Positions 1 through 64,000 of a stretch of 64,000 bases of DNA are shown here, in pieces. A program made the translations under genes and the position numbers. The DNA comes from Lacrimispora xylanolytica (GTDB lineage Bacteria > Bacillota > Clostridia > Lachnospirales > Lachnospiraceae): contig NZ_CP113524.1 in NCBI RefSeq assembly GCF_026723765.1, positions 620,001 through 684,000 of the forward strand, given 5' to 3'. Numbering within the stretch: position 1 is the stretch's first letter; every line of letters starts with the position of its first letter. Under the pieces are notes generated by a model. It made no database searches. It was not told the origin of the DNA and saw only the letters and a list, made by a program, of their open reading frames with translations.

Positions 1-1
1 A

Positions 2-280
2 AACTTTGACTTAGCTGTGTCCCAGGCGGACCACCCGGAAGTATTTGAAGGAATCCGGTCGGAAAGCGAAGGAATCCGTCTTGTGAAGAGGACCATAGCA
101 TGGCTGGTGAGTGAAAACAAGATCTGGCTGGTTCCAGGGGTGGTTGTAAAGAGCGGATTTAAGTATATGGGATACCTTGCGGGGAAACGGTATCGCTCGC
201 TTCCAACCTGGTTAATTTTAAGATTTACCATGAATCAGTCCTATTGGAAAAAGGAACCTGGATTTGAAGGGAAAATGTAA
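2..280 (+). CDS. C-terminal fragment of a probable GT2-type glycosyltransferase
   Basis: The reading frame is open to the left edge, so this is the 3' end of a longer gene, and the GTG at 17 is probably not its start. About 92 residues are visible. The tail has a basic amphipathic stretch (GYLAGKRYRSLPTWL) followed by FTMNQSYW. From memory this resembles the end of Firmicute family 2 glycosyltransferases of the rhamnosyltransferase type. No catalytic domain is in the window, so substrate and activity cannot be read. A hairpin terminator follows directly, so this is the end of an upstream transcription unit, perhaps another part of the surface-glycan region. Confidence 0.45.
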   Translation, partial: NFDLAVSQADHPEVFEGIRSESEGIRLVKRTIAWLVSENKIWLVPGVVVKSGFKYMGYLAGKRYRSLPTWLILRFTMNQSYWKKEPGFEGKM

Positions 281-284
281 CTAT

Positions 285-333
285 AAGGCAGTCTGGTTGT
301 GGACGAGAGTTCATGGGCCGGGGTGCCTTTTTT
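285..333 (+). terminator. Intrinsic terminator after the glycosyltransferase fragment
   Basis: AAGGCA at 285-290 pairs with TGCCTT at 324-329, with further CTGG/CCGG pairing inside, and the stem runs into a six-T tract. Confidence 0.6.
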
Positions 334-420
334 GATTATTGGGTTGTGAAAAGTCTAGAAAACAATTATAATTAGCTAAACGTATATAGTGTTAATTTAC
401 TAATAGGAGATGATGAGATA

Positions 421-861
421 TTGAGAAGTCATAAAATCAATAGTGAAGCATTATTTGCTTTGGGTTCTGTATGCTGTTTATTGGTTATGAGATATTATGA
501 AACAGTAATCTATTTTCGTAATATAAATATTTTTCTGGATAAGGTTTATAGTTTTATGGTAATTCCTCTTTTCTACTTTTTAATATCTGCTTGCATTGTG
601 ACTATCTTTATTAAACTATCTGACATTAAAATTTCCAACATAATAAAAAGGTTTTTTGGATTTATAGATATTATTTTTTTATTGGTTTATATTGTTTTTC
701 TTGTTTTAAAGTTCGTGGGCTATATTAGCATTGGAATGATTTCCTTTGTCTCAATGTATTGGATTATTTTTATTATTATGGGAGTGATCTTTGCTGTGTG
801 TGCTACTACAGATAAAGAATCGGGCATTCAAACAGACCAAAGTCTTAATTTGAAAGATTAA
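421..861 (+). CDS. Small four-helix membrane protein, unknown function
   Basis: 146 residues with a TTG start; AGGAGA at 405-410 is the only good ribosome site, ten bases upstream. Four hydrophobic segments are visible (about residues 10-30, 42-65, 77-100 and 103-127), followed by a short polar C-terminal tail. I do not recognise the family. The gene is very AT-rich compared with the sugar operon that follows. It stands with two other small AT-rich genes (894-1373 and 1499-2197), a grouping often seen for orphan immunity genes or recently acquired cargo. Function is not assigned. Confidence 0.55.
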   Translation: MRSHKINSEALFALGSVCCLLVMRYYETVIYFRNINIFLDKVYSFMVIPLFYFLISACIVTIFIKLSDIKISNIIKRFFGFIDIIFLLVYIVFLVLKFVGYISIGMISFVSMYWIIFIIMGVIFAVCATTDKESGIQTDQSLNLKD

Positions 862-893
862 AACGATTTTGTTTTACAATGGGAGAAATAGTA

Positions 894-1373
894 ATGAGTA
901 AGATAAGCAATGAAAATGAAGATTATTTTGTAGAGGACATTATGGTTGCAAGATTATTATCATATGCTATTTTGATATACACGAGGGTGGTGCCGGAGAC
1001 AGAATATAAAGAAAATCTCCATGCATATTTCTTAAAGGACCCTAATAATTCTTTGTTATTAGAATTGGAGTGGAGGACTTCAGATATACAATATTCAATC
1101 AACGTTATTATTGACTATGCTCGTAAAAATGATGTTGATTATGATACCTTTGGAGGATTCTTAATTAGTAAATTAGAAGAGATATATTATCAAGATGATA
1201 TGGACATAAAGTACTTTGGCTCTAAAATGTATTTAGTATGGAGTGAGTTACCATCTGAAATTCAAAATAAAGAACCGTTTCGGATTTTATGTTATGCGGA
1301 TGATCCATTGTCTTGGGAAGATGAAAACCAATCAAGAGAAATCTATCAAAGGATGTTTCATTACTATAAATAG
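894..1373 (+). CDS. Acidic cytosolic protein, unknown; immunity-like
   Basis: 159 residues from the ATG at 894. An earlier in-frame ATG at 879 exists, but GGGAGA lies between the two and fits 894. There is no signal peptide or membrane segment. The protein is rich in Asp, Glu and Tyr with helical N- and C-terminal parts (VARLLSYAILIYTRV; REIYQRMFHYY). Size, acidity and setting resemble immunity proteins of polymorphic toxin systems, but no named family is recognised and no toxin gene is in the window. Confidence 0.5.
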   Translation: MSKISNENEDYFVEDIMVARLLSYAILIYTRVVPETEYKENLHAYFLKDPNNSLLLELEWRTSDIQYSINVIIDYARKNDVDYDTFGGFLISKLEEIYYQDDMDIKYFGSKMYLVWSELPSEIQNKEPFRILCYADDPLSWEDENQSREIYQRMFHYYK

Positions 1374-1498
1374 GGTGAAAATAAAAAATTATAACCCCCT
1401 ATTTGCAGATAGGAGAAATTGCCTTATATAGTAGCAATTTTTATTAAGAATCTGAAGAATAAATATTATGAAACAATACATTAAGAGGTGCGTCCAAT

Positions 1499-2197
1499 AT
1501 GACAGTAAAAGAAATAAAGGAAAAGCTTGCAAAAAAGGCTGTTATTTTTGAAACAGGAGGAAAAAGACCAACCAGGGAGTTACTAGAAAGCTGGATTGGA
1601 AGTGTTTGCTGGCAGCATGAAGGTGAGGACATTCCTAAAGATAAAAACGGAAATAATATGGCTTCTGTCGCAACAATATTCTTAAAAGATTTGCCCTTTG
1701 TCCCGCTAGAATTAACTGGGATCGAGCTTGTCACAGTATTCATGTCAAAAGATGTTTGGGATAACCTTATATCAGATGATTTGAGTCCATGGTTCTACAT
1801 CCGTACCTATACTTCATTAGAGCAATTAGTCCCGTGTGAATACCAAACTGATATGATAAAGCCATTTCCACTAATCCCTCAATTGATAGAAAATGATTAT
1901 CCCTGTTGGGATGGTGGAGGAATTCCCGAAGAAATTGAAGATACAATTCTTCAATTAGAAACAACGGAAGGAATCGATTATTTTGATGATATATGCGAAG
2001 AAATATATGCCCAGCACAAGGTTGGTGGTTACCCCGCTTTTTGCCAATCTGGTTATAGCTTTGGAGATGAATATGAATTTGTTATGCAAATTTCGTCAGA
2101 TGCAAAAGCCTTATTTAATATTGTAGACAGTGGAAAATTCTATTTCTTCTACAATCCTCTAATATCAGATTGGAAAGTATATTGTGATTTCTATTAA
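1499..2197 (+). CDS. DUF1963 (YwqG-like) family protein
   Basis: 232 residues; GAGGTG lies eight bases before the ATG. The C-terminal third carries the signature I associate with DUF1963/YwqG proteins: HKVGGYPAFCQ, then a line of aromatic and acidic residues (EYEFVMQIS), and a closing WKVYCDFY. The N-terminal part has the usual proline-rich segment (KDLPFVPLELTG). The biochemical role of the family is unknown; in other Firmicutes members sit near secreted toxin/immunity genes. Together with the two preceding small genes it forms an AT-rich cluster that may be orphan immunity genes, which is inference. Confidence 0.65.
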   Translation: MTVKEIKEKLAKKAVIFETGGKRPTRELLESWIGSVCWQHEGEDIPKDKNGNNMASVATIFLKDLPFVPLELTGIELVTVFMSKDVWDNLISDDLSPWFYIRTYTSLEQLVPCEYQTDMIKPFPLIPQLIENDYPCWDGGGIPEEIEDTILQLETTEGIDYFDDICEEIYAQHKVGGYPAFCQSGYSFGDEYEFVMQISSDAKALFNIVDSGKFYFFYNPLISDWKVYCDFY

Positions 2198-2272
2198 TAC
2201 GATAAAAATCCTCTGATATAGAATGAATCAATTCCATTATAAACATATACATATGTACTACATAAACAGGAT

Positions 2273-2297
2273 AAAGCGCGGAATGACCGTGCTTTTC
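2273..2297 (+). terminator. Probable intrinsic terminator
   Basis: AAAGCGCGG and CCGTGCTTT flank an AATGA loop (one G-T pair), followed by only four Ts. It separates the AT-rich small genes from the sugar-sensing operon. Confidence 0.5.
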
Positions 2298-2401
2298 CCA
2301 TTACATAGAAATTAATATAACCTATCAAATTATTCTAACCCATAATACCTATCATCACACTCATAACAAAAAAATGCTACTCCCCCGCAAGATTCTCCTG
2401 C

Positions 2402-2430
2402 TTACGTTTTCCACCCCAATTTAGTATAAT
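2402..2430 (+). promoter_or_regulatory. Candidate promoter for the sensor operon
   Basis: A perfect TATAAT at 2425-2430 lies 34 bases upstream of the ATG at 2464. The -35 box 17 bases further up (TTACGT) is weak, which would suit a regulated promoter. No operator was recognised. Confidence 0.4.
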
Positions 2431-2463
2431 AAAAACAGCATAAATTGAGACAAGAGGATACCC

Positions 2464-3504
2464 ATGGATAAAAGAAAAAAAAGCCTGCTTTTGTTAGTAT
2501 TTGCCGGATTGCTCATTATCGTGTTCTTAACGAGACTGACCTCCTCCTTCTACGGATACGTCCTGAAAAAAACAGGACTGGAGCATGCAGAAAAGAATTC
2601 GGCTTATGAATATCATTATGTCATGATCATAGATAATCTGGATTCCCAGTTCTGGAACGACGTATACAAAAGTGTAAAGGAAGAGGCGGCTCTTCACGAT
2701 GCCTATGTAGAACTAAAGGGAAAGGACCAATCCTCAGAATATACCACAGTTGATTTTATGGATATGAGCATAGCAGCAAAAGTAGATGGAATCCTACTGG
2801 AATTCACGGGAGAATCCCGGCTTGAGGATAAGATTAACGAGGCAGCAGCCAGAGGCATCCCTGTTGTGACCATGTTAAACGATGCCCCCACATCCAACAG
2901 AAAAAGCTATGTGGGAATCAATTCCTATCAGCTGGGACAGGAATATGGAAATCAGATCATAAAAATACTTCCCAAAGAGTCCAGGAAGATGAGAGTCATG
3001 ATGTTCCTTCATGACAATTCCTCCGACAGCAGCCAATCCCAGATATTCAACCAAATCAATAACCGAATGGTTACTTCCAGTGATACCGCAAACCCCATCA
3101 TAGTGGAAGAAATCAAGGTCCCCTCGGGACGTGCCTTTGAATCAGAAGAAATCGTCCGCAATCTTTTCCAGAATGATCAAGGCCCGCCTGATATCATTAT
3201 CTGCATGGATGAGGTGGACACAGAAGCCGTATATCAGGCCGTAATTGATTACAACAGTGTGGGAAAGACCCAGGTGATTGGCTATTATAAATCAAAGGCC
3301 ACCCTGGACGCCGTTTTAAAAGGGACAATGGCCATGTCACTTTACATTGACACCAGACAGATGGGAATATATAGTGTACAAGCCCTAACAGAGTCCATAC
3401 ATGACGGAAGGACCAATTCCTTTAACAGCGTGGACCTGGAGTTTATATCAAAGGAAAATGCCCTAAGTTTCGTAAATGACCAGTGGAGCAGCCATGAAAA
3501 ATAA
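2464..3504 (+). CDS. Membrane-anchored sugar-binding sensor (XylFII-like)
   Basis: 346 residues. One hydrophobic segment (about residues 6-24) with no lipobox acts as an N-terminal anchor. The rest is a periplasmic-binding-protein type 1 fold of the sugar class (Peripla_BP_4): DNLDSQFWNDVYKSVKEEA at the first strand-helix, the DGILLEF and GIPVVTMLND strands, and a late TQVIGYY strand. Its stop overlaps the start of the kinase gene by 11 bases. The order binding protein, LytS-like kinase, YesN-like regulator matches the XylFII-LytS-YesN system of solventogenic clostridia, where the binding protein presents sugar to the kinase outside the membrane. Its ligand here (xylose or another monosaccharide) is inferred from the XylF-like gene downstream. 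Confidence 0.75.
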   Translation: MDKRKKSLLLLVFAGLLIIVFLTRLTSSFYGYVLKKTGLEHAEKNSAYEYHYVMIIDNLDSQFWNDVYKSVKEEAALHDAYVELKGKDQSSEYTTVDFMDMSIAAKVDGILLEFTGESRLEDKINEAAARGIPVVTMLNDAPTSNRKSYVGINSYQLGQEYGNQIIKILPKESRKMRVMMFLHDNSSDSSQSQIFNQINNRMVTSSDTANPIIVEEIKVPSGRAFESEEIVRNLFQNDQGPPDIIICMDEVDTEAVYQAVIDYNSVGKTQVIGYYKSKATLDAVLKGTMAMSLYIDTRQMGIYSVQALTESIHDGRTNSFNSVDLEFISKENALSFVNDQWSSHEK

Positions 3505-5008
3505 GTTAATCCATGTATGGGAAAATCTCCCCATCACCCGAAAACTGTTCTTAGAAATCGCCGTAACGGCTGTCGTACTCTTTTCCAGCAACTTATTTAT
3601 CTATGCCCAGATTAATCAGATGGTGGAACGGATGAACTCTGTCTATATGAGCAATGTAAACTTAAACGAGTTATCAGACAGCCTATCCAATGTACAAAAT
3701 TATATGTACCGGTACCTTCAGGTAAAAGATTCTGAATCCCTGACCAATTATTACCGAGCCGAGCAGGACTTAAGAAAGCTGCTGGAGGGGCTTAACGTAT
3801 CTGTCACCGACAATCAGATCCAGATACTGGAAAAGAATATCAGGAACATGTCAGACAGCTATCTGACCATAACCGATGAGACCGTCCAGGCAAAGCGGGG
3901 CCAGAATGTAGAGAAATATAAGGTTTCCTACGAATCCGCCTTAAAACTGTACCGTTTTATCGGCAACGACGTCTCTGTCTTAAACAGCCTTCAATTTAAA
4001 AATAACTCAGCCAGCTACCAGACCCTGCAGGCAGCCCTCCAGTATCTGGAGGTCATAAGCTCTATCATTCTGGTCATAGTCATGATCACAAGCATCACCG
4101 TCATGATGATGATTACAAAGGACATGGTAACACCTCTGATTAACTTAGCCCACACGGCAAAGCTGGTTGGCGAAGGTAATTTCAATGTGAAGGTACCTTC
4201 CGTTCAGGCAGGAGATGAGCTTGGAATCGTAACCGGAACCTTTAACCAGATGGTAGAAAGTCTGGATGATTACGTCCAGAAAATCAAGGAAAGCGCAGAA
4301 AAAGAACAGGAGATGAAGGAGAGGGAGCTTCTGATGGAAAACCATTTAAAAGAGGCTCAGCTAAAATATCTCCAGTCTCAGATCAATCCTCATTTTCTGT
4401 TTAACTCCTTAAATGCGGGAGTTCAGCTTGCCATGATGGAGGACGCGGAAAAAACCTCTGTATTCATGGAAAAGATGGCAGACTTTTTTCGCTATAACGT
4501 AAAAAAAGGTTCCGAGGATGCCACCATTTTAGAAGAGGTGGAAACTGTAGAGAACTATATCTATATCTTAAACGTACGTTTTGCAGGAGATATCCAGTAC
4601 AGCTCCTCCATTGATGAAGGAGCGTTAAACATTTCCATTCCCAGCATGACCCTGCAGCCACTGGTTGAAAATGCTGTCACCCATGGCATCCGAAACATTG
4701 AATGGCCAGGGAAAATCCATCTGTCCGTAGAGGACAGGGAGGATGAGATTGAGATTCGCATTGAAGACAATGGGAAGGGAATCGAGGAAGAAACGTTAGA
4801 AAGAATACGAGCCGGGCGTCAGAACGGCGATAAAAGGGAATCCACCGGAATTGGTATTTACAATGTCATTTCCAGATTAAGACTGTATTACAACTATGAC
4901 GACATTTTCCACATCTTTAGTGAAGGAGAAGACAAGGGCACCACGATAGTCTTAAGGATTCCTAAAAGAGGAGGGGTTTCATATGTTTCGGATATTGGTG
5001 GCGGATGA
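3494..5008 (+). CDS. Sensor histidine kinase, LytS/YesM type
   Basis: 504 residues from the ATG at 3494, which fits an upstream GGAG better than the GTG at 3476. Order: N-terminal membrane helix (about 20-40), extracytoplasmic helical sensor region, second membrane helix (about 190-210), HAMP linker ending near FNQMVESL, coiled segment, His_kinase domain with NPHFLFN (His300 is the predicted phospho-acceptor), then HATPase_c with LVENAVTHG and DNGKGI boxes. It overlaps its neighbours on both sides (11 bases before, 26 after), so the three genes are translationally coupled. The role inferred is to sense the sugar-bound form of the anchored binding protein and phosphorylate the next gene's product. 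Confidence 0.85.
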   Translation: MKNKLIHVWENLPITRKLFLEIAVTAVVLFSSNLFIYAQINQMVERMNSVYMSNVNLNELSDSLSNVQNYMYRYLQVKDSESLTNYYRAEQDLRKLLEGLNVSVTDNQIQILEKNIRNMSDSYLTITDETVQAKRGQNVEKYKVSYESALKLYRFIGNDVSVLNSLQFKNNSASYQTLQAALQYLEVISSIILVIVMITSITVMMMITKDMVTPLINLAHTAKLVGEGNFNVKVPSVQAGDELGIVTGTFNQMVESLDDYVQKIKESAEKEQEMKERELLMENHLKEAQLKYLQSQINPHFLFNSLNAGVQLAMMEDAEKTSVFMEKMADFFRYNVKKGSEDATILEEVETVENYIYILNVRFAGDIQYSSSIDEGALNISIPSMTLQPLVENAVTHGIRNIEWPGKIHLSVEDREDEIEIRIEDNGKGIEEETLERIRAGRQNGDKRESTGIGIYNVISRLRLYYNYDDIFHIFSEGEDKGTTIVLRIPKRGGVSYVSDIGGG

Positions 5009-6569
5009 CGAAGGAATCATGCTGGAAGCAATAAAAAACATCATACAGTCTAATTTCGGAAGTGATTGCGAAATCGTCTGTGTTAAGACAGGAAGGGCAG
5101 TCATCGAGCAGGCAGGCTCCTTTCGGCCGGATATTGCCTTTGTGGATATTCAGATGCCAGGCTTAAGCGGCATCCAGGCTATCAAGGAGGTCAGAAAGTT
5201 CAATCCTTCCATTGTCTTTATCATCATGACAGCCTTTGATAAATTCTCTTATGCCCAGGAGGCAGTGAATCTGGGGGTCATGGAATTCATCATGAAGCCA
5301 GTCAATAAAAAGAAGATTTTAGAGACCTGCGTAAAGGCCATGCATCAGGTGGAGGAGGCAAGACAGAAGTTAAGTGACGATCTTAAAATCAGGGAGAAGC
5401 TGGAAATCGTAATACCCATGATAGAGAGCGGCTTTATTTATAACGTCCTTCAGGATGACTCAGACATATTAAATAACGGGTATGCAGAAATGCTGGATAT
5501 CCAGACCTCCTATGGATTTATGATGGTTCTGGAATTCGGAGACAGCATTGAAAGCGGAACCATGACAAACGCCATTGGGGTAGGCGTTCGCGTCAGCAAG
5601 TATTATGCCATGATTCGGGAAATCCTTAAGGATTACTTTGATTGTGTTATAGGCCCGGTTATGGGAAACCGTCTTGTCCTGTTTCTGACCTTTGAAGAAG
5701 AAAAGATGCGCTACGAGGAACGGGTGGAGATCATCACCAGAACGAGAAATATGATTCATAAGCTGGAAAACAGCGCAGACATTAAATGCAGAGGCGGCAT
5801 TGGCTCTGTAAAGCCATTGACCGCAATCCGGGATTCCTATAAAGAAACTTTAAAGTCATTGAGAGAAAGTGACAGCCATGTGGTACATATTACAGACATT
5901 CCAAACGTGGCAGATTACGACGGAGAATATCCCCTGGAGCTAGAACATATGTATTTGCAGCGAGGGGCGAAAGGAGACCGGGAGGGGGCCTTATCCTGTG
6001 CCAATGAATTCTTTGACTGGATGCTGGTGCATAACAACAATAACCGTTCCAACATTGAAGTAAAGATATTAGAACTGATTATGAGGCTGGAAAAGATGGC
6101 CTTTGAAGGCGGCAATCTCCGGTATGGCTTCCGTTACCGGGAGAATTACCTAAGCGAATTAAGAGAAGCCGCAGATACCGAAAGTCTGAGGATGTGGTTT
6201 CAGGAAAAGACAAGGGACATCTGTGACTGCATCAGTACAGCCAGGGACAGGGAATATGAAAATGTGGTTTCCAGGGTAAAAGCATATATCAATGAGAATT
6301 ACGCAAAAAATATTTCACTCGATGATGTATCCAGAATGGTGGATATCAGCCCATATTATTTCAGTAAATTGTTTAAACAGGAGGTGGGAGAGAATTTTAT
6401 TGAATATGTAACAGGAGTCAGGATGAAGCATGCGAGACATCTTTTGGAGGATCCCAAGTACAGCATCAAGGAGGTGTGTGTAATGTCCGGCTATGGCGAC
6501 CCTAACTATTTCAGCCGTATTTTCAAGAAATACGAAGGGATGACGCCGAGTGAATACAGGGAGAGGTAA
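4983..6569 (+). CDS. Response regulator with AraC-type output (YesN-like)
   Basis: 528 residues. The N-terminal receiver domain has the acidic pocket VADDE, phospho-acceptor Asp55 in FVDIQMPG, and conserved Thr and Lys in IIMTAFDKF and EFIMKPVNK. A long middle region (about 130-420) is the linker typical of YesN proteins. The C-terminal AraC double helix-turn-helix includes NISLDDVSRMVDISPYYFSK and ends GMTPSEYRER. It probably activates the sugar-transport genes directly downstream. It starts inside the kinase gene and ends six bases before the xylF-like gene. Confidence 0.87.
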   Translation: MFRILVADDEGIMLEAIKNIIQSNFGSDCEIVCVKTGRAVIEQAGSFRPDIAFVDIQMPGLSGIQAIKEVRKFNPSIVFIIMTAFDKFSYAQEAVNLGVMEFIMKPVNKKKILETCVKAMHQVEEARQKLSDDLKIREKLEIVIPMIESGFIYNVLQDDSDILNNGYAEMLDIQTSYGFMMVLEFGDSIESGTMTNAIGVGVRVSKYYAMIREILKDYFDCVIGPVMGNRLVLFLTFEEEKMRYEERVEIITRTRNMIHKLENSADIKCRGGIGSVKPLTAIRDSYKETLKSLRESDSHVVHITDIPNVADYDGEYPLELEHMYLQRGAKGDREGALSCANEFFDWMLVHNNNNRSNIEVKILELIMRLEKMAFEGGNLRYGFRYRENYLSELREAADTESLRMWFQEKTRDICDCISTARDREYENVVSRVKAYINENYAKNISLDDVSRMVDISPYYFSKLFKQEVGENFIEYVTGVRMKHARHLLEDPKYSIKEVCVMSGYGDPNYFSRIFKKYEGMTPSEYRER

Positions 6570-6574
6570 AGGTT

Positions 6575-7621
6575 ATGAAAATGTGGAGAGGGAAATGGTT
6601 ACTGATGATTATGCTCTGCTGCGTTTTTATGGTTGGCTGCAGAGATGCTGTTGCAGAGATGGAAAAAGGAACCGGACAGGATGAAAGTGAAAGGCCTGTA
6701 ACAATCGGTCTCAGCATAGATTCCTTCGTAATCGAACGATGGATCAGAGACCGGGATGTGTTTGTATCTACGGCAAAAGACTTAGGGGCGGAAGTAAATG
6801 TTCAGAATGCAAATGGGGATGTAAATGAACAGATTGAACAAATCAAATATTTCATCAAAAAACAGATGGATGTTATTGTAGTAGTAGCGGGGGACAGTGA
6901 AGCACTTTCTGATGTGCTGAAAAAAGCAAAGGATGCGGGGATAAAAACCGTAAGCTACGACCGACTGATAAAAAATGCAGGCGCAGATATGTACATATCC
7001 TTTAATAATGAAGAGGTGGGACGGCTGATGGCAGAAAGCCTGAATCAGAATATTCCAGAGGGAGGGAAAATATTCATGATACAGGGACCTGAGACAGACA
7101 ATAATGTACGCTTAATCCGTGATGGTTTTGATTCGAAAATTAACAATAACCTTCAAGTCGTATATGAAAACAATTGTGATGGCTGGCTGGCAGAGAATGC
7201 CTATACCCATGCAAAGGAAGCCCTGGAGGCTCATCCTGATGTAAAGGGGATTATGTGCGGCAATGACGATCTGGCCACCCAGGTATTTCGCGCGCTATCG
7301 GAAGACCGTCTGGCTGGCAAGGTATATCTGGTAGGCCAGGATGGGGATTTAATGGCATGTCAGAGGATTATGGAAGGAACCCAGACCATGACCGCATTTA
7401 AGTATGTGGAAGAGGAAGCCAGACTTGGGGCAGAATATGCCGTTAAACTTGGAAAGGGAGAGCCCTTAGAGGGAGTCAATAAAACCATTTACGACGGCAC
7501 CTATGAGGTCCCCTATCTGGAACTGAAACCGGTAGCAGTCAATAAGGGAAATATGGATTCTGTCATCATTAAGGGCGGATTCCATTCCAAAGAAGATGTC
7601 TACTTAAATGTAAAACAGTAA
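6575..7621 (+). CDS. xylF: XylF-like sugar-binding lipoprotein
   Basis: 348 residues. The lipoprotein signal ends at FMVGC, so the mature protein is predicted to be lipid-anchored from the Cys near position 22. The mature part follows E. coli XylF closely in pattern: ERWIRDRDVFV, NVQNANGD, AYDR-like VSYDRLI, YISFNNEEVG, QDGDLMACQRI, TQTMTAFK and the end motif VIIKGGFHSK. Xylose or a related pentose is therefore the likely ligand. It follows the regulator after five bases, so it is probably in the sensor operon, and a strong terminator follows. No xylose-specific ATPase or permease lies next to it. It may feed the GguA/GguB pair downstream or serve sensing; that is inference. Confidence 0.75.
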   Translation: MKMWRGKWLLMIMLCCVFMVGCRDAVAEMEKGTGQDESERPVTIGLSIDSFVIERWIRDRDVFVSTAKDLGAEVNVQNANGDVNEQIEQIKYFIKKQMDVIVVVAGDSEALSDVLKKAKDAGIKTVSYDRLIKNAGADMYISFNNEEVGRLMAESLNQNIPEGGKIFMIQGPETDNNVRLIRDGFDSKINNNLQVVYENNCDGWLAENAYTHAKEALEAHPDVKGIMCGNDDLATQVFRALSEDRLAGKVYLVGQDGDLMACQRIMEGTQTMTAFKYVEEEARLGAEYAVKLGKGEPLEGVNKTIYDGTYEVPYLELKPVAVNKGNMDSVIIKGGFHSKEDVYLNVKQ

Positions 7622-7653
7622 TACCAATAAACAGCATAGCATTTTTCTGAAAC

Positions 7654-7685
7654 GAAAAAGTCCTGGGGGGTCAGGGCTTTTTTTA
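7654..7685 (+). terminator. Intrinsic terminator between xylF and chvE
   Basis: AAGTCCTG and CAGGGCTT form the stem with a GGGGGT loop, followed by a run of seven Ts. It separates the sensor/xylF unit from the transporter unit. Confidence 0.75.
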
Positions 7686-7782
7686 TGTGGATGAATGAGT
7701 GCTAATGGTTCACAAACATATCCAGATAGGTTGGTGATAAGATAAAGCTACAAATAAAGTATTGGAGGAGGAACAAAGAACC

Positions 7783-8943
7783 ATGAAAAGAAAACTTTTA
7801 GCAGTTGCAATGACTCTTGCCCTTGCTGCTACTGCCTTAGCAGGCTGTGGAAGCAAAACAAGCTCTGTGTCCGAAAGCAAAGAGACTCAGGCAGCAACAA
7901 CGGCAGCAGAGACGACAAAAGCAGCGGAGAGCAAAGCAGAAGAAACAAAGGCCGGAAAAGCCGATGGTGTTTTAATCGGAGTTGCTATGCCGACCAAGGA
8001 TCTTCAGCGGTGGAACCAGGATGGAACCAATATGAAAAAAGAGCTGGAAGATGCCGGTTATAAGGTTGACCTTCAGTTCGCAAGCAATGATGTTCAGACC
8101 CAGGTATCCCAGATTGAGAACATGATCTCAAACGGCTGCCAGCTCCTGGTTATTGCTTCCATTGATGGAAGCTCCTTAGGTGAGCCTTTGGCTCAGGCAA
8201 AGTCAATGGGCATTCCGGTCATTGCATATGACCGTCTGATCATGAACTCCGATGCCGTAACCTATTACGCAACCTTTGATAACTATAAAGTAGGCCAGAA
8301 GCAGGGCGAGTATCTGGTAGAAGCATTGGGACTGGAAAAAGCAACCGATTCTAAGAACATTGAGCTGTTCACCGGTGACCCGGCAGACAACAACTGTAAG
8401 TTCTTCTTCGGAGGAGCTATGGATGTCCTTAAGAAATACATCGACAATGGCAAACTGACTGTAAAATCCGGCCAGACCGCATTTGAGCAGGTTGCTACTG
8501 CTAACTGGGATTCTGAAAAAGCTCAGAACCGTATGGATACCATTATTGCAGGAAACTACTCTGATGGAACCGTACTTGATGCAGTTCTTTGCTCCAACGA
8601 CTCAACCGCTCTTGGTGTAGAAAATGCACTAGCATCTTCTTATACCGGAAAATATCCGATTATTACTGGTCAGGACTGTGACATTGCCAATGTAAAGAAC
8701 ATGATTCAGGGCAAGCAGGCCATGAGCGTATTCAAAGATACCCGTACTCTCGCTTCCCAGGTTGTTAAGATGGTAGATTCCATTATTAAGGGTGGAGAAG
8801 CAGAAATCAACGATACCAAGTCTTATGACAACGGAACCGGAATTATCCCGACCTATCTTTGCGATCCTGTGGTTGTAACCTTAGATAACTATAAAGATAT
8901 GTTAATTACATCCGGATACTACAAAGAAGATCAGCTGAAATAA
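7783..8943 (+). CDS. chvE: ChvE-type multiple-monosaccharide-binding lipoprotein
   Basis: 386 residues from the ATG at 7783, preceded by GGAGGAGG; an upstream in-frame ATG at 7762 has no ribosome site. The signal peptide ends in the lipobox LAGC. A Glu/Thr/Ala/Lys-rich linker follows to about residue 65, then a Peripla_BP_4 sugar-binding domain (IGVAMPTKDLQRWNQDG, IAYDRLI, FTGDPADNNCKF, ITGQDCDI). It is the solute-binding part of a ChvE-GguA-GguB importer for monosaccharides such as galactose, arabinose, xylose or glucose. Codon use is biased as in well-expressed genes. A hairpin after the stop probably sets its expression above that of the ATPase and permease. Confidence 0.85.
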   Translation: MKRKLLAVAMTLALAATALAGCGSKTSSVSESKETQAATTAAETTKAAESKAEETKAGKADGVLIGVAMPTKDLQRWNQDGTNMKKELEDAGYKVDLQFASNDVQTQVSQIENMISNGCQLLVIASIDGSSLGEPLAQAKSMGIPVIAYDRLIMNSDAVTYYATFDNYKVGQKQGEYLVEALGLEKATDSKNIELFTGDPADNNCKFFFGGAMDVLKKYIDNGKLTVKSGQTAFEQVATANWDSEKAQNRMDTIIAGNYSDGTVLDAVLCSNDSTALGVENALASSYTGKYPIITGQDCDIANVKNMIQGKQAMSVFKDTRTLASQVVKMVDSIIKGGEAEINDTKSYDNGTGIIPTYLCDPVVVTLDNYKDMLITSGYYKEDQLK

Positions 8944-8955
8944 AAATGATTTCCT

Positions 8956-8991
8956 AAAGGGGCGGCTTCTGCCAAGCGGGAGACGCCCTTT
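8956..8991 (+). terminator. Hairpin between chvE and gguA (attenuator or mRNA processing site)
   Basis: AAAGGGGCG at 8956-8964 pairs with CGCCCTTT at 8984-8991 (one bulged G). Only a short T run follows, so read-through is expected. This arrangement is common between binding-protein and transporter genes. Confidence 0.6.
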
Positions 8992-9018
8992 CATGATAAT
9001 GGGAAGGGAGGGTTAATC

Positions 9019-10608
9019 TTGGCTAAAATACTGCTAGAAATGAAAAACATAACAAAGACATTTCCTGGCGTTAAGGTATTAAGTGATGTGAACCTCCAGG
9101 TGGAGGAAGGCGAGATTCACGCCCTGGTGGGCGAAAACGGAGCAGGAAAGTCAACTCTCATGAACGTGTTAAGCGGGATATACTCATATGGGTCCTATGA
9201 GGGGGACATCATCTACGACGGACAGATCTGTGAATTTCACGACATCAGTGACAGCGAGCACAAAGGCATTGTCATCATTCATCAGGAGCTTGCAATGGTT
9301 CCGTATATGACAATTGCAGAAAACATGTATCTTGGAAATGAAAAGGGAAAAAAATATGCCATCGACTGGAATGAAACCTATGGAGAGGCAGACAAATACT
9401 TAAAGACTGTGGGTCTTACAGAATCCTCCCATACATTAATTAAGGATATCAGCGTAGGAAAGCAGCAGTTAGTAGAGATTGCAAAAGCATTAGCCAAGCG
9501 GGCAAGGCTGTTGATCCTTGATGAGCCTACCGCATCACTGAACGAAGACGATTCAAAAGCTCTTCTGGAGCTTTTATTAAAATTCAAGAAAGAGGGAATG
9601 ACCTCCATCATCATTTCCCACAAATTGAATGAGATAGCCTATGTGGCAGATAAGATAACCATTCTTAGAGATGGTCAGACCATAGAGACTCTGGACCGGA
9701 AGGTAGATGATATCTCTGAGGACCGTATCATTAAAGGAATGGTAGGCCGGGAGCTTGTGGACCGTTTCCCAAAACGCCACGATGTGACCATTGGTGAAAT
9801 GGCCATGGAGGTGGAGCACTGGAATGCCTACCATCCCCTCTATTCCGACCGGAAGGTAGTAAGTGACGTATCCTTTCATGTAAGAAAAGGAGAAGTCCTT
9901 GGAATCTGCGGCCTGATGGGAGCCGGAAGAACTGAGCTTGCCATGAGTATCTTTGGCAAAAGCTATGGCGCCAATATTTCGGGCACCGTTCGCATTCATG
10001 GGGAAGAGGTGAACTTATCCTCGGTAAAGGACGCCATAAAGCATAAGCTTGCCTATGTAACAGAAGACCGGAAAGGCAATGGGCTCATTCTTGGAAATCC
10101 CATTAAAATCAATACCACCTTGTCTAATTTAAAGGCCATTAGCCGCCGGACCATCATAGACAAAGACAAAGAGTTTGGTGTGGCCCAGGAATACCGGGAT
10201 AAATTAAAGACGAAATGCTCCTCCGTGGAACAAAACGTAGGAAATCTAAGCGGTGGAAACCAGCAAAAGGTGCTGCTTGCCAAATGGATGTTTGCAGAGC
10301 CGGATATTCTTATTTTAGATGAACCTACCAGGGGAATCGACGTAGGTGCCAAATATGAAATCTACTGCATCATCAACCGCCTGGCAGCAGAAGGAAAATC
10401 AGTGATTATGATTTCCTCCGAGCTTCCGGAAGTCCTTGGAATGTCTGACCGCATTTATATAATGAATGAAGGCAGGATGGTAGGAGAGATCGATGCAGAA
10501 GAGGCAACTCAGGAAAAAATCATGGCCTGTATTTTAAAATCAGATAAATACTCTGATGGGACAGAGAAAGCCCCCCTAGAACGGGCAGAACAGCAGAAGG
10601 GAGAGTAA
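9019..10608 (+). CDS. gguA: Sugar ABC transporter ATPase, GguA/MglA type
   Basis: 529 residues with a TTG start seven bases after GGGAGGG. It contains two fused ABC domains: N-terminal Walker [10 protein letters not shown], signature ISVGKQQL, Walker [13 protein letters not shown]-terminal half with the modified nucleotide loop GLMGAGRTE, signature NLSGGNQQK and Walker [11 protein letters not shown]. The duplicated form is typical of the CUT2 family of monosaccharide importers. It couples ATP hydrolysis to sugar import through GguB. The TTG start and preceding hairpin should lower its synthesis relative to ChvE. Confidence 0.9.
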
Positions 10609-10611
10609 GCA

Positions 10612-11787
10612 ATGAAAAATAAGATTAAATTATCTGAGGGATTAAAAAAATATACCATGATAATCGTTCTTTTAGTAGTGGTCATTCTATTTACAGTCAA
10701 TACAGGCGGGAAAATGCTTCTGCCCCAGAACGTAAATAACTTAATCGCACAGAACGCCTATGTATTTATTCTTGCTACCGGTATGCTGTTTTGTATTCTC
10801 ACCGGAGGCAATATTGATTTATCCGTAGGTTCCCTGGTCTGCTTTATTGGAGCGGTTGGGGGAACCATGATGATCACATTTGGCATCAATCCCTATCTGA
10901 CCTTACTGGCTATGGCCATCATCGGAATATTAGCCGGAGCATGGCAGGGGTTCTGGATTGCCTATGTAAGAATTCCTCCGTTTATCGTAACCCTGGCCGG
11001 AATGCTCATGTTCCGTGGACTTTCTAATGTAGTTCTACAGGGTATGACATTATCTCCGATCCCGGACCCATTTCTATCTCTGTTTAACTCCTATGTCCCG
11101 GATATTTTTGGAATGGAAGGCTTTAACCTGACCTGCTTTTTAATCGGAATTATTGCCTGCCTGGTCTTTATCGTTCTGGAGCTTTTAAGCCGTAGAAGAA
11201 GACAACAAAAAGGATACCATGTAGATCCATTATTTGGGACCATTGTAAAGCTGTCACTCATCAGCTTTGTCATTCTTGCTTTTATGTATAAGCTGGCAAA
11301 ATACAAAGGCATTCCAAACGCTCTTATCTGGGTCACAGTCATCATCGGAATTTACAGCTATATTTCCTCGAAAACCACCACTGGACGTTATTTCTATGCC
11401 GTAGGAGGCAATGAAAAGGCCACAAGATTATCTGGTATTGATACCAATAAGGTATATTTCCTTGCGTATTTAAACATGGGCCTCTTAGCAGCTGTTGCAG
11501 GCATGGTAACCGTAGCCCGTCTTAATTCCGCAAACCCAACCGCAGGAAACAACTACGAGATGGATGCCATTGGCGCCTGCTTCATTGGAGGAGCCTCTGC
11601 CTACGGCGGAACCGGAACCGTACCAGGAGTTATTGTAGGTGCTACGCTTATGGGTGTACTTAATCTTGGAATGAGTATTATGGGAGTAGACCAGAATCTC
11701 CAGAAGGTAGTAAAAGGAGCGGTTCTTATGGCAGCAGTTATCTTTGATGTTGTGAGTAAGAGAAAATCATTCATTGCCAAACAGTAA
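10612..11787 (+). CDS. gguB: Sugar ABC transporter permease, GguB type
   Basis: 391 residues, starting three bases after gguA. A polytopic membrane protein of the BPD_transp_2 (CUT2) family: GGNIDLSVGS near residue 65 and the late GACFIGGASAYGGTGTVPG segment are the conserved loops of this family. A basic cytoplasmic insertion (SRRRRQQKG, near residue 200) is typical of the longer GguB type. It forms the membrane channel with GguA. Confidence 0.9.
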   Translation: MKNKIKLSEGLKKYTMIIVLLVVVILFTVNTGGKMLLPQNVNNLIAQNAYVFILATGMLFCILTGGNIDLSVGSLVCFIGAVGGTMMITFGINPYLTLLAMAIIGILAGAWQGFWIAYVRIPPFIVTLAGMLMFRGLSNVVLQGMTLSPIPDPFLSLFNSYVPDIFGMEGFNLTCFLIGIIACLVFIVLELLSRRRRQQKGYHVDPLFGTIVKLSLISFVILAFMYKLAKYKGIPNALIWVTVIIGIYSYISSKTTTGRYFYAVGGNEKATRLSGIDTNKVYFLAYLNMGLLAAVAGMVTVARLNSANPTAGNNYEMDAIGACFIGGASAYGGTGTVPGVIVGATLMGVLNLGMSIMGVDQNLQKVVKGAVLMAAVIFDVVSKRKSFIAKQ

Positions 11788-11855
11788 ATATCTGCATACG
11801 AAGACCACTTTCTGCCTGGCAGACGGGATAAGGAATAAAGAATAAAACATAATGT

Positions 11856-11896
11856 GTGCCGTTTGGCTGATGAACCTTCAGTCAGGCGGCATTTTT
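11856..11896 (+). terminator. Intrinsic terminator after gguB
   Basis: TGCCGTTTGGCTGA pairs with TCAGTCAGGCGGCA around a short loop, followed by TTTTT. It ends the transport operon. Confidence 0.75.
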
Positions 11897-12031
11897 GACA
11901 CCAGAGGGGAAAAACAGGCCCCGAATGGGGCTGAAACCAATAAATATTTTGCTATATATGGAAATCTGAGCTGAGTTGTGGTAGAATGCTACAAGTAAAA
12001 GAATGTTTTAAATGATAAAGGAGCATAAATT

Positions 12032-12586
12032 ATGGGAAAGATAAAAGTATCAGAGTGCGGAATAGAAGGACTTTATGTCATTGAGCCAACAGTATTTCCA
12101 GATTCCAGAGGCTATTTTGTAGAGACCTATAATCAGAACGATTTTAAAGAAGCAGGCCTTACCATGAATTTCGTACAGGATAATCAGTCCATGTCAGTAA
12201 AGGGCGTTCTTCGTGGCCTTCATTTCCAGAAGGAGTTTCCACAGGGAAAGCTGGTTCGTGTAATCAAAGGCAAGGTATTCGATGTGGCAGTGGATCTTCG
12301 TTCCACTTCCGAAACGTATGGAAAATGGTTCGGCGTTGAGCTGACAGCAGAAAACAAAAAGCAGTTCTATATTCCGGAAGGCTTTGCTCATGGATTCCTG
12401 GTTCTGTCTGATGAAGCAGAATTTGCTTATAAATGTACTGATTTCTATCATCCTGGTGATGAAGGCGGCCTTCTTTGGAGTGATCCGGAAATCGGAATCC
12501 AGTGGCCGATCGAAGAAGGTATGGAGCTGATTATTTCTGAAAAGGATCAGAAGTGGGGCAGCATTAAGGATACCTTTAAATTTTAG
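12032..12586 (+). CDS. rfbC: dTDP-4-dehydrorhamnose 3,5-epimerase
   Basis: 184 residues, full length for RmlC. The cupin motifs are visible: RGYFVETYNQNDF, LRGLHFQ with the substrate-binding His, GKVFDVAVDLR, and FYIPEGFAHGFLVL. It makes dTDP-4-keto-L-rhamnose, the third step of dTDP-L-rhamnose synthesis. RmlA, RmlB and RmlD are not in the window. It sits 15 bases before the wzm gene, which suggests rhamnose is in the exported glycan. A possible -10 box (TAGAAT) lies about 50 bases upstream. Confidence 0.92.
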   Translation: MGKIKVSECGIEGLYVIEPTVFPDSRGYFVETYNQNDFKEAGLTMNFVQDNQSMSVKGVLRGLHFQKEFPQGKLVRVIKGKVFDVAVDLRSTSETYGKWFGVELTAENKKQFYIPEGFAHGFLVLSDEAEFAYKCTDFYHPGDEGGLLWSDPEIGIQWPIEEGMELIISEKDQKWGSIKDTFKF

Positions 12587-12601
12587 TGAGAGGAGAAAAC
12601 C

Positions 12602-13414
12602 ATGAATTATCTGGTTTCCTTGTTAAAAGAAATTATAACAAAAAGAAAGCTAATCCTGGAGCTGTCAAAAGCAGATTTTAAGAAACGATTCGTAGGTTCC
12701 TACTTTGGGATTGCCTGGATGTTCTTACAGCCTATGGCAACGGTGCTGGTCTACTTTTTCGTATTCCAGATGGGATTTAAAAGTGTGCCGCCGGTACCCA
12801 ATTACCCATATGTGCTGTGGCTCATCCCAGGCATAGTACCCTGGTTCTTTTTCAGTGAGGTACTGAACCTTGGAACCGGCTGCCTGCAGGAATATAATTA
12901 TCTGGTGAAAAAGGTGGTTTTCCGCGTGGAGATTCTTCCGGTCATCAAGCTGATTTCCTGCCTTATGGTACATGGAATCTTTGCTCTTATCATGATCGTA
13001 GTATTCTTATGCTATGGCGTGTTTCCAAAAGCAAGCTGGATTCAAATCGCTTATTACTCCTTTGCAAGCTCCATGTTTTCCCTTGCAATTGCTTATTTTA
13101 CAAGTGCCATACAGGTTTTCTTCAAGGACATGGCACAGATCATCGGCATTTGCCTGCAGTTTGGCATGTGGATGGTTCCTATCATGTGGGCACCGGAAAT
13201 GTTTAAAAATTTCCCTTCCTGGCTGCCGACTTTGCTTAAATTAAATCCTTTCTATTACATTGTAGCAGGATACAGAGACAGCATGCTGTCCGGAAACTGG
13301 CTGGTAGAAAGACCCACCCTTGGACTTTATTTTTGGACCGTGACAATCGTGATCATGCTCCTGGGGTTAAAAGTATTTAAAAAGCTGCGTCCTCATTTTT
13401 CAGATGTGTTGTGA
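12602..13414 (+). CDS. wzm: Polysaccharide ABC exporter permease (Wzm), copy 1
   Basis: 270 residues; AGAGGAG precedes the ATG. An ABC2-type permease with six membrane segments and the family pattern LSKADFKKRFVGSYFGIAWMF at the N-terminus and NPFYYIVAGYRDSML near the C-terminus. It exports completed glycan on a polyprenyl lipid with the adjacent Wzt. Its stop lies 22 bases before the Wzt start. A diverged second pair is at 42575-44635. Confidence 0.88.
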   Translation: MNYLVSLLKEIITKRKLILELSKADFKKRFVGSYFGIAWMFLQPMATVLVYFFVFQMGFKSVPPVPNYPYVLWLIPGIVPWFFFSEVLNLGTGCLQEYNYLVKKVVFRVEILPVIKLISCLMVHGIFALIMIVVFLCYGVFPKASWIQIAYYSFASSMFSLAIAYFTSAIQVFFKDMAQIIGICLQFGMWMVPIMWAPEMFKNFPSWLPTLLKLNPFYYIVAGYRDSMLSGNWLVERPTLGLYFWTVTIVIMLLGLKVFKKLRPHFSDVL

Positions 13415-13436
13415 CAAGCTTAGTATGGAGGATTCA

Positions 13437-14780
13437 ATGTCCGTAGAATCGAACAATCATGCAATATCAGTTAATAACGTAACAAAAATATATAAGCTAT
13501 ACGAAAAGCCCATCGACCGCTTAAAGGAAGCCATGAGCCCGACCCATAAAAACTATCATCGGGATTTCTATGCCTTAAACGGCATTTCTTTTGATGTGAA
13601 AAAAGGACAGACCGTAGGCATCATCGGAACCAATGGTTCCGGAAAGTCAACCATTTTAAAGATCATCACAGGAGTCCTGACCCCTACCGCCGGAACTATG
13701 GAGGTAAATGGCGTTATCTCAGCCTTACTGGAGTTAGGCGCAGGCTTTAACATGGACTATACCGGAATCGAAAACATCTATATGAACGGAACCATGATGG
13801 GATTCTCCAGAAAAGAGATGGATGACAAGCTTAAGGATATCCTGGATTTTGCAGACATCGGCGATTTTGTATACCAGCCTGTAAAAACATATTCCAGCGG
13901 TATGTTCGTCCGTCTGGCCTTCGCTCTTGCCATCAATGTAGAGCCGGAGATACTGATCGTCGATGAAGCCCTTTCCGTAGGAGACGTATTCTTCCAGGCA
14001 AAATGCTACCGCCGTATGGAAGAAATCCGCCAGAATGGAACCACTATTTTAATGGTTACACACGACATGGGTGCCATTATTAAATACTGTGATCAGGTAG
14101 TGGTATTAAACAAGGGTAATTTCATAGCTCAGGGCGAACCAGGAAAAATGGTGGATTTATATAAGAAAATCTTAGCCAATCAGATGGATGATTTGTCTCT
14201 GGAACTGGAGGAAATAAGGAGCGGAGAGTTAAATGACTTCTCCGGAGAACATGTGAAATCCAGAAAAGAAGCAAAGGCAGCCCAGGAAGGCTTTATGAAG
14301 GATAAGCTGACCGTGAATCCAAACCGTACCGAATACGGAGATAAAAAGGCTGAAATCGTAGATTTCGGTCTCCTTGATGAGCGGGGAAATGTTTCCAATC
14401 TTCTTTTAAAGGGCGAGTATTTCACCATCAAAGAAAGAATCCATTTCCACGGAGACATCGAAGCTCCTATTTTTACTTACACCATAAAGGACAAACGGGG
14501 AGCCGATTTGACCGGCACCAATACCATGTATGAAGCTTCAGACGTTGAGCCAGTGAAAAACGGCGACGAATATGAGGTGGAATTTAAACAGAAAATGACC
14601 CTTCAAGGAGGGGAATATCTGCTTTCCATGAGCTGTACCGGATTTGAAAACGGAGAACATGTTGTTTACCACCGTCTGTATGATATTGTGAACATAACGG
14701 TTATTTCCAACAAGAATACAGTGGGTATCTATGATATGGAACCGGAAGTAAGTCTAATGCTGCACCGGGACAGAGTGTGA
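13437..14780 (+). CDS. wzt: Polysaccharide ABC exporter ATPase (Wzt) with glycan-binding C-terminus, copy 1
   Basis: 447 residues from the ATG at 13437, chosen because GGAGGA at 13427-13432 precedes it; the earlier ATG at 13404 overlaps wzm. The ABC domain covers about residues 1-240: Walker A GTNGSGKST, signature-region YSSGMFVRLA, Walker B ILIVDEALSVGD, H-loop VTHD. The remaining 200 or so residues form a Wzt_C-like domain, including FTIKERIHFHGDIEAP. In E. coli O8/O9a and similar systems this domain recognises the chemically capped non-reducing end of the glycan and couples capping to export. The methyltransferase and kinase-like genes next door fit that role. Confidence 0.88.
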   Translation: MSVESNNHAISVNNVTKIYKLYEKPIDRLKEAMSPTHKNYHRDFYALNGISFDVKKGQTVGIIGTNGSGKSTILKIITGVLTPTAGTMEVNGVISALLELGAGFNMDYTGIENIYMNGTMMGFSRKEMDDKLKDILDFADIGDFVYQPVKTYSSGMFVRLAFALAINVEPEILIVDEALSVGDVFFQAKCYRRMEEIRQNGTTILMVTHDMGAIIKYCDQVVVLNKGNFIAQGEPGKMVDLYKKILANQMDDLSLELEEIRSGELNDFSGEHVKSRKEAKAAQEGFMKDKLTVNPNRTEYGDKKAEIVDFGLLDERGNVSNLLLKGEYFTIKERIHFHGDIEAPIFTYTIKDKRGADLTGTNTMYEASDVEPVKNGDEYEVEFKQKMTLQGGEYLLSMSCTGFENGEHVVYHRLYDIVNITVISNKNTVGIYDMEPEVSLMLHRDRV

Positions 14781-14793
14781 GGAGGAAGCATCA

Positions 14794-15573
14794 ATGAACG
14801 ATTTAAGCCCTGAAATCAGAAATTTATATGTAAAATATCAGGGAGACACAAAGGCGATTTTAAAAGACAATCCCAACCTGGATTATATGTATGCCCTTTC
14901 CGACATCCGGGAAAATCTGCTGGAATGGTACCAGTTTGAAGAAAACGCCTCCCTCCTGCAGATTGGTTCCGATTACGGCGCTCTTACCGGTTTATACAGC
15001 CGCAGAGTAAAAGAGGTGACTGTCTTAGAATCCAATCAGAACAATTTATCCTTTAACCGCCTTCGCCACCAGAAACGGGATAACATCAAATACGTTACCG
15101 GAAGTCTTGATACCTTCCCCGAAGAGCATTTTGACTATGTGGTCATGGTGGGATCTTTAGAAGAGCCTTATAAGGAACAGATTAAGAAAGCTAAGACTCT
15201 TTTAAAGCCAGAAGGAAAACTGATTCTTTCCCTGTGCAACCGCTTGGGCTTAAAGTATCAGGCAGGAGCTGTCTCCGATCAAACAAAACTTTCCAGACAG
15301 GAGCTTTTAGAACTGTTATGTGGAGAGGAAAAATGTCAGGGAAACGTAGAATTCTATTATCCCATGCCGGATTATAAGCTTCCTGTTACCATATATTCCG
15401 ATTCTTATCTTCCCTCGAAGGGGGATCTGACCCATGCTATTTTAGCTTACGATTATCCCAAATACCTGCGTTTTGATTTAGGAAAGATGTTTGATGAAGT
15501 ATGTGAGGGAAAACAGTTTCAGACATTTGCCAATTCATTTTTAACCATTTGGAGCCGCCATGAAGAAGATTAA
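14794..15573 (+). CDS. SAM-dependent methyltransferase, glycan-modifying
   Basis: 259 residues; GAGGAGG precedes the ATG. A class I methyltransferase fold: SAM loop LLQIGSDYGALTG (about 50-62), acidic strand end VTVLESNQ, motif DYVVMVGSLEE (about 112-122), then LLKPEGKLILSLCNRLGL. Its last 14 bases overlap the next gene, so the two are translationally coupled. Between a Wzt with a recognition domain and a kinase-like glycosyltransferase, it is a good candidate for methylating the terminal sugar of the growing glycan. The substrate is not proven. Confidence 0.75.
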   Translation: MNDLSPEIRNLYVKYQGDTKAILKDNPNLDYMYALSDIRENLLEWYQFEENASLLQIGSDYGALTGLYSRRVKEVTVLESNQNNLSFNRLRHQKRDNIKYVTGSLDTFPEEHFDYVVMVGSLEEPYKEQIKKAKTLLKPEGKLILSLCNRLGLKYQAGAVSDQTKLSRQELLELLCGEEKCQGNVEFYYPMPDYKLPVTIYSDSYLPSKGDLTHAILAYDYPKYLRFDLGKMFDEVCEGKQFQTFANSFLTIWSRHEED

Positions 15574-18500
15574 CTTTGTAAAATACAATAAAACCCGCAG
15601 GGAAGCCTTTCAGATCCGAACCAGTCTGGTGGAGGAAGGCGGAGTTCCCTATGTGGAAAAATCAGCCCTGACCCCGGAAGGCACTGCACATATCCGGTCC
15701 CTGGGCGACAAATATAAGAGTCTTATGGAGCAGAACCAGAGGTTAAAGGTGGCAGAGGTTTCTGTAAGCCCTGATGGGCGGACCGCCCGATTTGAATTCT
15801 TAAAGGGAGAGACCTTATCTGAAATTTTAGGCAGGGAGATTAAGGACGGAAAGGTTTCCGTCTCCAAGATGGAAGACGCCATTTCCATGATCTTAAGTGT
15901 AAAGGAAGATTGTATGCTTCCATTTCACTTAACTCCTGAATTTAAGGAGGTCTTTGGTGACCTATCCCAGGCCGATGAGAAAATCAAAAAAGACTGGACC
16001 TTCCAGGCATCCAACATAGACTGTCTCTTTGAGAATATTATGTTAACTGAAAATGGTCCTTATTGTCTGGATTATGAATGGGTATTTACCTTCCCGGTTC
16101 CAGTTAACTTTATTAAATTCCGGGTACTCTACTATTTCTATGAGCAGTATAAAAGCATCCTGAACTACGATTCCATGGAAGCATTTTTAGAGGAATTCGG
16201 AGTAGATGGGGATCGTCTGTCCCTCTATCAGGAGATGGAACGCAGCTTCCAGGAATACGTCCATGGAGAAAACCAGCAGATTTATCTGGTAAACTACATG
16301 CATGAGACCCATGCCATTCCAGATGATATGTTTGAAGTATCCCAGATCATTGATGATACCAAAGAGCAGATTTCCCAGATGGAAATGGAGCTTCATGAAA
16401 AAGATGTGACCATCACAAAACAGCAGGAAGTAAAGCGCCTGACGGATAACCATGTGACCAATCAGGATATGATCATCACCACTCTTCGGAAAGACTGCGA
16501 AAACATGGAAGAGATCATCAACCGATTAAGACGCCACGAGGCTTTGTTCTACCGGGTGGGAAGAAGGCTGAAACGCCTCTTTAACGAGAAATTCCCGGAA
16601 GGCACAAGAAAGCGAAAGCTGCTTTATTATACGAAAAATACATTGCTTCATCCCATAAATTCCATCCGCCTTTATACCACAGAGGAAGGCAGGAATTTAA
16701 TAGAAGGAGATATGAAGATCGGGGAAGCTTACAGAAAGCATGGAAAGCTGCGGTTCGTAAAAGAAGGCCATCCCATGGTCTCTATCATCATTCCGGTATA
16801 CAACCAGATTCATTATACCTACGCTTGCCTTGCCTCTATCTTAGAGCATACCAAAGATGTGGTATATGAGGTAATTATCGCAGACGATGTTTCCACAGAT
16901 GCCACTTCGGAGCTTACCAAATTCACCGAGAATCTGGTGATCTGCAGAAATGAAACAAACCAGGGCTTTTTAAAGAACTGTAACCAGGCAGCCAAGGCCG
17001 CCAGGGGAAAATATGTCATGTTCTTAAACAATGACACCCAGGTAACAGAAGGCTGGCTGTCCAGTCTTGTAAACTTAATTGAATCCGACTCCACCATTGG
17101 TATGGTAGGCTCTAAGCTGGTGTACCCAGACGGACGCCTTCAGGAAGCCGGAGGAATTCTCTGGAGTGACGGTTCCGGCTGGAATTACGGACGTTTGGAT
17201 GATCCGGAAAAGCCGGAATACAATTATGTAAAAGATGTGGACTACATTTCAGGCGCAGCCATTTTACTTTCCAATGAACTTTGGAAGCAGATCGGTGGCT
17301 TTGATGAACGGTTTGCCCCTGCTTACTGCGAGGATTCCGACCTGGCCTTTGAAGTAAGAAAAGCAGGACTTCGGGTGGTATATCAGCCTCTTTCCAATGT
17401 CATTCACTTTGAAGGTATCTCAAACGGCACCGATGTCAATGGTACCGGCCTAAAGCGGTATCAGGTAGAAAACAGCCGAAAGCTTCAGGAAAAATGGGCA
17501 GAAGAATTTAAAAAGCAATGTGAAAATGACGGAAACCCAGACCCCTTCCGGGCGAGAGAGCGAAGCCAGAATAAGGACATCATACTTGTGGTGGATCATT
17601 ATGTCCCCACTTACGATCGGGATGCCGGCTCCAAGACCACCTTCCAGTATCTCCAGATGTTTGTGGAAAAAGGTTACGTGGTAAAATTCCTTGGGGATAA
17701 CTTCCTTCATGAAGAACCTTATTCCACCGTTTTACAGCAGATGGGAATCGAGATTCTTTACGGCCCAGAATACCAGGCCGGAATCTGGAACTGGTTAAAG
17801 GACCATAGCGATGATATTAAGGTGGCTTATTTAAACCGTCCTCATATCGCAGCCAAATATATCGACTTTATTAAAAACAAAACCAACATAAAGGTAATCT
17901 ACTACGGCCATGACCTTCATTTCTTACGGGAAGGAAGAGAGTACGAGCTGACAGGAGACCCGGAAAAGAGGGAGTCCTCGGAGTACTGGAAATCCATGGA
18001 GCTGCGCCTCATGAGAAAGGCATCTGTTTCCTATTATCCTTCCTATGTAGAACGGGAAGCCATTCATGAAATAGAGCCTTCCATTCACGTAAAGGCCATC
18101 GTCGCTTACGTGTTTGAAACATTTTTAAGCCGCATTCCCGATGATTTTTCCAAGCGGGAAGGACTGCTGTTTGTAGGAGGCTTTGCCCATCCGCCAAACA
18201 TTGATGCTGTCTTGTGGTTTGCTAATGACATATTCCCATTAATCCGTCAGGTGCTTCCGGTGAATTTCTACATCGTAGGCTCCAAGGTAACGGATGAGAT
18301 CAAGGCCCTAGAGCAGCCGGGGAATGGAATCATAGTCAAAGGCTTTGTATCCGATGAAGAGCTTTCCAGACTGTATGCCTCCTGCCGAGTGGTAGTAGTT
18401 CCCCTCCGCTATGGAGCTGGCGTAAAAGGAAAGGTCATTGAAGCCCTTTATCATGGATCCCCTATCGTAACGACCTCCATCGGAGCTGAAGGAATCCCTG

Positions 18501-18673
18501 ATGCAGAAAAGGTTATGGCTGTTACCGATGATCCTCAGGGCTTTGCCCAGGAGGTAGTTTCCATGTATCGGGATACAGAACGCTGCAAACAAATCTGTGA
18601 AGAGACCCAGAATTACATCCGCAGATACCACAGCATTGATGCAGCCTGGAGCGTGGTTGGGGAAGATTTCTAG
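15560..18673 (+). CDS. Kinase-like / coiled-coil / GT2 / GT4 multidomain glycan enzyme
   Basis: 1037 residues. Residues about 1-250 form a domain with the catalytic pattern of choline/aminoglycoside kinase folds: Asp154-x4-Asn159 (DCLFEN) and Asp171 in LDYEW, twelve residues after the Asn, as in LicA-type kinases. The usual His before the Asp is replaced (SNID). Residues 264-335 are charged and heptad-like, a probable coiled coil. GT2 begins at 407 (VSIIIPVYNQ) with FLNNDTQV and EDSDLAFEVRKAG. A GT4-type domain starts near 673 and includes VGGFAHPPNIDAV (about 870) and PLRYGAGVKGKVIEA. The GT2-GT4 half is closely repeated at 49604-51757. It resembles a chain-terminating WbdD-like module joined to a polymerising glycosyltransferase; that is inference. 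Confidence 0.8.
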   Translation: MKKINFVKYNKTRREAFQIRTSLVEEGGVPYVEKSALTPEGTAHIRSLGDKYKSLMEQNQRLKVAEVSVSPDGRTARFEFLKGETLSEILGREIKDGKVSVSKMEDAISMILSVKEDCMLPFHLTPEFKEVFGDLSQADEKIKKDWTFQASNIDCLFENIMLTENGPYCLDYEWVFTFPVPVNFIKFRVLYYFYEQYKSILNYDSMEAFLEEFGVDGDRLSLYQEMERSFQEYVHGENQQIYLVNYMHETHAIPDDMFEVSQIIDDTKEQISQMEMELHEKDVTITKQQEVKRLTDNHVTNQDMIITTLRKDCENMEEIINRLRRHEALFYRVGRRLKRLFNEKFPEGTRKRKLLYYTKNTLLHPINSIRLYTTEEGRNLIEGDMKIGEAYRKHGKLRFVKEGHPMVSIIIPVYNQIHYTYACLASILEHTKDVVYEVIIADDVSTDATSELTKFTENLVICRNETNQGFLKNCNQAAKAARGKYVMFLNNDTQVTEGWLSSLVNLIESDSTIGMVGSKLVYPDGRLQEAGGILWSDGSGWNYGRLDDPEKPEYNYVKDVDYISGAAILLSNELWKQIGGFDERFAPAYCEDSDLAFEVRKAGLRVVYQPLSNVIHFEGISNGTDVNGTGLKRYQVENSRKLQEKWAEEFKKQCENDGNPDPFRARERSQNKDIILVVDHYVPTYDRDAGSKTTFQYLQMFVEKGYVVKFLGDNFLHEEPYSTVLQQMGIEILYGPEYQAGIWNWLKDHSDDIKVAYLNRPHIAAKYIDFIKNKTNIKVIYYGHDLHFLREGREYELTGDPEKRESSEYWKSMELRLMRKASVSYYPSYVEREAIHEIEPSIHVKAIVAYVFETFLSRIPDDFSKREGLLFVGGFAHPPNIDAVLWFANDIFPLIRQVLPVNFYIVGSKVTDEIKALEQPGNGIIVKGFVSDEELSRLYASCRVVVVPLRYGAGVKGKVIEALYHGSPIVTTSIGAEGIPDAEKVMAVTDDPQGFAQEVVSMYRDTERCKQICEETQNYIRRYHSIDAAWSVVGEDF

Positions 18674-18700
18674 ACCTGTTAAAATCGGGATAAGAGACTG

Positions 18701-18744
18701 GACCGCAAAAAAGGTGGCTGAGCCTTTTTGCGGACGGTCTTTTC
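18701..18744 (+). terminator. Intrinsic terminator after the export operon
   Basis: ACCGCAAAAAAGG pairs with CCTTTTTGCGG around TGGCTGAG, with GACC/GGTC at the base, and ends in a T tract. Confidence 0.7.
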
Positions 18745-18764
18745 CAGCTTAATGGGAATTATAG

Positions 18765-18794
18765 TGGATTGTTCCAAAGGAATTATGATATAAT
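18765..18794 (+). promoter_or_regulatory. Promoter of the heptose operon
   Basis: A perfect TATAAT at 18789-18794 with TGGATT 18 bases upstream. It lies just after a terminator and 52 bases before hddC, so the heptose genes likely form their own transcription unit. Confidence 0.55.
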
Positions 18795-18846
18795 AAGAAT
18801 GTTTCGACGTTCGAACCAATGATGAGTATAACAGGAGGAATCCGGT

Positions 18847-19554
18847 ATGCAGGCAGTATTGCTGGCAGGCGGTCTTGGCACACGGCTCCGTTCCGTGGTA
18901 AATGACAGGCCAAAGCCAATGGCACTGATTGAAGGCAAGCCCTTCATGGAATATGTGGTATTGGAGCTTAAAAAGCATGGAGTCAAAGAGATTATATTTG
19001 CCGTAGGCTATAAGGGCTCTATGGTTGAGGAATATTTTGAAGACGGTACAAGATGGGGAATTAAGGTTTCCTATGCCTATGAAGAAGAGCTCTTAGGCAC
19101 AGCCGGAGCGATTAAGAATGCAGGGCGTCTCGTGACCGACGACCGGTTTCTGGCACTGAATGCAGATACCTTCTATCAGATTGATTATGAAAGACTGACC
19201 TCCTTAAGTGAGGAGCGGAATCTCCATATGGCTCTGGTATTGCGGGAAGTACCTGACGTATCCCGGTATGGACAGGCCCTTTTGGAAGATGGCTGGTTAA
19301 AATCCTTTGACGAAAAAACAGAAGAATCCGTAAGAGGAACCATCAACGGAGGCGTTTACTACCTTCGCCGTTCCCTTCTTGAAGAAATTCCGGAAGGAAA
19401 GGTTTCTTTAGAACATGATATGATACCCAAGTGGCTGTCAGAGGGAAAGAAGCTTGGCGGCTTTGTCAATGACGGCTATTTTATTGATATTGGAGTTCCA
19501 GAAGATTATTACCGGTTTGATGAAGATGTAAGGAAAGGAACGGTGACCATATGA
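18847..19554 (+). CDS. hddC: D-glycero-alpha-D-manno-heptose 1-phosphate guanylyltransferase
   Basis: 235 residues; GGAGGA precedes the ATG. A nucleotidyltransferase fold: AVLLAGGLGTRLRSV is the nucleotide loop, DRPKPMALI carries the conserved Lys, and LNADTFYQ holds the metal Asp. The family alone cannot separate guanylyl- from other transferases, but the next three genes are the other steps of the GDP-heptose pathway. It would transfer GMP from GTP to heptose 1-phosphate. It overlaps hddA by four bases. Confidence 0.8.
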   Translation: MQAVLLAGGLGTRLRSVVNDRPKPMALIEGKPFMEYVVLELKKHGVKEIIFAVGYKGSMVEEYFEDGTRWGIKVSYAYEEELLGTAGAIKNAGRLVTDDRFLALNADTFYQIDYERLTSLSEERNLHMALVLREVPDVSRYGQALLEDGWLKSFDEKTEESVRGTINGGVYYLRRSLLEEIPEGKVSLEHDMIPKWLSEGKKLGGFVNDGYFIDIGVPEDYYRFDEDVRKGTVTI

Positions 19555-20621
19555 TTATCAGAGGACGTGCGCCCCTTCGGGTAAGTTTTGGAGGAGGCGG
19601 AACCGATGTGGCCCCCTTCTGTGTGGAACAGGGAGGAGCTATCATTGGAAGTACCATTAATAAGTACGCCTATTGCTCCATAGTTCCAAGAGAAGACGAC
19701 CAGATCATCGTCCATTCCCTGGACTTTGACATGACGGTTAAATACAACACCAATGAAAACTATGTCTACGATGGCAGGCTGGACCTTGTAACGGCAGCCT
19801 TAAAAGCCATGGACATCAAACAGGGCTGTGAAGTTTATTTACAGTGTGATGCGCCTCCAGGCTCAGGCCTTGGAACCTCATCTACCGTTATGGTGGCACT
19901 TTTGACCGCCATGGCCAAATGGAAGGGCATTGAGCTGGACAGCTATGCCATGGCTGATTTAGCCTATAAAGTGGAACGAGAGGATTTAAAGATCGACGGA
20001 GGCTATCAGGATCAGTACGCAGCCACCTTCGGCGGCTTTAATTTCATTGAATTCCACGGTCGTAACAACGTAGTGGTAAACCCACTTCGAATCAAAAAGG
20101 AGATCATTCACGAGCTCCAGTATAACCTGCTTTTATGCTACACCGGCAATATCCATGTATCCGCCAACATCATAAAAGACCAGGTATCCAACTATGAAAA
20201 GAAAGATCCCTTTGATGCCATGTGTGAGGTAAAAGCACTTGCCTATGCCATGAAAGATGAGCTGTTAAAGGGAAATTTATATAGCTTTGGAAAGCTTCTC
20301 GATTACGGCTGGAAAAGCAAAAAACGTATGAGCACCAAGATCACCACTCCCCATATCGATGAGCTTTATGAAGAGGCCTTAAAAGCAGGCGCCCTTGGCG
20401 GAAAGCTTTTAGGTGCAGGCGGTGGAGGTTTCCTTTTGGTATACTGCCCATATAACGTGCGCCACAAAGTAGCAGCCCGCATGGAAGCAGCAGGCGGACA
20501 GCTCACAGATTGGAACTTTGAATTAAGAGGGGCCCAGGCGTGGATCACCGATGAAGCACGTTGGGACTATTCTGATATCCGGGTGAAGATACCGGGCGGA
20601 GAATATAAATTTAACCTGTAA
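19551..20621 (+). CDS. hddA: D-glycero-alpha-D-manno-heptose 7-phosphate kinase
   Basis: 356 residues of the GHMP kinase family: RAPLRVSFGGGGTDVAPFC at the N-terminus, ATP loop PPGSGLGTSSTVM near residue 105, and the C-terminal GGKLLGAGGGGFLLVYCP. It phosphorylates heptose 7-phosphate at C1 in the alpha configuration, giving the 1,7-bisphosphate for GmhB. The HddA type points to the GDP-heptose branch rather than ADP-heptose of lipopolysaccharide core. It starts at an ATGA overlap with hddC. Confidence 0.88.
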   Translation: MIIRGRAPLRVSFGGGGTDVAPFCVEQGGAIIGSTINKYAYCSIVPREDDQIIVHSLDFDMTVKYNTNENYVYDGRLDLVTAALKAMDIKQGCEVYLQCDAPPGSGLGTSSTVMVALLTAMAKWKGIELDSYAMADLAYKVEREDLKIDGGYQDQYAATFGGFNFIEFHGRNNVVVNPLRIKKEIIHELQYNLLLCYTGNIHVSANIIKDQVSNYEKKDPFDAMCEVKALAYAMKDELLKGNLYSFGKLLDYGWKSKKRMSTKITTPHIDELYEEALKAGALGGKLLGAGGGGFLLVYCPYNVRHKVAARMEAAGGQLTDWNFELRGAQAWITDEARWDYSDIRVKIPGGEYKFNL

Positions 20622-20650
20622 GAACACGGCACCAGGAGAATCAGAACATT

Positions 20651-21223
20651 ATGGATAAAATCGTATTTTTAGACCGGGACGGAACCATCAACAAAGAAGT
20701 AGACTACTTATACCGCCCGGAAGACCTCGTAATACTCCCAGAAGTAACAGGAGCTCTAAGACGTCTGAAAGAGCATGGCTTTCGCCTTGTGGTTGTGACC
20801 AATCAGGCAGGCGTTGCCAGAGGATTTTACAAGGAAGAGGATGTCAAGACGCTTCATGAAGCATTAAATCGGCATCTGTCAAAGGAAGGCGCTGAAATAG
20901 ACCAATTTTTCTACTGCCCCCATCACCCGGTACATGGAATCTCAGAGTATAAAACGGAGTGCCATTGCCGAAAACCGGAAACCGGAATGTTTGAAATGGC
21001 AGAAGCATATTTCCAAGTGGACAAGGCTAATTCCTATATGATCGGTGATAAGCTTTTAGACACAGAAGCCGGTAACCGGTATGGAGTAAGTTCTATTTTA
21101 GTTGGAACCGGATACGGAAAAGACATCTATGACTCCATGAAAGAGGAAGAGAGATCAGCGGCATTTGCTTATTACGCCCCTTCCATGAAGGAAGCAGTTG
21201 ATTATATACTAGGGCGTGTCTGA
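20651..21223 (+). CDS. gmhB: D-glycero-D-manno-heptose 1,7-bisphosphate 7-phosphatase
   Basis: 190 residues, HAD family. Motif I is FLDRDGTIN (nucleophile and acid/base Asp), motif II VVTNQAG, and the zinc-binding loop YCPHHPVHG...CHCRKPETGM is typical of GmhB; motif III/IV is IGDKLLDTEAG. It removes the C7 phosphate. The last codons and the stop lie inside the left arm of a 162-bp inverted-repeat element, so the native C-terminal end may have been altered by its insertion. Confidence 0.88.
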   Translation: MDKIVFLDRDGTINKEVDYLYRPEDLVILPEVTGALRRLKEHGFRLVVVTNQAGVARGFYKEEDVKTLHEALNRHLSKEGAEIDQFFYCPHHPVHGISEYKTECHCRKPETGMFEMAEAYFQVDKANSYMIGDKLLDTEAGNRYGVSSILVGTGYGKDIYDSMKEEERSAAFAYYAPSMKEAVDYILGRV

Positions 21224-21372
21224 AAACTCATTGCTCCATTCTGCACGTCCCGCTTTGCAGTATATTTAATCCAAATTCAGTTGGCGTAGTCCACTACGCC
21301 GCCTTCATCTGGAACAAATCTCCTACAAAGTGTAACGCACATCTTGAAACAAGCAGTTTTCAGACACACCCT
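21211..21372 (+). mobile_element. MITE-like element with 18-bp terminal inverted repeats
   Basis: The left arm AGGGCGTGTCTGAAAACT (21211-21228) and the right arm AGTTTTCAGACACACCCT (21355-21372) are inverted copies with one mismatch. The 126 bases between hold a perfect inner palindrome (GGCGTAGT-CC-ACTACGCC) and further imperfect pairing, so the whole element can fold into one long hairpin. It has no coding capacity. It supplies the stop codon of gmhB and separates it from gmhA. No target duplication was visible. Confidence 0.7.
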
Positions 21373-21395
21373 CGCCAGAGAAGGAGGAAAATAAC

Positions 21396-22031
21396 ATGGA
21401 ACCTATGAAATACTTAGAGGAGCTGATGGAACGCTATCCCAATCTTTCCTGTGTAAGGGAAGAGATTAAAAATGCCTATGAGATTCTTGAAGCCTGTTAT
21501 GTAAATGGCGGTAAGCTTCTCATCGCAGGAAATGGCGGAAGCTGTGCCGATGCAGAGCATATCGTTGGAGAACTGATGAAAGGCTTTGTAAAGCGCCGCA
21601 GCGTGTCTCCTGAGTTTCAGGAGACACTGAAAGAAATAGACCCAGAAATGGGAAGCGCCCTGGCTGAAAAGCTTCAGGGAGGACTTCCAGCCATTGCACT
21701 GACCGGACACCCTGGCCTTTCCACCGCCTTTTTAAATGATGTGGATGGAGATATGATATTTGCCCAGCAGACTTATGGGTATGGAAAAAAAGGAGATGTA
21801 CTCCTTGGTATTTCCACCTCAGGCAATTCAAAAAATGTAATGTACGCCATGACCGCTGCCAGGGCACTTGGCATGAAGACCATAGGACTTACGGGAAAAG
21901 ACGGAGGTCAGCTAAAAAAGACAGCCGACGTTTCCATAGTAGTGCCTGAGTCAGAGACATTTAAAATTCAGGAGCTTCACCTTCCCGTTTATCATGCACT
22001 GTGCCTGATGCTGGAAGAGCGGTTCTTTTAA
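21396..22031 (+). CDS. gmhA: Sedoheptulose 7-phosphate isomerase
   Basis: 211 residues with a SIS fold: AGNGGSCADAEHIVGELMKGF (about 48-67) and LLGISTSGNSKNVMYAM (about 130-146). This is the longer GmhA form with an insertion between the first helices (KRRSVSPEF...). It converts sedoheptulose 7-phosphate to D-glycero-D-manno-heptose 7-phosphate, the first step of the pathway. GAAGGAGG precedes the ATG, so it remains well translated despite the element upstream. Confidence 0.9.
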   Translation: MEPMKYLEELMERYPNLSCVREEIKNAYEILEACYVNGGKLLIAGNGGSCADAEHIVGELMKGFVKRRSVSPEFQETLKEIDPEMGSALAEKLQGGLPAIALTGHPGLSTAFLNDVDGDMIFAQQTYGYGKKGDVLLGISTSGNSKNVMYAMTAARALGMKTIGLTGKDGGQLKKTADVSIVVPESETFKIQELHLPVYHALCLMLEERFF

Positions 22032-22061
22032 ACGGGTTCGCCCAAAACACAGGAGGATGAG

Positions 22062-23894
22062 ATGAAAGACAGACAATGGATAGGCAAGGAAGCCGCATGG
22101 AAAGATGAAATCATAGCAGCCGTACTTTTGCTGGCCTTTGCTTTCTTCATTAACAGGGGCATTGAAATAAAAGGACTTTACATGGATGACCTCTATCTGT
22201 GGTCCTGCTACGGAGAACAATCCTTCCGGGAGTATGTCTTCCCATTAGGAAGCACCCGGTTCCGTTTCGTATTTAATCTGATTTCATGGCTGGAGCTTAT
22301 GATCGCAGGTAATCATATTGGCTGGTTTGTACCAATCAATATACTGGTCAATGTCTGTATCGCCTATACGGTATACCGCTTCGGAAAGCGCTTATCCGGA
22401 AGGTGGACCATGGGATTTTTAACAGGTATCCTGTATCTCTTATCCCGTATGTCCTACTATCAGATCAGCCAGGTATACGGCTTAATGGAAACACTTGCTC
22501 TTTGGGCAGCCATTGGAATCCTTTACTGCCTGTATCGTTATATCACAGAGGAACCTGCAAAAAAAGCCCTCATTCCTTGTTCCGTGGCTCTGTATTTTGC
22601 CATCTGCTTTATCCATGAACGGTATATGGTTCTTCTGCCTCTTTTCTACGTTGCATTTTTGATGAAAAAAGAGCGAAAGCTAGTCCCCTGGATCTCCACC
22701 ACTCTGGCATTTGCAGCGGTACAGGTGATTCGTTTTTTCACCATCGGCAGCATTTCTCCGGCAGGAACCGGAGGTACTACGGTCGCAGAAACCTTTAAAA
22801 TAACCGGTGTTTTAAAATATGCCGTAAGCCAGATCCTTTATATCTTTGGTATCAATGCAGGCCCGGAGCATCTAAGCGGATTAAGCTGGGACGCATCACC
22901 TGCCTGGATTCGGGTCCTTGTCATGGTTTCCGGCCTTATGCTGGCAATTATGACCCTTATATTTCTTGCCGTGGTAATCAAAGAAAAAAAGGACCGCAAA
23001 ATCAGGTTAAAAGTCATTGGCCTGTTCCTTCTCTTTATTGCCTTGTGCATCGGATCCTCCAGCGTCACCATACGTGTGGAAACCCGCTGGATCTATGTCT
23101 CCATGACAGCCGCCTGGCTGTTTGCCGCCTATATGTGCGGGGTGACGGTGCCGAAAAAAGAGCTGAATGCAAATCTTTCCAAGCCTCTGTTATACTGCGG
23201 CCTGTTTGTTCTTTACGGTCTGATCATGTTCCCGGTGGAAAGCTTTTACCGCGGAAAATATGAGAATCTCTACTATTGGTCCAATCAGCTCCGCTACAAT
23301 TCTCTGGCAGAGGAGACCTACGGAAACTATAAGGATAAGCTTTTCGGTAAGAAAATATATATCATTGGCAATACTTATAAAATGAGTGATTTCACCGCCA
23401 ATACCTTTTTTAAGACCTTTGATAAAAAAAGGACAGCAGAAGGCACGGAAGTGACATTTATCGATTCCATGGGATCCATTGGACTCATCACTCCTAATAT
23501 GCTGATATTAAGGGAGGATCCAGCTCATAATGCGTTCCAGGATATCACGGATTTCGTTCGTAACTTAAAGTTTGAAAGAGTCTACGGCTGCTACGAAGAC
23601 GGCTGGCTTGATGAGAATGCCAAGGCCCGCATCATGGCAGGAAATGAAGGGAAGATAACCTTTAAATTCTATTATCCCGGAGTAATAACCGGAATGGAAC
23701 ACATCATAGTTACCGTCAACGGAAGCGAACAAAGAGTCATTCCAATAGATGCCAGCACCGTAATGGCTGAATTTGATGTAGCCCCCTCCCAGGTATCCGA
23801 GTTTACCTTTGAAAGCAACTTTTTCTATGATGCAGCAACGGAACAAAGAGGAGAAGACCGTCTGTCCGTAGTAGCGGATATCACAGCAAACTAA
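22062..23894 (+). CDS. Polytopic membrane protein, GT-C-like glycosyltransferase candidate
   Basis: 610 residues; AGGAGG precedes the ATG. About ten to eleven membrane segments fill the first 400 residues, and a soluble extracytoplasmic domain of about 200 residues follows. The first external loop carries an acidic motif (GLYMDDLYLW, near residue 45) like the catalytic DD/DE of GT-C transferases that use polyprenyl-phosphate sugars. No exact family is recognised. Followed by another membrane protein and a GtrB-like gene, it probably transfers a sugar outside the membrane onto a glycan or protein. Confidence 0.6.
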   Translation: MKDRQWIGKEAAWKDEIIAAVLLLAFAFFINRGIEIKGLYMDDLYLWSCYGEQSFREYVFPLGSTRFRFVFNLISWLELMIAGNHIGWFVPINILVNVCIAYTVYRFGKRLSGRWTMGFLTGILYLLSRMSYYQISQVYGLMETLALWAAIGILYCLYRYITEEPAKKALIPCSVALYFAICFIHERYMVLLPLFYVAFLMKKERKLVPWISTTLAFAAVQVIRFFTIGSISPAGTGGTTVAETFKITGVLKYAVSQILYIFGINAGPEHLSGLSWDASPAWIRVLVMVSGLMLAIMTLIFLAVVIKEKKDRKIRLKVIGLFLLFIALCIGSSSVTIRVETRWIYVSMTAAWLFAAYMCGVTVPKKELNANLSKPLLYCGLFVLYGLIMFPVESFYRGKYENLYYWSNQLRYNSLAEETYGNYKDKLFGKKIYIIGNTYKMSDFTANTFFKTFDKKRTAEGTEVTFIDSMGSIGLITPNMLILREDPAHNAFQDITDFVRNLKFERVYGCYEDGWLDENAKARIMAGNEGKITFKFYYPGVITGMEHIIVTVNGSEQRVIPIDASTVMAEFDVAPSQVSEFTFESNFFYDAATEQRGEDRLSVVADITAN

Positions 23895-23908
23895 GGGTAA
23901 GGTGACGC

Positions 23909-25294
23909 ATGAAACGTAAATATCTGTATTATCTCTTACCCCTGTTAGGAACGGTATTCGGTCTCTGGTATATTTTTTCCTCTACCTGCGACGGAATCTA
24001 TTCCGATTATGTCCGCCTGGTAAACAGCTATCTGCCAGATGTATGGAACCCAGACAAGTTTTTCGTTCCTGATATCCTGACCAGGGTACCGGCCAATTAC
24101 CTTGGAAGAATTATAAATATCTATTTGTTTGGCTACAACACCATGTTTGACCGTGTCCTGGGTGTACTTGCCTTAGGATTATCCGGAGGTGTAATTGCCG
24201 CCTACTGCCTGAGAAAAAAGGTACCATTCCTTTGGTTTTCCCTCCTTATGGTGGTAGTTTTCAGTCTGAACAAATGGGAAATGCTGACCAATGGAAGCGG
24301 CTGGACCCATTTTTTATCCTTTGTATGCTTTTATTATCACTATGAGATTTTAGACCGTGTATGGAGCGGAGAGGAAAAACCTCATGACAAGCGAAAGCTT
24401 GTATTACTGCCATTTGCCACCACTCTTTTAGTGGCAGGCCCATACTGCGCAATCTATTCCGTAACAGTGATATTAGCCTGCGGCGTTCTGTTCCTCTTAA
24501 AAAAGGGAAGAGGGAAATTGGATTACTGCCTGTATGGAGTAAGCGCCTTTATTTCCCTGGGCTTGTACCTTTGGAGCAATTCCTATGCAATCGAGGATCA
24601 TGCAGCCCCTGCCACAGGATCCATCCTGGATCAGTTAAAAGAAACCCCAGGCTTTTTTGTTCGATTCTTTGTAAAGTCATTTTCCTCCATGGTAATAGGA
24701 GGGGAGAGGGCAGAAGAGATATTTCATACCAATCTGCCGTTTCTGATTCTGGGATTCTTTGTCATAGCCCTGTATCTTATTGCCATCTGGTGGAACTTAA
24801 AATATCGCCTCTACCAGAGGACCATATTTCCGTTGATTCTCATTGTATCAGGTGGATTAAACCATGTACTGATTGTCATCTCCAGATGGATCTTTCTTCA
24901 GGAAAATTACGGGATAAGCTCCAGATATGCTCTGCAGTTCCAGACCGGCATTCTGGGAATCCTACTTACCTTCTGCTTGATTGTTCAAAGCAGAAAAAGA
25001 AGGCCAGAAGAGCTTGTCCGCCTCATGGGAGCTGTTGCGGCTGCGGTATTTCTCATAGGGAACATCTACACCACGTACCATGAAATTAAAAAAGCACCCA
25101 ACCGTTTGGAAATATATGAAAAAAGAGTAAAACTGGCACTTGATTTTGAGAATCTGTCAGACGATGAGCTTCGGGAGAAATTTGAATATAGAAAAAACCG
25201 CGAGGACAGCGGTGCCAAGGTGCGCAGCGCACTTACTATTCTTAAGGAAAATGGCTACAGCATATTTCATTCCCGTGAATCATCGAAAAATTAA
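23909..25294 (+). CDS. Polytopic membrane protein, unknown
   Basis: 461 residues, about ten hydrophobic segments, an early external loop with acidic residues (STCDGIYSDYVRLVN), and a charged cytosolic tail from about residue 390. It begins 14 bases after the previous gene and ends 55 bases before a GtrB-like gene. I do not recognise the family; size and topology fit a second GT-C-like transferase or an accessory of the GtrB system. Confidence 0.55.
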   Translation: MKRKYLYYLLPLLGTVFGLWYIFSSTCDGIYSDYVRLVNSYLPDVWNPDKFFVPDILTRVPANYLGRIINIYLFGYNTMFDRVLGVLALGLSGGVIAAYCLRKKVPFLWFSLLMVVVFSLNKWEMLTNGSGWTHFLSFVCFYYHYEILDRVWSGEEKPHDKRKLVLLPFATTLLVAGPYCAIYSVTVILACGVLFLLKKGRGKLDYCLYGVSAFISLGLYLWSNSYAIEDHAAPATGSILDQLKETPGFFVRFFVKSFSSMVIGGERAEEIFHTNLPFLILGFFVIALYLIAIWWNLKYRLYQRTIFPLILIVSGGLNHVLIVISRWIFLQENYGISSRYALQFQTGILGILLTFCLIVQSRKRRPEELVRLMGAVAAAVFLIGNIYTTYHEIKKAPNRLEIYEKRVKLALDFENLSDDELREKFEYRKNREDSGAKVRSALTILKENGYSIFHSRESSKN

Positions 25295-25349
25295 CAACGC
25301 AGCCCTTCCTATTGGGAGTATGAAGGTACCTGCTTGAGGAGCATAAATT

Positions 25350-26285
25350 ATGGAAAAAACACTATCGGTCGTAGTCTCATGCTATAACGAAGAACTGGCT
25401 CTCGACCAGTTCTATAAAGAGACGGCCAGTATTCTAAAGAGTCTTGACTGGGATTACGAGCTCATATTTGTCAACGACGGAAGCCAGGATAATACCATGG
25501 AGGTGCTGACCCAGCTGTCAGAAGGAGACGAAAAAGTAAAAGTCATCAGCTTCTCCCGAAACTTCGGCCATGAAGCAGCCATGATTGCAGGGCTGGATTA
25601 CAGCAAAGGGGACGGTATCGTCTGCATGGATGCAGACTTACAGCACCCTCCGGAATATCTGCCTGAAATCGTAAAGAAGTTAACAGAAGGATATGACGTC
25701 ATCAATATGGTTCGTACCAAAAATGAATCAGCAGGCTGGTTTAAAAATCTTGCCTCATCTGCCTTTTACCATCTCATCAACGTCCTTTCTGACGTTAAAT
25801 TTGAGCCAAATGCCTCAGACTTCTTCGCCATATCAAAGAAAGCTGGAAAGGTCTTAAAGGACAATTACAGAGAAAAGGTACGCTTCCTAAGAGGCTATGT
25901 TCAAAATATCGGTTTTCGCAAAACTACGATTGAATATGAAGCCAGAGTGAGAGTGGCGGGAGAGAGTAAGTACAGCATCAAAAAGCTGATCGCATTTTCT
26001 TTAAATACCATTATGTGTTTTTCCAACCTTCCTCTTAAGCTTGGCATTTACGCCGGCTGCGGCGCTGGAGTCCTGGGACTTGTCATGATGATCTACACCA
26101 TATGGAGCTGGGCCAGAGTGGGAACTCCCAATGGATATGCAACTACCATTGTACTGATCTGCTTTATGTTCGCGGTCCTTTTCCTGATTGTAGGTGTTAT
26201 TGGAAATTATATTGCAATTCTCTTTGCGGAGTTAAAGGACAGGCCCATATATATTGTGGGAGAGACGAAGAACGTGGAAGAGTAG
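25350..26285 (+). CDS. Polyprenyl-phosphate glycosyltransferase (GtrB/DPM1-like)
   Basis: 311 residues. The GT2 domain comprises LSVVVSCYNEE, LIFVNDGSQDNT and CMDADLQHPPEY (DAD metal motif), followed by RDEFRFLRG-like KVRFLRGYVQ and two C-terminal membrane helices (about 225-255 and 265-290). This is the usual architecture of enzymes that charge undecaprenyl phosphate with a single sugar at the inner face. It likely supplies the lipid-linked sugar used by the two membrane proteins upstream. It ends the operon. Confidence 0.85.
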   Translation: MEKTLSVVVSCYNEELALDQFYKETASILKSLDWDYELIFVNDGSQDNTMEVLTQLSEGDEKVKVISFSRNFGHEAAMIAGLDYSKGDGIVCMDADLQHPPEYLPEIVKKLTEGYDVINMVRTKNESAGWFKNLASSAFYHLINVLSDVKFEPNASDFFAISKKAGKVLKDNYREKVRFLRGYVQNIGFRKTTIEYEARVRVAGESKYSIKKLIAFSLNTIMCFSNLPLKLGIYAGCGAGVLGLVMMIYTIWSWARVGTPNGYATTIVLICFMFAVLFLIVGVIGNYIAILFAELKDRPIYIVGETKNVEE

Positions 26286-26340
26286 ATATCCGATCTCTGT
26301 TGCTATTTTATGCGGGTTATAGGATATTTTTAGAAATCAC

Positions 26341-26369
26341 TTGAATTTGGAAACAGAATTGATTATAAT
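26341..26369 (+). promoter_or_regulatory. Promoter of the antitoxin RNA
   Basis: TTGAAT at 26341-26346, exactly 17 bases, then TATAAT at 26364-26369: a near-consensus vegetative promoter. No protein gene follows, only a structured stretch facing the small toxin gene. Confidence 0.65.
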
Positions 26370-26375
26370 TAATAT

Positions 26376-26482
26376 ATAAAGAGGAACAACCACCTCATAC
26401 AAGAGGTTGGCCTATATTAAATGTACAGAATCGCCACCTGATACCGGTCAAAGTATACAAGGGTGGTTTTTCTGTACCCATT
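26376..26482 (+). ncRNA. Candidate type I antitoxin RNA
   Basis: About 105 bases from the predicted start to a hairpin in which ACAGAA and CCACC (26427-26440) pair with GGTGG and TTCTGT (26462-26476). An inner hairpin (CCACCTC / GAGGTTGG) lies near the 5' end. It runs towards the minus-strand toxin gene at 26503-26585, so the two transcripts can overlap at their 3' ends, as in TxpA/RatA and BsrG/SR4. The ends are predicted only from the promoter and hairpin. Confidence 0.5.
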
Positions 26483-26502
26483 TTTGGGTTTAAAGAAAAA
26501 CT

Positions 26503-26585
26503 TTACTTACGATTATTATAAATAAAGGTAAGCAATGCAATGATGAAATACCAAAAGCCATAAGGTCTTTAAAGTCAAAATCCAT
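26503..26585 (-). pseudogene. Holin-like type I toxin, frameshifted
   Basis: A strong ribosome site (GGGAGGTGAT) precedes ATG at 26585. The frame starts MDFDFKDLMAFG and then leaves the expected pattern, reading on to 26490. A second frame from the same point reads FIIALLTFIYNNRK and stops at 26503, the usual single hydrophobic helix and basic tail of small Clostridial 'putative holin-like toxins'. Restoring one base in GGTAT-TTC (to GGTATGTTC) joins both into a 27-residue peptide. So this is a type I toxin inactivated by a one-base deletion, a sequencing error, or a frameshift-dependent gene. Confidence 0.6.
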
Positions 26586-26656
26586 CTGCATCACCTCCCA
26601 TCTTATGTAAAATGGAAGGCCACCTCCTTGTATTAACATGATTGTTCCATATGAAT

Positions 26657-26685
26657 ATTTTACCATAAGAACTAGTGTTCTTCAA
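26657..26685 (-). promoter_or_regulatory. Promoter of the small toxin mRNA
   Basis: On the minus strand TTGAAG (26685-26680), 17 bases, TAAAAT (26662-26657). The predicted leader of about 65 bases contains an extra ribosome-like site (AAGGAGGTGG) before the real one; it may take part in structural control of translation. Confidence 0.6.
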
Positions 26686-26813
26686 ATGTAAAGTTAAAAA
26701 TATACCATTATTTCCTATTATAGGTGAAATATAGCATATAAGCATTGAATAGCGTTGCTGATGGATTTATTTGGAGCTGTAAGCTGGGCAAGTAGAGTGA
26801 AAATATTGTTATA

Positions 26814-26901
26814 AAAAATACGTCTTAATCGGTGGTTAGCTACGGTTTAATATGCTGCGGTAGCATATCAGACTTAGAACCCCGTCTCAAGACGTATTTT
26901 T
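26814..26901 (-). terminator. Long structured terminator downstream of the GH25 gene
   Basis: A perfect 13-bp inverted repeat (AAAAATACGTCTT / AAGACGTATTTTT) encloses 62 bases with an inner hairpin (ATATGCT / AGCATAT) and weaker GGTT/AACC pairing. Read on the minus strand it ends in a T run about 100 bases after the lysozyme stop, so it can end that transcript. It is larger and more structured than a simple terminator; a small RNA is also possible. Confidence 0.55.
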
Positions 26902-27002
26902 GTCATCTATATGATATTTTTGTATAGAACTCTGTCATAAATTTATGTTGTGACAGCCTCTTAGTCAAAAGTGGGACTGCAGTCGCCAATGATACAAATT
27001 GA

Positions 27003-28823
27003 CTATTTAGACAACCCAACACCAGGACCAACCTCTTTGGAAGTGCCCTGAGCAGGAGCAGTAGTCTCAGCCTGAGTTTCCTGAGTGTTCCCATTCCCTG
27101 GCTGATTCGTCTGTGCCTGAGTTTCCTGAGTAGGGGTTCCCTGAGTCTCCTGAGGAGTTACCGTACAAACACCATTGGAATCTACCGTGTAGGAAACACC
27201 ATTAACATTAATGTTCGTAGAAACCGCCATCTTACCATCAGAAGGATTCAGATAATACTGTTTCCCATTAATCTGTGCCATGCCGGTTGCCATGCCGCCG
27301 CCTTCATTGAAATAGTACCATGCCCCGTCAACTTGTCTCCAGCCAACGGTCATTTTACCAGAAGAGGTGCTTAAGTAATACTTAGTGCCCCTGTCATCCA
27401 GCCATCCGGTCTGCATTTTTCCTTCTTTGGACAGATAATACCAGGTATTGTCTACATTCGTCCAACCTGATGCCATGCTTCCACCCTGATTAAAATAGTA
27501 CCAGGTGTCATCAAGCTTTGACCAGCCTGTAGTAACCGCGCCACTGTCACCAAGGTAGTACTTAGAATCACCTTCAGTGAACCAGCCAGTAGCCATCACT
27601 CCGTCATTGTTTAAATGATACCGCTTACCGTTAATATCCTTCCAGCCGGTAGACATAACGCCATCGTCCTGAAGGTGATACCATTTCCCATCGTGATTTT
27701 TCCAACCAGTAACCATCTGACCGGAGGAATCATTTAAGTAATATTTCTTTCCATCGATGGTAGACCAGCCAGATGCCATGGTACCGTCATTATTTAAATA
27801 ATAGCGGGATCCATTATCTGTCAGCCACCCAGTATTCATAGCACCGCTTCCGTTAAAGAAATACCAACGGTCAGAAAGCTGTTTCCAGCCAGTGTTCATA
27901 CGTCCATTGCTTTCATCAAGGTAATATTTCTGGCCATCCTTTTCAAGCCATCCCGTAGACGCCAGACCCTCTCCATTCATATAGAACCAACCAGTTCCAT
28001 CGTTGATCCAACTGTCTTTTTGCATCGCATAATTCTGGTAGTAATAGGTCTTACCGCCAATGGTTCTCCAGAGATTGCCAGGAAGCTTTGGAGTCAGATC
28101 CTTATATAGAAAATCAATGTCAACATTGCCGTTGATGCCTTGAATCGATCCGGTACTGGTTACCTGCCACATAATGGGATCCGGATATTTGTGCTGCGCC
28201 TCATAGCGGGCAACCCAGACATCACGTTTCATTTTGGATAGATCAATTTTATTGGTCAGCCAGTAATCGTTTGCATAAACAATTGGATAATATCCGGCTT
28301 CCTGAATGCGGTCGCAGAATGCATTGATGATCTCGCTGACCTGAGTAGGAGGAAGAGAACCAAGTGTGGCACTGTCCTCTGCATCGAATGCAATGGGGAA
28401 ATTAACAGGATAATCCTTGACCAGGTTCAGCACAAAATCAGCCTCTTCCCTTGCCATGTCAGGAGTTGTTGCCAGAGAGTAGATATATGCACCTACTTTA
28501 ATTCCAGCCGCAGAAGCTCCTCTGATATTGGTATGAAAATTAGGATCTATCACGCCTTTTGACCTGGTACCCAGCATAACAAAGCTGACGTCATTGGCAG
28601 CCACGGCTGTCCAATCTACATTGCCCTGCCATCTGGAAACGTCGATACCTCTTGCAATGACCCGGTCTAACACAGTGCCATCTCTCATCTGATAAGAACC
28701 ATTCACCCGTTCATAACCGGCTGCTGCCCAGGAATTCATAGCAGGATAAAAACCGGTTGAAATGCCCATAAAAGCGCAAAGCGTAGCCGCTGCAAACCGA
28801 ATAACTATCTTTTTGTGTCTCAA
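27003..28823 (-). CDS. Secreted GH25 lysozyme with choline-binding-type repeats
   Basis: 606 residues with a TTG start, seven bases after AAGGAGGT. Signal peptide about 1-34. GH25 muramidase domain about 55-255: Asp61 in GIDVSRWQG and Asp147/Glu149 in AFDAEDS match the catalytic acids; WVARYEA and IMWQVTSTG are family positions. About fourteen 20-residue CW-binding repeats follow (type WKQLSDRWYFFNGSGAMNTG), then a Gln/Thr/Glu-rich tail ending VGPGVGLSK. It cleaves the MurNAc-GlcNAc backbone of peptidoglycan, held to the surface by the repeats, possibly through phosphocholine given the LicC/LicA gene two genes upstream. Likely a remodelling autolysin. Confidence 0.92.
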   Translation of the reverse strand: MRHKKIVIRFAAATLCAFMGISTGFYPAMNSWAAAGYERVNGSYQMRDGTVLDRVIARGIDVSRWQGNVDWTAVAANDVSFVMLGTRSKGVIDPNFHTNIRGASAAGIKVGAYIYSLATTPDMAREEADFVLNLVKDYPVNFPIAFDAEDSATLGSLPPTQVSEIINAFCDRIQEAGYYPIVYANDYWLTNKIDLSKMKRDVWVARYEAQHKYPDPIMWQVTSTGSIQGINGNVDIDFLYKDLTPKLPGNLWRTIGGKTYYYQNYAMQKDSWINDGTGWFYMNGEGLASTGWLEKDGQKYYLDESNGRMNTGWKQLSDRWYFFNGSGAMNTGWLTDNGSRYYLNNDGTMASGWSTIDGKKYYLNDSSGQMVTGWKNHDGKWYHLQDDGVMSTGWKDINGKRYHLNNDGVMATGWFTEGDSKYYLGDSGAVTTGWSKLDDTWYYFNQGGSMASGWTNVDNTWYYLSKEGKMQTGWLDDRGTKYYLSTSSGKMTVGWRQVDGAWYYFNEGGGMATGMAQINGKQYYLNPSDGKMAVSTNINVNGVSYTVDSNGVCTVTPQETQGTPTQETQAQTNQPGNGNTQETQAETTAPAQGTSKEVGPGVGLSK

Positions 28824-28881
28824 AACAAAACCTCCTTATCGCTTGTAATTCTTTATTTGGTAACTTTTTATGTAATAATGC

Positions 28882-28919
28882 AAAAAAGTGGGTACCTGCG
28901 CCTTGTTGCAGATACCCAC
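28882..28919 (-). terminator. Intrinsic terminator after the repeat protein gene
   Basis: On the minus strand GTGGGTATCTGC and GCAGGTACCCAC form the stem (one mismatch), followed by six Ts. It separates the repeat-protein transcript from the lysozyme gene. Confidence 0.75.
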
Positions 28920-28940
28920 ACAGATACTAAATCAAATCAA

Positions 28941-30044
28941 TCAGCCAGGACCATTCGTGAGTCCAGGAGACAATTGGTATACGCCGCCGCTGTTGGAAGA
29001 ATTCGAGGATCCTCCAGGAGTGTCATTGGAGGAGCTGCCCGGAGTTCCGCTTAATGTATTATTTCCGGAAGAAGTACCTCCCGGTCCGCCAGAACCAGAT
29101 CCAGAGGAGTTAGTCCCGCCTGGTGTTGTATTTGAATTACCAGGAGTGCTACCTGAGGAATTTCCGTTTGACGATGTGGAAGTCGGAGTGCCGTTATTAT
29201 TCTGGTACGCTCCGTTAGAAGCAAAGGAATAGCTTTTTCCATCAATGGTCAGAGTGGTGTTTGTTGCCATCTTTCCGGTTGAAGGATCAAGATAGTAATA
29301 AACATTAGAAAGCTGAACCCATCCAGTCATCATATGACCAGAATCATTAAAATAATACCAGGATCCTTCAATCTGTTTCCAGCCATGGGCCATCTTGCCG
29401 TTGCTTGTATCCATATAATACTTATTGGTGCCGTCACTGAGCCACCCAGTCATCATCTTGCCTAATACAGATTTAGAATCACCATTTAAATAATAATAAG
29501 AATTCTCAATCTTATTCCAGCCGGTAACCATCTTTCCGTCAGAGCCGAAATAGAACCAGTCATTTCCTACCTGTCCCCAGCCAATGACACATTTGCCATC
29601 ACCCTTAAAGTAGTACCAGCCGCCGTCCATCTCACGCCAACCGGTAGCCATGGACCCGTCGCCCTTCATGTAATAATAATCATTGCCTATCTTAAGCCAA
29701 CCCTTAACAAGGATCCCTGTATCATCCATGAGATAATAATATTTTCCGCCATTTTGTATCCACTTGGTCGCCATGGCACCATTGGAATGAAAATAGTACC
29801 AACTTCCGTTGATCTGCTTCCATCCAGTTGACATTAAGCCAGTTGAAAGATCAAGGAAATAAAATTTGCCGTCTGATGTCTTGACCCATCCTTTATGAAC
29901 AGACCCATCCTGGTCAATGTATTTCCACTGGGAACCCTCTGAGACCCAACCGGTGGCAGCCCAGGCTGTACCAGCAGGTATAAGGGAAGCGGTCCCTATA
30001 AGCCCAGCTAGTAGAAAAGCTGTTGCCTTTTTTCCATATCGCAT
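28941..30044 (-). CDS. Secreted choline-binding-type repeat protein with Ser/Gly-rich tail
   Basis: 367 residues from the ATG at 30044; AGGAGGAAG lies just upstream, inside the region that an earlier ATG (30071) would include. Signal peptide about 1-29, ending at AWA. Residues about 30-265 are eleven CW-binding repeats (type WKQINGSWYYFHSNGAMATK). No enzyme domain is seen. The last 95 or so residues are Ser, Gly, Thr, Asn and Pro only, with the terminus LSPGLTNGPG; such a tail could be a wall spacer or glycan-bearing stalk. A -10 box (TATAAT, 30097-30092) lies upstream on its own strand. Confidence 0.8.
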   Translation of the reverse strand: MRYGKKATAFLLAGLIGTASLIPAGTAWAATGWVSEGSQWKYIDQDGSVHKGWVKTSDGKFYFLDLSTGLMSTGWKQINGSWYYFHSNGAMATKWIQNGGKYYYLMDDTGILVKGWLKIGNDYYYMKGDGSMATGWREMDGGWYYFKGDGKCVIGWGQVGNDWFYFGSDGKMVTGWNKIENSYYYLNGDSKSVLGKMMTGWLSDGTNKYYMDTSNGKMAHGWKQIEGSWYYFNDSGHMMTGWVQLSNVYYYLDPSTGKMATNTTLTIDGKSYSFASNGAYQNNNGTPTSTSSNGNSSGSTPGNSNTTPGGTNSSGSGSGGPGGTSSGNNTLSGTPGSSSNDTPGGSSNSSNSGGVYQLSPGLTNGPG

Positions 30045-30160
30045 ACCGTTCTCTTCCTCCTGTTCTAACATAACTATTTACACATAGTGCCATTATAGCA
30101 TAGGAGCAGATAGAATACCTAAATATTTTATTACGATTTGCAGACAAATTTCCAAAAATG

Positions 30161-31987
30161 TCATTCTAATACAATTTTACTACATTTTTTATAGTAGTTC
30201 TTGGCGTACCGATACATAATTAACGTGTATTCGCCAAACTCCTCTCCAAGAGAAGCCTTATAAATAGCCCAAAGACTCCATAAAAACCCACCAAGAGCCA
30301 TATATGCATAAACCGTAAACCGCTCCTCCATGGAAGGTTCACGTTCAAAATAAATCTCAATGAGCCGATCCGTTTGCTTTTCATTATAATAGGAATAGAT
30401 TGCGCACATAGCAATATCCACCAATGGATCGCACATACCTGCATACTCCCAGTCGATCAGTCTGATATCTCCAGTAGGAAGGATGAGGAAATTATCCACT
30501 ACCGTATCCAGATGAGAGAGCACCTTCTCATGTCCAAGCCCGTCAAGACGATCCAGCAATTCCTTCATACAGCCCCGTACCAGGTTATAATCATCAAATA
30601 AAATGTCACCACTCGCTTTACAAAGTTTTTCATAAAACTCGATTCTTTCTTTAAAATCAAAGGAGTGGGAGACCTTTAAACCAGATTGGTGGAATTTGCG
30701 TACAAGCTTTAAGCAGCGAATGATTTCATCTTCATTTTCCGCATCCGCATTATGAGCCCCTTCATAAAATTCAGCAATCTTATATCCCGTCTCCCCGCTA
30801 AAGTAAACGATCTTTTCTGAAATCCCCAGGTCATGGGTGGCATCATAAACTTCTTTTTCCTGTTGCCTGTTGATTAAAAGCTCAGTACCAGGCCCTGGAA
30901 TCCGGCAGATATAATGGCGGTCTTTGATTTTAAAGAGGAATGATTTATTGGTCATACCAGCCTTTAAGCAACGGATTTCTGTGATTTCAGATTCCGGAAT
31001 CTGAAATACCTTAGAAATAAGTTCCATCGCTTCATTATCCGAGTGACGCTGATATTTCACATCAAACCGACGAAGCTCTTCCAGGTTTTCAAACTCATAG
31101 ACCTCGTCCGCCTGTCTCCGGTTGATATACATCTCAATTTCTTCCTTTGCCTCTGGGAAATCCGGCAGCCGTTTTGCTGCTTCCCCAGACAGCATTTCCA
31201 TATAGACATTTTCCCAGTAGAACTGTTCTGTTCCTGGAAGATGGTAGTATTCCTCCAGTACTGGTAGAAACTTACTGGAAAATGATTTAGAGAAAAATGC
31301 AGGCCCATACATGACCCACTGGTCCTTACCTCCAACAAAAACGTTTAGAATGCGTCCTTTCTTATTATAATCAAGACACCATTCTGAAGTTTCGCCTTCC
31401 ATATAAGAGGAGGAGTACCACGCACCGCCTTCATAGGCATGGTACATGTTGTGTCTCATCCAGTTATCCGATGATAGAACATACATGTTTTTACCGCGGA
31501 AAAGCTCTCTGGCTTGATAAATGGTGGTAAGTGTATTCTTTTTGGAGTATTCCGGATTATATAAAAGCTTGACCTGATATTTATCTATAAGGTATTCAAA
31601 CTTCTCTTTCAAGTATCCAACTACAATGGTAATATCAGTGATTCCTACTTCATGTAGCTGGCGGATCTGGCGTTCAATCATACGTTCACCAAACACTTCA
31701 AGGAGCCCCTTTGGTGTTTCAAAGGTGAGTGGAACAAAACGGGAACCAAATCCGGCTGCAATAATAACAGCACCATCCACTTTATACTTCTCCAGCAGAG
31801 CTTGTCCTTCGGGAAGAAGTTCATAAGTCTCATTCCCCTTGTTAATTGCAATCAGCTGTTTATCCAGACATTCCTTAACCAGACTATTGGCAGTTCCCAG
31901 GGAAATATGAAGTTCCTTTGCAAGCTCTCTTTGAGTCACAGCAGGATTTTCAAAAATTGAGCGGCAAACAATAACATTACGATCCAT
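30161..31987 (-). CDS. Winged-helix / LicC / LicA fusion for phosphocholine activation
   Basis: 608 residues from the ATG at 31987 (GGAGG nine bases before); the longer frame to 32032 has no ribosome site. Residues about 5-60: winged helix-turn-helix (TQRELAKELHISLGTANSLV). Residues about 70-300: nucleotidyltransferase with AAGFGSRFVP and TPKGLLEV, as in LicC phosphocholine cytidylyltransferase. Residues about 320-605: choline-kinase fold with HLDTVVDNF (catalytic Asp and Asn) and LIDWEYAG. The fusion would phosphorylate choline (or a similar alcohol) and make the CDP form. No LicD transferase was found in the window. The helix-turn-helix may allow self-regulation. Confidence 0.85.
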   Translation of the reverse strand: MDRNVIVCRSIFENPAVTQRELAKELHISLGTANSLVKECLDKQLIAINKGNETYELLPEGQALLEKYKVDGAVIIAAGFGSRFVPLTFETPKGLLEVFGERMIERQIRQLHEVGITDITIVVGYLKEKFEYLIDKYQVKLLYNPEYSKKNTLTTIYQARELFRGKNMYVLSSDNWMRHNMYHAYEGGAWYSSSYMEGETSEWCLDYNKKGRILNVFVGGKDQWVMYGPAFFSKSFSSKFLPVLEEYYHLPGTEQFYWENVYMEMLSGEAAKRLPDFPEAKEEIEMYINRRQADEVYEFENLEELRRFDVKYQRHSDNEAMELISKVFQIPESEITEIRCLKAGMTNKSFLFKIKDRHYICRIPGPGTELLINRQQEKEVYDATHDLGISEKIVYFSGETGYKIAEFYEGAHNADAENEDEIIRCLKLVRKFHQSGLKVSHSFDFKERIEFYEKLCKASGDILFDDYNLVRGCMKELLDRLDGLGHEKVLSHLDTVVDNFLILPTGDIRLIDWEYAGMCDPLVDIAMCAIYSYYNEKQTDRLIEIYFEREPSMEERFTVYAYMALGGFLWSLWAIYKASLGEEFGEYTLIMYRYAKNYYKKCSKIVLE

Positions 31988-32477
31988 AGCAGTACGCCTC
32001 CGTATATAAAATAATAAGTAAAATAGTATCAAATGAAATTTAATAGCATGTTCAATCTTGATGACAAATAATGATTATGTGAACATTATACCATTGAAAT
32101 GGTAAAAATCAATATTAGATTCATAATAAAGAATCAACCTAAATAGACGCATCCAGGCCCTATTATCACCCTAAACACGTACTGTGTATGAAAAAAAGTA
32201 CAATTATTGAAGGAAAATCCAGTTTCGTAATAATTATGTAAGAAAATGAACAGAGAAAAGTTATAGTAATTTCCCAGAATATGTATTATACTGTTCCATG
32301 TGATGGAGGAATTGATAGCTTCTTCCGGAAATGTTAATTTTATTTATATTTTGCAAAATATGCAAAAAATGTAAAAAAAGTATTGATAATTTCCATTTGA
32401 GGAAGTATAATTACCTCGTAATGCTATTAGGAATTTCAGAAAAGTATTTCAAGAAGAAAAAGGAGAGTGCATTTATT
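31988..32477. other. Divergent intergenic region
   Basis: 490 bases between the divergent licCA fusion and the plus-strand surface protein gene. No coding frame is supported. TTGAAG at 32207-32212 with an AT-rich -10 (TAATTA-like) 17-18 bases on is a candidate promoter for the surface protein, giving a long leader of about 240 bases. No operator recognised. Confidence 0.4.
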
Positions 32478-34166
32478 ATGAGAAAGCAGACTAAATTAGT
32501 TGCTGTATTATCAACAGCAGCACTTCTTGCTTTAGGCGCTTCCATGTCCTCTTTCGCAGCTACTGGCTGGCAGGAAGAAAATGGTACATGGGTGTACTAT
32601 GACAAGAACGGCGACAAGGAAACAGAGAAGTGGGAGAAATCCGGTGACAACTGGTTCTACTTAAACGACGATGGCGAGATGGCTACCGATGTTGTTGTTG
32701 AATACAATGATAACTACTATTATGTAGATGAGAACGGTTCCATGGTAACTAACAAGTGGGTTTCCATTGAGAATGAGGATTATGATGGAAATAATGAAGA
32801 TGAACCTGCTAATCACTGGTATTATTTTGGATCCAATGGTAAAGCGTTCAAAGGTTCTGCTTCTGCATCTACAGCTGTTTTTAAATCTGTAAATGGAAAG
32901 AAATATATCTTCGATGATGAAGGCAAAATGTTATATGGCTGGATTAATGCAGAGGGTACAAGAGAAACAGGCGATGATAAATGGCAGAATGCTGTTTATT
33001 ACTGTGGCGATGAGAACGATGGTGCTCAGTCTTTAGGTTGGAAATCTCTTGATATTGTAGATAACAATTATGAAGATGATGATAATGCAGGTATTAGCAG
33101 CAGCAATGTGTTCGATGATGAAAATCAGACACGTTGGTTCTACTTCAATACCAATGGTAAGAAGTATGTCAGCAAAGATGCTAAGACTATTAATGGAAAG
33201 AAGTACAGCTTTGATAAATATGGCCGTATGAATGCTGAGTGGATTATCTATGATGCTACACCTACATTAGCTACAAATGCTACAGCTGATATTACAGCAA
33301 CTTATGGTTCAGCAGATTATACCAGCAATTGGAGATACTATGGTTCTCCAGAAGATGGTGCTAGAGTAACTAAAGGTTGGTTCAAGGTAGTTCCAGATTA
33401 TTATCTTCATACTTCAAAGTATAATGATGATGAAGATTCTTGGTATTACTCAGATCGTAATGGCAAATTAGTTGCTGATAAGATTGAGACAGTTAATGGA
33501 AAGAAATATGCATTTGATGAGTTTGGTAGAATGAAGTCTGGCTTACTGTTCATTAAATTTGAAGGAACAAGTAAGACTAAGATCGCATCTATTTTAGCAG
33601 ATGATAATGATGCCAATCCATTTGATACAGAAGATAACTTTAAAAAGAATGCACCTATATTAGAAGCTGATGGATATTTTGCATACTACTTTGGCGGTGG
33701 TGAAGACGGCGCTATGAAGACAAATAAGCAGAATATTTCAATTGATGGCGATTCCTTCACTTTCTTATTAAATAAGTCAGGTGGTTATAAGGGCGCTGGT
33801 AAGACTGGTGTTGATAACAAGAAATATTATCAGTCTGGTATGATGTTAGCTGCTTCTAAGGATGACAAATATTCTGTAGTAAAAGAATATACAGAAACTG
33901 GCGATGCAGGTTCCAAGACAGTTTATACACTGTTAACAACTGATGACTTCCTTGATGATGCTAATGTTCATGCAAATGAAGATACTACTAAATCAGATAA
34001 GTATACAACTTATAAGAATATTACTTTCACAGGTGATGCTAAATTCTATTTGGTAAATACTTCTGGTTCTGTTCAGAAAAATAAGACCAAAGCTAAAGAT
34101 GGTAATGATCGTTGCTACAAAGTAGCTAATGATGGTACTATCGAAGCTATCTACGAAGAGAACTAA
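32478..34166 (+). CDS. Secreted surface protein with degenerate CW-binding repeats
   Basis: 562 residues from the ATG at 32478, preceded by AGGAGAG; the frame is open further up but without a ribosome site. Signal peptide about 1-26 (ends SSFAA). The mature part is very acidic and Asn/Asp/Tyr-rich. It begins with clear CW-binding repeats (TGWQEENGTWVYYDKNGD; WFYLNDDGEMATD), and diverged units with large insertions follow (NGKKYIFDDEGKMLYGW; NGKKYAFDEFGRMKSG). Codons favour GCT, GGT and AAG, a sign of high expression. No enzyme motif. Next to an O-oligosaccharyl-ligase-like gene it could be an abundant, possibly glycosylated, S-layer-like protein (inference). Confidence 0.75.
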   Translation: MRKQTKLVAVLSTAALLALGASMSSFAATGWQEENGTWVYYDKNGDKETEKWEKSGDNWFYLNDDGEMATDVVVEYNDNYYYVDENGSMVTNKWVSIENEDYDGNNEDEPANHWYYFGSNGKAFKGSASASTAVFKSVNGKKYIFDDEGKMLYGWINAEGTRETGDDKWQNAVYYCGDENDGAQSLGWKSLDIVDNNYEDDDNAGISSSNVFDDENQTRWFYFNTNGKKYVSKDAKTINGKKYSFDKYGRMNAEWIIYDATPTLATNATADITATYGSADYTSNWRYYGSPEDGARVTKGWFKVVPDYYLHTSKYNDDEDSWYYSDRNGKLVADKIETVNGKKYAFDEFGRMKSGLLFIKFEGTSKTKIASILADDNDANPFDTEDNFKKNAPILEADGYFAYYFGGGEDGAMKTNKQNISIDGDSFTFLLNKSGGYKGAGKTGVDNKKYYQSGMMLAASKDDKYSVVKEYTETGDAGSKTVYTLLTTDDFLDDANVHANEDTTKSDKYTTYKNITFTGDAKFYLVNTSGSVQKNKTKAKDGNDRCYKVANDGTIEAIYEEN

Positions 34167-34193
34167 TTTAAGGATACTCTTAATGTGGGAGGG

Positions 34194-34229
34194 AAGGGTG
34201 AGATTATTAAAATCTCGCCCTTTCTTTTT
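34194..34229 (+). terminator. Intrinsic terminator after the surface protein
   Basis: AAGGGTGAGAT and ATCTCGCCCTT pair around TATTAAA (one G-T), followed by TTCTTTTT. A strong terminator fits an abundant transcript. Confidence 0.78.
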
Positions 34230-34281
34230 GCTATTTACAGTGATATAATGTAACGGAATACTGTAAAGAAAGGATTATCAT

Positions 34282-35856
34282 ATGTTAATAAATGATATTA
34301 ATGAAATTGAAAATAATAAAAACAAGGGTTTTTTATCGATACTCCTAGGAGCATATGTAGTTTCTATTGTTCTTGGGCTCCCTCTAGTCTTTAGAGATCG
34401 ATATTTTGATATACTCGTTTTTAAATACTATTATTACTGCTTTTGTACGATTGTTATGATTTTACTGCTTTTGCTATATTTTATTGTAAAGAAATTTAAA
34501 TATAGAAAATCAATTAATTACGTAAAGAAAATAAAAGAAAGTATAAGTAAGTTTACATTTTTGGATCGTTGTATAATAATATATTGGTTTATTGCCTTTA
34601 TATCTACAATATCTTCAAATTATGTTTATGAAGCTTTTTGGGGAAATGAAGGTAGATTCACTGGACTTTTCTTAATTACATTATACGTATTATCTTATTT
34701 TTGTGTTAGTAGATTTTATATATATAAAAACTGGTATTTGGATTTGTTTTTATTGGGAGGGGCAGTTGTATGTCTATTTGGAATCAGTGACTATTTTAAT
34801 ATGGATATACTACATTTTAAAGTTGGTATGGTACCAGAGCAAAAAGATATTTTCACCTCAACAATTGGCAATATAAATACTTATACTTCATATGTTGGTA
34901 TTCTAACAGCGATATCATCAGTGTTGTTTTCTAAAGAAGAACGGCCCATAAAAAGACTGTTTTATTATTTCTGTATGGTTATAAGCTTTTTTGCTATAAT
35001 TATGGGGGTAAGTGATAACGCATATCTCTCTTTAATGATATTGTTTGGATTTATGCCATTATATCTATTTAATAAAAAAATTGGTGTACAAAGATACTTA
35101 GTTATTATAGCTTCATTTTTTACTGTAATACAATGTATTAGTTGGATTAATAACGCATTTAGTGATAGTGTTGTTGGTATAGATAGTGCTTTTAAGATAA
35201 TATTAGGTTTTAAGTATTTACACTTGATGTTAATACTATTATGGTCAGTGATTTTAGTATGGATATTTATTACAAAGAAAAAACAGACGGCTACAAAAGA
35301 TCTTGGAAATACTATAAGATTTGTTTGGTTAGGTATACTTGGATTTGGGGTAATTGTTATGATGTATATATTATACGATTGTAATATAGCTGGTAATGAT
35401 GAAAAGTATAGTGTGGTTAAAAATTATCTATTAATTAATGACGATTGGGGGACGAATAGGGGCTATATTTGGAGAAATGCAATTGAAAGCTATAACAAGT
35501 TGCCATTTTGGAATAAATTAATTGGATATGGACCTGAAACCTTTGGCATCTTACTTTTAAAAGTTACCGCCAATAATAAATATCACCAATTATTTGATAG
35601 TGCCCATAACGAGTATTTACACACATTGATTACTGTTGGATTTTTGGGACTTGTAACTTACATTTCTATTATCATAACATTTATAAAAGATTGTTTTAAG
35701 TATAAAAAAAATAATCACTATATAATTGCGATTGCATTTGGTGTTATTTGTTATATTACACAAGCAACTGTTAATTTAAGTGTACCGATAGTAACTCCTT
35801 TACTCTGGCTACTTATGGGAATTGGATCAACAAAAAAGGTTATGTATTATAACTAG
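34282..35856 (+). CDS. O-antigen ligase / oligosaccharyl transferase family membrane protein
   Basis: 524 residues, about twelve membrane segments. The large external loop between late segments holds GYGPETFGILL and the family motif SAHNEYLHTLITVGFLGLVTY, typical of Wzy_C/O-antigen-ligase proteins. Members either polymerise glycan repeats (Wzy), ligate glycan to lipid (WaaL), or transfer it to S-layer protein. Because this cluster exports by Wzm/Wzt, a polymerase is not needed, and a ligase role towards a surface protein or wall polymer is more likely. The surface-protein gene just upstream supports this. It starts the strongly AT-rich region. Confidence 0.75.
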   Translation: MLINDINEIENNKNKGFLSILLGAYVVSIVLGLPLVFRDRYFDILVFKYYYYCFCTIVMILLLLLYFIVKKFKYRKSINYVKKIKESISKFTFLDRCIIIYWFIAFISTISSNYVYEAFWGNEGRFTGLFLITLYVLSYFCVSRFYIYKNWYLDLFLLGGAVVCLFGISDYFNMDILHFKVGMVPEQKDIFTSTIGNINTYTSYVGILTAISSVLFSKEERPIKRLFYYFCMVISFFAIIMGVSDNAYLSLMILFGFMPLYLFNKKIGVQRYLVIIASFFTVIQCISWINNAFSDSVVGIDSAFKIILGFKYLHLMLILLWSVILVWIFITKKKQTATKDLGNTIRFVWLGILGFGVIVMMYILYDCNIAGNDEKYSVVKNYLLINDDWGTNRGYIWRNAIESYNKLPFWNKLIGYGPETFGILLLKVTANNKYHQLFDSAHNEYLHTLITVGFLGLVTYISIIITFIKDCFKYKKNNHYIIAIAFGVICYITQATVNLSVPIVTPLLWLLMGIGSTKKVMYYN

Positions 35857-36846
35857 ATATATATTATAATTATAATTACTATGTAAAGATAATATAACTA
35901 TCGCTTTGATAAAGGCGATAGTTATATACATATACAGATTTTTTTATTCCTATGAATTTATAGTGTATATGTACAGTGGAATTAAAAAAAGTCTCGTTTA
36001 AAGTAGAGCAATATAAGTGAAATATAATGAAGTTTATCTAAGAGATATTTAATCAATTTTGTAAGTATGTTAATTATGTAGTCTGTCGATTCTACAACTT
36101 GAATTACGACAGGAATGCTCAGCAAAGTAGTTAATAAAACTTTAGAAAAATTATGTGTCAGAAAATAAATTTTAACAATACTTTAGATTTAATTTAAATG
36201 AAAATCATTAATCATTTTTTAGTTTGAGAAATTCTAAAAATCCCAACTTTTTCATGTTTGAATTATTTTATTTGCTATTTTTTAATTTCAACAAAATATT
36301 ATAATGGTCTAAAATGGAAGCAATGATTAAATATGTTAATTTTAATAAAAAATTAAAGGTTTTCCATTTCTTTTCAATCCCTCTAAAGTTGCGCATTTAG
36401 TCGTTAAATGTTATACTGTACTGAGGTTCTATTTTGGTTAGATATAATATATTAACAAATGAACTAAAACAGATGGGACTGCTACAATACTATATTTGCA
36501 TTATATGTATTTATGCTAATAAAATCTGTGTTTACGATATTTTTACTTTGGATTATATGAAGGAAATTTTCGCATATAATTATGTTACAATATAAAAGTA
36601 ATTATTGGATTCAAAAACTGTTCTAAAATTAATTAATAAAATAACACTATGAATTAGTGTTATAGTAAATCATCTGTTTAGTGTAAATGCTTTTACAACC
36701 TAAAAGTTTTCTTGAAATTCAATAAAAATCTTTGTTTCAGTTAAAGAAGTTCTTGTATGTTTTAATCTATCAATGGTATGGTCAATTTTCAAGTGATATT
36801 GGTTGTTTGAATGACTATAAACAAATGAGTTGTAAGGAAGAGACGG
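35857..36846. other. AT-rich intergenic region of 990 bases
   Basis: Apart from a hairpin at 35892-35927, no supported gene, RNA or repeat is seen. All frames are broken by stops and no ribosome site leads into a frame of useful length. It may hold remains of deleted genes or regulatory DNA for the sugar-transferase operon. Confidence 0.4.
35892..35927 (+). terminator. Probable terminator after the ligase gene
   Basis: ATATAACTATCGC pairs perfectly with GCGATAGTTATAT around a CTTTGATAAAG loop that can itself pair. The T run comes some ten bases later, so termination strength is uncertain. Confidence 0.55.
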
Positions 36847-38220
36847 ATGACAAGCAGAAATTTTGAACAATACAAGCGCATAGTGAAGTTTTTAAGTTCA
36901 GCTATAATTGTATTATTAGAACTTACAATCTATTACTATGTTTGGATAAATTATTATAATAAAAATATGACTATTGCTTTTTGGAGACGGGGCAATTGGT
37001 TGATTCTTGGTGAATATGTAATATTATTACTTTTCCTACATCGGATTTATGGCGGTTTGCGGGTTGGCATTTATAAATACTGGAATCTAGTATATTCTCA
37101 TATGCTTTCATTAGCTATAGTCAATGCCTTTTCGTATGTGCAAGTAGTATTGTTTGATAAAAAAATGCACAATCCTACGGCATTAATAATTATGACCTGT
37201 ATTGATTTGCTGGTGGTTTTATTATGGGCCTTGGCATTTATTAAACTATATGCAGTTATGTTCCCTAGGAGACGTCTTTTGCTGGTACATGGTGTAAAAC
37301 CAATGTTTCATCTAATGGATCGAATATATACTCGAGAAGATAAATATGAGATAGCAGAAAAAATATCAATAAATGAGGGCATTGAAATGGTGATGGAACA
37401 AGCCCTTAAATATGATGGGGTTATAATAGGTGATATTGCAGTGCAGGAACGTAGTCGTCTGCTTAAGCAGTGTTATGGACAGAATATACGTACATATGCA
37501 GTGCCGAAAATTAGCGACATTCTTTTAAGAACGTCTGCTGAACTGAACATTTTTGATTCGCCATTATATCTTTCTAGAAATTATGGTGGTCTTACTATGG
37601 ATCAGATGTTTGTAAAGCGGCTGGAAGATATTATTGTATCTTCTCTGTTTTTGATAATATCAAGCCCGTTTTTTTTGATAATAGCTGCAATGATTAAGTT
37701 TAATGACCGTGGTCCTGTTTTTTATACACAGGATAGGCTTACAAAAGATGGAAAGTGTTTTAAGATATTAAAGTTTCGTACTATGGTTGTAGATGCGGAA
37801 AAGGAGACTGGACCTGTAAAAGCGGGTGAGAAGGATCCTCGAATTTTGCCAGTAGGACGATTCCTTAGAGCGACTCGTATGGATGAGCTTCCACAGCTTA
37901 TTAATATTTTAAAAGGTGATATGAGTATGGTTGGACCAAGACCGGAGAGACCGGAACTAGCAAAGATTATCACCAAAAATATACCGGAATTTGAATATCG
38001 CTTGAAGGTAAAAGCTGGATTAACGGGCTACGCCCAGATATATGGTAGATATTGTACAACTAGCTATGATAAATTAAAGCTGGATCTAACATATATTCGA
38101 AATTATTCAATTATTTTGGATATGAAACTTATGCTTATGACACCAAAAGTGCTGCTGATAAAAGAGTCTACTGAAGGGTTTGAGGAGGGAAAATGGGAAG
38201 ATCCGTCGCTTAAAGAATAA
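36847..38220 (+). CDS. Undecaprenyl-phosphate sugar-phosphate transferase (WbaP-type)
   Basis: 457 residues. Four to five N-terminal membrane segments and a nucleotide-binding-like middle part are followed by the bacterial sugar transferase domain from about residue 255: KRLEDIIVSSLFLII, GPVFYTQDRLT, FKILKFRTMVVDAE, RMDELPQLINILKGDMS, GPRPERPEL and KAGLTGYAQIYGR. It starts glycan synthesis by moving a sugar 1-phosphate from a nucleotide sugar to undecaprenyl phosphate at the inner membrane face. In S-layer glycan clusters the equivalent (WsaP) does the same. It heads a run of same-strand glycosyltransferase genes. Confidence 0.9.
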   Translation: MTSRNFEQYKRIVKFLSSAIIVLLELTIYYYVWINYYNKNMTIAFWRRGNWLILGEYVILLLFLHRIYGGLRVGIYKYWNLVYSHMLSLAIVNAFSYVQVVLFDKKMHNPTALIIMTCIDLLVVLLWALAFIKLYAVMFPRRRLLLVHGVKPMFHLMDRIYTREDKYEIAEKISINEGIEMVMEQALKYDGVIIGDIAVQERSRLLKQCYGQNIRTYAVPKISDILLRTSAELNIFDSPLYLSRNYGGLTMDQMFVKRLEDIIVSSLFLIISSPFFLIIAAMIKFNDRGPVFYTQDRLTKDGKCFKILKFRTMVVDAEKETGPVKAGEKDPRILPVGRFLRATRMDELPQLINILKGDMSMVGPRPERPELAKIITKNIPEFEYRLKVKAGLTGYAQIYGRYCTTSYDKLKLDLTYIRNYSIILDMKLMLMTPKVLLIKESTEGFEEGKWEDPSLKE

Positions 38221-38251
38221 TGTATAGTCATTGACAGAAAGGCGAGGAGAT

Positions 38252-39364
38252 ATGATCCGTGTATTACACTTTGTATCGACTCCTGCAATTTGGAGTGGAG
38301 TAATGAGCGTTATTATGAATTATTATCGTCATATTGATCGGACATTAATTCAATTTGATTTTTTGTGTTTTTCCCAATGTGAAGATAGTTATGCTGATGA
38401 GATTGCATCATATGGTGGGCGTATTTATTATGTGAAGAAACCAGGAAGCTCCATAGAAGCCATGATAGAAATGAATGCTTTTTTCAAAAAGAATAAGGGA
38501 CAATATCAATGGTTACATAATCACGAGGTGTATCTTAGCCTTTACCTTTGGAAGTTGGCCGAGCATCATAATTTTGGTAATTTTGTAATTCATAGTCATA
38601 CTACAAGGTATTCAGATAATTGGTTGAATGCAAGGCGTAACCAGCTATTATGCTACCCTATAGCACTTATGAGAAGTAACAAAATTGCATGTTCCATAGC
38701 GGCAGGTGAATTTTTGTATGGTAAAAGGATGGTGCAACAAAATAAAGTGTTTGTGCTTTATAATGCAATTGACTGCCAAAAATATAGATTCAACCATGAT
38801 AAAAGAGCTGAAATCAGATCTAGCTTGAGTATACAGGACAAACTTGTGGTGGGTCATGTAGGGAGGTTTGAAAAGCAAAAAAATCATGACTTTTTGATTG
38901 AGAGCTTTTACTTTTTAAAGAAACAGTACTCAAAAAGTGTGCTATTACTCATTGGAAGTGGGCGTCTGAAATTGACTATGCAACAAAAGGTTAAAGCTCT
39001 TGGTCTTGAGGGAGACGTGTTCTTCTTGGGACAGCAAAATGATATACAGGATTGGTATCAGGCAATGGATTTGTTTTGGCTTCCGTCCACTTATGAGGGG
39101 CTTCCTATGGCGGCGGTTGAGGCTCAAGCCAGTGGATTACCATGTTTTCTAGCTGATACTATTACCAAAGAAGTAGAGTTGTTGGATACCACGAAGCATC
39201 TGACTTTGAAAAAGGGCCCGGAATTTTGGGCGTTAGAGGCACGAGAGAAGGTAAATATTATCAAACGTGAAGATGCATGGCGTAAAGTTGAGAATGCAGG
39301 ATTTGGGATAGAAAGAGCAAGTGTTGCACTTCAACGATATTACCTAAATGAAGGAGTAAAATGA
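38252..39364 (+). CDS. GT4 family glycosyltransferase
   Basis: 370 residues from the ATG at 38252 (GAGGAG just before). GT-B fold: N-terminal FVSTPAIWSGVMSVIMNYYRH, C-terminal VGHVGRFEKQKNH, LLIGSGRLK and the donor site PSTYEGLPMAAVEAQASGLP. It retains the EX7E-like pattern of retaining GT4 enzymes and resembles EpsF-type proteins. It probably adds an early sugar to the lipid-linked glycan. The next gene overlaps its last bases. Confidence 0.85.
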   Translation: MIRVLHFVSTPAIWSGVMSVIMNYYRHIDRTLIQFDFLCFSQCEDSYADEIASYGGRIYYVKKPGSSIEAMIEMNAFFKKNKGQYQWLHNHEVYLSLYLWKLAEHHNFGNFVIHSHTTRYSDNWLNARRNQLLCYPIALMRSNKIACSIAAGEFLYGKRMVQQNKVFVLYNAIDCQKYRFNHDKRAEIRSSLSIQDKLVVGHVGRFEKQKNHDFLIESFYFLKKQYSKSVLLLIGSGRLKLTMQQKVKALGLEGDVFFLGQQNDIQDWYQAMDLFWLPSTYEGLPMAAVEAQASGLPCFLADTITKEVELLDTTKHLTLKKGPEFWALEAREKVNIIKREDAWRKVENAGFGIERASVALQRYYLNEGVK

Positions 39365-40275
39365 GCTTACAGATTTTATTATCAACCTATAATGGTGAAA
39401 AGTACATACGCACGCAGTTGGATAGTCTTTTGGCACAAACTTATCAGGATTTCAAGGTCCTAATTCGGGATGATGGTTCAATGGATAAAACACCAGAAAT
39501 TTTAGAAGAATATACTCATCAGGATCCTCGTATTGTCTGGTATGGCTGCGAAAATATTGGGGTTGTATATAGTTTCTTTGATTTAATGAAACATGCAGAT
39601 ATGACATGTGATTATTTTGCTTTTTCTGATCAAGACGATGAATGGCTTCCGGAAAAGTTAGAAAAGGCTGTCAAGATGTTGCAGACGAATAATTCTGATG
39701 ATCCAGTACTGTATTGCAGTGATAAAATTATTGTAAATGAAGATTTAATGCCAATGGATGTTCATGTGAGGAGAGATATTAGGAGACCATCTTTTGGAAA
39801 TGCATTGGTGCAAGGAATTTGTACAGGTTGTACCGCTGTCTGGAATCAAAAACTTATGGAAACTCTCATAAAACATATGCCCAATCACATAGAAAATATT
39901 GTGATGCATGACTGGTGGTTGTATATGACAGCAAGTTGTTTTGGGAAAGTTTGTTATGATAAAGGTGCATATATTCGCTATAGACAACATCAGAACAATA
40001 AACTTGGAGCAATGATAACGAAAAGGCAATTGTTTTTTTATCGCTTGAAACAGCTTAGTGAGCCACGCGGGTTAATTTACCGCCAGGTTAAAGAGTTTGT
40101 TGCAACATTTGGCAAGGAGATGTCAAAAGAAAATGTGGCTTTAGCTACGGATTTATTGAAAGCAGAAAAAAGTGTTTTTTCGCGAATTAAAATATTGAAA
40201 AGTAAAGATATTTTCAGACATAAAATTGATGATAATTTGGTGTTTCGGATTATATTGATGCTTGGCAAGTTGTAA
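39361..40275 (+). CDS. GT2 family glycosyltransferase (rhamnosyltransferase-like)
   Basis: 304 residues. LQILLSTYNGEKYIRTQLDSL, VLIRDDGSMDKT and FSDQDDEWLPEKL (acidic metal motif) define the GT2 domain; GCTAVWNQKLM and HDWWLYMTASCFG match bacterial rhamnosyltransferase-like enzymes. It starts with an ATGA overlap, so it is coupled to the GT4 gene. The substrate is inferred only from RmlC presence elsewhere in the window. Confidence 0.82.
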   Translation: MSLQILLSTYNGEKYIRTQLDSLLAQTYQDFKVLIRDDGSMDKTPEILEEYTHQDPRIVWYGCENIGVVYSFFDLMKHADMTCDYFAFSDQDDEWLPEKLEKAVKMLQTNNSDDPVLYCSDKIIVNEDLMPMDVHVRRDIRRPSFGNALVQGICTGCTAVWNQKLMETLIKHMPNHIENIVMHDWWLYMTASCFGKVCYDKGAYIRYRQHQNNKLGAMITKRQLFFYRLKQLSEPRGLIYRQVKEFVATFGKEMSKENVALATDLLKAEKSVFSRIKILKSKDIFRHKIDDNLVFRIILMLGKL

Positions 40276-40408
40276 TAATGTCACTATGCTTGATACTGAA
40301 AAATGCGAAAAACTGGCTTAAAAAATAAAATATATCTTAATTCCGAAGTAACCTTGTTATGCTGAAAAATGCATTATTTAATACAATTAAGTTTATTGGA
40401 GGGCAGCC

Positions 40409-42544
40409 GTGGATAGAGAAGATATTGAAAAAATGACACCGTCTGAAAGGGAATTTTACAATGATTTTTTTAGTGATTTACCAAAGCTAGAAGAATTTTC
40501 AAATATCAGTAGTTTTGAAGATAACCATGACTATGAGGAAGCCTATTTATATTACAAAACAAAATATGAGGCAATCAAAAATGCAACTTTTTGGAGAATG
40601 ACAAGTCCTATGCGTAAGCTAGTGGACTATTATCGCTGGAAGCGTACGGGTGTTAAAACTGTAGTAGAGGTGGTTGAAGATAATTATAGTACAAATAAAA
40701 AAAACGTAGTAGTTGATTGTAATTATAAGCATTTAGAAGGTTACTTTAAATATAATAAAAGAAGTTTAAGTGATTTATTACAGAAAAAATATGATATTAT
40801 CACCTTTGATATATTTGACACTTTAATAAGCAGATTGGTCTATGAACCAGATGATGTATTTCGTTTTATGGAGCGCAAAATTCTAAATCTTTATAATAGA
40901 AGGGTAGACTATTTGTCTATTAGAAAAAAAGCCGAAAAAATTGCATTAGAAGAAAAGGGTGATTCTTGTAACATTCATCATATATATAATAGACTACCAG
41001 AGGTATCTGATTTTACAGTGAAAGAGGCCGAAAAATTAAAGCAGATGGAGATAGACCTGGAGTATAAGTTATGCATTCCAAGACAAGATATGCTTGATAT
41101 TTTTAATCAATTGATAGTAGTAGGTAAAAGAATTATATTGATAAGTGATATGTATCTTCCCGCGGTGATTATTGATAATATGCTTAAGAAGTGTGGATAT
41201 CAAGGATATGAAGAACTTTGGGTATCCTGTGATAAAGAAAAACGTAAGGATAATGGTGCTATATGGGATGAATTTCTGAGACGCTTTGGTAAATATTCAA
41301 CCATACACATTGGCGATAACTCCCATTCTGATGGACAAATGCTTAAAAGCCGTGGAAGAGAATATATATTACTTTTATCTTCTACTCAAGCATTTCTTTC
41401 ATCGGTACAGTACAATAAATTAAGGGGATATTCAAGTAAATCTATAGAAAACTCTCTAACAATGGGGTATTTAGTTAATCAATGTCTTTATAATTCACCA
41501 TTTTCATTAACAAAAGATGGTATTAGTAAATTAAACACAATTGAGGATGTGGCTTCTGGAATATTAGCTCCTATTATGTTAAAATATATAGATTTTCTTC
41601 ATAAAACTAGTTGTTTTGATACCGAGTTTTTATTCTTATCACGAGAAGGGTTTTTTTTGGAAAAATTGTATGAAAAATACTGCCATGCATTTAATAAGCA
41701 TGAACGCAAACACACGTATTTCCTTACATCGCGAAGAGCAACATCTTTAGCACAGATAGAATGCTATGAAGATTTCAAGCAACTTTTTGAAACAAAATAC
41801 TCCGGTAAGCTTTCTACATTGCTAAAGGAGCGTGTTGGTTTGGAAAATGTAAATTTAAATGTAGATATCGATGTTACTCTTCCAGGTGATATTAGCAAAG
41901 TCATGAGAATACTCTTAGATTATGTTCCTGAAATCTTAAAAAATGCTAAGCAAGAAAAGAAAATGTATCTAAAGTATATATCTCAGACAATTGGTGACGA
42001 TGTAAATTGGGATAGGATTACTTTAGTTGATGTTGGATATTCTGGCACAATACAGTATTATCTTATGAAAATACTACAAAAGAAATTAGATGGTTGTTAT
42101 ATGGTATCAAGATATACTATGAAACCTGAAAAACTTGATGGGACCTATCGTAGTTTATATAATTATAATAGATTTTTTAGAAGTACACAGCTTTTTTTCG
42201 AATCTGTAACTGCTGCGCCGCATGGTCAGGTTATAAAATTTTACGAAGAGCAAGGTCAGATAAAAGCACTTTTAAAGCAAGAAAAGAAAAGATATACTAT
42301 TAAAACAGAGAAAATACAAGAGAGTATATACTATTACGTTGAGACAATGGGTAATTTATTAAAAGATATAAATGCAAGATTTGATAAAGAGCTTGCTGAA
42401 AAAATTTTTAGCGAAATACTTCGAGAAGGATTATTAGATAGCGATTTGCAAGGTATCTTTTCGGTTAATGATGATTATTGTATGGATGGTAATTGGGTTT
42501 TTGATGAAAAGTTGCAAGATTGGGTGTTAAATAGAGATAGATGA
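40409..42544 (+). CDS. COG5610-type HAD-family protein of glycan clusters
   Basis: 711 residues, GTG start after GGAGGG. Residues about 45-90 hold the short motif NATFWRMTSPMRKLVDYYRW, common beside glycosyltransferase modules. A HAD-like domain begins with Asp134-x-Phe-Asp137-Thr (TFDIFDTLIS), then LISDMYLP and HIGDNSHSDG, so the nucleophile and acid/base positions are kept. The remaining 370 or so residues include FLSREGFFLEKLY and VDVGYSGTIQYYL and are shared with the protein at 44646. I recognise the group as COG5610 (predicted HAD hydrolase). Its glycan role is not established; phosphate-sugar or phosphotransfer chemistry is possible. Confidence 0.7.
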   Translation: MDREDIEKMTPSEREFYNDFFSDLPKLEEFSNISSFEDNHDYEEAYLYYKTKYEAIKNATFWRMTSPMRKLVDYYRWKRTGVKTVVEVVEDNYSTNKKNVVVDCNYKHLEGYFKYNKRSLSDLLQKKYDIITFDIFDTLISRLVYEPDDVFRFMERKILNLYNRRVDYLSIRKKAEKIALEEKGDSCNIHHIYNRLPEVSDFTVKEAEKLKQMEIDLEYKLCIPRQDMLDIFNQLIVVGKRIILISDMYLPAVIIDNMLKKCGYQGYEELWVSCDKEKRKDNGAIWDEFLRRFGKYSTIHIGDNSHSDGQMLKSRGREYILLLSSTQAFLSSVQYNKLRGYSSKSIENSLTMGYLVNQCLYNSPFSLTKDGISKLNTIEDVASGILAPIMLKYIDFLHKTSCFDTEFLFLSREGFFLEKLYEKYCHAFNKHERKHTYFLTSRRATSLAQIECYEDFKQLFETKYSGKLSTLLKERVGLENVNLNVDIDVTLPGDISKVMRILLDYVPEILKNAKQEKKMYLKYISQTIGDDVNWDRITLVDVGYSGTIQYYLMKILQKKLDGCYMVSRYTMKPEKLDGTYRSLYNYNRFFRSTQLFFESVTAAPHGQVIKFYEEQGQIKALLKQEKKRYTIKTEKIQESIYYYVETMGNLLKDINARFDKELAEKIFSEILREGLLDSDLQGIFSVNDDYCMDGNWVFDEKLQDWVLNRDR

Positions 42545-42574
42545 TTTAGTAATGAAAGGTGCAAGGTATTATTA

Positions 42575-43366
42575 ATGGATAATAGATTAAATACTATATT
42601 AAGACATAAAAGAAAGATAATAAAATTATCTAAAGATGATTTATTCCAAAGATATTCAGGACATACGTTAGGTATATTTTGGGCTTTTTTTCAACCTACT
42701 ATAACAGTTGCTATATTTTGGTTTGTTTTTTCTAAAGGATTAAGATCGCAACCTGTAGGTAATATACCTTATATTGTGTGGTTTGTATGTGGATATAGTG
42801 CATGGTCCTATTTTTCAGAAACATTAATAAGCGCTACAAATACATTTTGGCAATATAATTATTTAATAAAAAAAGTTATTTTTCCTAAGAGTATACTTCC
42901 TTTAATTAAAGTGATTTCAGGTTTTTATATACATATTTTTTTCGTATCCATTTCTTTTATATTAGTGTATTCTCAAGGTATTGAATTTTCTATATACAAC
43001 ATACAATTGATATATTATATGTTTGCAATGATAATATATACAATAGCTCTAAGTTATATCTTTTCCACATTAGCAGTATTTTTAAAAGATATGACGACTT
43101 TAATTGGTATAATTATGCAGTTGATGTTTTGGACGTTACCTGTTGCGTGGATATCAAACACAATGAGTTTATCTGTTATCAGATTGCTTAAATATAATCC
43201 TATGTATTATATTATTGAAGGGTATAGAAACAGTTTTATTTACCATGTATGGTTTTGGGAAAACTCTAGATATACTTTGTATTTTTGGTCAGTTACAATT
43301 ATTTTAAGTATAATATCTATTGTTTTATATAAAAATGCCAATAAACATTTTGCAGACTTATTGTGA
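42575..43366 (+). CDS. wzm: Polysaccharide ABC exporter permease (Wzm), copy 2
   Basis: 263 residues, six membrane segments. It shares the pattern of the copy at 12602 (LSKDDLFQRYSGHTLGIFWAF; NPMYYIIEGYRNSFI; ends HFADLL) but is clearly diverged and much more AT-rich. It pairs with the ATPase that starts nine bases later. Two separate Wzm/Wzt pairs suggest that the strain exports two different glycans, or that one pair replaced the other. Confidence 0.88.
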   Translation: MDNRLNTILRHKRKIIKLSKDDLFQRYSGHTLGIFWAFFQPTITVAIFWFVFSKGLRSQPVGNIPYIVWFVCGYSAWSYFSETLISATNTFWQYNYLIKKVIFPKSILPLIKVISGFYIHIFFVSISFILVYSQGIEFSIYNIQLIYYMFAMIIYTIALSYIFSTLAVFLKDMTTLIGIIMQLMFWTLPVAWISNTMSLSVIRLLKYNPMYYIIEGYRNSFIYHVWFWENSRYTLYFWSVTIILSIISIVLYKNANKHFADLL

Positions 43367-43375
43367 GGAATTAAT

Positions 43376-44635
43376 ATGGAATATTCAATTGAAGTTACAA
43401 ATGTAACAAAAGTTTATAAATTATATAATAAACCCATCGATCGATTGCTTGAATTAATAAATCCTTTTAAAAAATCGTACTGCCGTGATTTTTATGCTAC
43501 AGAAAATATCTCATTTTCTATTCCTAAGGGTGAATGTTGGGCAATTTTGGGAAAAAACGGTTCTGGAAAATCCACTCTACTTAAAATGATAACAGGAGTA
43601 CTAAAACAAACAGAGGGTGAGATAAAAGTAGATGGTAAATTGGCTGCATTATTAGAGCTTGGTGCTGGATTCAACATGGAGTATACAGGAATAGAAAATA
43701 TTGATTTATCTATGGCAATATATGACTATGATAAAATTGCAGCTGATGAAAAAAAAGAAAAGATTATAGAGTTTGCGGATATAGGAAATTTTATAAACCA
43801 GCCTGTAAAAACATATTCAAGTGGAATGTTTGCAAGACTGGCTTTTGCTGTAGCAATAAATGTGGATCCAGACATTCTTATAATTGATGAAGCGTTATCG
43901 GTAGGTGATATTTTTTTTCAGCAAAAGTGTAATATTTATATGAAAGAAAAGATGGAGGGAACTACAAGAATATTAGTATCCCATGATATGAATGCAGTAA
44001 CAGCCATGGCAAATAAAGTAATTGTTATGGAAAATGGAAAAATAATTTTTATCGGCAATACTTTAGATGGAATTGAGATGTATACAAAAATAATGCATTC
44101 AGAAGTATTTGCTGTGACTAATAAAGATGAAGATATTAAAGATAGTTCAAGTGCTTTGGATGAAATAAATATTGAAGAAGAACATCTAGGTGGTGCTAAG
44201 GAATTTATCATTAGATCTTATAAATTTCTTGTTAACGGGGAGAGTTATAAGGGTTTTATCGAAGCGGGAGATAAGTTAAGTTTATCCTTTAATATATATG
44301 CCTCAAGGCCATCTAAGAACCTCATATTTGGTTATCTATGCAATGATAAATTTGGCAATAGTATTATAGGAGAAAATACTATTACGTCTATTAAAACGCC
44401 AATAGAAATAAGTAGTACAGGTGATTATAAATGTCAAATGGAATTAATATGGCCAGAAGTAAAACCACAGCACTACTTCATTACACTCGGAATAGGTGAA
44501 GGTCATCATGAATTTCAGCATACAATTCAATGTTGGCTTCAAAATGTTATAAATATTGAAGCCATTAGTCCTAGAAAAACAATACATGCTTTGATAAATA
44601 ATCCAATAACGTCTTTTGATATAAAAAAAATATGA
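43376..44635 (+). CDS. wzt: Polysaccharide ABC exporter ATPase (Wzt), copy 2
   Basis: 419 residues; GAGG precedes the ATG. ABC domain: Walker A GKNGSGKST, YSSGMFARLAFA, Walker B ILIIDEALSVGD, H-loop VSHD. A C-terminal extension of about 170 residues (from about 250) has the beta-rich look of Wzt_C (AGDKLSLSFNIYASRP, IGENTITSI), shorter than and different from copy 1, so it should bind a different glycan end. Confidence 0.87.
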   Translation: MEYSIEVTNVTKVYKLYNKPIDRLLELINPFKKSYCRDFYATENISFSIPKGECWAILGKNGSGKSTLLKMITGVLKQTEGEIKVDGKLAALLELGAGFNMEYTGIENIDLSMAIYDYDKIAADEKKEKIIEFADIGNFINQPVKTYSSGMFARLAFAVAINVDPDILIIDEALSVGDIFFQQKCNIYMKEKMEGTTRILVSHDMNAVTAMANKVIVMENGKIIFIGNTLDGIEMYTKIMHSEVFAVTNKDEDIKDSSSALDEINIEEEHLGGAKEFIIRSYKFLVNGESYKGFIEAGDKLSLSFNIYASRPSKNLIFGYLCNDKFGNSIIGENTITSIKTPIEISSTGDYKCQMELIWPEVKPQHYFITLGIGEGHHEFQHTIQCWLQNVINIEAISPRKTIHALINNPITSFDIKKI

Positions 44636-44645
44636 GGTGTATAAA

Positions 44646-47600
44646 ATGAATCAAGAAAAAAAAGTCTCAATAATCATTCCTGTTTATGGAACAGAGAAAT
44701 ATTTAGCAAGATGCCTTGACTCTGTTCTTGGTCAAACATATAAAAATCTGGAGGTTATAATTGTCAATGATAAATCACCTGACAATTCAGCAACTATTAT
44801 AAGTAAATATACTCAATTAGATGACAGAATTAAAGTAGTAAATAATGTTGAAAATCTAGGTTTGTTTAGGGCTAGAATAGAAGGCTATGATGTATCTACA
44901 GGAGATTATATATCATTTCTTGATAGCGATGATTATATAGGAATTGATTTCTACCGTCTTTTGGTAAAACGATTAGAGGAAACAGGCTCTGATGTAGTTA
45001 TATCAAAAATGGTGTTAGACTTTGAAGATAAAAATGAAAAGTTAATATGTAATGCGAATAATCCTTCGGGGCGGCTGCATCTTGAAAATAGTGAGATTTT
45101 AGATTGTTTTTATAAACAAGAAGGTCAATTTTATTTTTGGCATGTTGTCTGGAATAAACTATATAAAAGAGAAATTTTTGAAAAGTCAAGACCATATTTT
45201 GAAAGAGTAGACACTCATATTATAATGACCGAGGACTTAATTTTTAGTAGTGTTATTATGTATTATGCTAAAAAAATTACTGCAATTGATTATGATGGTA
45301 TTTTTTATGTAAGTAGAGGAGATGCATCTACAGGAACAAATTTGAACAAAAAGAAAATCATAAAAAATTTGACCGATATTACCTATGTTTTCAGATTTGT
45401 AGAGGATTTTCTACAAGAAAAAGGCTTATATATTAAATATGGAAATAATTTTGATGCTTGGAAAGTATTGTATTTAAAAAGTTGGTATTCAAATATTTAT
45501 TATAATAGCCCCCAAAATTTAAACTTATTGAATGATTTTTCTGAAAATATTGGAGTATCTCTTGATAAAATTCATCAAATAAAAACACCAATTTTAGCCG
45601 ACTCTCATCATTGCAGATGGGATGATCGCTTAGAACTCTTACGTAGTATGATAAACAACGAAAAATACAATTATATAAGTTTTGATGTATTTGACACGCT
45701 TGTTGTTAGGCCATTTTATAAACCAAGTGATTTATTTACTTTAATGAATGAATACTATTTTTCGTTAACTGGTAAGCCTTCTTATCATAAGTTCGATATG
45801 ATGCGAATACATTCAGAATCTATTGCACGCAAAATTAATAAGAGTGGCGAAGAAGTAAATTTAAATGATATATATAACCAGTTATCTAAAGAATATAATG
45901 TTGATGCTAAAATCATAGAACTTCTCAAGTTACGTGAAATATCGCTTGAATTAGAACTATGTAAATATAGGAGAAGTGTTAAAGAATTATACGAAATGGC
46001 ACTAAGTTTAGGAAAAAAAATAATAATAGTATCTGATATGTATTTGTCATCGGAAATTATTAGTAAGATACTGAGTAAAAACGGATATTCTGGTTATATT
46101 AGATTATATGTCTCATCTGAAACTGGATTAACAAAAAGTACGGGAAATATGTATGATTATGTTTTAAAAGATTTAAATATTTCACCTTCGGCAATTTTAC
46201 ATATTGGTGATACTTGGCAAAGTGATATTGAAATGCCTAAAAGGTTCAATATTGATAGTTACTTTTTTCCAAAAACAATTGAACGATTGTTTAACCAAAT
46301 ACCTGATAAAATCACAGGAAATAGTGCACAAGAGTTTATTTGTCATATGGGGAATAAAGTTGATTTCGTGCATGCACTTGATTTCTTTATGCTTAGATGT
46401 ATGTTAGGAGTTGTTGCAAATGAAATTTTTGATAATGGTTATAAGTCCTTTGATGAATCTACAAATTTCAATGCAGATCCTGATATAATAGGATATTACG
46501 CTTTGGGGATGCATGTTTTGTCAGTGATTAAGTGGATTGCAAATGATTTATCTAATGAAAATTATGGAAGGATACACTTTGTGTCAAGAGATGGATTTAT
46601 ATATAAACAGGTCTATGATTTAATTAGAAGAAATATGAATAATTTGCCTCCTTCCAATTACTTGTATATTTCTAGAAAAGCTCTTTTACCTTTAATAGCA
46701 ATTAATAAAGATAATTTTAAGCATATCCAAGATTTTTTAATAATAACTTCTCTTACACCAGAAAGCTTTCTGAAAAACATATGTTGTCAGGAAATCTCCG
46801 AAGAAACAAAAGACGTTCTTCAAAAAAATAAATTTGCTTCAGACCGTAAATTTGTTGATTTAGCTGATTTTAATAGTTTTATTGATTTACTAGATGATAT
46901 TAATATAGATGTATCTTTATTAAATAGGACATATAAAATAACAAATGAATATTTTGCGGAAAATATAGGTAAGCATGATGCTATGTTTGATATAGGCTAT
47001 AATGGCACAGCATTACAGTTACTAGCGAATAATAATAATTTAGTTGATTCATATTTGATACATACTAATTATGAAAAAGCTAATTATCATTCTAGAATAC
47101 ATAATATAAAATTAAAAACTTATTATGATTATAAACCGGCTATAACTGGACATATAAGAGAATTCTTTGTATCAAAAACAGACCCATCTTGCTCTGGATA
47201 TGAGATGTTAAATAATAAAGTATGCCCAACTTTTGAAAACTCTGACTGGAATTATTATGAGAGTTGTGTAGCAAATGTTATTCAGGGATCTGCTTTAAGA
47301 TTTGCAGAAGACTTTTTGTCTCTTTTTGGGGATTATTTACCTAATATGTATGTAAGAAATACTGATGCAAGCATAGTGTTGGAGAATTTTTTGGCAAAAC
47401 CATGCTTTAATGATCGTATTGTTTTTAATTATTGCGGATTTAACGATGAAAATTCTAATATTAACAAAAATAAATCATTAAATGATTTATGGGATGTAGA
47501 ACTAAATACTCATAATATGCTTACTAATAGTCAAAATAATCACGAACATAACTATACGATTGAGAAGTTTTTGTCAAATAAAAATAAAATTTCCAAGGCG

Positions 47601-47717
47601 ATTTTCTACGTTTTTTATGATAGAAGTAGGTTTAAGAATGCTATAAAATGGCGAATAAAAGAAAGACCATATTTGTACAAAATATTAAAATACATGAAAG
47701 GAGTTTTAAAAAAATGA
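44646..47717 (+). CDS. GT2 glycosyltransferase fused to a COG5610-type HAD protein
   Basis: 1023 residues from the ATG at 44646, preceded by GAGGTG; the GTG at 44637 lies inside that site. Residues 1-330: GT2 domain with VSIIIPVYGTEKYLARCLDSV, VIIVNDKSPDNS and SFLDSDDYIG. Residues about 340 to the end: HAD-like region with Asp347-x-Phe-Asp350-Thr (SFDVFDTLVV), IIVSDMYLSS, HIGDTWQSDIE, then FVSRDGFIYKQVYDL and FDIGYNGTALQLL. The second part aligns with most of the protein at 40409. The fusion ties the HAD part to sugar transfer. Very AT-rich. It ends with an ATGA overlap into the methyltransferase. Confidence 0.8.
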   Translation: MNQEKKVSIIIPVYGTEKYLARCLDSVLGQTYKNLEVIIVNDKSPDNSATIISKYTQLDDRIKVVNNVENLGLFRARIEGYDVSTGDYISFLDSDDYIGIDFYRLLVKRLEETGSDVVISKMVLDFEDKNEKLICNANNPSGRLHLENSEILDCFYKQEGQFYFWHVVWNKLYKREIFEKSRPYFERVDTHIIMTEDLIFSSVIMYYAKKITAIDYDGIFYVSRGDASTGTNLNKKKIIKNLTDITYVFRFVEDFLQEKGLYIKYGNNFDAWKVLYLKSWYSNIYYNSPQNLNLLNDFSENIGVSLDKIHQIKTPILADSHHCRWDDRLELLRSMINNEKYNYISFDVFDTLVVRPFYKPSDLFTLMNEYYFSLTGKPSYHKFDMMRIHSESIARKINKSGEEVNLNDIYNQLSKEYNVDAKIIELLKLREISLELELCKYRRSVKELYEMALSLGKKIIIVSDMYLSSEIISKILSKNGYSGYIRLYVSSETGLTKSTGNMYDYVLKDLNISPSAILHIGDTWQSDIEMPKRFNIDSYFFPKTIERLFNQIPDKITGNSAQEFICHMGNKVDFVHALDFFMLRCMLGVVANEIFDNGYKSFDESTNFNADPDIIGYYALGMHVLSVIKWIANDLSNENYGRIHFVSRDGFIYKQVYDLIRRNMNNLPPSNYLYISRKALLPLIAINKDNFKHIQDFLIITSLTPESFLKNICCQEISEETKDVLQKNKFASDRKFVDLADFNSFIDLLDDINIDVSLLNRTYKITNEYFAENIGKHDAMFDIGYNGTALQLLANNNNLVDSYLIHTNYEKANYHSRIHNIKLKTYYDYKPAITGHIREFFVSKTDPSCSGYEMLNNKVCPTFENSDWNYYESCVANVIQGSALRFAEDFLSLFGDYLPNMYVRNTDASIVLENFLAKPCFNDRIVFNYCGFNDENSNINKNKSLNDLWDVELNTHNMLTNSQNNHEHNYTIEKFLSNKNKISKAIFYVFYDRSRFKNAIKWRIKERPYLYKILKYMKGVLKK

Positions 47718-48505
47718 GTTATTATGAATATTATTCAAAGTGGCATGATCATACAAATGAAGATTATATAAAACATATGCACGAATATTTTACGAAAATA
47801 ATTGAAGATCACTTACCGGACAATAAGGACTCCAATATACTCGAAATGGCTTGCTCTAACGGAATGGCGTTATTAACTCTTCGTGATAAAGGATATAATA
47901 ATCTTACAGGTATTGATATCGATGAAGACTTAGTGAATGTAGCGAGAGGTTTTAATTTAAATGCTAAAAAAATTAATGCTCTTAAATTTTTTGAAACAAA
48001 TAGAGAGAAATATGATTTTATATATGCTATAGATTTTATAGAGCATTTAAGTAATGAAGAATTTTCACAATTAATGCTTCAATGTAAAAATTCACTAAAT
48101 AAAAATGGAAAGTTATTGATGGTTACCCCAAATGCAATTTCTCCAGTTTCAATGTATTATAGATATATAGATTATACTCATAAGACAATCTTTACTCCAA
48201 GCAGTCTTTCGTATGCACTAAATAATCTGGGATTTAATGATATATTAGTTTCTGATTTAAACGTTTTTTCAGATAAATCAAACTGGTATTTAAAAACGTT
48301 TCGTGCTATGATGACAACATTTTTTGAACAGGAGGAGGAGGTTAACATTGTAACCCCTAATTTTATTGCTGTTGCTCAATATAACGAAAATTTGGAAAGA
48401 CCCGTTACAAAATTTAATTACGAGCAAGATAAGTTTGATATATTTGAGGAAATATCTCAAATCAAATATAATTTACAACAAATCCAAAAAGAGAGTGATG
48501 GTTAA
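47714..48505 (+). CDS. SAM-dependent methyltransferase, glycan cluster
   Basis: 263 residues from the ATG at 47714 (AAGGAG 12 bases before, ATGA overlap with the upstream gene); the longer frame from 47648 lies inside that gene. Class I fold: ILEMACSNGMALLTL (SAM loop), LTGIDIDEDLV, IYAIDFIEHLSNEE, then LNKNGKLLMVTPN. This 'EHL' type is common for O-methylation of sugars. With the Wzt of copy 2 it may cap that glycan. Confidence 0.8.
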   Translation: MSYYEYYSKWHDHTNEDYIKHMHEYFTKIIEDHLPDNKDSNILEMACSNGMALLTLRDKGYNNLTGIDIDEDLVNVARGFNLNAKKINALKFFETNREKYDFIYAIDFIEHLSNEEFSQLMLQCKNSLNKNGKLLMVTPNAISPVSMYYRYIDYTHKTIFTPSSLSYALNNLGFNDILVSDLNVFSDKSNWYLKTFRAMMTTFFEQEEEVNIVTPNFIAVAQYNENLERPVTKFNYEQDKFDIFEEISQIKYNLQQIQKESDG

Positions 48506-49603
48506 GCTCCTTTCTTACAGAAAGAGCTGACAGTTGTATGCTTCATCAACAAATTTACAGAATAAAAATAAAATTTCATATAAAAATCTTTAGTCTGCAT
48601 TTAGTAGAAATAAAAAACATCTCCAGTAGAACATTTATTGATAAGAAATAGAATACTTCCACTAATCGCTTATAATGCATTAATTATTTACAAGGAGGTG
48701 TTAATGGGTGTTTTTGTTAGTTAACTAATAAGCAGGGTGGACTTGTTTATAATGAAATATCTTGTTGTAGATTTATGCTTAGTAATGGCGCTTGTACAAG
48801 AATCACTGTAGAAAATACGTGTTATAGAAACCTCCCAGATGGTTTGTATTTTGAGATCATAGAATACTGAAATTGAAAGATATTTTTCGGAACCTCAGGT
48901 GGGATATCCAGAATCAAGGGAGGAGGATAAAGGATCTTATAGCGTGTTAGGGCGAAGACACTTGGACCAACCCCAATAATTGCACCCCTACATCCTGAGA
49001 ATTTAGAACAATTAGTTATACTAAACAGGATAATATGGCAATGTAATATTGGGGAAGCTTGGTCAAGTTTTTGAGAGAAGAAACAAAATTCTATGTTTCT
49101 GCAGACCAAATTAGGCGCCAGCTGATGGTTGGTGAGGTGGCGCCTAATCTGCGAAGGTAAATGAAGTATTTTAGATAAATAACTAAAACCTTAGTTTTAA
49201 GAAATAGAGTTAGAGAAGAATATAATGTTTGCTCTATTCGTTATTTACTTAAACGATAGAGCTAACAGATTATTAAAAATTGGTAGCGCTGTAAACAAAC
49301 ACTATTACGATGGAGGCTCTTTATAAGAACAAGTAGTTTGAAATAAATGACTTACATAACTATCTGTTGAGTATTTATTCAATATAACTTTACTGAAGGC
49401 AGGTTAAAACCACTTAGGCGTATAATTTATTCTTGTTACTTTAATTAAGCTATCATTTTTTAACAAAGCAATTGCTAAACTGTTGGACATTTAGCTGTAC
49501 CAGTTAAATAATATGAAAGAACCTCACCATAATCTTGTTCTGTTTAAAGAAGTGTGTTTGTTTTTAAATATGATCATCAGAAAATATTAGAAAGGTTATA
49601 ATT
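48506..49603. other. 1.1-kb intergenic region with possible gene remains
   Basis: No complete gene is supported. Short open stretches without stops (around 48721-48867 and 48946-49071, plus strand) look like broken coding DNA, for example ENTCYRNLPDGLYFEIIEY and IIAPLHPENLEQLVIL, but I cannot name their origin. An orphan AGGAGGTG-ATG at 48694-48706 leads to six codons only. A hairpin lies at 49110-49148. The region suggests a deleted or decayed gene. Confidence 0.45.
49110..49148 (+). terminator. Hairpin inside the intergenic region
   Basis: ATTAGGCGCCA and TGGCGCCTAAT are perfect inverted copies around a 17-base loop. No T run follows, so it may be a remnant terminator or a repeat end. Confidence 0.45.
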
Positions 49604-51757
49604 ATGAGTAGTGTTTTTTGGAATATGATAGGCCAGTTGATTCGTCACCCTCGCCAGTCACTGCATTATATGAAACCATCGAAGATCATCAGAGTACTTT
49701 ATTATTTGCGACATGATGGGTTAAATGGTGTATCCAGAATACTAGATGAACGGTTATTAATGGGAGCTGATTTAAAGTTAAATTTGCGTGTTACTAAAGA
49801 TATTCAGGCTAACGATATAGCAGCATACCCACCAATTGTATTACCTAAGACAGAAGCGCCAATTGTATCAATCATCATACCCGTATATAATCAGTTTGCC
49901 TATACGTATAGTTGCTTAAGAGCAATTGCAAAACATTCGGAAGAAATCACTTATGAAGTTATCTTGGCTGATGATTGCTCAACAGATCTGACTTTACAAA
50001 TTGAAAAAATTGTGAAGAATATACGTATAGTTCGATCAAATAAAAACTTACGTTTTTTGAAAAACTGTAATCATTCAGCCCAATTCGCAAGAGGAAAGTA
50101 TTATCTGTTTTTAAATAACGATACTCAGGTTCAACCAGGTTGGCTGGCACCGATGGTGCAGTTGATGGAAGAAAATCCGGATATTGGTTTGACGGGTTCT
50201 CGTTTGGTATATTCTGATGGGAGGCTTCAGGAAGCTGGTGGAATTTTATGGAGGGATGGTAGTGCTTGGAATTACGGTCATGGCAATAATCCTGCCCTTC
50301 CAGAATATAATTATGTAAAAGATGTTGATTATATCTCTGGCGCATCTATAATGGTGCGCAGTGAACTATGGAAACAGTTAGGTGGATTTGATGAACGATT
50401 TGCTCCAGCTTATTATGAAGACAGTGACCTTGCTTTTTCCATAAGAAAAGCAGGATATCGGGTAGTATATCAACCCCTCTCAGTAGTGGTACATTTTGAG
50501 GGGGTTTCCAATGGTACTGATGTCTCTACTGGATTAAAGGCCTATCAAATGGAAAATCAAAAGAAGTTCTATGAAAAGTGGAAAGAAGTCCTTGAAAAAG
50601 AGCATTTGCCAAATGGACAAGACCCATTTCTGACTCGTGATCGAAGTCAAATGAAAAAACGTATTCTCGTTATAGATCATAGAGTGCCATGGTATGATAA
50701 GGATGCAGGCGCTAGAAATGTATTTATGTATACTCAAATTTTTTCACAGTTGGGATTAAAAGTTACATTTATGCCAGATGATTATTTTCCTCAACAGCCA
50801 TATACTCGGGAATTGGAGCAGTCAGGAATAGAAGTATTATATGGTAACTACTATTTTAAATACTGCAAGTACTGGTTAAAAGAAAATGTGCGATATTATG
50901 ATTATATATATGTGAATCGTCCTCATATTGCTGTAAAATATATGGATTTACTAAAAAAATATGCAAAAGGCAAAATAATTTATTTTGGTCATGATTTGCA
51001 TTATTTGAGAGAATATCGTCAGTACGAGGTGAGCCATGATGAGGCTTATCTCGAGTCATCGAAAAAATGGAAAAACATAGAGTTTGAGCTAATAAGGAAA
51101 GCAGATGTAGTTTACGTAGTTGGAAATTATGAGTATAAGGTATTAAAGAAGGAATTTCCGGAAAAACCATTGCGCAATATTCCGATTTTTACATATGAGG
51201 CTTTAGATGAAAATAATGCCCCTGATTTGGAAGGACGAAAAAATCTTCTTTTTGTAGGGGGATTTGGACATCCCCCTAATATTGATGCAGTTTTGTGGTT
51301 TGCTAAAGATATTTTCCCAAGAATTCAGAAGGTATATCCAGATATTATTTGGAATATTGTAGGAGCAAATCCAACTGATGAGATTAAGTCTATAGCAAAT
51401 GATCATATTCATCTACTTGGCTTTGTGTCTGATGAACGTTTGAAAGAGATATATAGTGAATGTCGTCTGGTTGTAGTTCCTCTTCGCTATGGAGCGGGTG
51501 TTAAAGGAAAAGTAGTGGAAAGTGTTTATAATCAAAGTCCAATGATTACTACGCAAATAGGTGCAGAAGGATTAAGCCTGGAAGAGGGAGCCTTTGCTGT
51601 TGCTGAAGCGGACGCTAGTTTTGCGGATAAAGTAATTTCTTTGTATGGAGATGACGATGCTTTATTAAGGCTGATGAGTTGTTCAAGAAGCTTTATTAAT
51701 AACCACTTCACCATAAATCGGGCTTTAGAAGTTGTTTTGAAGGATATTCAGCCATAA
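49604..51757 (+). CDS. GT2-GT4 bifunctional glycosyltransferase, short paralogue
   Basis: 717 residues. GT2 from about 88 (VSIIIPVYNQFAYTYSCL) with FLNNDTQVQPGWL and EDSDLAFSIRKAGYRVVYQ; GT4-like domain from about 352 (ILVIDHRVPW), VGGFGHPPNIDAVLWFAKDI and PLRYGAGVKGKVVE. It follows the C-terminal two thirds of the 1037-residue protein at 15560 block by block but lacks its kinase-like domain and coiled coil. Two active centres suggest alternating addition of two sugars or two linkages. AGAAAGG precedes the ATG. Confidence 0.85.
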   Translation: MSSVFWNMIGQLIRHPRQSLHYMKPSKIIRVLYYLRHDGLNGVSRILDERLLMGADLKLNLRVTKDIQANDIAAYPPIVLPKTEAPIVSIIIPVYNQFAYTYSCLRAIAKHSEEITYEVILADDCSTDLTLQIEKIVKNIRIVRSNKNLRFLKNCNHSAQFARGKYYLFLNNDTQVQPGWLAPMVQLMEENPDIGLTGSRLVYSDGRLQEAGGILWRDGSAWNYGHGNNPALPEYNYVKDVDYISGASIMVRSELWKQLGGFDERFAPAYYEDSDLAFSIRKAGYRVVYQPLSVVVHFEGVSNGTDVSTGLKAYQMENQKKFYEKWKEVLEKEHLPNGQDPFLTRDRSQMKKRILVIDHRVPWYDKDAGARNVFMYTQIFSQLGLKVTFMPDDYFPQQPYTRELEQSGIEVLYGNYYFKYCKYWLKENVRYYDYIYVNRPHIAVKYMDLLKKYAKGKIIYFGHDLHYLREYRQYEVSHDEAYLESSKKWKNIEFELIRKADVVYVVGNYEYKVLKKEFPEKPLRNIPIFTYEALDENNAPDLEGRKNLLFVGGFGHPPNIDAVLWFAKDIFPRIQKVYPDIIWNIVGANPTDEIKSIANDHIHLLGFVSDERLKEIYSECRLVVVPLRYGAGVKGKVVESVYNQSPMITTQIGAEGLSLEEGAFAVAEADASFADKVISLYGDDDALLRLMSCSRSFINNHFTINRALEVVLKDIQP

Positions 51758-51767
51758 TTATACAATT

Positions 51768-52529
51768 TTAGTTACGTTTTACTAGATGTTTATATTTGTT
51801 AAGACTAAGGAAGAAATAGCATATCCAATAATAGATTGCAGGGATGATGGAAACACCTATATGGCGATAAACGCGGTAGGTCATAATCCCTGCTTTAATT
51901 TTATTGCCAGATTTTGACGTAGAGCTAATGCGATATATCAATAGTGGTTGATTGATACCAAAGGCACCTATTTTTTCGTTTTTCAATACTTTTAACCAAG
52001 CTGCGAAGTCTTCATGCATCCTTGAGCCATTTTCCATAGGATAACAGAGCAATAATTTTTTATAAATAAGAACAGAGGAACAGGATATTACATTCTGTTT
52101 AAGTAGCTCTTTATAATAAATTACTGATGGAACTGATAGATAATAATCCAAAGATTCGCTGTTATCGTTTATAAATGACGATCCTGTAAATATAAAAAGA
52201 GCTTGTTTTTCTACCGCAAGCGCCAATTGTAGTTCTAGTTTTTGTGAATGCCAACAATCATCACTGTCAATAAAAGCAATCCAATCGCCTTGAGAGAGTG
52301 CTACACCTCGATTTCGAGACTCTGCAACTCCCTTATTAGATTGGTTTCTAAAGTAGTGGATATTTTTATAATGCGCCGTATAGTTTTCACAAATAAGGGG
52401 GGTCTGATCCTGAGAGCAATCATCTACGATAATTAGTTCCCAATCAATATAGGTCTGTGATAAAACGGATTTAATAGATTCTTCAATGTAGCGTTCGGCA
52501 TTGTATGCAGGCATAATTATACTTATCAT
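51768..52529 (-). CDS. GT2 family glycosyltransferase
   Basis: 253 residues from the ATG at 52529; TTGGAG lies just before it, and the earlier ATG at 52544 has no site. ISIIMPAYNAERYIEESIKSV, LIIVDDCSQDQTP and FIDSDDCWHSQKLELQL define the GT2 catalytic part; a hydrophobic C-terminal stretch (about 220-245) ends in a basic tail. It faces the GT2-GT4 gene tail to tail with ten bases between. It closes the glycan cluster before the insertion sequences. Confidence 0.82.
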   Translation of the reverse strand: MISIIMPAYNAERYIEESIKSVLSQTYIDWELIIVDDCSQDQTPLICENYTAHYKNIHYFRNQSNKGVAESRNRGVALSQGDWIAFIDSDDCWHSQKLELQLALAVEKQALFIFTGSSFINDNSESLDYYLSVPSVIYYKELLKQNVISCSSVLIYKKLLLCYPMENGSRMHEDFAAWLKVLKNEKIGAFGINQPLLIYRISSTSKSGNKIKAGIMTYRVYRHIGVSIIPAIYYWICYFFLSLNKYKHLVKRN

Positions 52530-52887
52530 AAAAGCTCCAATCAATAATATTTTATACTAAATATAAATATTTATATATATTATATCAAAATCATAATTAT
52601 CTTCAAGAAACTTATACTAATAATTAAACTTTTGTTTGTTGTTTATAAATGAATCAATTAAAAGTTTCTGAGATAAAAGATTTTTTGAACAAGACTTTTA
52701 CTATGGATTCATTGGTTTTAGTAGTTATGAAGGAAAACTCAAGTTTTTATATTCTAAATATATAATTGTAGAGCAGTAAGCGTCAAATATGTCCTTGAAT
52801 ATTTTTTAACTTTTAATTGTGATATAATGTCTCTAATTCTAAAAGTCTTAAGGAACTTAAGTACCTTAAGGGATTGGAGATTTATCT

Positions 52888-53301
52888 ATGGATTACTTAA
52901 CCGTAGCAACTGATTCCCGGAAACTCAGTCTTTGAATTGAACGGATTGGGGAATGCAGGGCAAGCACTCAGAAAGTGTCTGATTGGTGCACCGCTCATGA
53001 TGTCAGTATAAAGTCCTATTATTACTGGCTTCGCAAGATCAAGCACGAAGCGTTTGATGCAATTCCTGCTAAAAGAAAACCTAAAGTTTCAAATGTTTCT
53101 TTCCAGCCCTTTATGTTTGCTGAAGTTCCTCATACAAATGCCAAGTTCAGCTCATCAACGGCTGTCATTATTAGGCTTGGAAATTCAACTCTGGAAATCC
53201 AGAATGGTGCGGACCAGGAAGCAATCGAAAATACCCTTCGGTACCATCAGGCATCTATGTTAGGCGATATTTCAAAGGCAGAACACATCTATCTTGCCTG
53301 A
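52888..53301 (+). pseudogene. tnpA: IS66 tnpA, broken (outer copy)
   Basis: The frame starts at ATG 52888 but has a TGA at 52933, where related proteins likely have Trp (LSL-stop-IERIGECR). After it the IS66 orf1 pattern continues: TQKVSDWCTAHDVSIKSYYYWLRK, a helix-turn-helix region. It reads in one frame into the tnpB start region and ends at 53301. Confidence 0.75.
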
Positions 53302-53593
53302 GGTTATACGGATATGCGCAAATCCATTGATGGGCTATCCGCCATTGTACAGCAAAACTTCAGATTTGATTCTTTTTCCAACAGCCTGTTTTTGTTCTGT
53401 GGACGCAAATGGAACCGCATCAAAGCTCTCTTCTGGGAAGGTGATGGCTTTGTTTCACTTTATAAGAGGCTTGAGAATGGAACGTTCCAGTGCCAAGGAC
53501 ACTGGCTGAAGTACGACTGATTTCAGGACAGGAGTTTCGGTGGCTTATGGAAGGCCTGTCCATGAACCAGCCCAAAGCAGTGAAGAAATCTTA
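53257..53593 (+). pseudogene. tnpB: IS66 tnpB (orf2), broken (outer copy)
   Basis: MLGDISKAEHIYLA is followed by a TGA (53299-53301) in place of the usual Cys, then GYTDMRKSIDGLSAIV, LFLFCGRKWNRIKAL and SLYKRLENGTFQ. One missing base near 53495 then shifts the frame to RTLAEVRLISGQEFRWL, ending QPKAVKKS. So there is one nonsense change and one frameshift. Confidence 0.78.
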
Positions 53594-53794
53594 GCCGGAA
53601 AGGATTATATAAAGTATCCTCAAATGCCGTATTTACTGGATTTTACCGTATCCTTATGGCATAATTATGACAGTTAATAAACAAAGGAACCGTCATTAAA
53701 TGGAGCATAACGATCAGCCTGAAAATTTCGAAAACCGCATCGTTGAGTTAGAAAAAGAGAACCTTCTTCTTCATGAAAAGGTTGCTTTTCTGAC

Positions 53795-53802
53795 CAGAAA
53801 GC
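53795..53802 (+). repeat. Left target-site duplication of the inner IS66
   Basis: CAGAAAGC directly before the element end; identical to 56444-56451. Eight bases is the normal duplication length of the IS66 family. Confidence 0.9.
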
Positions 53803-53878
53803 GTAAGCGCATAGTTTCGGGGTATGACTCATAAATAATTTCCGGATCCTATTGCTAGGATTCGGAAATGAAAGCATT

Positions 53879-55480
53879 TTACTCCATTTTGTTCTTGCAA
53901 AGTTCTTGGACTGTTTTATCCCAAGGCGCAAGTTTTGCTATCTCATCATCTGACATGCCCTTGCTGGGACGATTCTCTAGCAAGAACTTCAGATATTCAT
54001 ATAGATTTAAGTCATACGCCTTTGCCATCTCTATGATAGTGAGATAGAGCGAATTGGCTGTCGCTCCTTCCGGAGTGTCTGAAAAGAGCCAGTTTTTCCG
54101 GCCTATAGTTACTGGACGGATTGAATTTTCGCTAAGGTTGTTGCTTAAGCTGCACCGGCCATCTTCCAGATATGTCATAAGAAAGTCTCGACGGTTTTTA
54201 ATATATGTGATTGCTTTCTTAAGTTTGGCATTATCTCCGGGATTGACTTGGTTTGCCCACGCCAAGAAGCCCTCAACGACTGGTCTTTGGTCTTTGAGGC
54301 GACGATTGCCTATCTGTTTGTATGAGAGTCCTTTTTCCTTATAGACCCGTTCATACTCGAACAACTTATTACAATACAAGACTCCCTGTACTGCCGGATG
54401 ACTGTAATCCTTCTCATGGCCTTTTGGGATAGCCTCCAATAGATATCTCCTGATATGTGCAAAGCAACAACAACGCCTGGCTTCATTCACCTTGTTGTAG
54501 CCCTTGTATGCATCTGTCATTAGATAAAATCCAGGTTCCATACCCTTTAGGAATTGTTTGATATTTTCTCCTGCTCTTGTGGGCGTGTAATTATAGAGGA
54601 CGATAGGATTTAATCCATCTTCACCAGTTCGGACAACCCATAAATAAGATTTTGTCTGTGCCCGCCGGTCTTCCTCTTTTAATACCTGGATTGGTGTCTC
54701 GTCCATCATAAGGAATCTGCGTTTTAGCAGTTCCCTATGAAAGTAATCATACAGCGGCGTTATATATTCAATGCCAACTATAATAATCCAGTGTGCCATA
54801 GATGTTCGTCCTATTGGAGCGTTCATCTGCTGGAAATCCTGCTCCTGACGATAAAGAGGGATGTACAATCCGTACTTTCGATAAATGATATATGCCAGCA
54901 GGGATTCTGAAACATAACTTCCGGGAATCAATGCAGGCGTTCCATTATCCTTTATAAACTGTGGCTCCTCCGTATCCTTGCACTCTGGACATGAATACGT
55001 GGTTGCCATGTATTCGATACGCTCCAGCTTTGGCGGAGTATAAACGATTTCGCTTCGGATCAGTTCTGTTCCAATCGGAATCATTTGGGTTCCACAGATT
55101 GGACATGTTTTTTCCTCTTTGGTCAGTGTATCTACATTTAGCTGTCTGGTTGGAATATCCTTAAATTGTTCTGCTAAAGTAGGTTTCTTTTTTCGAGATT
55201 TCTTTGGAGCGGGGATAACTTCCGGTTCGATTAGTTCCACCGGTTTTTCGTCCTCTGTAAGATTGTCAAAAAGGTTCAATTGACCTGCGACGTCATCCAC
55301 GCGGCGTTCACTGGAAGCACCAAAATACTTCTGGCGAAACCAAGCCAGTTCAGACTTAAGATTATCATTTTCAGCCTGCTGTTTATTCAATGCTTCCGCA
55401 AGTGTTTTGATCGTAGTATTTAGTTGTGAAATCATATCTTTAAGCTCAATGAGCTGGATATCTTTACTACTGTTGGCCAC
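53879..55480 (-). CDS. tnpC: IS66 transposase TnpC
   Basis: 533 residues from a GTG at 55480, seven bases after AAGGAG; the frame is open to 55546 but with a hydrophobic stretch and no ribosome site. N-terminal coiled coil and FRQKYFGASSERR, then the four-Cys zinc motif CPICGTQM...CPECKD, and the DDE_Tnp_IS66 core: MMDETPIQVLKEEDR, MTDAYKGYNKVNEARRCCCFAHIRRYL, and NNLSENSIRPVTIGRKNWLF with the last acidic residue. It is full length and intact. Confidence 0.92.
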   Translation of the reverse strand: MANSSKDIQLIELKDMISQLNTTIKTLAEALNKQQAENDNLKSELAWFRQKYFGASSERRVDDVAGQLNLFDNLTEDEKPVELIEPEVIPAPKKSRKKKPTLAEQFKDIPTRQLNVDTLTKEEKTCPICGTQMIPIGTELIRSEIVYTPPKLERIEYMATTYSCPECKDTEEPQFIKDNGTPALIPGSYVSESLLAYIIYRKYGLYIPLYRQEQDFQQMNAPIGRTSMAHWIIIVGIEYITPLYDYFHRELLKRRFLMMDETPIQVLKEEDRRAQTKSYLWVVRTGEDGLNPIVLYNYTPTRAGENIKQFLKGMEPGFYLMTDAYKGYNKVNEARRCCCFAHIRRYLLEAIPKGHEKDYSHPAVQGVLYCNKLFEYERVYKEKGLSYKQIGNRRLKDQRPVVEGFLAWANQVNPGDNAKLKKAITYIKNRRDFLMTYLEDGRCSLSNNLSENSIRPVTIGRKNWLFSDTPEGATANSLYLTIIEMAKAYDLNLYEYLKFLLENRPSKGMSDDEIAKLAPWDKTVQELCKNKME

Positions 55481-55551
55481 GTTTTTGCTCCTTAGTTTAC
55501 TATAAAAAGTATACCATAAAAAGAGCGAAAAAGCCAGTAAAATCAAGGGTT

Positions 55552-55896
55552 TCAGCCGGTTTTAAGAGCTTTTGGCTGCTCGATTTCAAGCCCCGTCATA
55601 AGCCAGTCGAATTGTTGCCAGGTAATATTTTTTGCCTCATTGCTATTTCTTGGCCATCGATACTTGCCTTGAACAACGTCAAGCCGTTTATAGAGAAGAA
55701 CCATTCCATCAGGCTCTCGGAGCAGAACCTTGATTCGGTCACATCGTCTGCCACAGAATAGATAAATTGATCTGGCATCCGGTTCCGCTTTCAACTGGTC
55801 TAGAATGATGGCGTAGAGTCCATCTATGGACTTACGCATATCCGTATAGCCTGTAATGATATAGATGTTGATTGCTGTGGAAATATCACCTAGCAC
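55552..55896 (-). CDS. tnpB: IS66 accessory protein TnpB
   Basis: 114 residues from a GTG at 55896, chosen because GGGAGGTG lies seven bases upstream; the ATG at 55917 is within tnpA. Family pattern: YTDMRKSIDGLYAII, IYLFCGRRCDRIKVLLRE, GMVLLYKRLD, and WLMTGLEIEQPKA. It overlaps the end of tnpA by a few bases, as usual for IS66. It is needed with TnpA for transposition in studied members. Confidence 0.9.
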   Translation of the reverse strand: MLGDISTAINIYIITGYTDMRKSIDGLYAIILDQLKAEPDARSIYLFCGRRCDRIKVLLREPDGMVLLYKRLDVVQGKYRWPRNSNEAKNITWQQFDWLMTGLEIEQPKALKTG

Positions 55897-56309
55897 AACA
55901 TAACACCTCCCATGCATTTGAGAGTAGTTTCGATCAGGTTTTTATCTGTGTTATTAAAGAAGCGGATTGTTGCATTGCCAATCAGAATTTCAACCGTAGG
56001 CAATTCTTTGGTAGCAAGATCCGGAACAATGCAAGTATTTTGCTCTACTTGCAAAGGAGCAGGCATTGATGCCGAATCCGGCATTAAGTTAACCTTTACC
56101 ACTTCCTGCAAAGGAGCAGATGTTTTCTTTCCTTGATCATCTAACATGGGGATCACCATTCCACGCTTACGAAGTCTACTGATCCAGTTATAAAAGGTGC
56201 CTGGATTAATATCATTCATTTGGCACCATTGATAGTCGGAGAGGCCGCTTTGTCGGCACTCCATGATGAGCAGAAACTGCTCATCGGCAGAAATTCGTTT
56301 TGATCTCAT
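55890..56309 (-). CDS. tnpA: IS66 accessory protein TnpA
   Basis: 139 residues from the ATG at 56309; the frame continues to 56378 without a ribosome site. The N-terminal helix-turn-helix (ISADEQFLLIMECRQSGLS and DINPGTFYNWISRLRKRG) is typical of IS66 orf1, with a loose middle and a C-terminal strand-helix (VEILIGNATIRFF). Confidence 0.88.
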   Translation of the reverse strand: MRSKRISADEQFLLIMECRQSGLSDYQWCQMNDINPGTFYNWISRLRKRGMVIPMLDDQGKKTSAPLQEVVKVNLMPDSASMPAPLQVEQNTCIVPDLATKELPTVEILIGNATIRFFNNTDKNLIETTLKCMGGVMLC

Positions 56310-56443
56310 AATTGCTAGTCTCCGAAATAGAGTAAAATGCTTGCATTCTCGCAAAGGCTTAGAGTAAAACGCTCGCATTTCCTGATAACAATTATAAAGA
56401 AAAACGGTGCAATTTAAAATCCACCCTTAGATTAGGCGCTTAC

Positions 56444-56451
56444 CAGAAAGC
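56444..56451 (+). repeat. Right target-site duplication of the inner IS66
   Basis: CAGAAAGC directly after the right end; matches 53795-53802. Confidence 0.9.
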
Positions 56452-57952
56452 TTTATGTCAGGACTACGGAGCAGACATCATCTCTCGGACTCGAGGGACA
56501 GATGTCTCTTTTTGATGAAGCGGAGGCTTCAGCAGATTCGAAGGCTGCAGAACAAGATTTAAAAGACGTTGCCTCCTATCGCCAACGGAAGCATAAAGGG
56601 CAAAAGGAAGGACTGTTAAAGGATCTCCCTCATGAAAAGAAACTCTGCACGCTTGCGGAAGAAAACCGTTTCTGTGAGACTTGCGGCACTCCCCTTGTAT
56701 CTGTTGGGGAAGAATTCGTCCGTACAGAGATTGAATTCATTCCTGCTAGCGTGCGTGTCATAGATTATTGCCGTGAGACCTTTGAATGCAGAATGTGCCG
56801 TAAAGAAGGAAAAGAATATATGGAGAAATACCCAATGCCTTATCCGGTCATCCAGCAGTCCTATGCTTCCTCCGGAGCGGTTGCATGGGTTATTCATCAA
56901 AAGTATGAGTTGGCTGTTCCTTTATATCGTCAGGAAAAGGAATGGGGAAACCTGGGAGTAGCCTTAAGCCTTGCAACAATGTCAAACTGGATCCTTAACA
57001 GTTACCGGGACTGGCTTTCGCCGGTGGTTGGTCTTCTTCATAAAAACTGTTAGAGCAGCAATACCTTCACATCGATGAAACGCCGGTACAGGTCATGAAT
57101 GAACCGGATTGAAAAAATACAACGGATTCTTATATGTGGGTGTACTGCTCTATCAAAAACTTCGGGCGACCAGTCCGCCAGTTTGTTTATCAGCCAGGGT
57201 GGAGCGGAACATATCCCCAGAAATATTTAAAGGGATGCCATGGATTCATTCATACCGATGCTTACAAAGGTTATGAAAAAGTATCCGGTATTACCCGGTG
57301 CATCTGCTGGACTCATCTGAGGAGATATCTTATTGAAGCATTTCCCAAGGAGGTCGATAGCCCGGAAGCAACCATTCCAGCCCAGGCAGTCAGATATATC
57401 AATCAGCTTTTTGAGATTGAGAAAAAACTGGAAGTTCTATCCCCAGCAGGACGGAAGGAACAGCGTCTGGTACAGGAAAAGCATGTACTTGATGCTTTTT
57501 TGTCGGGAGTAAAAGAGGCCTCATCGAAAGTCCTTGCGAGTTCCAGACTGGGCAAAGCCTTTCAGTATGCGAATAACCAAAAAGAATGACTGATGAATTA
57601 TCTTCTTGATGGCAACTGCAGCATATCAAACAATTTGGCAGAGAATATCAACCGTCCATTTAAAAATTGGCCGGAAGAACTGGCTATTCTCAGGAAGTCA
57701 CAAAGGAGTAGAAGCAAGTGCGAGGATCTATACTTTAATTGAAACAGCCAAAGCCAATGGATTAAATCCATAGAAGTACATAAAGTTCATTCTCAGCGAT
57801 ATTCCCAGAACTTCATTACTTGAATATCCAGAATACCTGGAAGAATATATGCCATGGGATCCTATGATTCAAAAACTTTGCCGTTAACAGACAGCCTTAA
57901 TTATAAACAAAGGCTGTCTGTTTTTCCATACACCAACTTATTTGACACTTAC

Positions 57953-58380
57953 TTTTTAGAAAACTATTTATAATAAATTACAAGAAATAAATAAAAAATG
58001 CATATAAAAACATTCTGATTAAGTCTCACTTTAAAATCCTGTAAAAATTCACCAGTATTTCTCTGGTCCTCGTAATTAATTACATGTAAAATACCCTAAT
58101 GTACTGATAAAATAAAATAATATATGACAAGAAAGGAGGCAATTAATATATACAGATAAATTGCAGGAGAAGGGATTATATACTCTCTGAAATCTAAAAG
58201 TCCACTAACACATAGATTATCCTGTAATAAATTTTGCAACAAGCTCATTTATAAAAACATAACACAAAGCTAAATGAATCAAAAATAGTACAAAACCTTG
58301 ACTTGTACATCACAAACCACCAAATCAAAAAAATGAGCTCAAATCCAATTTATCAAATCAACATTGGGGAGGAACGAAAA
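57953..58380. other. Intergenic region before the GH59 gene
   Basis: 428 AT-rich bases. A lone AAGGAGG (58133-58139) is not followed by a usable start. TTGACT near 58299 could be a -35 box for the GH59 gene, but no good -10 is at the right distance. Nothing else is recognised. Confidence 0.35.
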
Positions 58381-61300
58381 TTGGGAATTAAAAAATTAGC
58401 CCGTAAGTCCATCTGCCTGCTACTCAGCACCGGAATGGTAGCAACTGGCTTCCCGGGAACCGGATTACTGGAAGGATATGCAGCCCAGTATACAATTCAG
58501 GCAGGAGAGATACCCACCAAGGCATCTTCCATCGAACAACTGCCCTCCATTGTAAACTGTGTAGCAGAAGGGGCATCCATCCAAACGCCTAAAGAAATCT
58601 CCTGGGAGATCAACAACAACGGATCCTTTAACAACGCAGGAAGCACAGTAAACGTAACCGGCACCATAAAAGAGAATGGACAACAGGAGAAGGCATCCAT
58701 TCTAGCAGTGCCTGAGCAAGTAATATATCTGGTAGATTCCAACATACCATCACCAGATTCCTCAGCAGATTACAAACGCTTCAAAGAAAATGGAAACACG
58801 TCAACCCTAAAGAACACAGTCCCCGACCAGGCCTACACCGCCGGTTCCTGGGGATACACCAGCGTACTTAACACAGACATGTCTGCCAAGGGCGAATACA
58901 CCCCCCTAAAAGATACCAAAGGAAAAACAGGCTATTACGCCAAAGCAGGCAAAGCAATCACCTACAAGCTCCCTCTAGACCCGGGAACCTATCTTGTATC
59001 CGGAGAATTTGCCGAATGGTGGGCATTGCAGCGATCGGTAGACATGAAAATCACCTACAAAGATAAAGACGGCCAAACGAAAACCGATCTCCTTGACACT
59101 GCCGAATTAGGAAACGGCAGAAATACAGATACAGCCCAAGGAAGCTTCACCATAACAGCCAGCCAGGAAGTCACCTTATCCTTTCAAAAAAGCTCTACAA
59201 GCACCCAGGAAGCCGTCCTTTCCGGCTTCACCATCATCAAAACAGATAAGGACCTTCCAATAGACAGCCACATCCCAGTCACCCTGGACGGAACCCAAAT
59301 CGACAAAGCCAATACCTTCGGTGGCTTCGGTTCCGTAACGTGCAATAACACCTCCAGACTCTTAATGGACTACAAAGCCCTCCACGAAGATAAATACTGG
59401 GAAATGATGACTCTCCTTTTTGACAAAGAAAAAGGCGCCGGCTTAAACCATGTAAAAATAGAAATGGGTGCCGACGTAAACTCATCATCAGGAACTGAAC
59501 CAGCCACCATGCGTTCCCCTGACGAGTCTCCCAATGTAAAACGTGGCGCTGGCTTTGTGTTTGCCGCCGACGCAAAAACCATCAACCCCGACATCTCAGT
59601 AGAAATACTACGATGGGGAGAGCCAAGATGGACACAGGAAGGCATTGGATACGAGGAATATGACAAGCCAAAGTATGAAGCCAGATACCAGTGGTACCGC
59701 AAAACCATTGATGCGGTATACGAAACCTACGGCTATAAAATCACAGAAGTAAGCCCGGGACAAAATGAAAGAAGAAAAGATTATCCCGATGATTTTGCCT
59801 GGATCAAATATTGTGCAAAGCGGTTTAACGAAGATGGTGTCAACGGAGTCGGAGCCTTCGATTACAGGGAAATAAAAATCGTAGCGGCGGATTTATACCG
59901 TGGCATGAGTACAACCGTAGATTATCTGATGAAAGACGCAGAGCTAAGAGACTTGGTAGATGTCATATCCGATCACTATCAGATCTGGATGGGAAGCCCA
60001 GACTTAACGAAACTAAACCAGGAATACGGAAAAGAGGTCTGGTATGGCGAGTCTACAGCTCCTATGATCAATGCTTATTACAGAGCCAATGTAGATCCCG
60101 CCCGGGGAGGCGTGGGCGGTTCTGCAAGCATTGCAGCTATGGCAGAGCGCTTTATATCAGCCTATGCCTATAAAAATAGCAGCGGCTACCCCAGCCACAT
60201 GACAGAGCTTTTATTTCAGCCTGCCATTGGAGCCTTTTATGAGGGAAGTGCCTATAGCCCTAAGCAGTTGATTGGAGCCTTTGACCCATGGTCCGGCCAT
60301 TACGAAGCAGATGGAGGAATCCAGATGGTTCAGCATTTCATGCAATTTGCAGACAGTGACTGGAACTATTTACCGGAAGCCTGCTATAGCGACGGTACAA
60401 CTGGAGACGGTGACATTACGGTAGATACATCAACAGATACCCGTCTGGCAGTAAAGGATCCAGAAACCGATGATTACTCCGTAATGTTTGCCAACAATAC
60501 AGCCAAAGAAAGAAAATACCGCATCAAGCTGAAAAACCTAAAAACATTTTCCCAGCCCTATAATGTATGGGAAACAAGAGGACCAGATACAGGAGAAGCC
60601 TTTGACGCCAACTGGTTCCAGAACGTAACAAAAGAAGCTGCTCCAGTGGACAATGGAGACGGAACCTCTACCATTGAAGTAACCGTAAAGCCCTACTCCG
60701 TCATGACCTTAACAAGTCTCCTTGACCGTGGCACTGTCTATGAAAGCGGCCAGAATGACTCCGGAGTAGAACGAACCGTATTAAGCCTTCCTTACCGGGA
60801 TAACTTTGATTATGAAGATTCCTTTGTAGAGGAAAGGGGAGGGACTCCCTTATTTACCACAGATATTGAAGGCGCTTTTGAGGTCACAAAATCAGACGAT
60901 ACCGGATATGTTTTAACCCAGAGAATCAATGGGGATAACCGTCCCTACAATTGGAATCCATGGGGAAGCGGAAGCGATGAAAGCAGTCAGACCACCAATA
61001 TTCCTTGGACCGTTATGGGAGATCACCGATGGGCCAACTATACCGCAGGAATTGACGTAAAGCTGGACACCAAAGGAAATGGCTACGGAGATAATTTTGC
61101 CGTCCTGGGTGTTCGAGAGGTGGTCCACTCAAGTGGAGCTCCCTATCGTGCTAAAATTTATGACAGCGGGAAATGGGAACTGCTAAAATACAACACTGTG
61201 AAAAAGTCAGGGAAAATAGAAAACTTCGATGCCGCCATATGGCATAAGCTGCAGCTGAAAGCGGACGTAAATGTTCTTACCATGTATCTCGATGGGGAAG

Positions 61301-64000
61301 AAACCGGAAGCTTTACCGACACATCAAGTCCGGTCATGACTGGAAGAATCACTTTAATGAGCGGCTTCTGGAATACCAGCTTTGATCAGCTTGAAGTAAT
61401 GCCAGTGGAAGGAAAAACAGCATTTGCCTCAGCCAAGCTTGACGACACCTCTTCCCTTATTACCTGGAATGGAAATGTAACCCACAACATTGGTCAGGGA
61501 TTTGCCTATTATAATAGAAGCTTCACATCAATGCCAGCAGGCAGCAGCATGGAGTTTGAGATCCCTAATGGCATTGGATTCGATCTATTTGGCAATTCAG
61601 GTGCTTCATCAATCGAAGTAACAATCGATGGGAAAGCAGCGGAAACAGCGGCAACCAATGCAGCCGGAGACAGGGAAACTTCTTATTGGAGAGAAGATCT
61701 TGAAAATAAGCCCCATACGGTTAACATAAAGGTGACTCAGGGAACCTTTAAGGTTGACGGAATTAATCTGCTGGCAGAACCATTTGATGAGGAAATCCCG
61801 GTTCGCACCCAGGAGCTGGCAGAGCTTACTGCCTACATAAAGAATTACACCTTTGATCTAGGGAAATATCCACAATCTTTATTAGAACAGCTTGAGAATG
61901 CTCTTTTGAATGCGGAAGAGACTATTAATCAACCAAAAGATCAAAAAACGATTGATGCAAGTAGAATCAGACTTAGAAATGCATTTTTAAGTGTAGTACC
62001 ATCTGACACAGTCATATCCGTGAAAGATCTGCCAGAATCTATTTCTGTCATTCAAAACAGTACACCTGATCTCCCTGAAATGGTTACTGTTGTCAATGCA
62101 GCAGGAGAAGAAACGCAGAAAGAGATTGAATGGATCATCAACGAAAAAGAGTTTGAAGCCTTATGGAACACAGTGACCATAACGGGTAAAATCAAAAATA
62201 CGACCTTAAAAACAAGTATTAAGGCTGTCGTAATCCCTTATGGCCTTGATTGGTTTATTGACAGCGGCGTGGAACATGTAACAGACAGCAGCGGAGAAGC
62301 TGGTCATTCAGCCTTTTATGATCTGGTGGCCGAATCGGTGCCTCTTAAAAACCAGGCTGCAGATAAGAGATATGAAGAAGGTTCCTGGGGCTATGTTCCA
62401 GATGGGAATATCTCCATAAAGAGCAGTGACAGTGTTTCCTATGGGACCGGTATTTATGAATCAGGGCTATTTGTAGATAATTTTAAGGACACAGATATCG
62501 TATATAAACTCCCTATGGATGCAGGAAAGTATCGGTTCATGGTAGGAGCCCAGGCTTATTGGAGCGAAACTCATTCCAGTGCCATTTCAATAAGATATCA
62601 GACGGATAATGGAGAATGGAAAACAACAGAACTTGGAACCTCCACAGTAAGCGCCTCCACTGGAAATGTTTCATTTACTAAATCCCTTGAAATTCCAACA
62701 AGCGGAGTCGTAGAGGTGAGGATTAAAAAGGCAGATACCAAGATTCATCTGCTCAGCTGGCTGGCCGTTTCAAAGGAGGCCGGAGTAGAAATGCCTTCTG
62801 CTGTGGTAACCTCTAAAGACACATTGCCGGAATTACCGGAAACAGTTCTGGTAGACGGAGAAGAAAGGAGTGTTACATGGAAATATCCAAACAAGGAAGC
62901 CTTTAGCACCTTGTGGAGCACCGTAACAATCAAAGGTGTGGTTGATAGTCTAAAGATTCCGATATCCATGACCGTAGAGGTAGTTCCAAAGAATCTTGTC
63001 TACTTCGTGGATTCAGGGGCTGATTCCCTGGAGGAATCCCCTTATTACACCATGGTAAAGGAGGCCGTAGGCATTGAGAATGAAGTGCCTGATAAGCAGT
63101 ATGAAGAAGGCTCCTGGGGATATACGGATCCAGATGCTCTTGGTGGTTCAATGGGATCTGGCAGCGGCAGCAGGAGTAAGACCGGATGGTGGGCGAAATC
63201 TGGAAAAGAAATCGTATACCGATTGCCATTAAAAGCAGGAAGATATCAGTTTAGCAGCGGTTTTTATGAATGGTGGAATGTCAATCGTCCGATGGAAACC
63301 TATGTGGTTTACCAGGACCAAAGCGGCCAGGAAATGACACAGACATTGGGATCCGTAACTATTTCTAAGGCAGAGGAGACCATTTTAAATTCAAAAGCAG
63401 TCATTGAACTAACTAAAGATCAGACCATCGAATTTCATGTGAAGAAAACGGGAAGCAGTGATCCGGTAATCAGCTGGCTGGCCGTCTATGAGGAAAAGGA
63501 AGATGCACCGGAAGAAATTCCTTACCATACCACTGGAATCAAAGTAACAAGAAAGCCGGATAAAACAGAATACCAGGTAGGCCAGACTCTTGATCAGGCT
63601 GGAATGGAGGTACGCCGCTATGAGAAGGCAACTCCAAGCAATGCAGTAAGAGAAACCGTTATGAACGATACTCAGTATGAAGTGGAATATGATTTCTCAA
63701 AGCCAGGCAAGGCTGATGTGATGGTTACCTATAGTGAATGGGATGAAAACGGGGAGGATAAAACCTTTACGGATTCCTTTAAGGTCACAGTAAAAGAGGA
63801 AATCATAGAAGAAGAATATTACACGACTAAAATACAGGTGACCAAAAAGCCGAGGAAAACAGTTTACACCGTGGGAGAGGAGCTGGATACCGGCGGCCTT
63901 GAAGTGACAGAATATCGGAAGGCAAGCCCCTCCAATGCGGTGAGAAAGAATCTTCTTACAGAAGATGAATACGATCTGATTTATGATTTTTCATCAGCGG
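58381..64000 (+). CDS. Giant secreted GH59 (galactocerebrosidase-like) glycosidase, 3' end outside window
   Basis: At least 1873 residues with a TTG start after GGGGAGGAAC; the frame is still open at the window end. Signal peptide about 1-35. Order: Ig-like Big_4 domain (45-110), module A (114-295), GH59 catalytic part from 305 with FGGFGSVTCNNTSRLLMDY (313), acid/base Glu463 in GQNERR, nucleophile Glu557 in WYGESTAP, FDPWSGHYEADGG, then a lectin-like domain (about 800-1030: NFDYEDSFVE, GDHRWANYTAGIDVKLD) as in human GALC, a helical FIVAR-like segment (about 1141-1205), and alternating Ig-like domains and modules B (1288-1465) and C (1537-1705), then Ig-like repeats. Likely removes beta-galactosyl groups from glycolipids or glycans outside the cell. 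Confidence 0.85.
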   Translation, partial: MGIKKLARKSICLLLSTGMVATGFPGTGLLEGYAAQYTIQAGEIPTKASSIEQLPSIVNCVAEGASIQTPKEISWEINNNGSFNNAGSTVNVTGTIKENGQQEKASILAVPEQVIYLVDSNIPSPDSSADYKRFKENGNTSTLKNTVPDQAYTAGSWGYTSVLNTDMSAKGEYTPLKDTKGKTGYYAKAGKAITYKLPLDPGTYLVSGEFAEWWALQRSVDMKITYKDKDGQTKTDLLDTAELGNGRNTDTAQGSFTITASQEVTLSFQKSSTSTQEAVLSGFTIIKTDKDLPIDSHIPVTLDGTQIDKANTFGGFGSVTCNNTSRLLMDYKALHEDKYWEMMTLLFDKEKGAGLNHVKIEMGADVNSSSGTEPATMRSPDESPNVKRGAGFVFAADAKTINPDISVEILRWGEPRWTQEGIGYEEYDKPKYEARYQWYRKTIDAVYETYGYKITEVSPGQNERRKDYPDDFAWIKYCAKRFNEDGVNGVGAFDYREIKIVAADLYRGMSTTVDYLMKDAELRDLVDVISDHYQIWMGSPDLTKLNQEYGKEVWYGESTAPMINAYYRANVDPARGGVGGSASIAAMAERFISAYAYKNSSGYPSHMTELLFQPAIGAFYEGSAYSPKQLIGAFDPWSGHYEADGGIQMVQHFMQFADSDWNYLPEACYSDGTTGDGDITVDTSTDTRLAVKDPETDDYSVMFANNTAKERKYRIKLKNLKTFSQPYNVWETRGPDTGEAFDANWFQNVTKEAAPVDNGDGTSTIEVTVKPYSVMTLTSLLDRGTVYESGQNDSGVERTVLSLPYRDNFDYEDSFVEERGGTPLFTTDIEGAFEVTKSDDTGYVLTQRINGDNRPYNWNPWGSGSDESSQTTNIPWTVMGDHRWANYTAGIDVKLDTKGNGYGDNFAVLGVREVVHSSGAPYRAKIYDSGKWELLKYNTVKKSGKIENFDAAIWHKLQLKADVNVLTMYLDGEETGSFTDTSSPVMTGRITLMSGFWNTSFDQLEVMPVEGKTAFASAKLDDTSSLITWNGNVTHNIGQGFAYYNRSFTSMPAGSSMEFEIPNGIGFDLFGNSGASSIEVTIDGKAAETAATNAAGDRETSYWREDLENKPHTVNIKVTQGTFKVDGINLLAEPFDEEIPVRTQELAELTAYIKNYTFDLGKYPQSLLEQLENALLNAEETINQPKDQKTIDASRIRLRNAFLSVVPSDTVISVKDLPESISVIQNSTPDLPEMVTVVNAAGEETQKEIEWIINEKEFEALWNTVTITGKIKNTTLKTSIKAVVIPYGLDWFIDSGVEHVTDSSGEAGHSAFYDLVAESVPLKNQAADKRYEEGSWGYVPDGNISIKSSDSVSYGTGIYESGLFVDNFKDTDIVYKLPMDAGKYRFMVGAQAYWSETHSSAISIRYQTDNGEWKTTELGTSTVSASTGNVSFTKSLEIPTSGVVEVRIKKADTKIHLLSWLAVSKEAGVEMPSAVVTSKDTLPELPETVLVDGEERSVTWKYPNKEAFSTLWSTVTIKGVVDSLKIPISMTVEVVPKNLVYFVDSGADSLEESPYYTMVKEAVGIENEVPDKQYEEGSWGYTDPDALGGSMGSGSGSRSKTGWWAKSGKEIVYRLPLKAGRYQFSSGFYEWWNVNRPMETYVVYQDQSGQEMTQTLGSVTISKAEETILNSKAVIELTKDQTIEFHVKKTGSSDPVISWLAVYEEKEDAPEEIPYHTTGIKVTRKPDKTEYQVGQTLDQAGMEVRRYEKATPSNAVRETVMNDTQYEVEYDFSKPGKADVMVTYSEWDENGEDKTFTDSFKVTVKEEIIEEEYYTTKIQVTKKPRKTVYTVGEELDTGGLEVTEYRKASPSNAVRKNLLTEDEYDLIYDFSSA

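Follow-up and report, generated by a model that had tools for sequence, protein, structure and literature searches.

It is mainly from the O-antigens of Gram-negative bacteria that we know the strategy of growing a glycan chain, measuring its length and capping it before export. The question raised by this locus of Lacrimispora xylanolytica is whether the same strategy is encoded in a Gram-positive bacterium. The window, that is, the whole 64,000-nt stretch analyzed, encodes in its segment 12602-18673 Wzm, Wzt with a Wzt_C domain, a class I methyltransferase (MT) and a 1037-aa protein. In our reading, the MT and the 1037-aa protein probably constitute a polymerase-ruler-terminator machine of the Klebsiella pneumoniae O7 ORF6 type, which would cap a glycan for Wzt-dependent export.

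The locus and its genes

A first-pass annotation, made from the sequence alone, had described an MT gene overlapping the gene of a large kinase-GT2-GT4 protein, with Wzm and a Wzt with a long C-terminal domain directly upstream. This layout was borne out by the ORF coordinates and the Pfam matches:

12032..12586, + strand: RfbC/RmlC-type dTDP-sugar 3,5-epimerase (PF00908, 1.4e-75); relative in 34 of 80 related loci
12602..13414, + strand: Wzm, ABC-2 polysaccharide export permease (Pfam PF01061, ABC2_membrane, 1.9e-12)
13404..14780, + strand: Wzt, ABC ATPase with C-terminal glycan-reading Wzt_C domain (PF00005, 2.6e-23; PF14524, 1.6e-41)
about 14325-14738, + strand: Wzt_C domain, residues 308-445 of Wzt (PF14524, 1.6e-41)
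14794..15573, + strand: class I SAM methyltransferase, partner of the kinase (PF08241, Methyltransf_11, 1.9e-8); kinase-linked in 80/80 and 20/20 loci
15560..15573, + strand: 14-nt overlap of the MT and kinase genes (ORF coordinates); identical spacing in 19 of 32 split relatives
15560..18673, + strand: 1037-aa ORF with kinase-fold domain, long helix, GT2 and GT4 (ORF list, Pfam, structure model)
15560..16276, + strand: kinase-fold domain, residues 1-239 (AlphaFold pLDDT 96.3; Foldseek kinases; invariant residues)
16019-16021, 16034-16036 and 16070-16072, + strand: kinase residues D154, N159 and D171, which with K34 are invariant in the alignment
16322..16591, + strand: one long helix at residues 255-344, probably a coiled-coil ruler (model, length constancy, heptad test)
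16592..16771, + strand: post-helix segment, residues 345-404 (residues 336-400 equal in length in 76 of 76 relatives)
16772..17479, + strand: GT2 glycosyltransferase module, about residues 405-640 (PF00535, Glycos_transf_2, 2e-26)
17576..18670, + strand: GT4-type glycosyltransferase module, about residues 673-1037 (PF13692, Glyco_trans_1_4, 3.5e-24)
18847..22031, + strand: four genes resembling the GDP-D-glycero-D-manno-heptose pathway (Pfam families); all four with relatives in 47 of 80 related loci
18847, 19551, 20651 and 21396, + strand: starts of these four genes, a nucleotidyltransferase, a GHMP kinase, a HAD phosphatase and an SIS isomerase (Pfam families)

The whole genome has two Wzt_C genes, both within the window. 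The four genes at 18847..22031, with their resemblance to the heptose pathway, likely supply a sugar donor. A LicC-LicA-like gene was also recognized by reading at 30161-32032 of the window.

A kinase fold outside the Pfam models

Residues 1-260 had been predicted to fold as a kinase, and residues 1-239 do model as one (pLDDT 96.3, pTM 0.91). The 50 Foldseek matches listed from the PDB were all of kinase fold (E 4.8e-6 to 1.5e-4, probability 1.00), with pneumococcal LicA the best and APH, Mph and other kinases also present; WbdD was absent among these 50. The LicA choline kinase and the APH phosphotransferases are thus the nearest solved folds among those listed, but they share only about 10% identity with the domain, occur in another context and presumably act on another substrate. 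Over residues 1-400 no Pfam model scored above its own cut-off, and the only sub-threshold match touching the kinase was REX1B (residues 217-294, 17.6 bits against a cut-off of 24). Annotation could therefore easily overlook the domain.

The Asp154-x4-Asn159 and Asp171 named in the first-pass annotation are present (NIDCLFENIMLTENGPYCLDYEW), and they do not vary freely. Together with K34 they are without variation across 75 aligned rows, 59 of which were retrieved by patterns that contain the motif, and they are likewise invariant in 30 rows retrieved by whole-domain similarity. The Asp-x4-Asn...Asp pattern is also found in all 20 distant loci, in 19 by pattern and in one (L147) by reading. 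By model and alignment, then, residues 1-239 have a two-lobed kinase fold with its Lys, Asp-x4-Asn and Asp.

The usual H-x-D is N-x-D here, with N152 invariant in the 30-row set and nearly so in the 75-row set, and the Foldseek superpositions are loose (TMq 0.37-0.54). Both would suit a pseudokinase that binds substrate or acts as a scaffold, leaving the MT alone active. We consider this very unlikely, given that all four residues are invariant in 75 rows, beyond the needs of scaffolding, and that the D441A substitution in the comparably placed domain of O7 ORF6 abolishes activity (PMC11231755).

That LicA is the best structural match, and that a LicC-LicA-like gene lies in the same window, could instead point to a kinase acting on a small molecule or linkage group, such as choline or a sugar joining glycan to wall, rather than on the chain end, with the helix as a dimerizing spacer. 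Such a target seems highly improbable: the kinase sits between MT, helix and GT modules with Wzt_C adjoining, an order found in chain terminators, and the role of a choline kinase may already be filled by 30161-32032.

The helix and its length

In the model of the 1037-aa protein one continuous helix runs from residue 255 to 344, separated from the kinase by a short segment modelled with low confidence and itself followed by GT2 and GT4; kinase, helix and two GTs do lie on one polypeptide, as had been proposed. The coiled coil expected at 264-335 stands as a helix, although with a wider extent (about 255-344) and a modest signal. The heptad a/d contrast of residues 257-335 was attained by 107 of 20,000 shuffles, but a stretch of the kinase lobe from about 39-42 scores nearly as high, which makes the coiled-coil signal from sequence alone modest.

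Residues 263-335 are identical in length in 73 of 76 relatives at a mean identity of 48%. Since the kinase N-lobe (30-90), which is about as conserved (51% identity), itself keeps one length in 89% of relatives, constant helix length is weakened as a proof of a ruler and lends it mild support only. A basic amphipathic stretch spans the helix end (residues about 326-349; hydrophobic moment 0.70); in the same scan, the C-terminal region of E. coli HS WbdD gave 0.76 and the maximum within the 1037-aa protein was 0.80.

Pairing of methyltransferase and kinase among relatives

The same gene order was found elsewhere. All 80 named loci pair an MT with the kinase, 44 of them in a single fused MT-kinase-helix-GT2-GT4 frame and 32 as separate genes, the remaining 4 being short or broken. 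All 20 distant loci do so too, 10 by fusion and 10 with the MT no more than about 1.1 kb upstream. At least four changes between the fused and split states are needed on a quick tree of 77 rows. The separation of MT and kinase, to which the first-pass annotation had given weight, is real in the window but not defining: with the two constantly paired and often fused, it appears to be a detail of lineage rather than of design. Wzt is present in 79/80 named and 17/20 distant loci; in 44/80 loci the upstream stretch that was retrieved showed no Wzm. In 8 of 9 distant relatives, read by eye, an extra segment lies between kinase and coil.

All 24 genomes searched from the genus carry the kinase domain, a count that includes the window genome itself as well as a fragment and a broken copy, as do 130 of 299 genomes of the family, sampled at one per genus. 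Across the phylum 5 of 398 genomes were positive, and because three of these belong to the window's own family (its own genome, G261 and G285), the kinase family looks concentrated there. Named plasmids scanned with the window kinase alone gave no match. With the MT-kinase protein of L140 as query, two Gram-negative records were matched, both through the MT part.

Relationship to known chain terminators

The first-pass annotation had called the system WbdD-like. WbdD of E. coli O9a/O9 does combine an MT, a kinase fold and a coiled coil beside Wzt (PMC3482155), and an Asp-x4-Asn...Asp pattern like that of the window kinase is discernible in the E. coli HS protein. In the window, a Wzt with a C-terminal glycan-recognition domain adjoins (PF14524, 1.6e-41), but MT, kinase and coil share one protein only in the fused relatives, with GTs added; WbdD is described as lacking GT modules and recruiting WbdA (PMC3482155), whereas the window protein carries its own GTs. 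As a working likeness the comparison is probably right, with an enzymatic function that we infer; as a statement of descent it is not supported. Our yardstick was a 708-aa E. coli HS gene that bears only the annotation of a class I methyltransferase and that we equated with WbdD from its location and length. It gave no profile match (hhalign kinase probability 2.4%; hmmsearch -1.9 bits for the kinase and 1.0 bit for the MT).

Nor is the general idea new, as the WbdD paper mentions in an aside that O-linked glycans of Gram-positive bacteria have comparable assembly systems (PMC3482155). In the Gram-positive Geobacillus stearothermophilus, WsaE unites an MT with two GTs on a single polypeptide, is encoded next to wzm/wzt and is held to terminate chains with a 2-O-methyl cap; compared by description only, the available part of that report describes no kinase for WsaE, whereas the window has a kinase fold (PMC2943079). 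No Gram-positive kinase terminator was recognized by title and abstract opening in literature largely outside subscription journals.

The closest likeness is to K. pneumoniae O7 ORF6, with an MT, a kinase domain without a recognized family, a coiled coil and two GTs, in a Wzm/Wzt cluster with rml genes, and with terminator and polymerase at opposite ends of the coil, as in the window (PMC11231755). The succession of MT and unrecognized kinase is found here as overlapping genes and in 44/80 loci as one polypeptide, and the fused relatives reproduce the ORF6 module order. ORF6 yields phosphorylated and methyl-phosphorylated products in vitro, indicating a methyl-phosphate cap; in D441A cells polymer was detected by blot only, which its authors read as unexported (PMC11231755). 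The union of terminator, ruler and polymerase in one protein is not novel to the window, being already known from O7 ORF6 and O12 WbbB (PMC11231755) and in part from WsaE. As far as the available text on ORF6 goes, the window differs in its separate MT gene and Gram-positive host, in lacking the CBM-like domain between kinase and coil, in having GT2-GT4 rather than GT2-GT2, and in GDP-heptose-type genes nearby, with none of the O7 ribofuranose system seen.

An alternative is two separate modifications, in which a sugar hydroxyl is methylated by the MT while the kinase phosphorylates either the end of the chain or some other sugar, so that no methyl phosphate would form. WsaE, with its 2-O-methyl cap (PMC2943079), and O8 WbdD, which is an MT only (PMC3482155), are precedents, and MT and kinase are distinct polypeptides in the window and in 32/80 loci. 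Nevertheless, the two occur together at every locus examined, often fused, and in the characterized protein with this order of modules the methyl group goes onto the phosphate (PMC11231755), which makes this alternative unlikely.

A 1457-aa protein of P. asturiensis, laid out like O7 ORF6 as judged by eye, matched both profiles (kinase 30.2 bits, MT 78.2 bits), against best unrelated ORFs of 6.3 and 13.0 and best shuffles of 7.1 and 5.3. On this profile evidence the window family is related by sequence to a Gram-negative protein of O7-type layout, the match being to that protein rather than to ORF6 itself. For the kinase the relationship rests on this match and not on the L140 search, which concerned the MT part only. 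Lys34 is paired with a His of the Pseudomonas protein in a local alignment that is itself weak (3.7 bits). The kinase region of a Citrobacter homologue scored 3.4 bits, below the best shuffle (7.1), and has Glu in place of Asp171; a search of E. coli with this homologue gave no match. Among 482 plasmid records found with the whole Pseudomonas protein, only the protein itself was covered over more than 80%; the other 14 listed rows align with its GT part alone.

What is new compared with known terminators is the Gram-positive host, the kinase without a Pfam model over cut-off, the GT4 as second GT and the GDP-heptose-type genes in 47/80 loci.

Proposed mechanism

In the polymerase-ruler-terminator model, the GT2 and GT4 modules would extend a lipid-linked glycan near the membrane, while the 90 residues of helix 255-344, which span about 13.5 nm at a rise of 1.5 A each, would keep the kinase apart from them. 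Only chains long enough to reach the kinase would be phosphorylated at the non-reducing end, and the adjoining MT would methylate that terminal phosphate. The methyl-phosphate cap would halt growth and be recognized by the C-terminal domain of Wzt, leading to export by Wzm/Wzt. What is observed is the modelled fold, the domains, the invariant catalytic-type residues, the linkage and fusions of the MT, the near-constant helix length, the adjoining Wzt_C and the relatedness to an O7-layout protein; on this basis we infer the catalysis, methyl-phosphate product, ruler action, sugars and surface acceptor of the window system. The C. bolteae capsule, of alternating Man and Rha (PMC8353590), could be the product of a relative.

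Implications for the Lachnospiraceae

Whether the Lachnospiraceae hold a large, unrecognized family of MT-kinase terminators seems to us evenly balanced. The layouts of such a family would include an MT-kinase extended at its C terminus, an MT accompanied by a kinase gene, the MT-kinase-helix-GT2-GT4 frame and the divided arrangement seen in the window. In Gram-positive gut bacteria its members would cap surface glycans that are exported by ABC transporters with methyl phosphate, using a ruler whose length hardly varies, and would thereby parallel the length control of O-antigens. Length control by a coiled-coil ruler, with capping, was worked out for Gram-negative O-antigens, and the same parts are found here in Gram-positive gut bacteria. 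If this is true, the non-reducing ends of these glycans would bear a defined, charged cap, chain-end recognition and length control would become testable in Gram-positives, and the fused relatives would offer compact proteins for their study.

Locus organization and the kinase domain

The genome containing the window is 4.5 Mb in size. [Clostridium] aerotolerans and Clostridium sp. 12(A), which share a clade with Lacrimispora species, supply the nearest named relatives of the large protein. The gene cluster, with families by Pfam where assigned, reads:

From 12032, + strand, in this order: RmlC-type epimerase, Wzm, Wzt with Wzt_C, methyltransferase (MT), 1037-aa protein, four heptose-type genes
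14794-15573, + strand: class I SAM MT
15560-18673, + strand: 1037-aa protein (kinase-fold domain, long helix, GT2, GT4)
22062-26285, after the heptose genes: what we take to be two large membrane-type proteins, of 610 aa and 461 aa, with a GtrB-like glycosyltransferase of 311 aa

The MT and 1037-aa genes overlap by 14 nt. We take the Pfam families of the four genes that follow to denote the GDP-D-glycero-D-manno-heptose pathway. Together, the genes at 22062-26285 may be a side-chain system of the extracytoplasmic type; we saw no GtrA-like ORF at 26000-27100 of the window.

Pfam recognizes the GT2 and GT4 modules of the large protein, but no Pfam model scored above its cut-off in residues 1-400 and an NCBIfam search gave no match inside residues 1-240. 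A sequence search of solved structures was likewise without a significant match, the best being a phosphotransferase (E 0.94) whose weak alignment spans the Asp-x4-Asn...Asp stretch. By structure prediction, residues 1-239 were modelled at pLDDT 96.3 and pTM 0.91 (75-row alignment) and residues 1-345 at pLDDT 85 (30-row alignment), and for both models the top Foldseek match in the PDB was pneumococcal LicA (E 4.8e-6 for 1-239). The 50 PDB matches listed for the 1-239 model are kinase folds throughout, including APH(3')-Ia (TM on query up to 0.54), macrolide/aminoglycoside phosphotransferases and protein kinases; WbdD is absent among them. Since the superpositions are loose (rmsd 7-16 A), our claim is limited to a kinase fold, with no subfamily assigned.

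Eight residues do not vary across the 75 rows, whose columns average 27% identity: K34, H44, F128, D154, N159, D171, E173 and W174. Motif agreement is biased for 59 of these rows, because they were gathered by a scan whose patterns contained the motif. K34, D154, N159 and D171 are also kept in the 30 rows found by whole-domain similarity, which are free of this bias. Asp-x4-Asn...Asp is retained in all 20 distant loci (19 by pattern, L147 by reading), three of which come from genomes already among the 75 rows.

The helix as a candidate ruler

A single helix spans residues 255-344 in the model of residues 1-345. Among 20,000 shuffles of residues 257-335, 107 reached the observed heptad contrast. 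The best heptad windows of the whole protein begin at 251-253, although a kinase-lobe stretch nearly equals the helix (0.446 vs 0.494). Of 76 relatives, 73 keep the length of residues 263-335, where identity averages 48%, and all keep that of residues 336-400, while the kinase middle part varies from 57 to 134 residues. The constant helix length supports a ruler but does not prove it, since 89% of relatives keep the length of the kinase N-lobe as well. At the helix end is a basic amphipathic stretch (moment 0.70); the same scan gave 0.76 in the C-terminal part of E. coli HS WbdD and 0.80 as the window protein's own maximum.

Linkage to the MT and to export genes

The search for related loci matched 266 stretches, 201 of them confirmed; in the best 80 of these 201, the MT is always present. 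A single MT-kinase-helix-GT2-GT4 frame of about 1300-1390 aa is found in 44 of the 80, 32 are split and four are short, cut or broken. A quick tree (77 rows) shows at least four switches between the fused and split states and places the window in a clade of 20 rows that is entirely split. In one locus (L077, Lacrimispora xylanisolvens) the kinase frame is broken at about 205 codons, with the same split match in a further genome, G023.

The 20 distant loci were hand-picked, chiefly because their open frames are short; 18 come from the family and two from a wider phylum search. The MT is fused in ten and directly upstream in the other ten. Eight fused frames are 708-779 aa long, in the order MT then kinase, and Pfam found no glycosyltransferase in the four scanned. 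By eye, a segment resembling G-x-GFSE...LRIDP follows the kinase in 8 of the 9 distant proteins whose C-terminal part was read; in the Klebsiella pneumoniae O7 terminator-polymerase, ORF6, a CBM-like domain occupies this position.

Wzt accompanies the kinase gene in 79 of the 80 named loci and 17 of the 20 distant ones. Wzm was found in the upstream stretch covered for 36 of the 80; the other 44 (12 of which have under 10 kb of sequence upstream) gave no match there, L086 and L121 being the two read in detail, and 43 of them have Wzt. A Wzm of 66-69% identity lies elsewhere in seven of eight genomes tested from those 44 loci. In at least one of these, L120, it may lie just beyond the flank covered, judged by coordinates and presuming the same contig.

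Other features of the window

27003-28823, 28941-30071, 32331-34166: proteins with presumed choline-binding-type repeats, adjoining the next gene
30161-32032, - strand: presumed LicC-LicA-like fusion (nucleotidyltransferase and choline-kinase-like domain)
40409-42544: protein that also reads as HAD-like
42575-51757: low-GC (0.28-0.36) second Wzm/Wzt cluster, which includes a Wzt_C domain of its own (64.5 bits)
44637-47717: protein reading as GT2 with a HAD-like part
49604-51757: GT2-GT4 protein without the kinase, 50% identical to the C-terminal part of the window protein
53879-57589: ORFs adjoining the low-GC cluster, presumably IS66-type transposase genes or fragments

The second-cluster MT scores 13.0 bits against our MT profile.

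Relation to WbdD and the O7 terminator

The first-pass annotation had proposed a split WbdD-like capping device. Its parts (kinase fold as modelled, helix, GT2, GT4, MT, Wzm and Wzt_C) are all in place, but the family name does not hold. Our yardstick was the E. coli HS protein encoded between wbdA and wzt. Its annotation says no more than class I methyltransferase, and we took it to be WbdD from its place and its length of 708 aa, the length given for WbdD in the accessible text of PMC3482155. It scored 1.0 bits with the MT profile and -1.9 bits with the kinase profile, in a search of 5,115 ORFs and 1,500 shuffles whose best unrelated ORFs reached 13.0 (MT) and 6.3 (kinase) and best shuffles 5.3 and 7.1. 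With hhalign the kinase match had a probability of 2.4%.

On a plasmid of Pseudomonas asturiensis the profiles did match a 1457-aa protein (MT 78.2 bits, kinase 30.2 bits), ordered by eye as MT, kinase, CBM-like segment, helix, GT2, GT2. This is the published layout of O7 ORF6, which we compared by description rather than by sequence. A Citrobacter braakii protein was matched by the MT alone (81.8 bits; kinase 3.4 bits); its kinase region keeps Asp-x4-Asn but replaces Asp171 with Glu, and its score is no better than background. Its locus, L156, is an rml-wzm-wzt-MT-GT cluster on a plasmid typed as conjugative. Genes for an ABC permease and ATPase directly precede both proteins.

According to the accessible portion of PMC11231755, ORF6 yielded phosphorylated and methyl-phosphorylated acceptor, activity was lost in D441A, polymer in D441A cells was detected only by blot and read by the authors as unexported, and the O7 kinase is unlike WbdD in both sequence and structure. 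The modelled fold, the conserved residues, the MT-kinase linkage and the family are established here. For the MT and the 1037-aa protein the best-supported reading is an O7-type machine, whose catalysis and product are putative, as are its ruler action, its sugars and its acceptor. The two GT modules would extend a glycan chain over a distance set by the helix, the kinase and MT would cap its end, and Wzt would read the cap before export. As a reading, the mechanism first proposed survives, its catalysis, product and ruler action still conditional. The stress laid on the split and the fusion as new is unsupported, because some relatives carry all the parts as one fusion and there are precedents: O7, O12 and, lacking the kinase, Gram-positive WsaE (accessible part of PMC2943079). 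What is new, as far as our searches of open-licence literature could show, is how widely a kinase-bearing terminator captured by no Pfam family is spread among Gram-positives.
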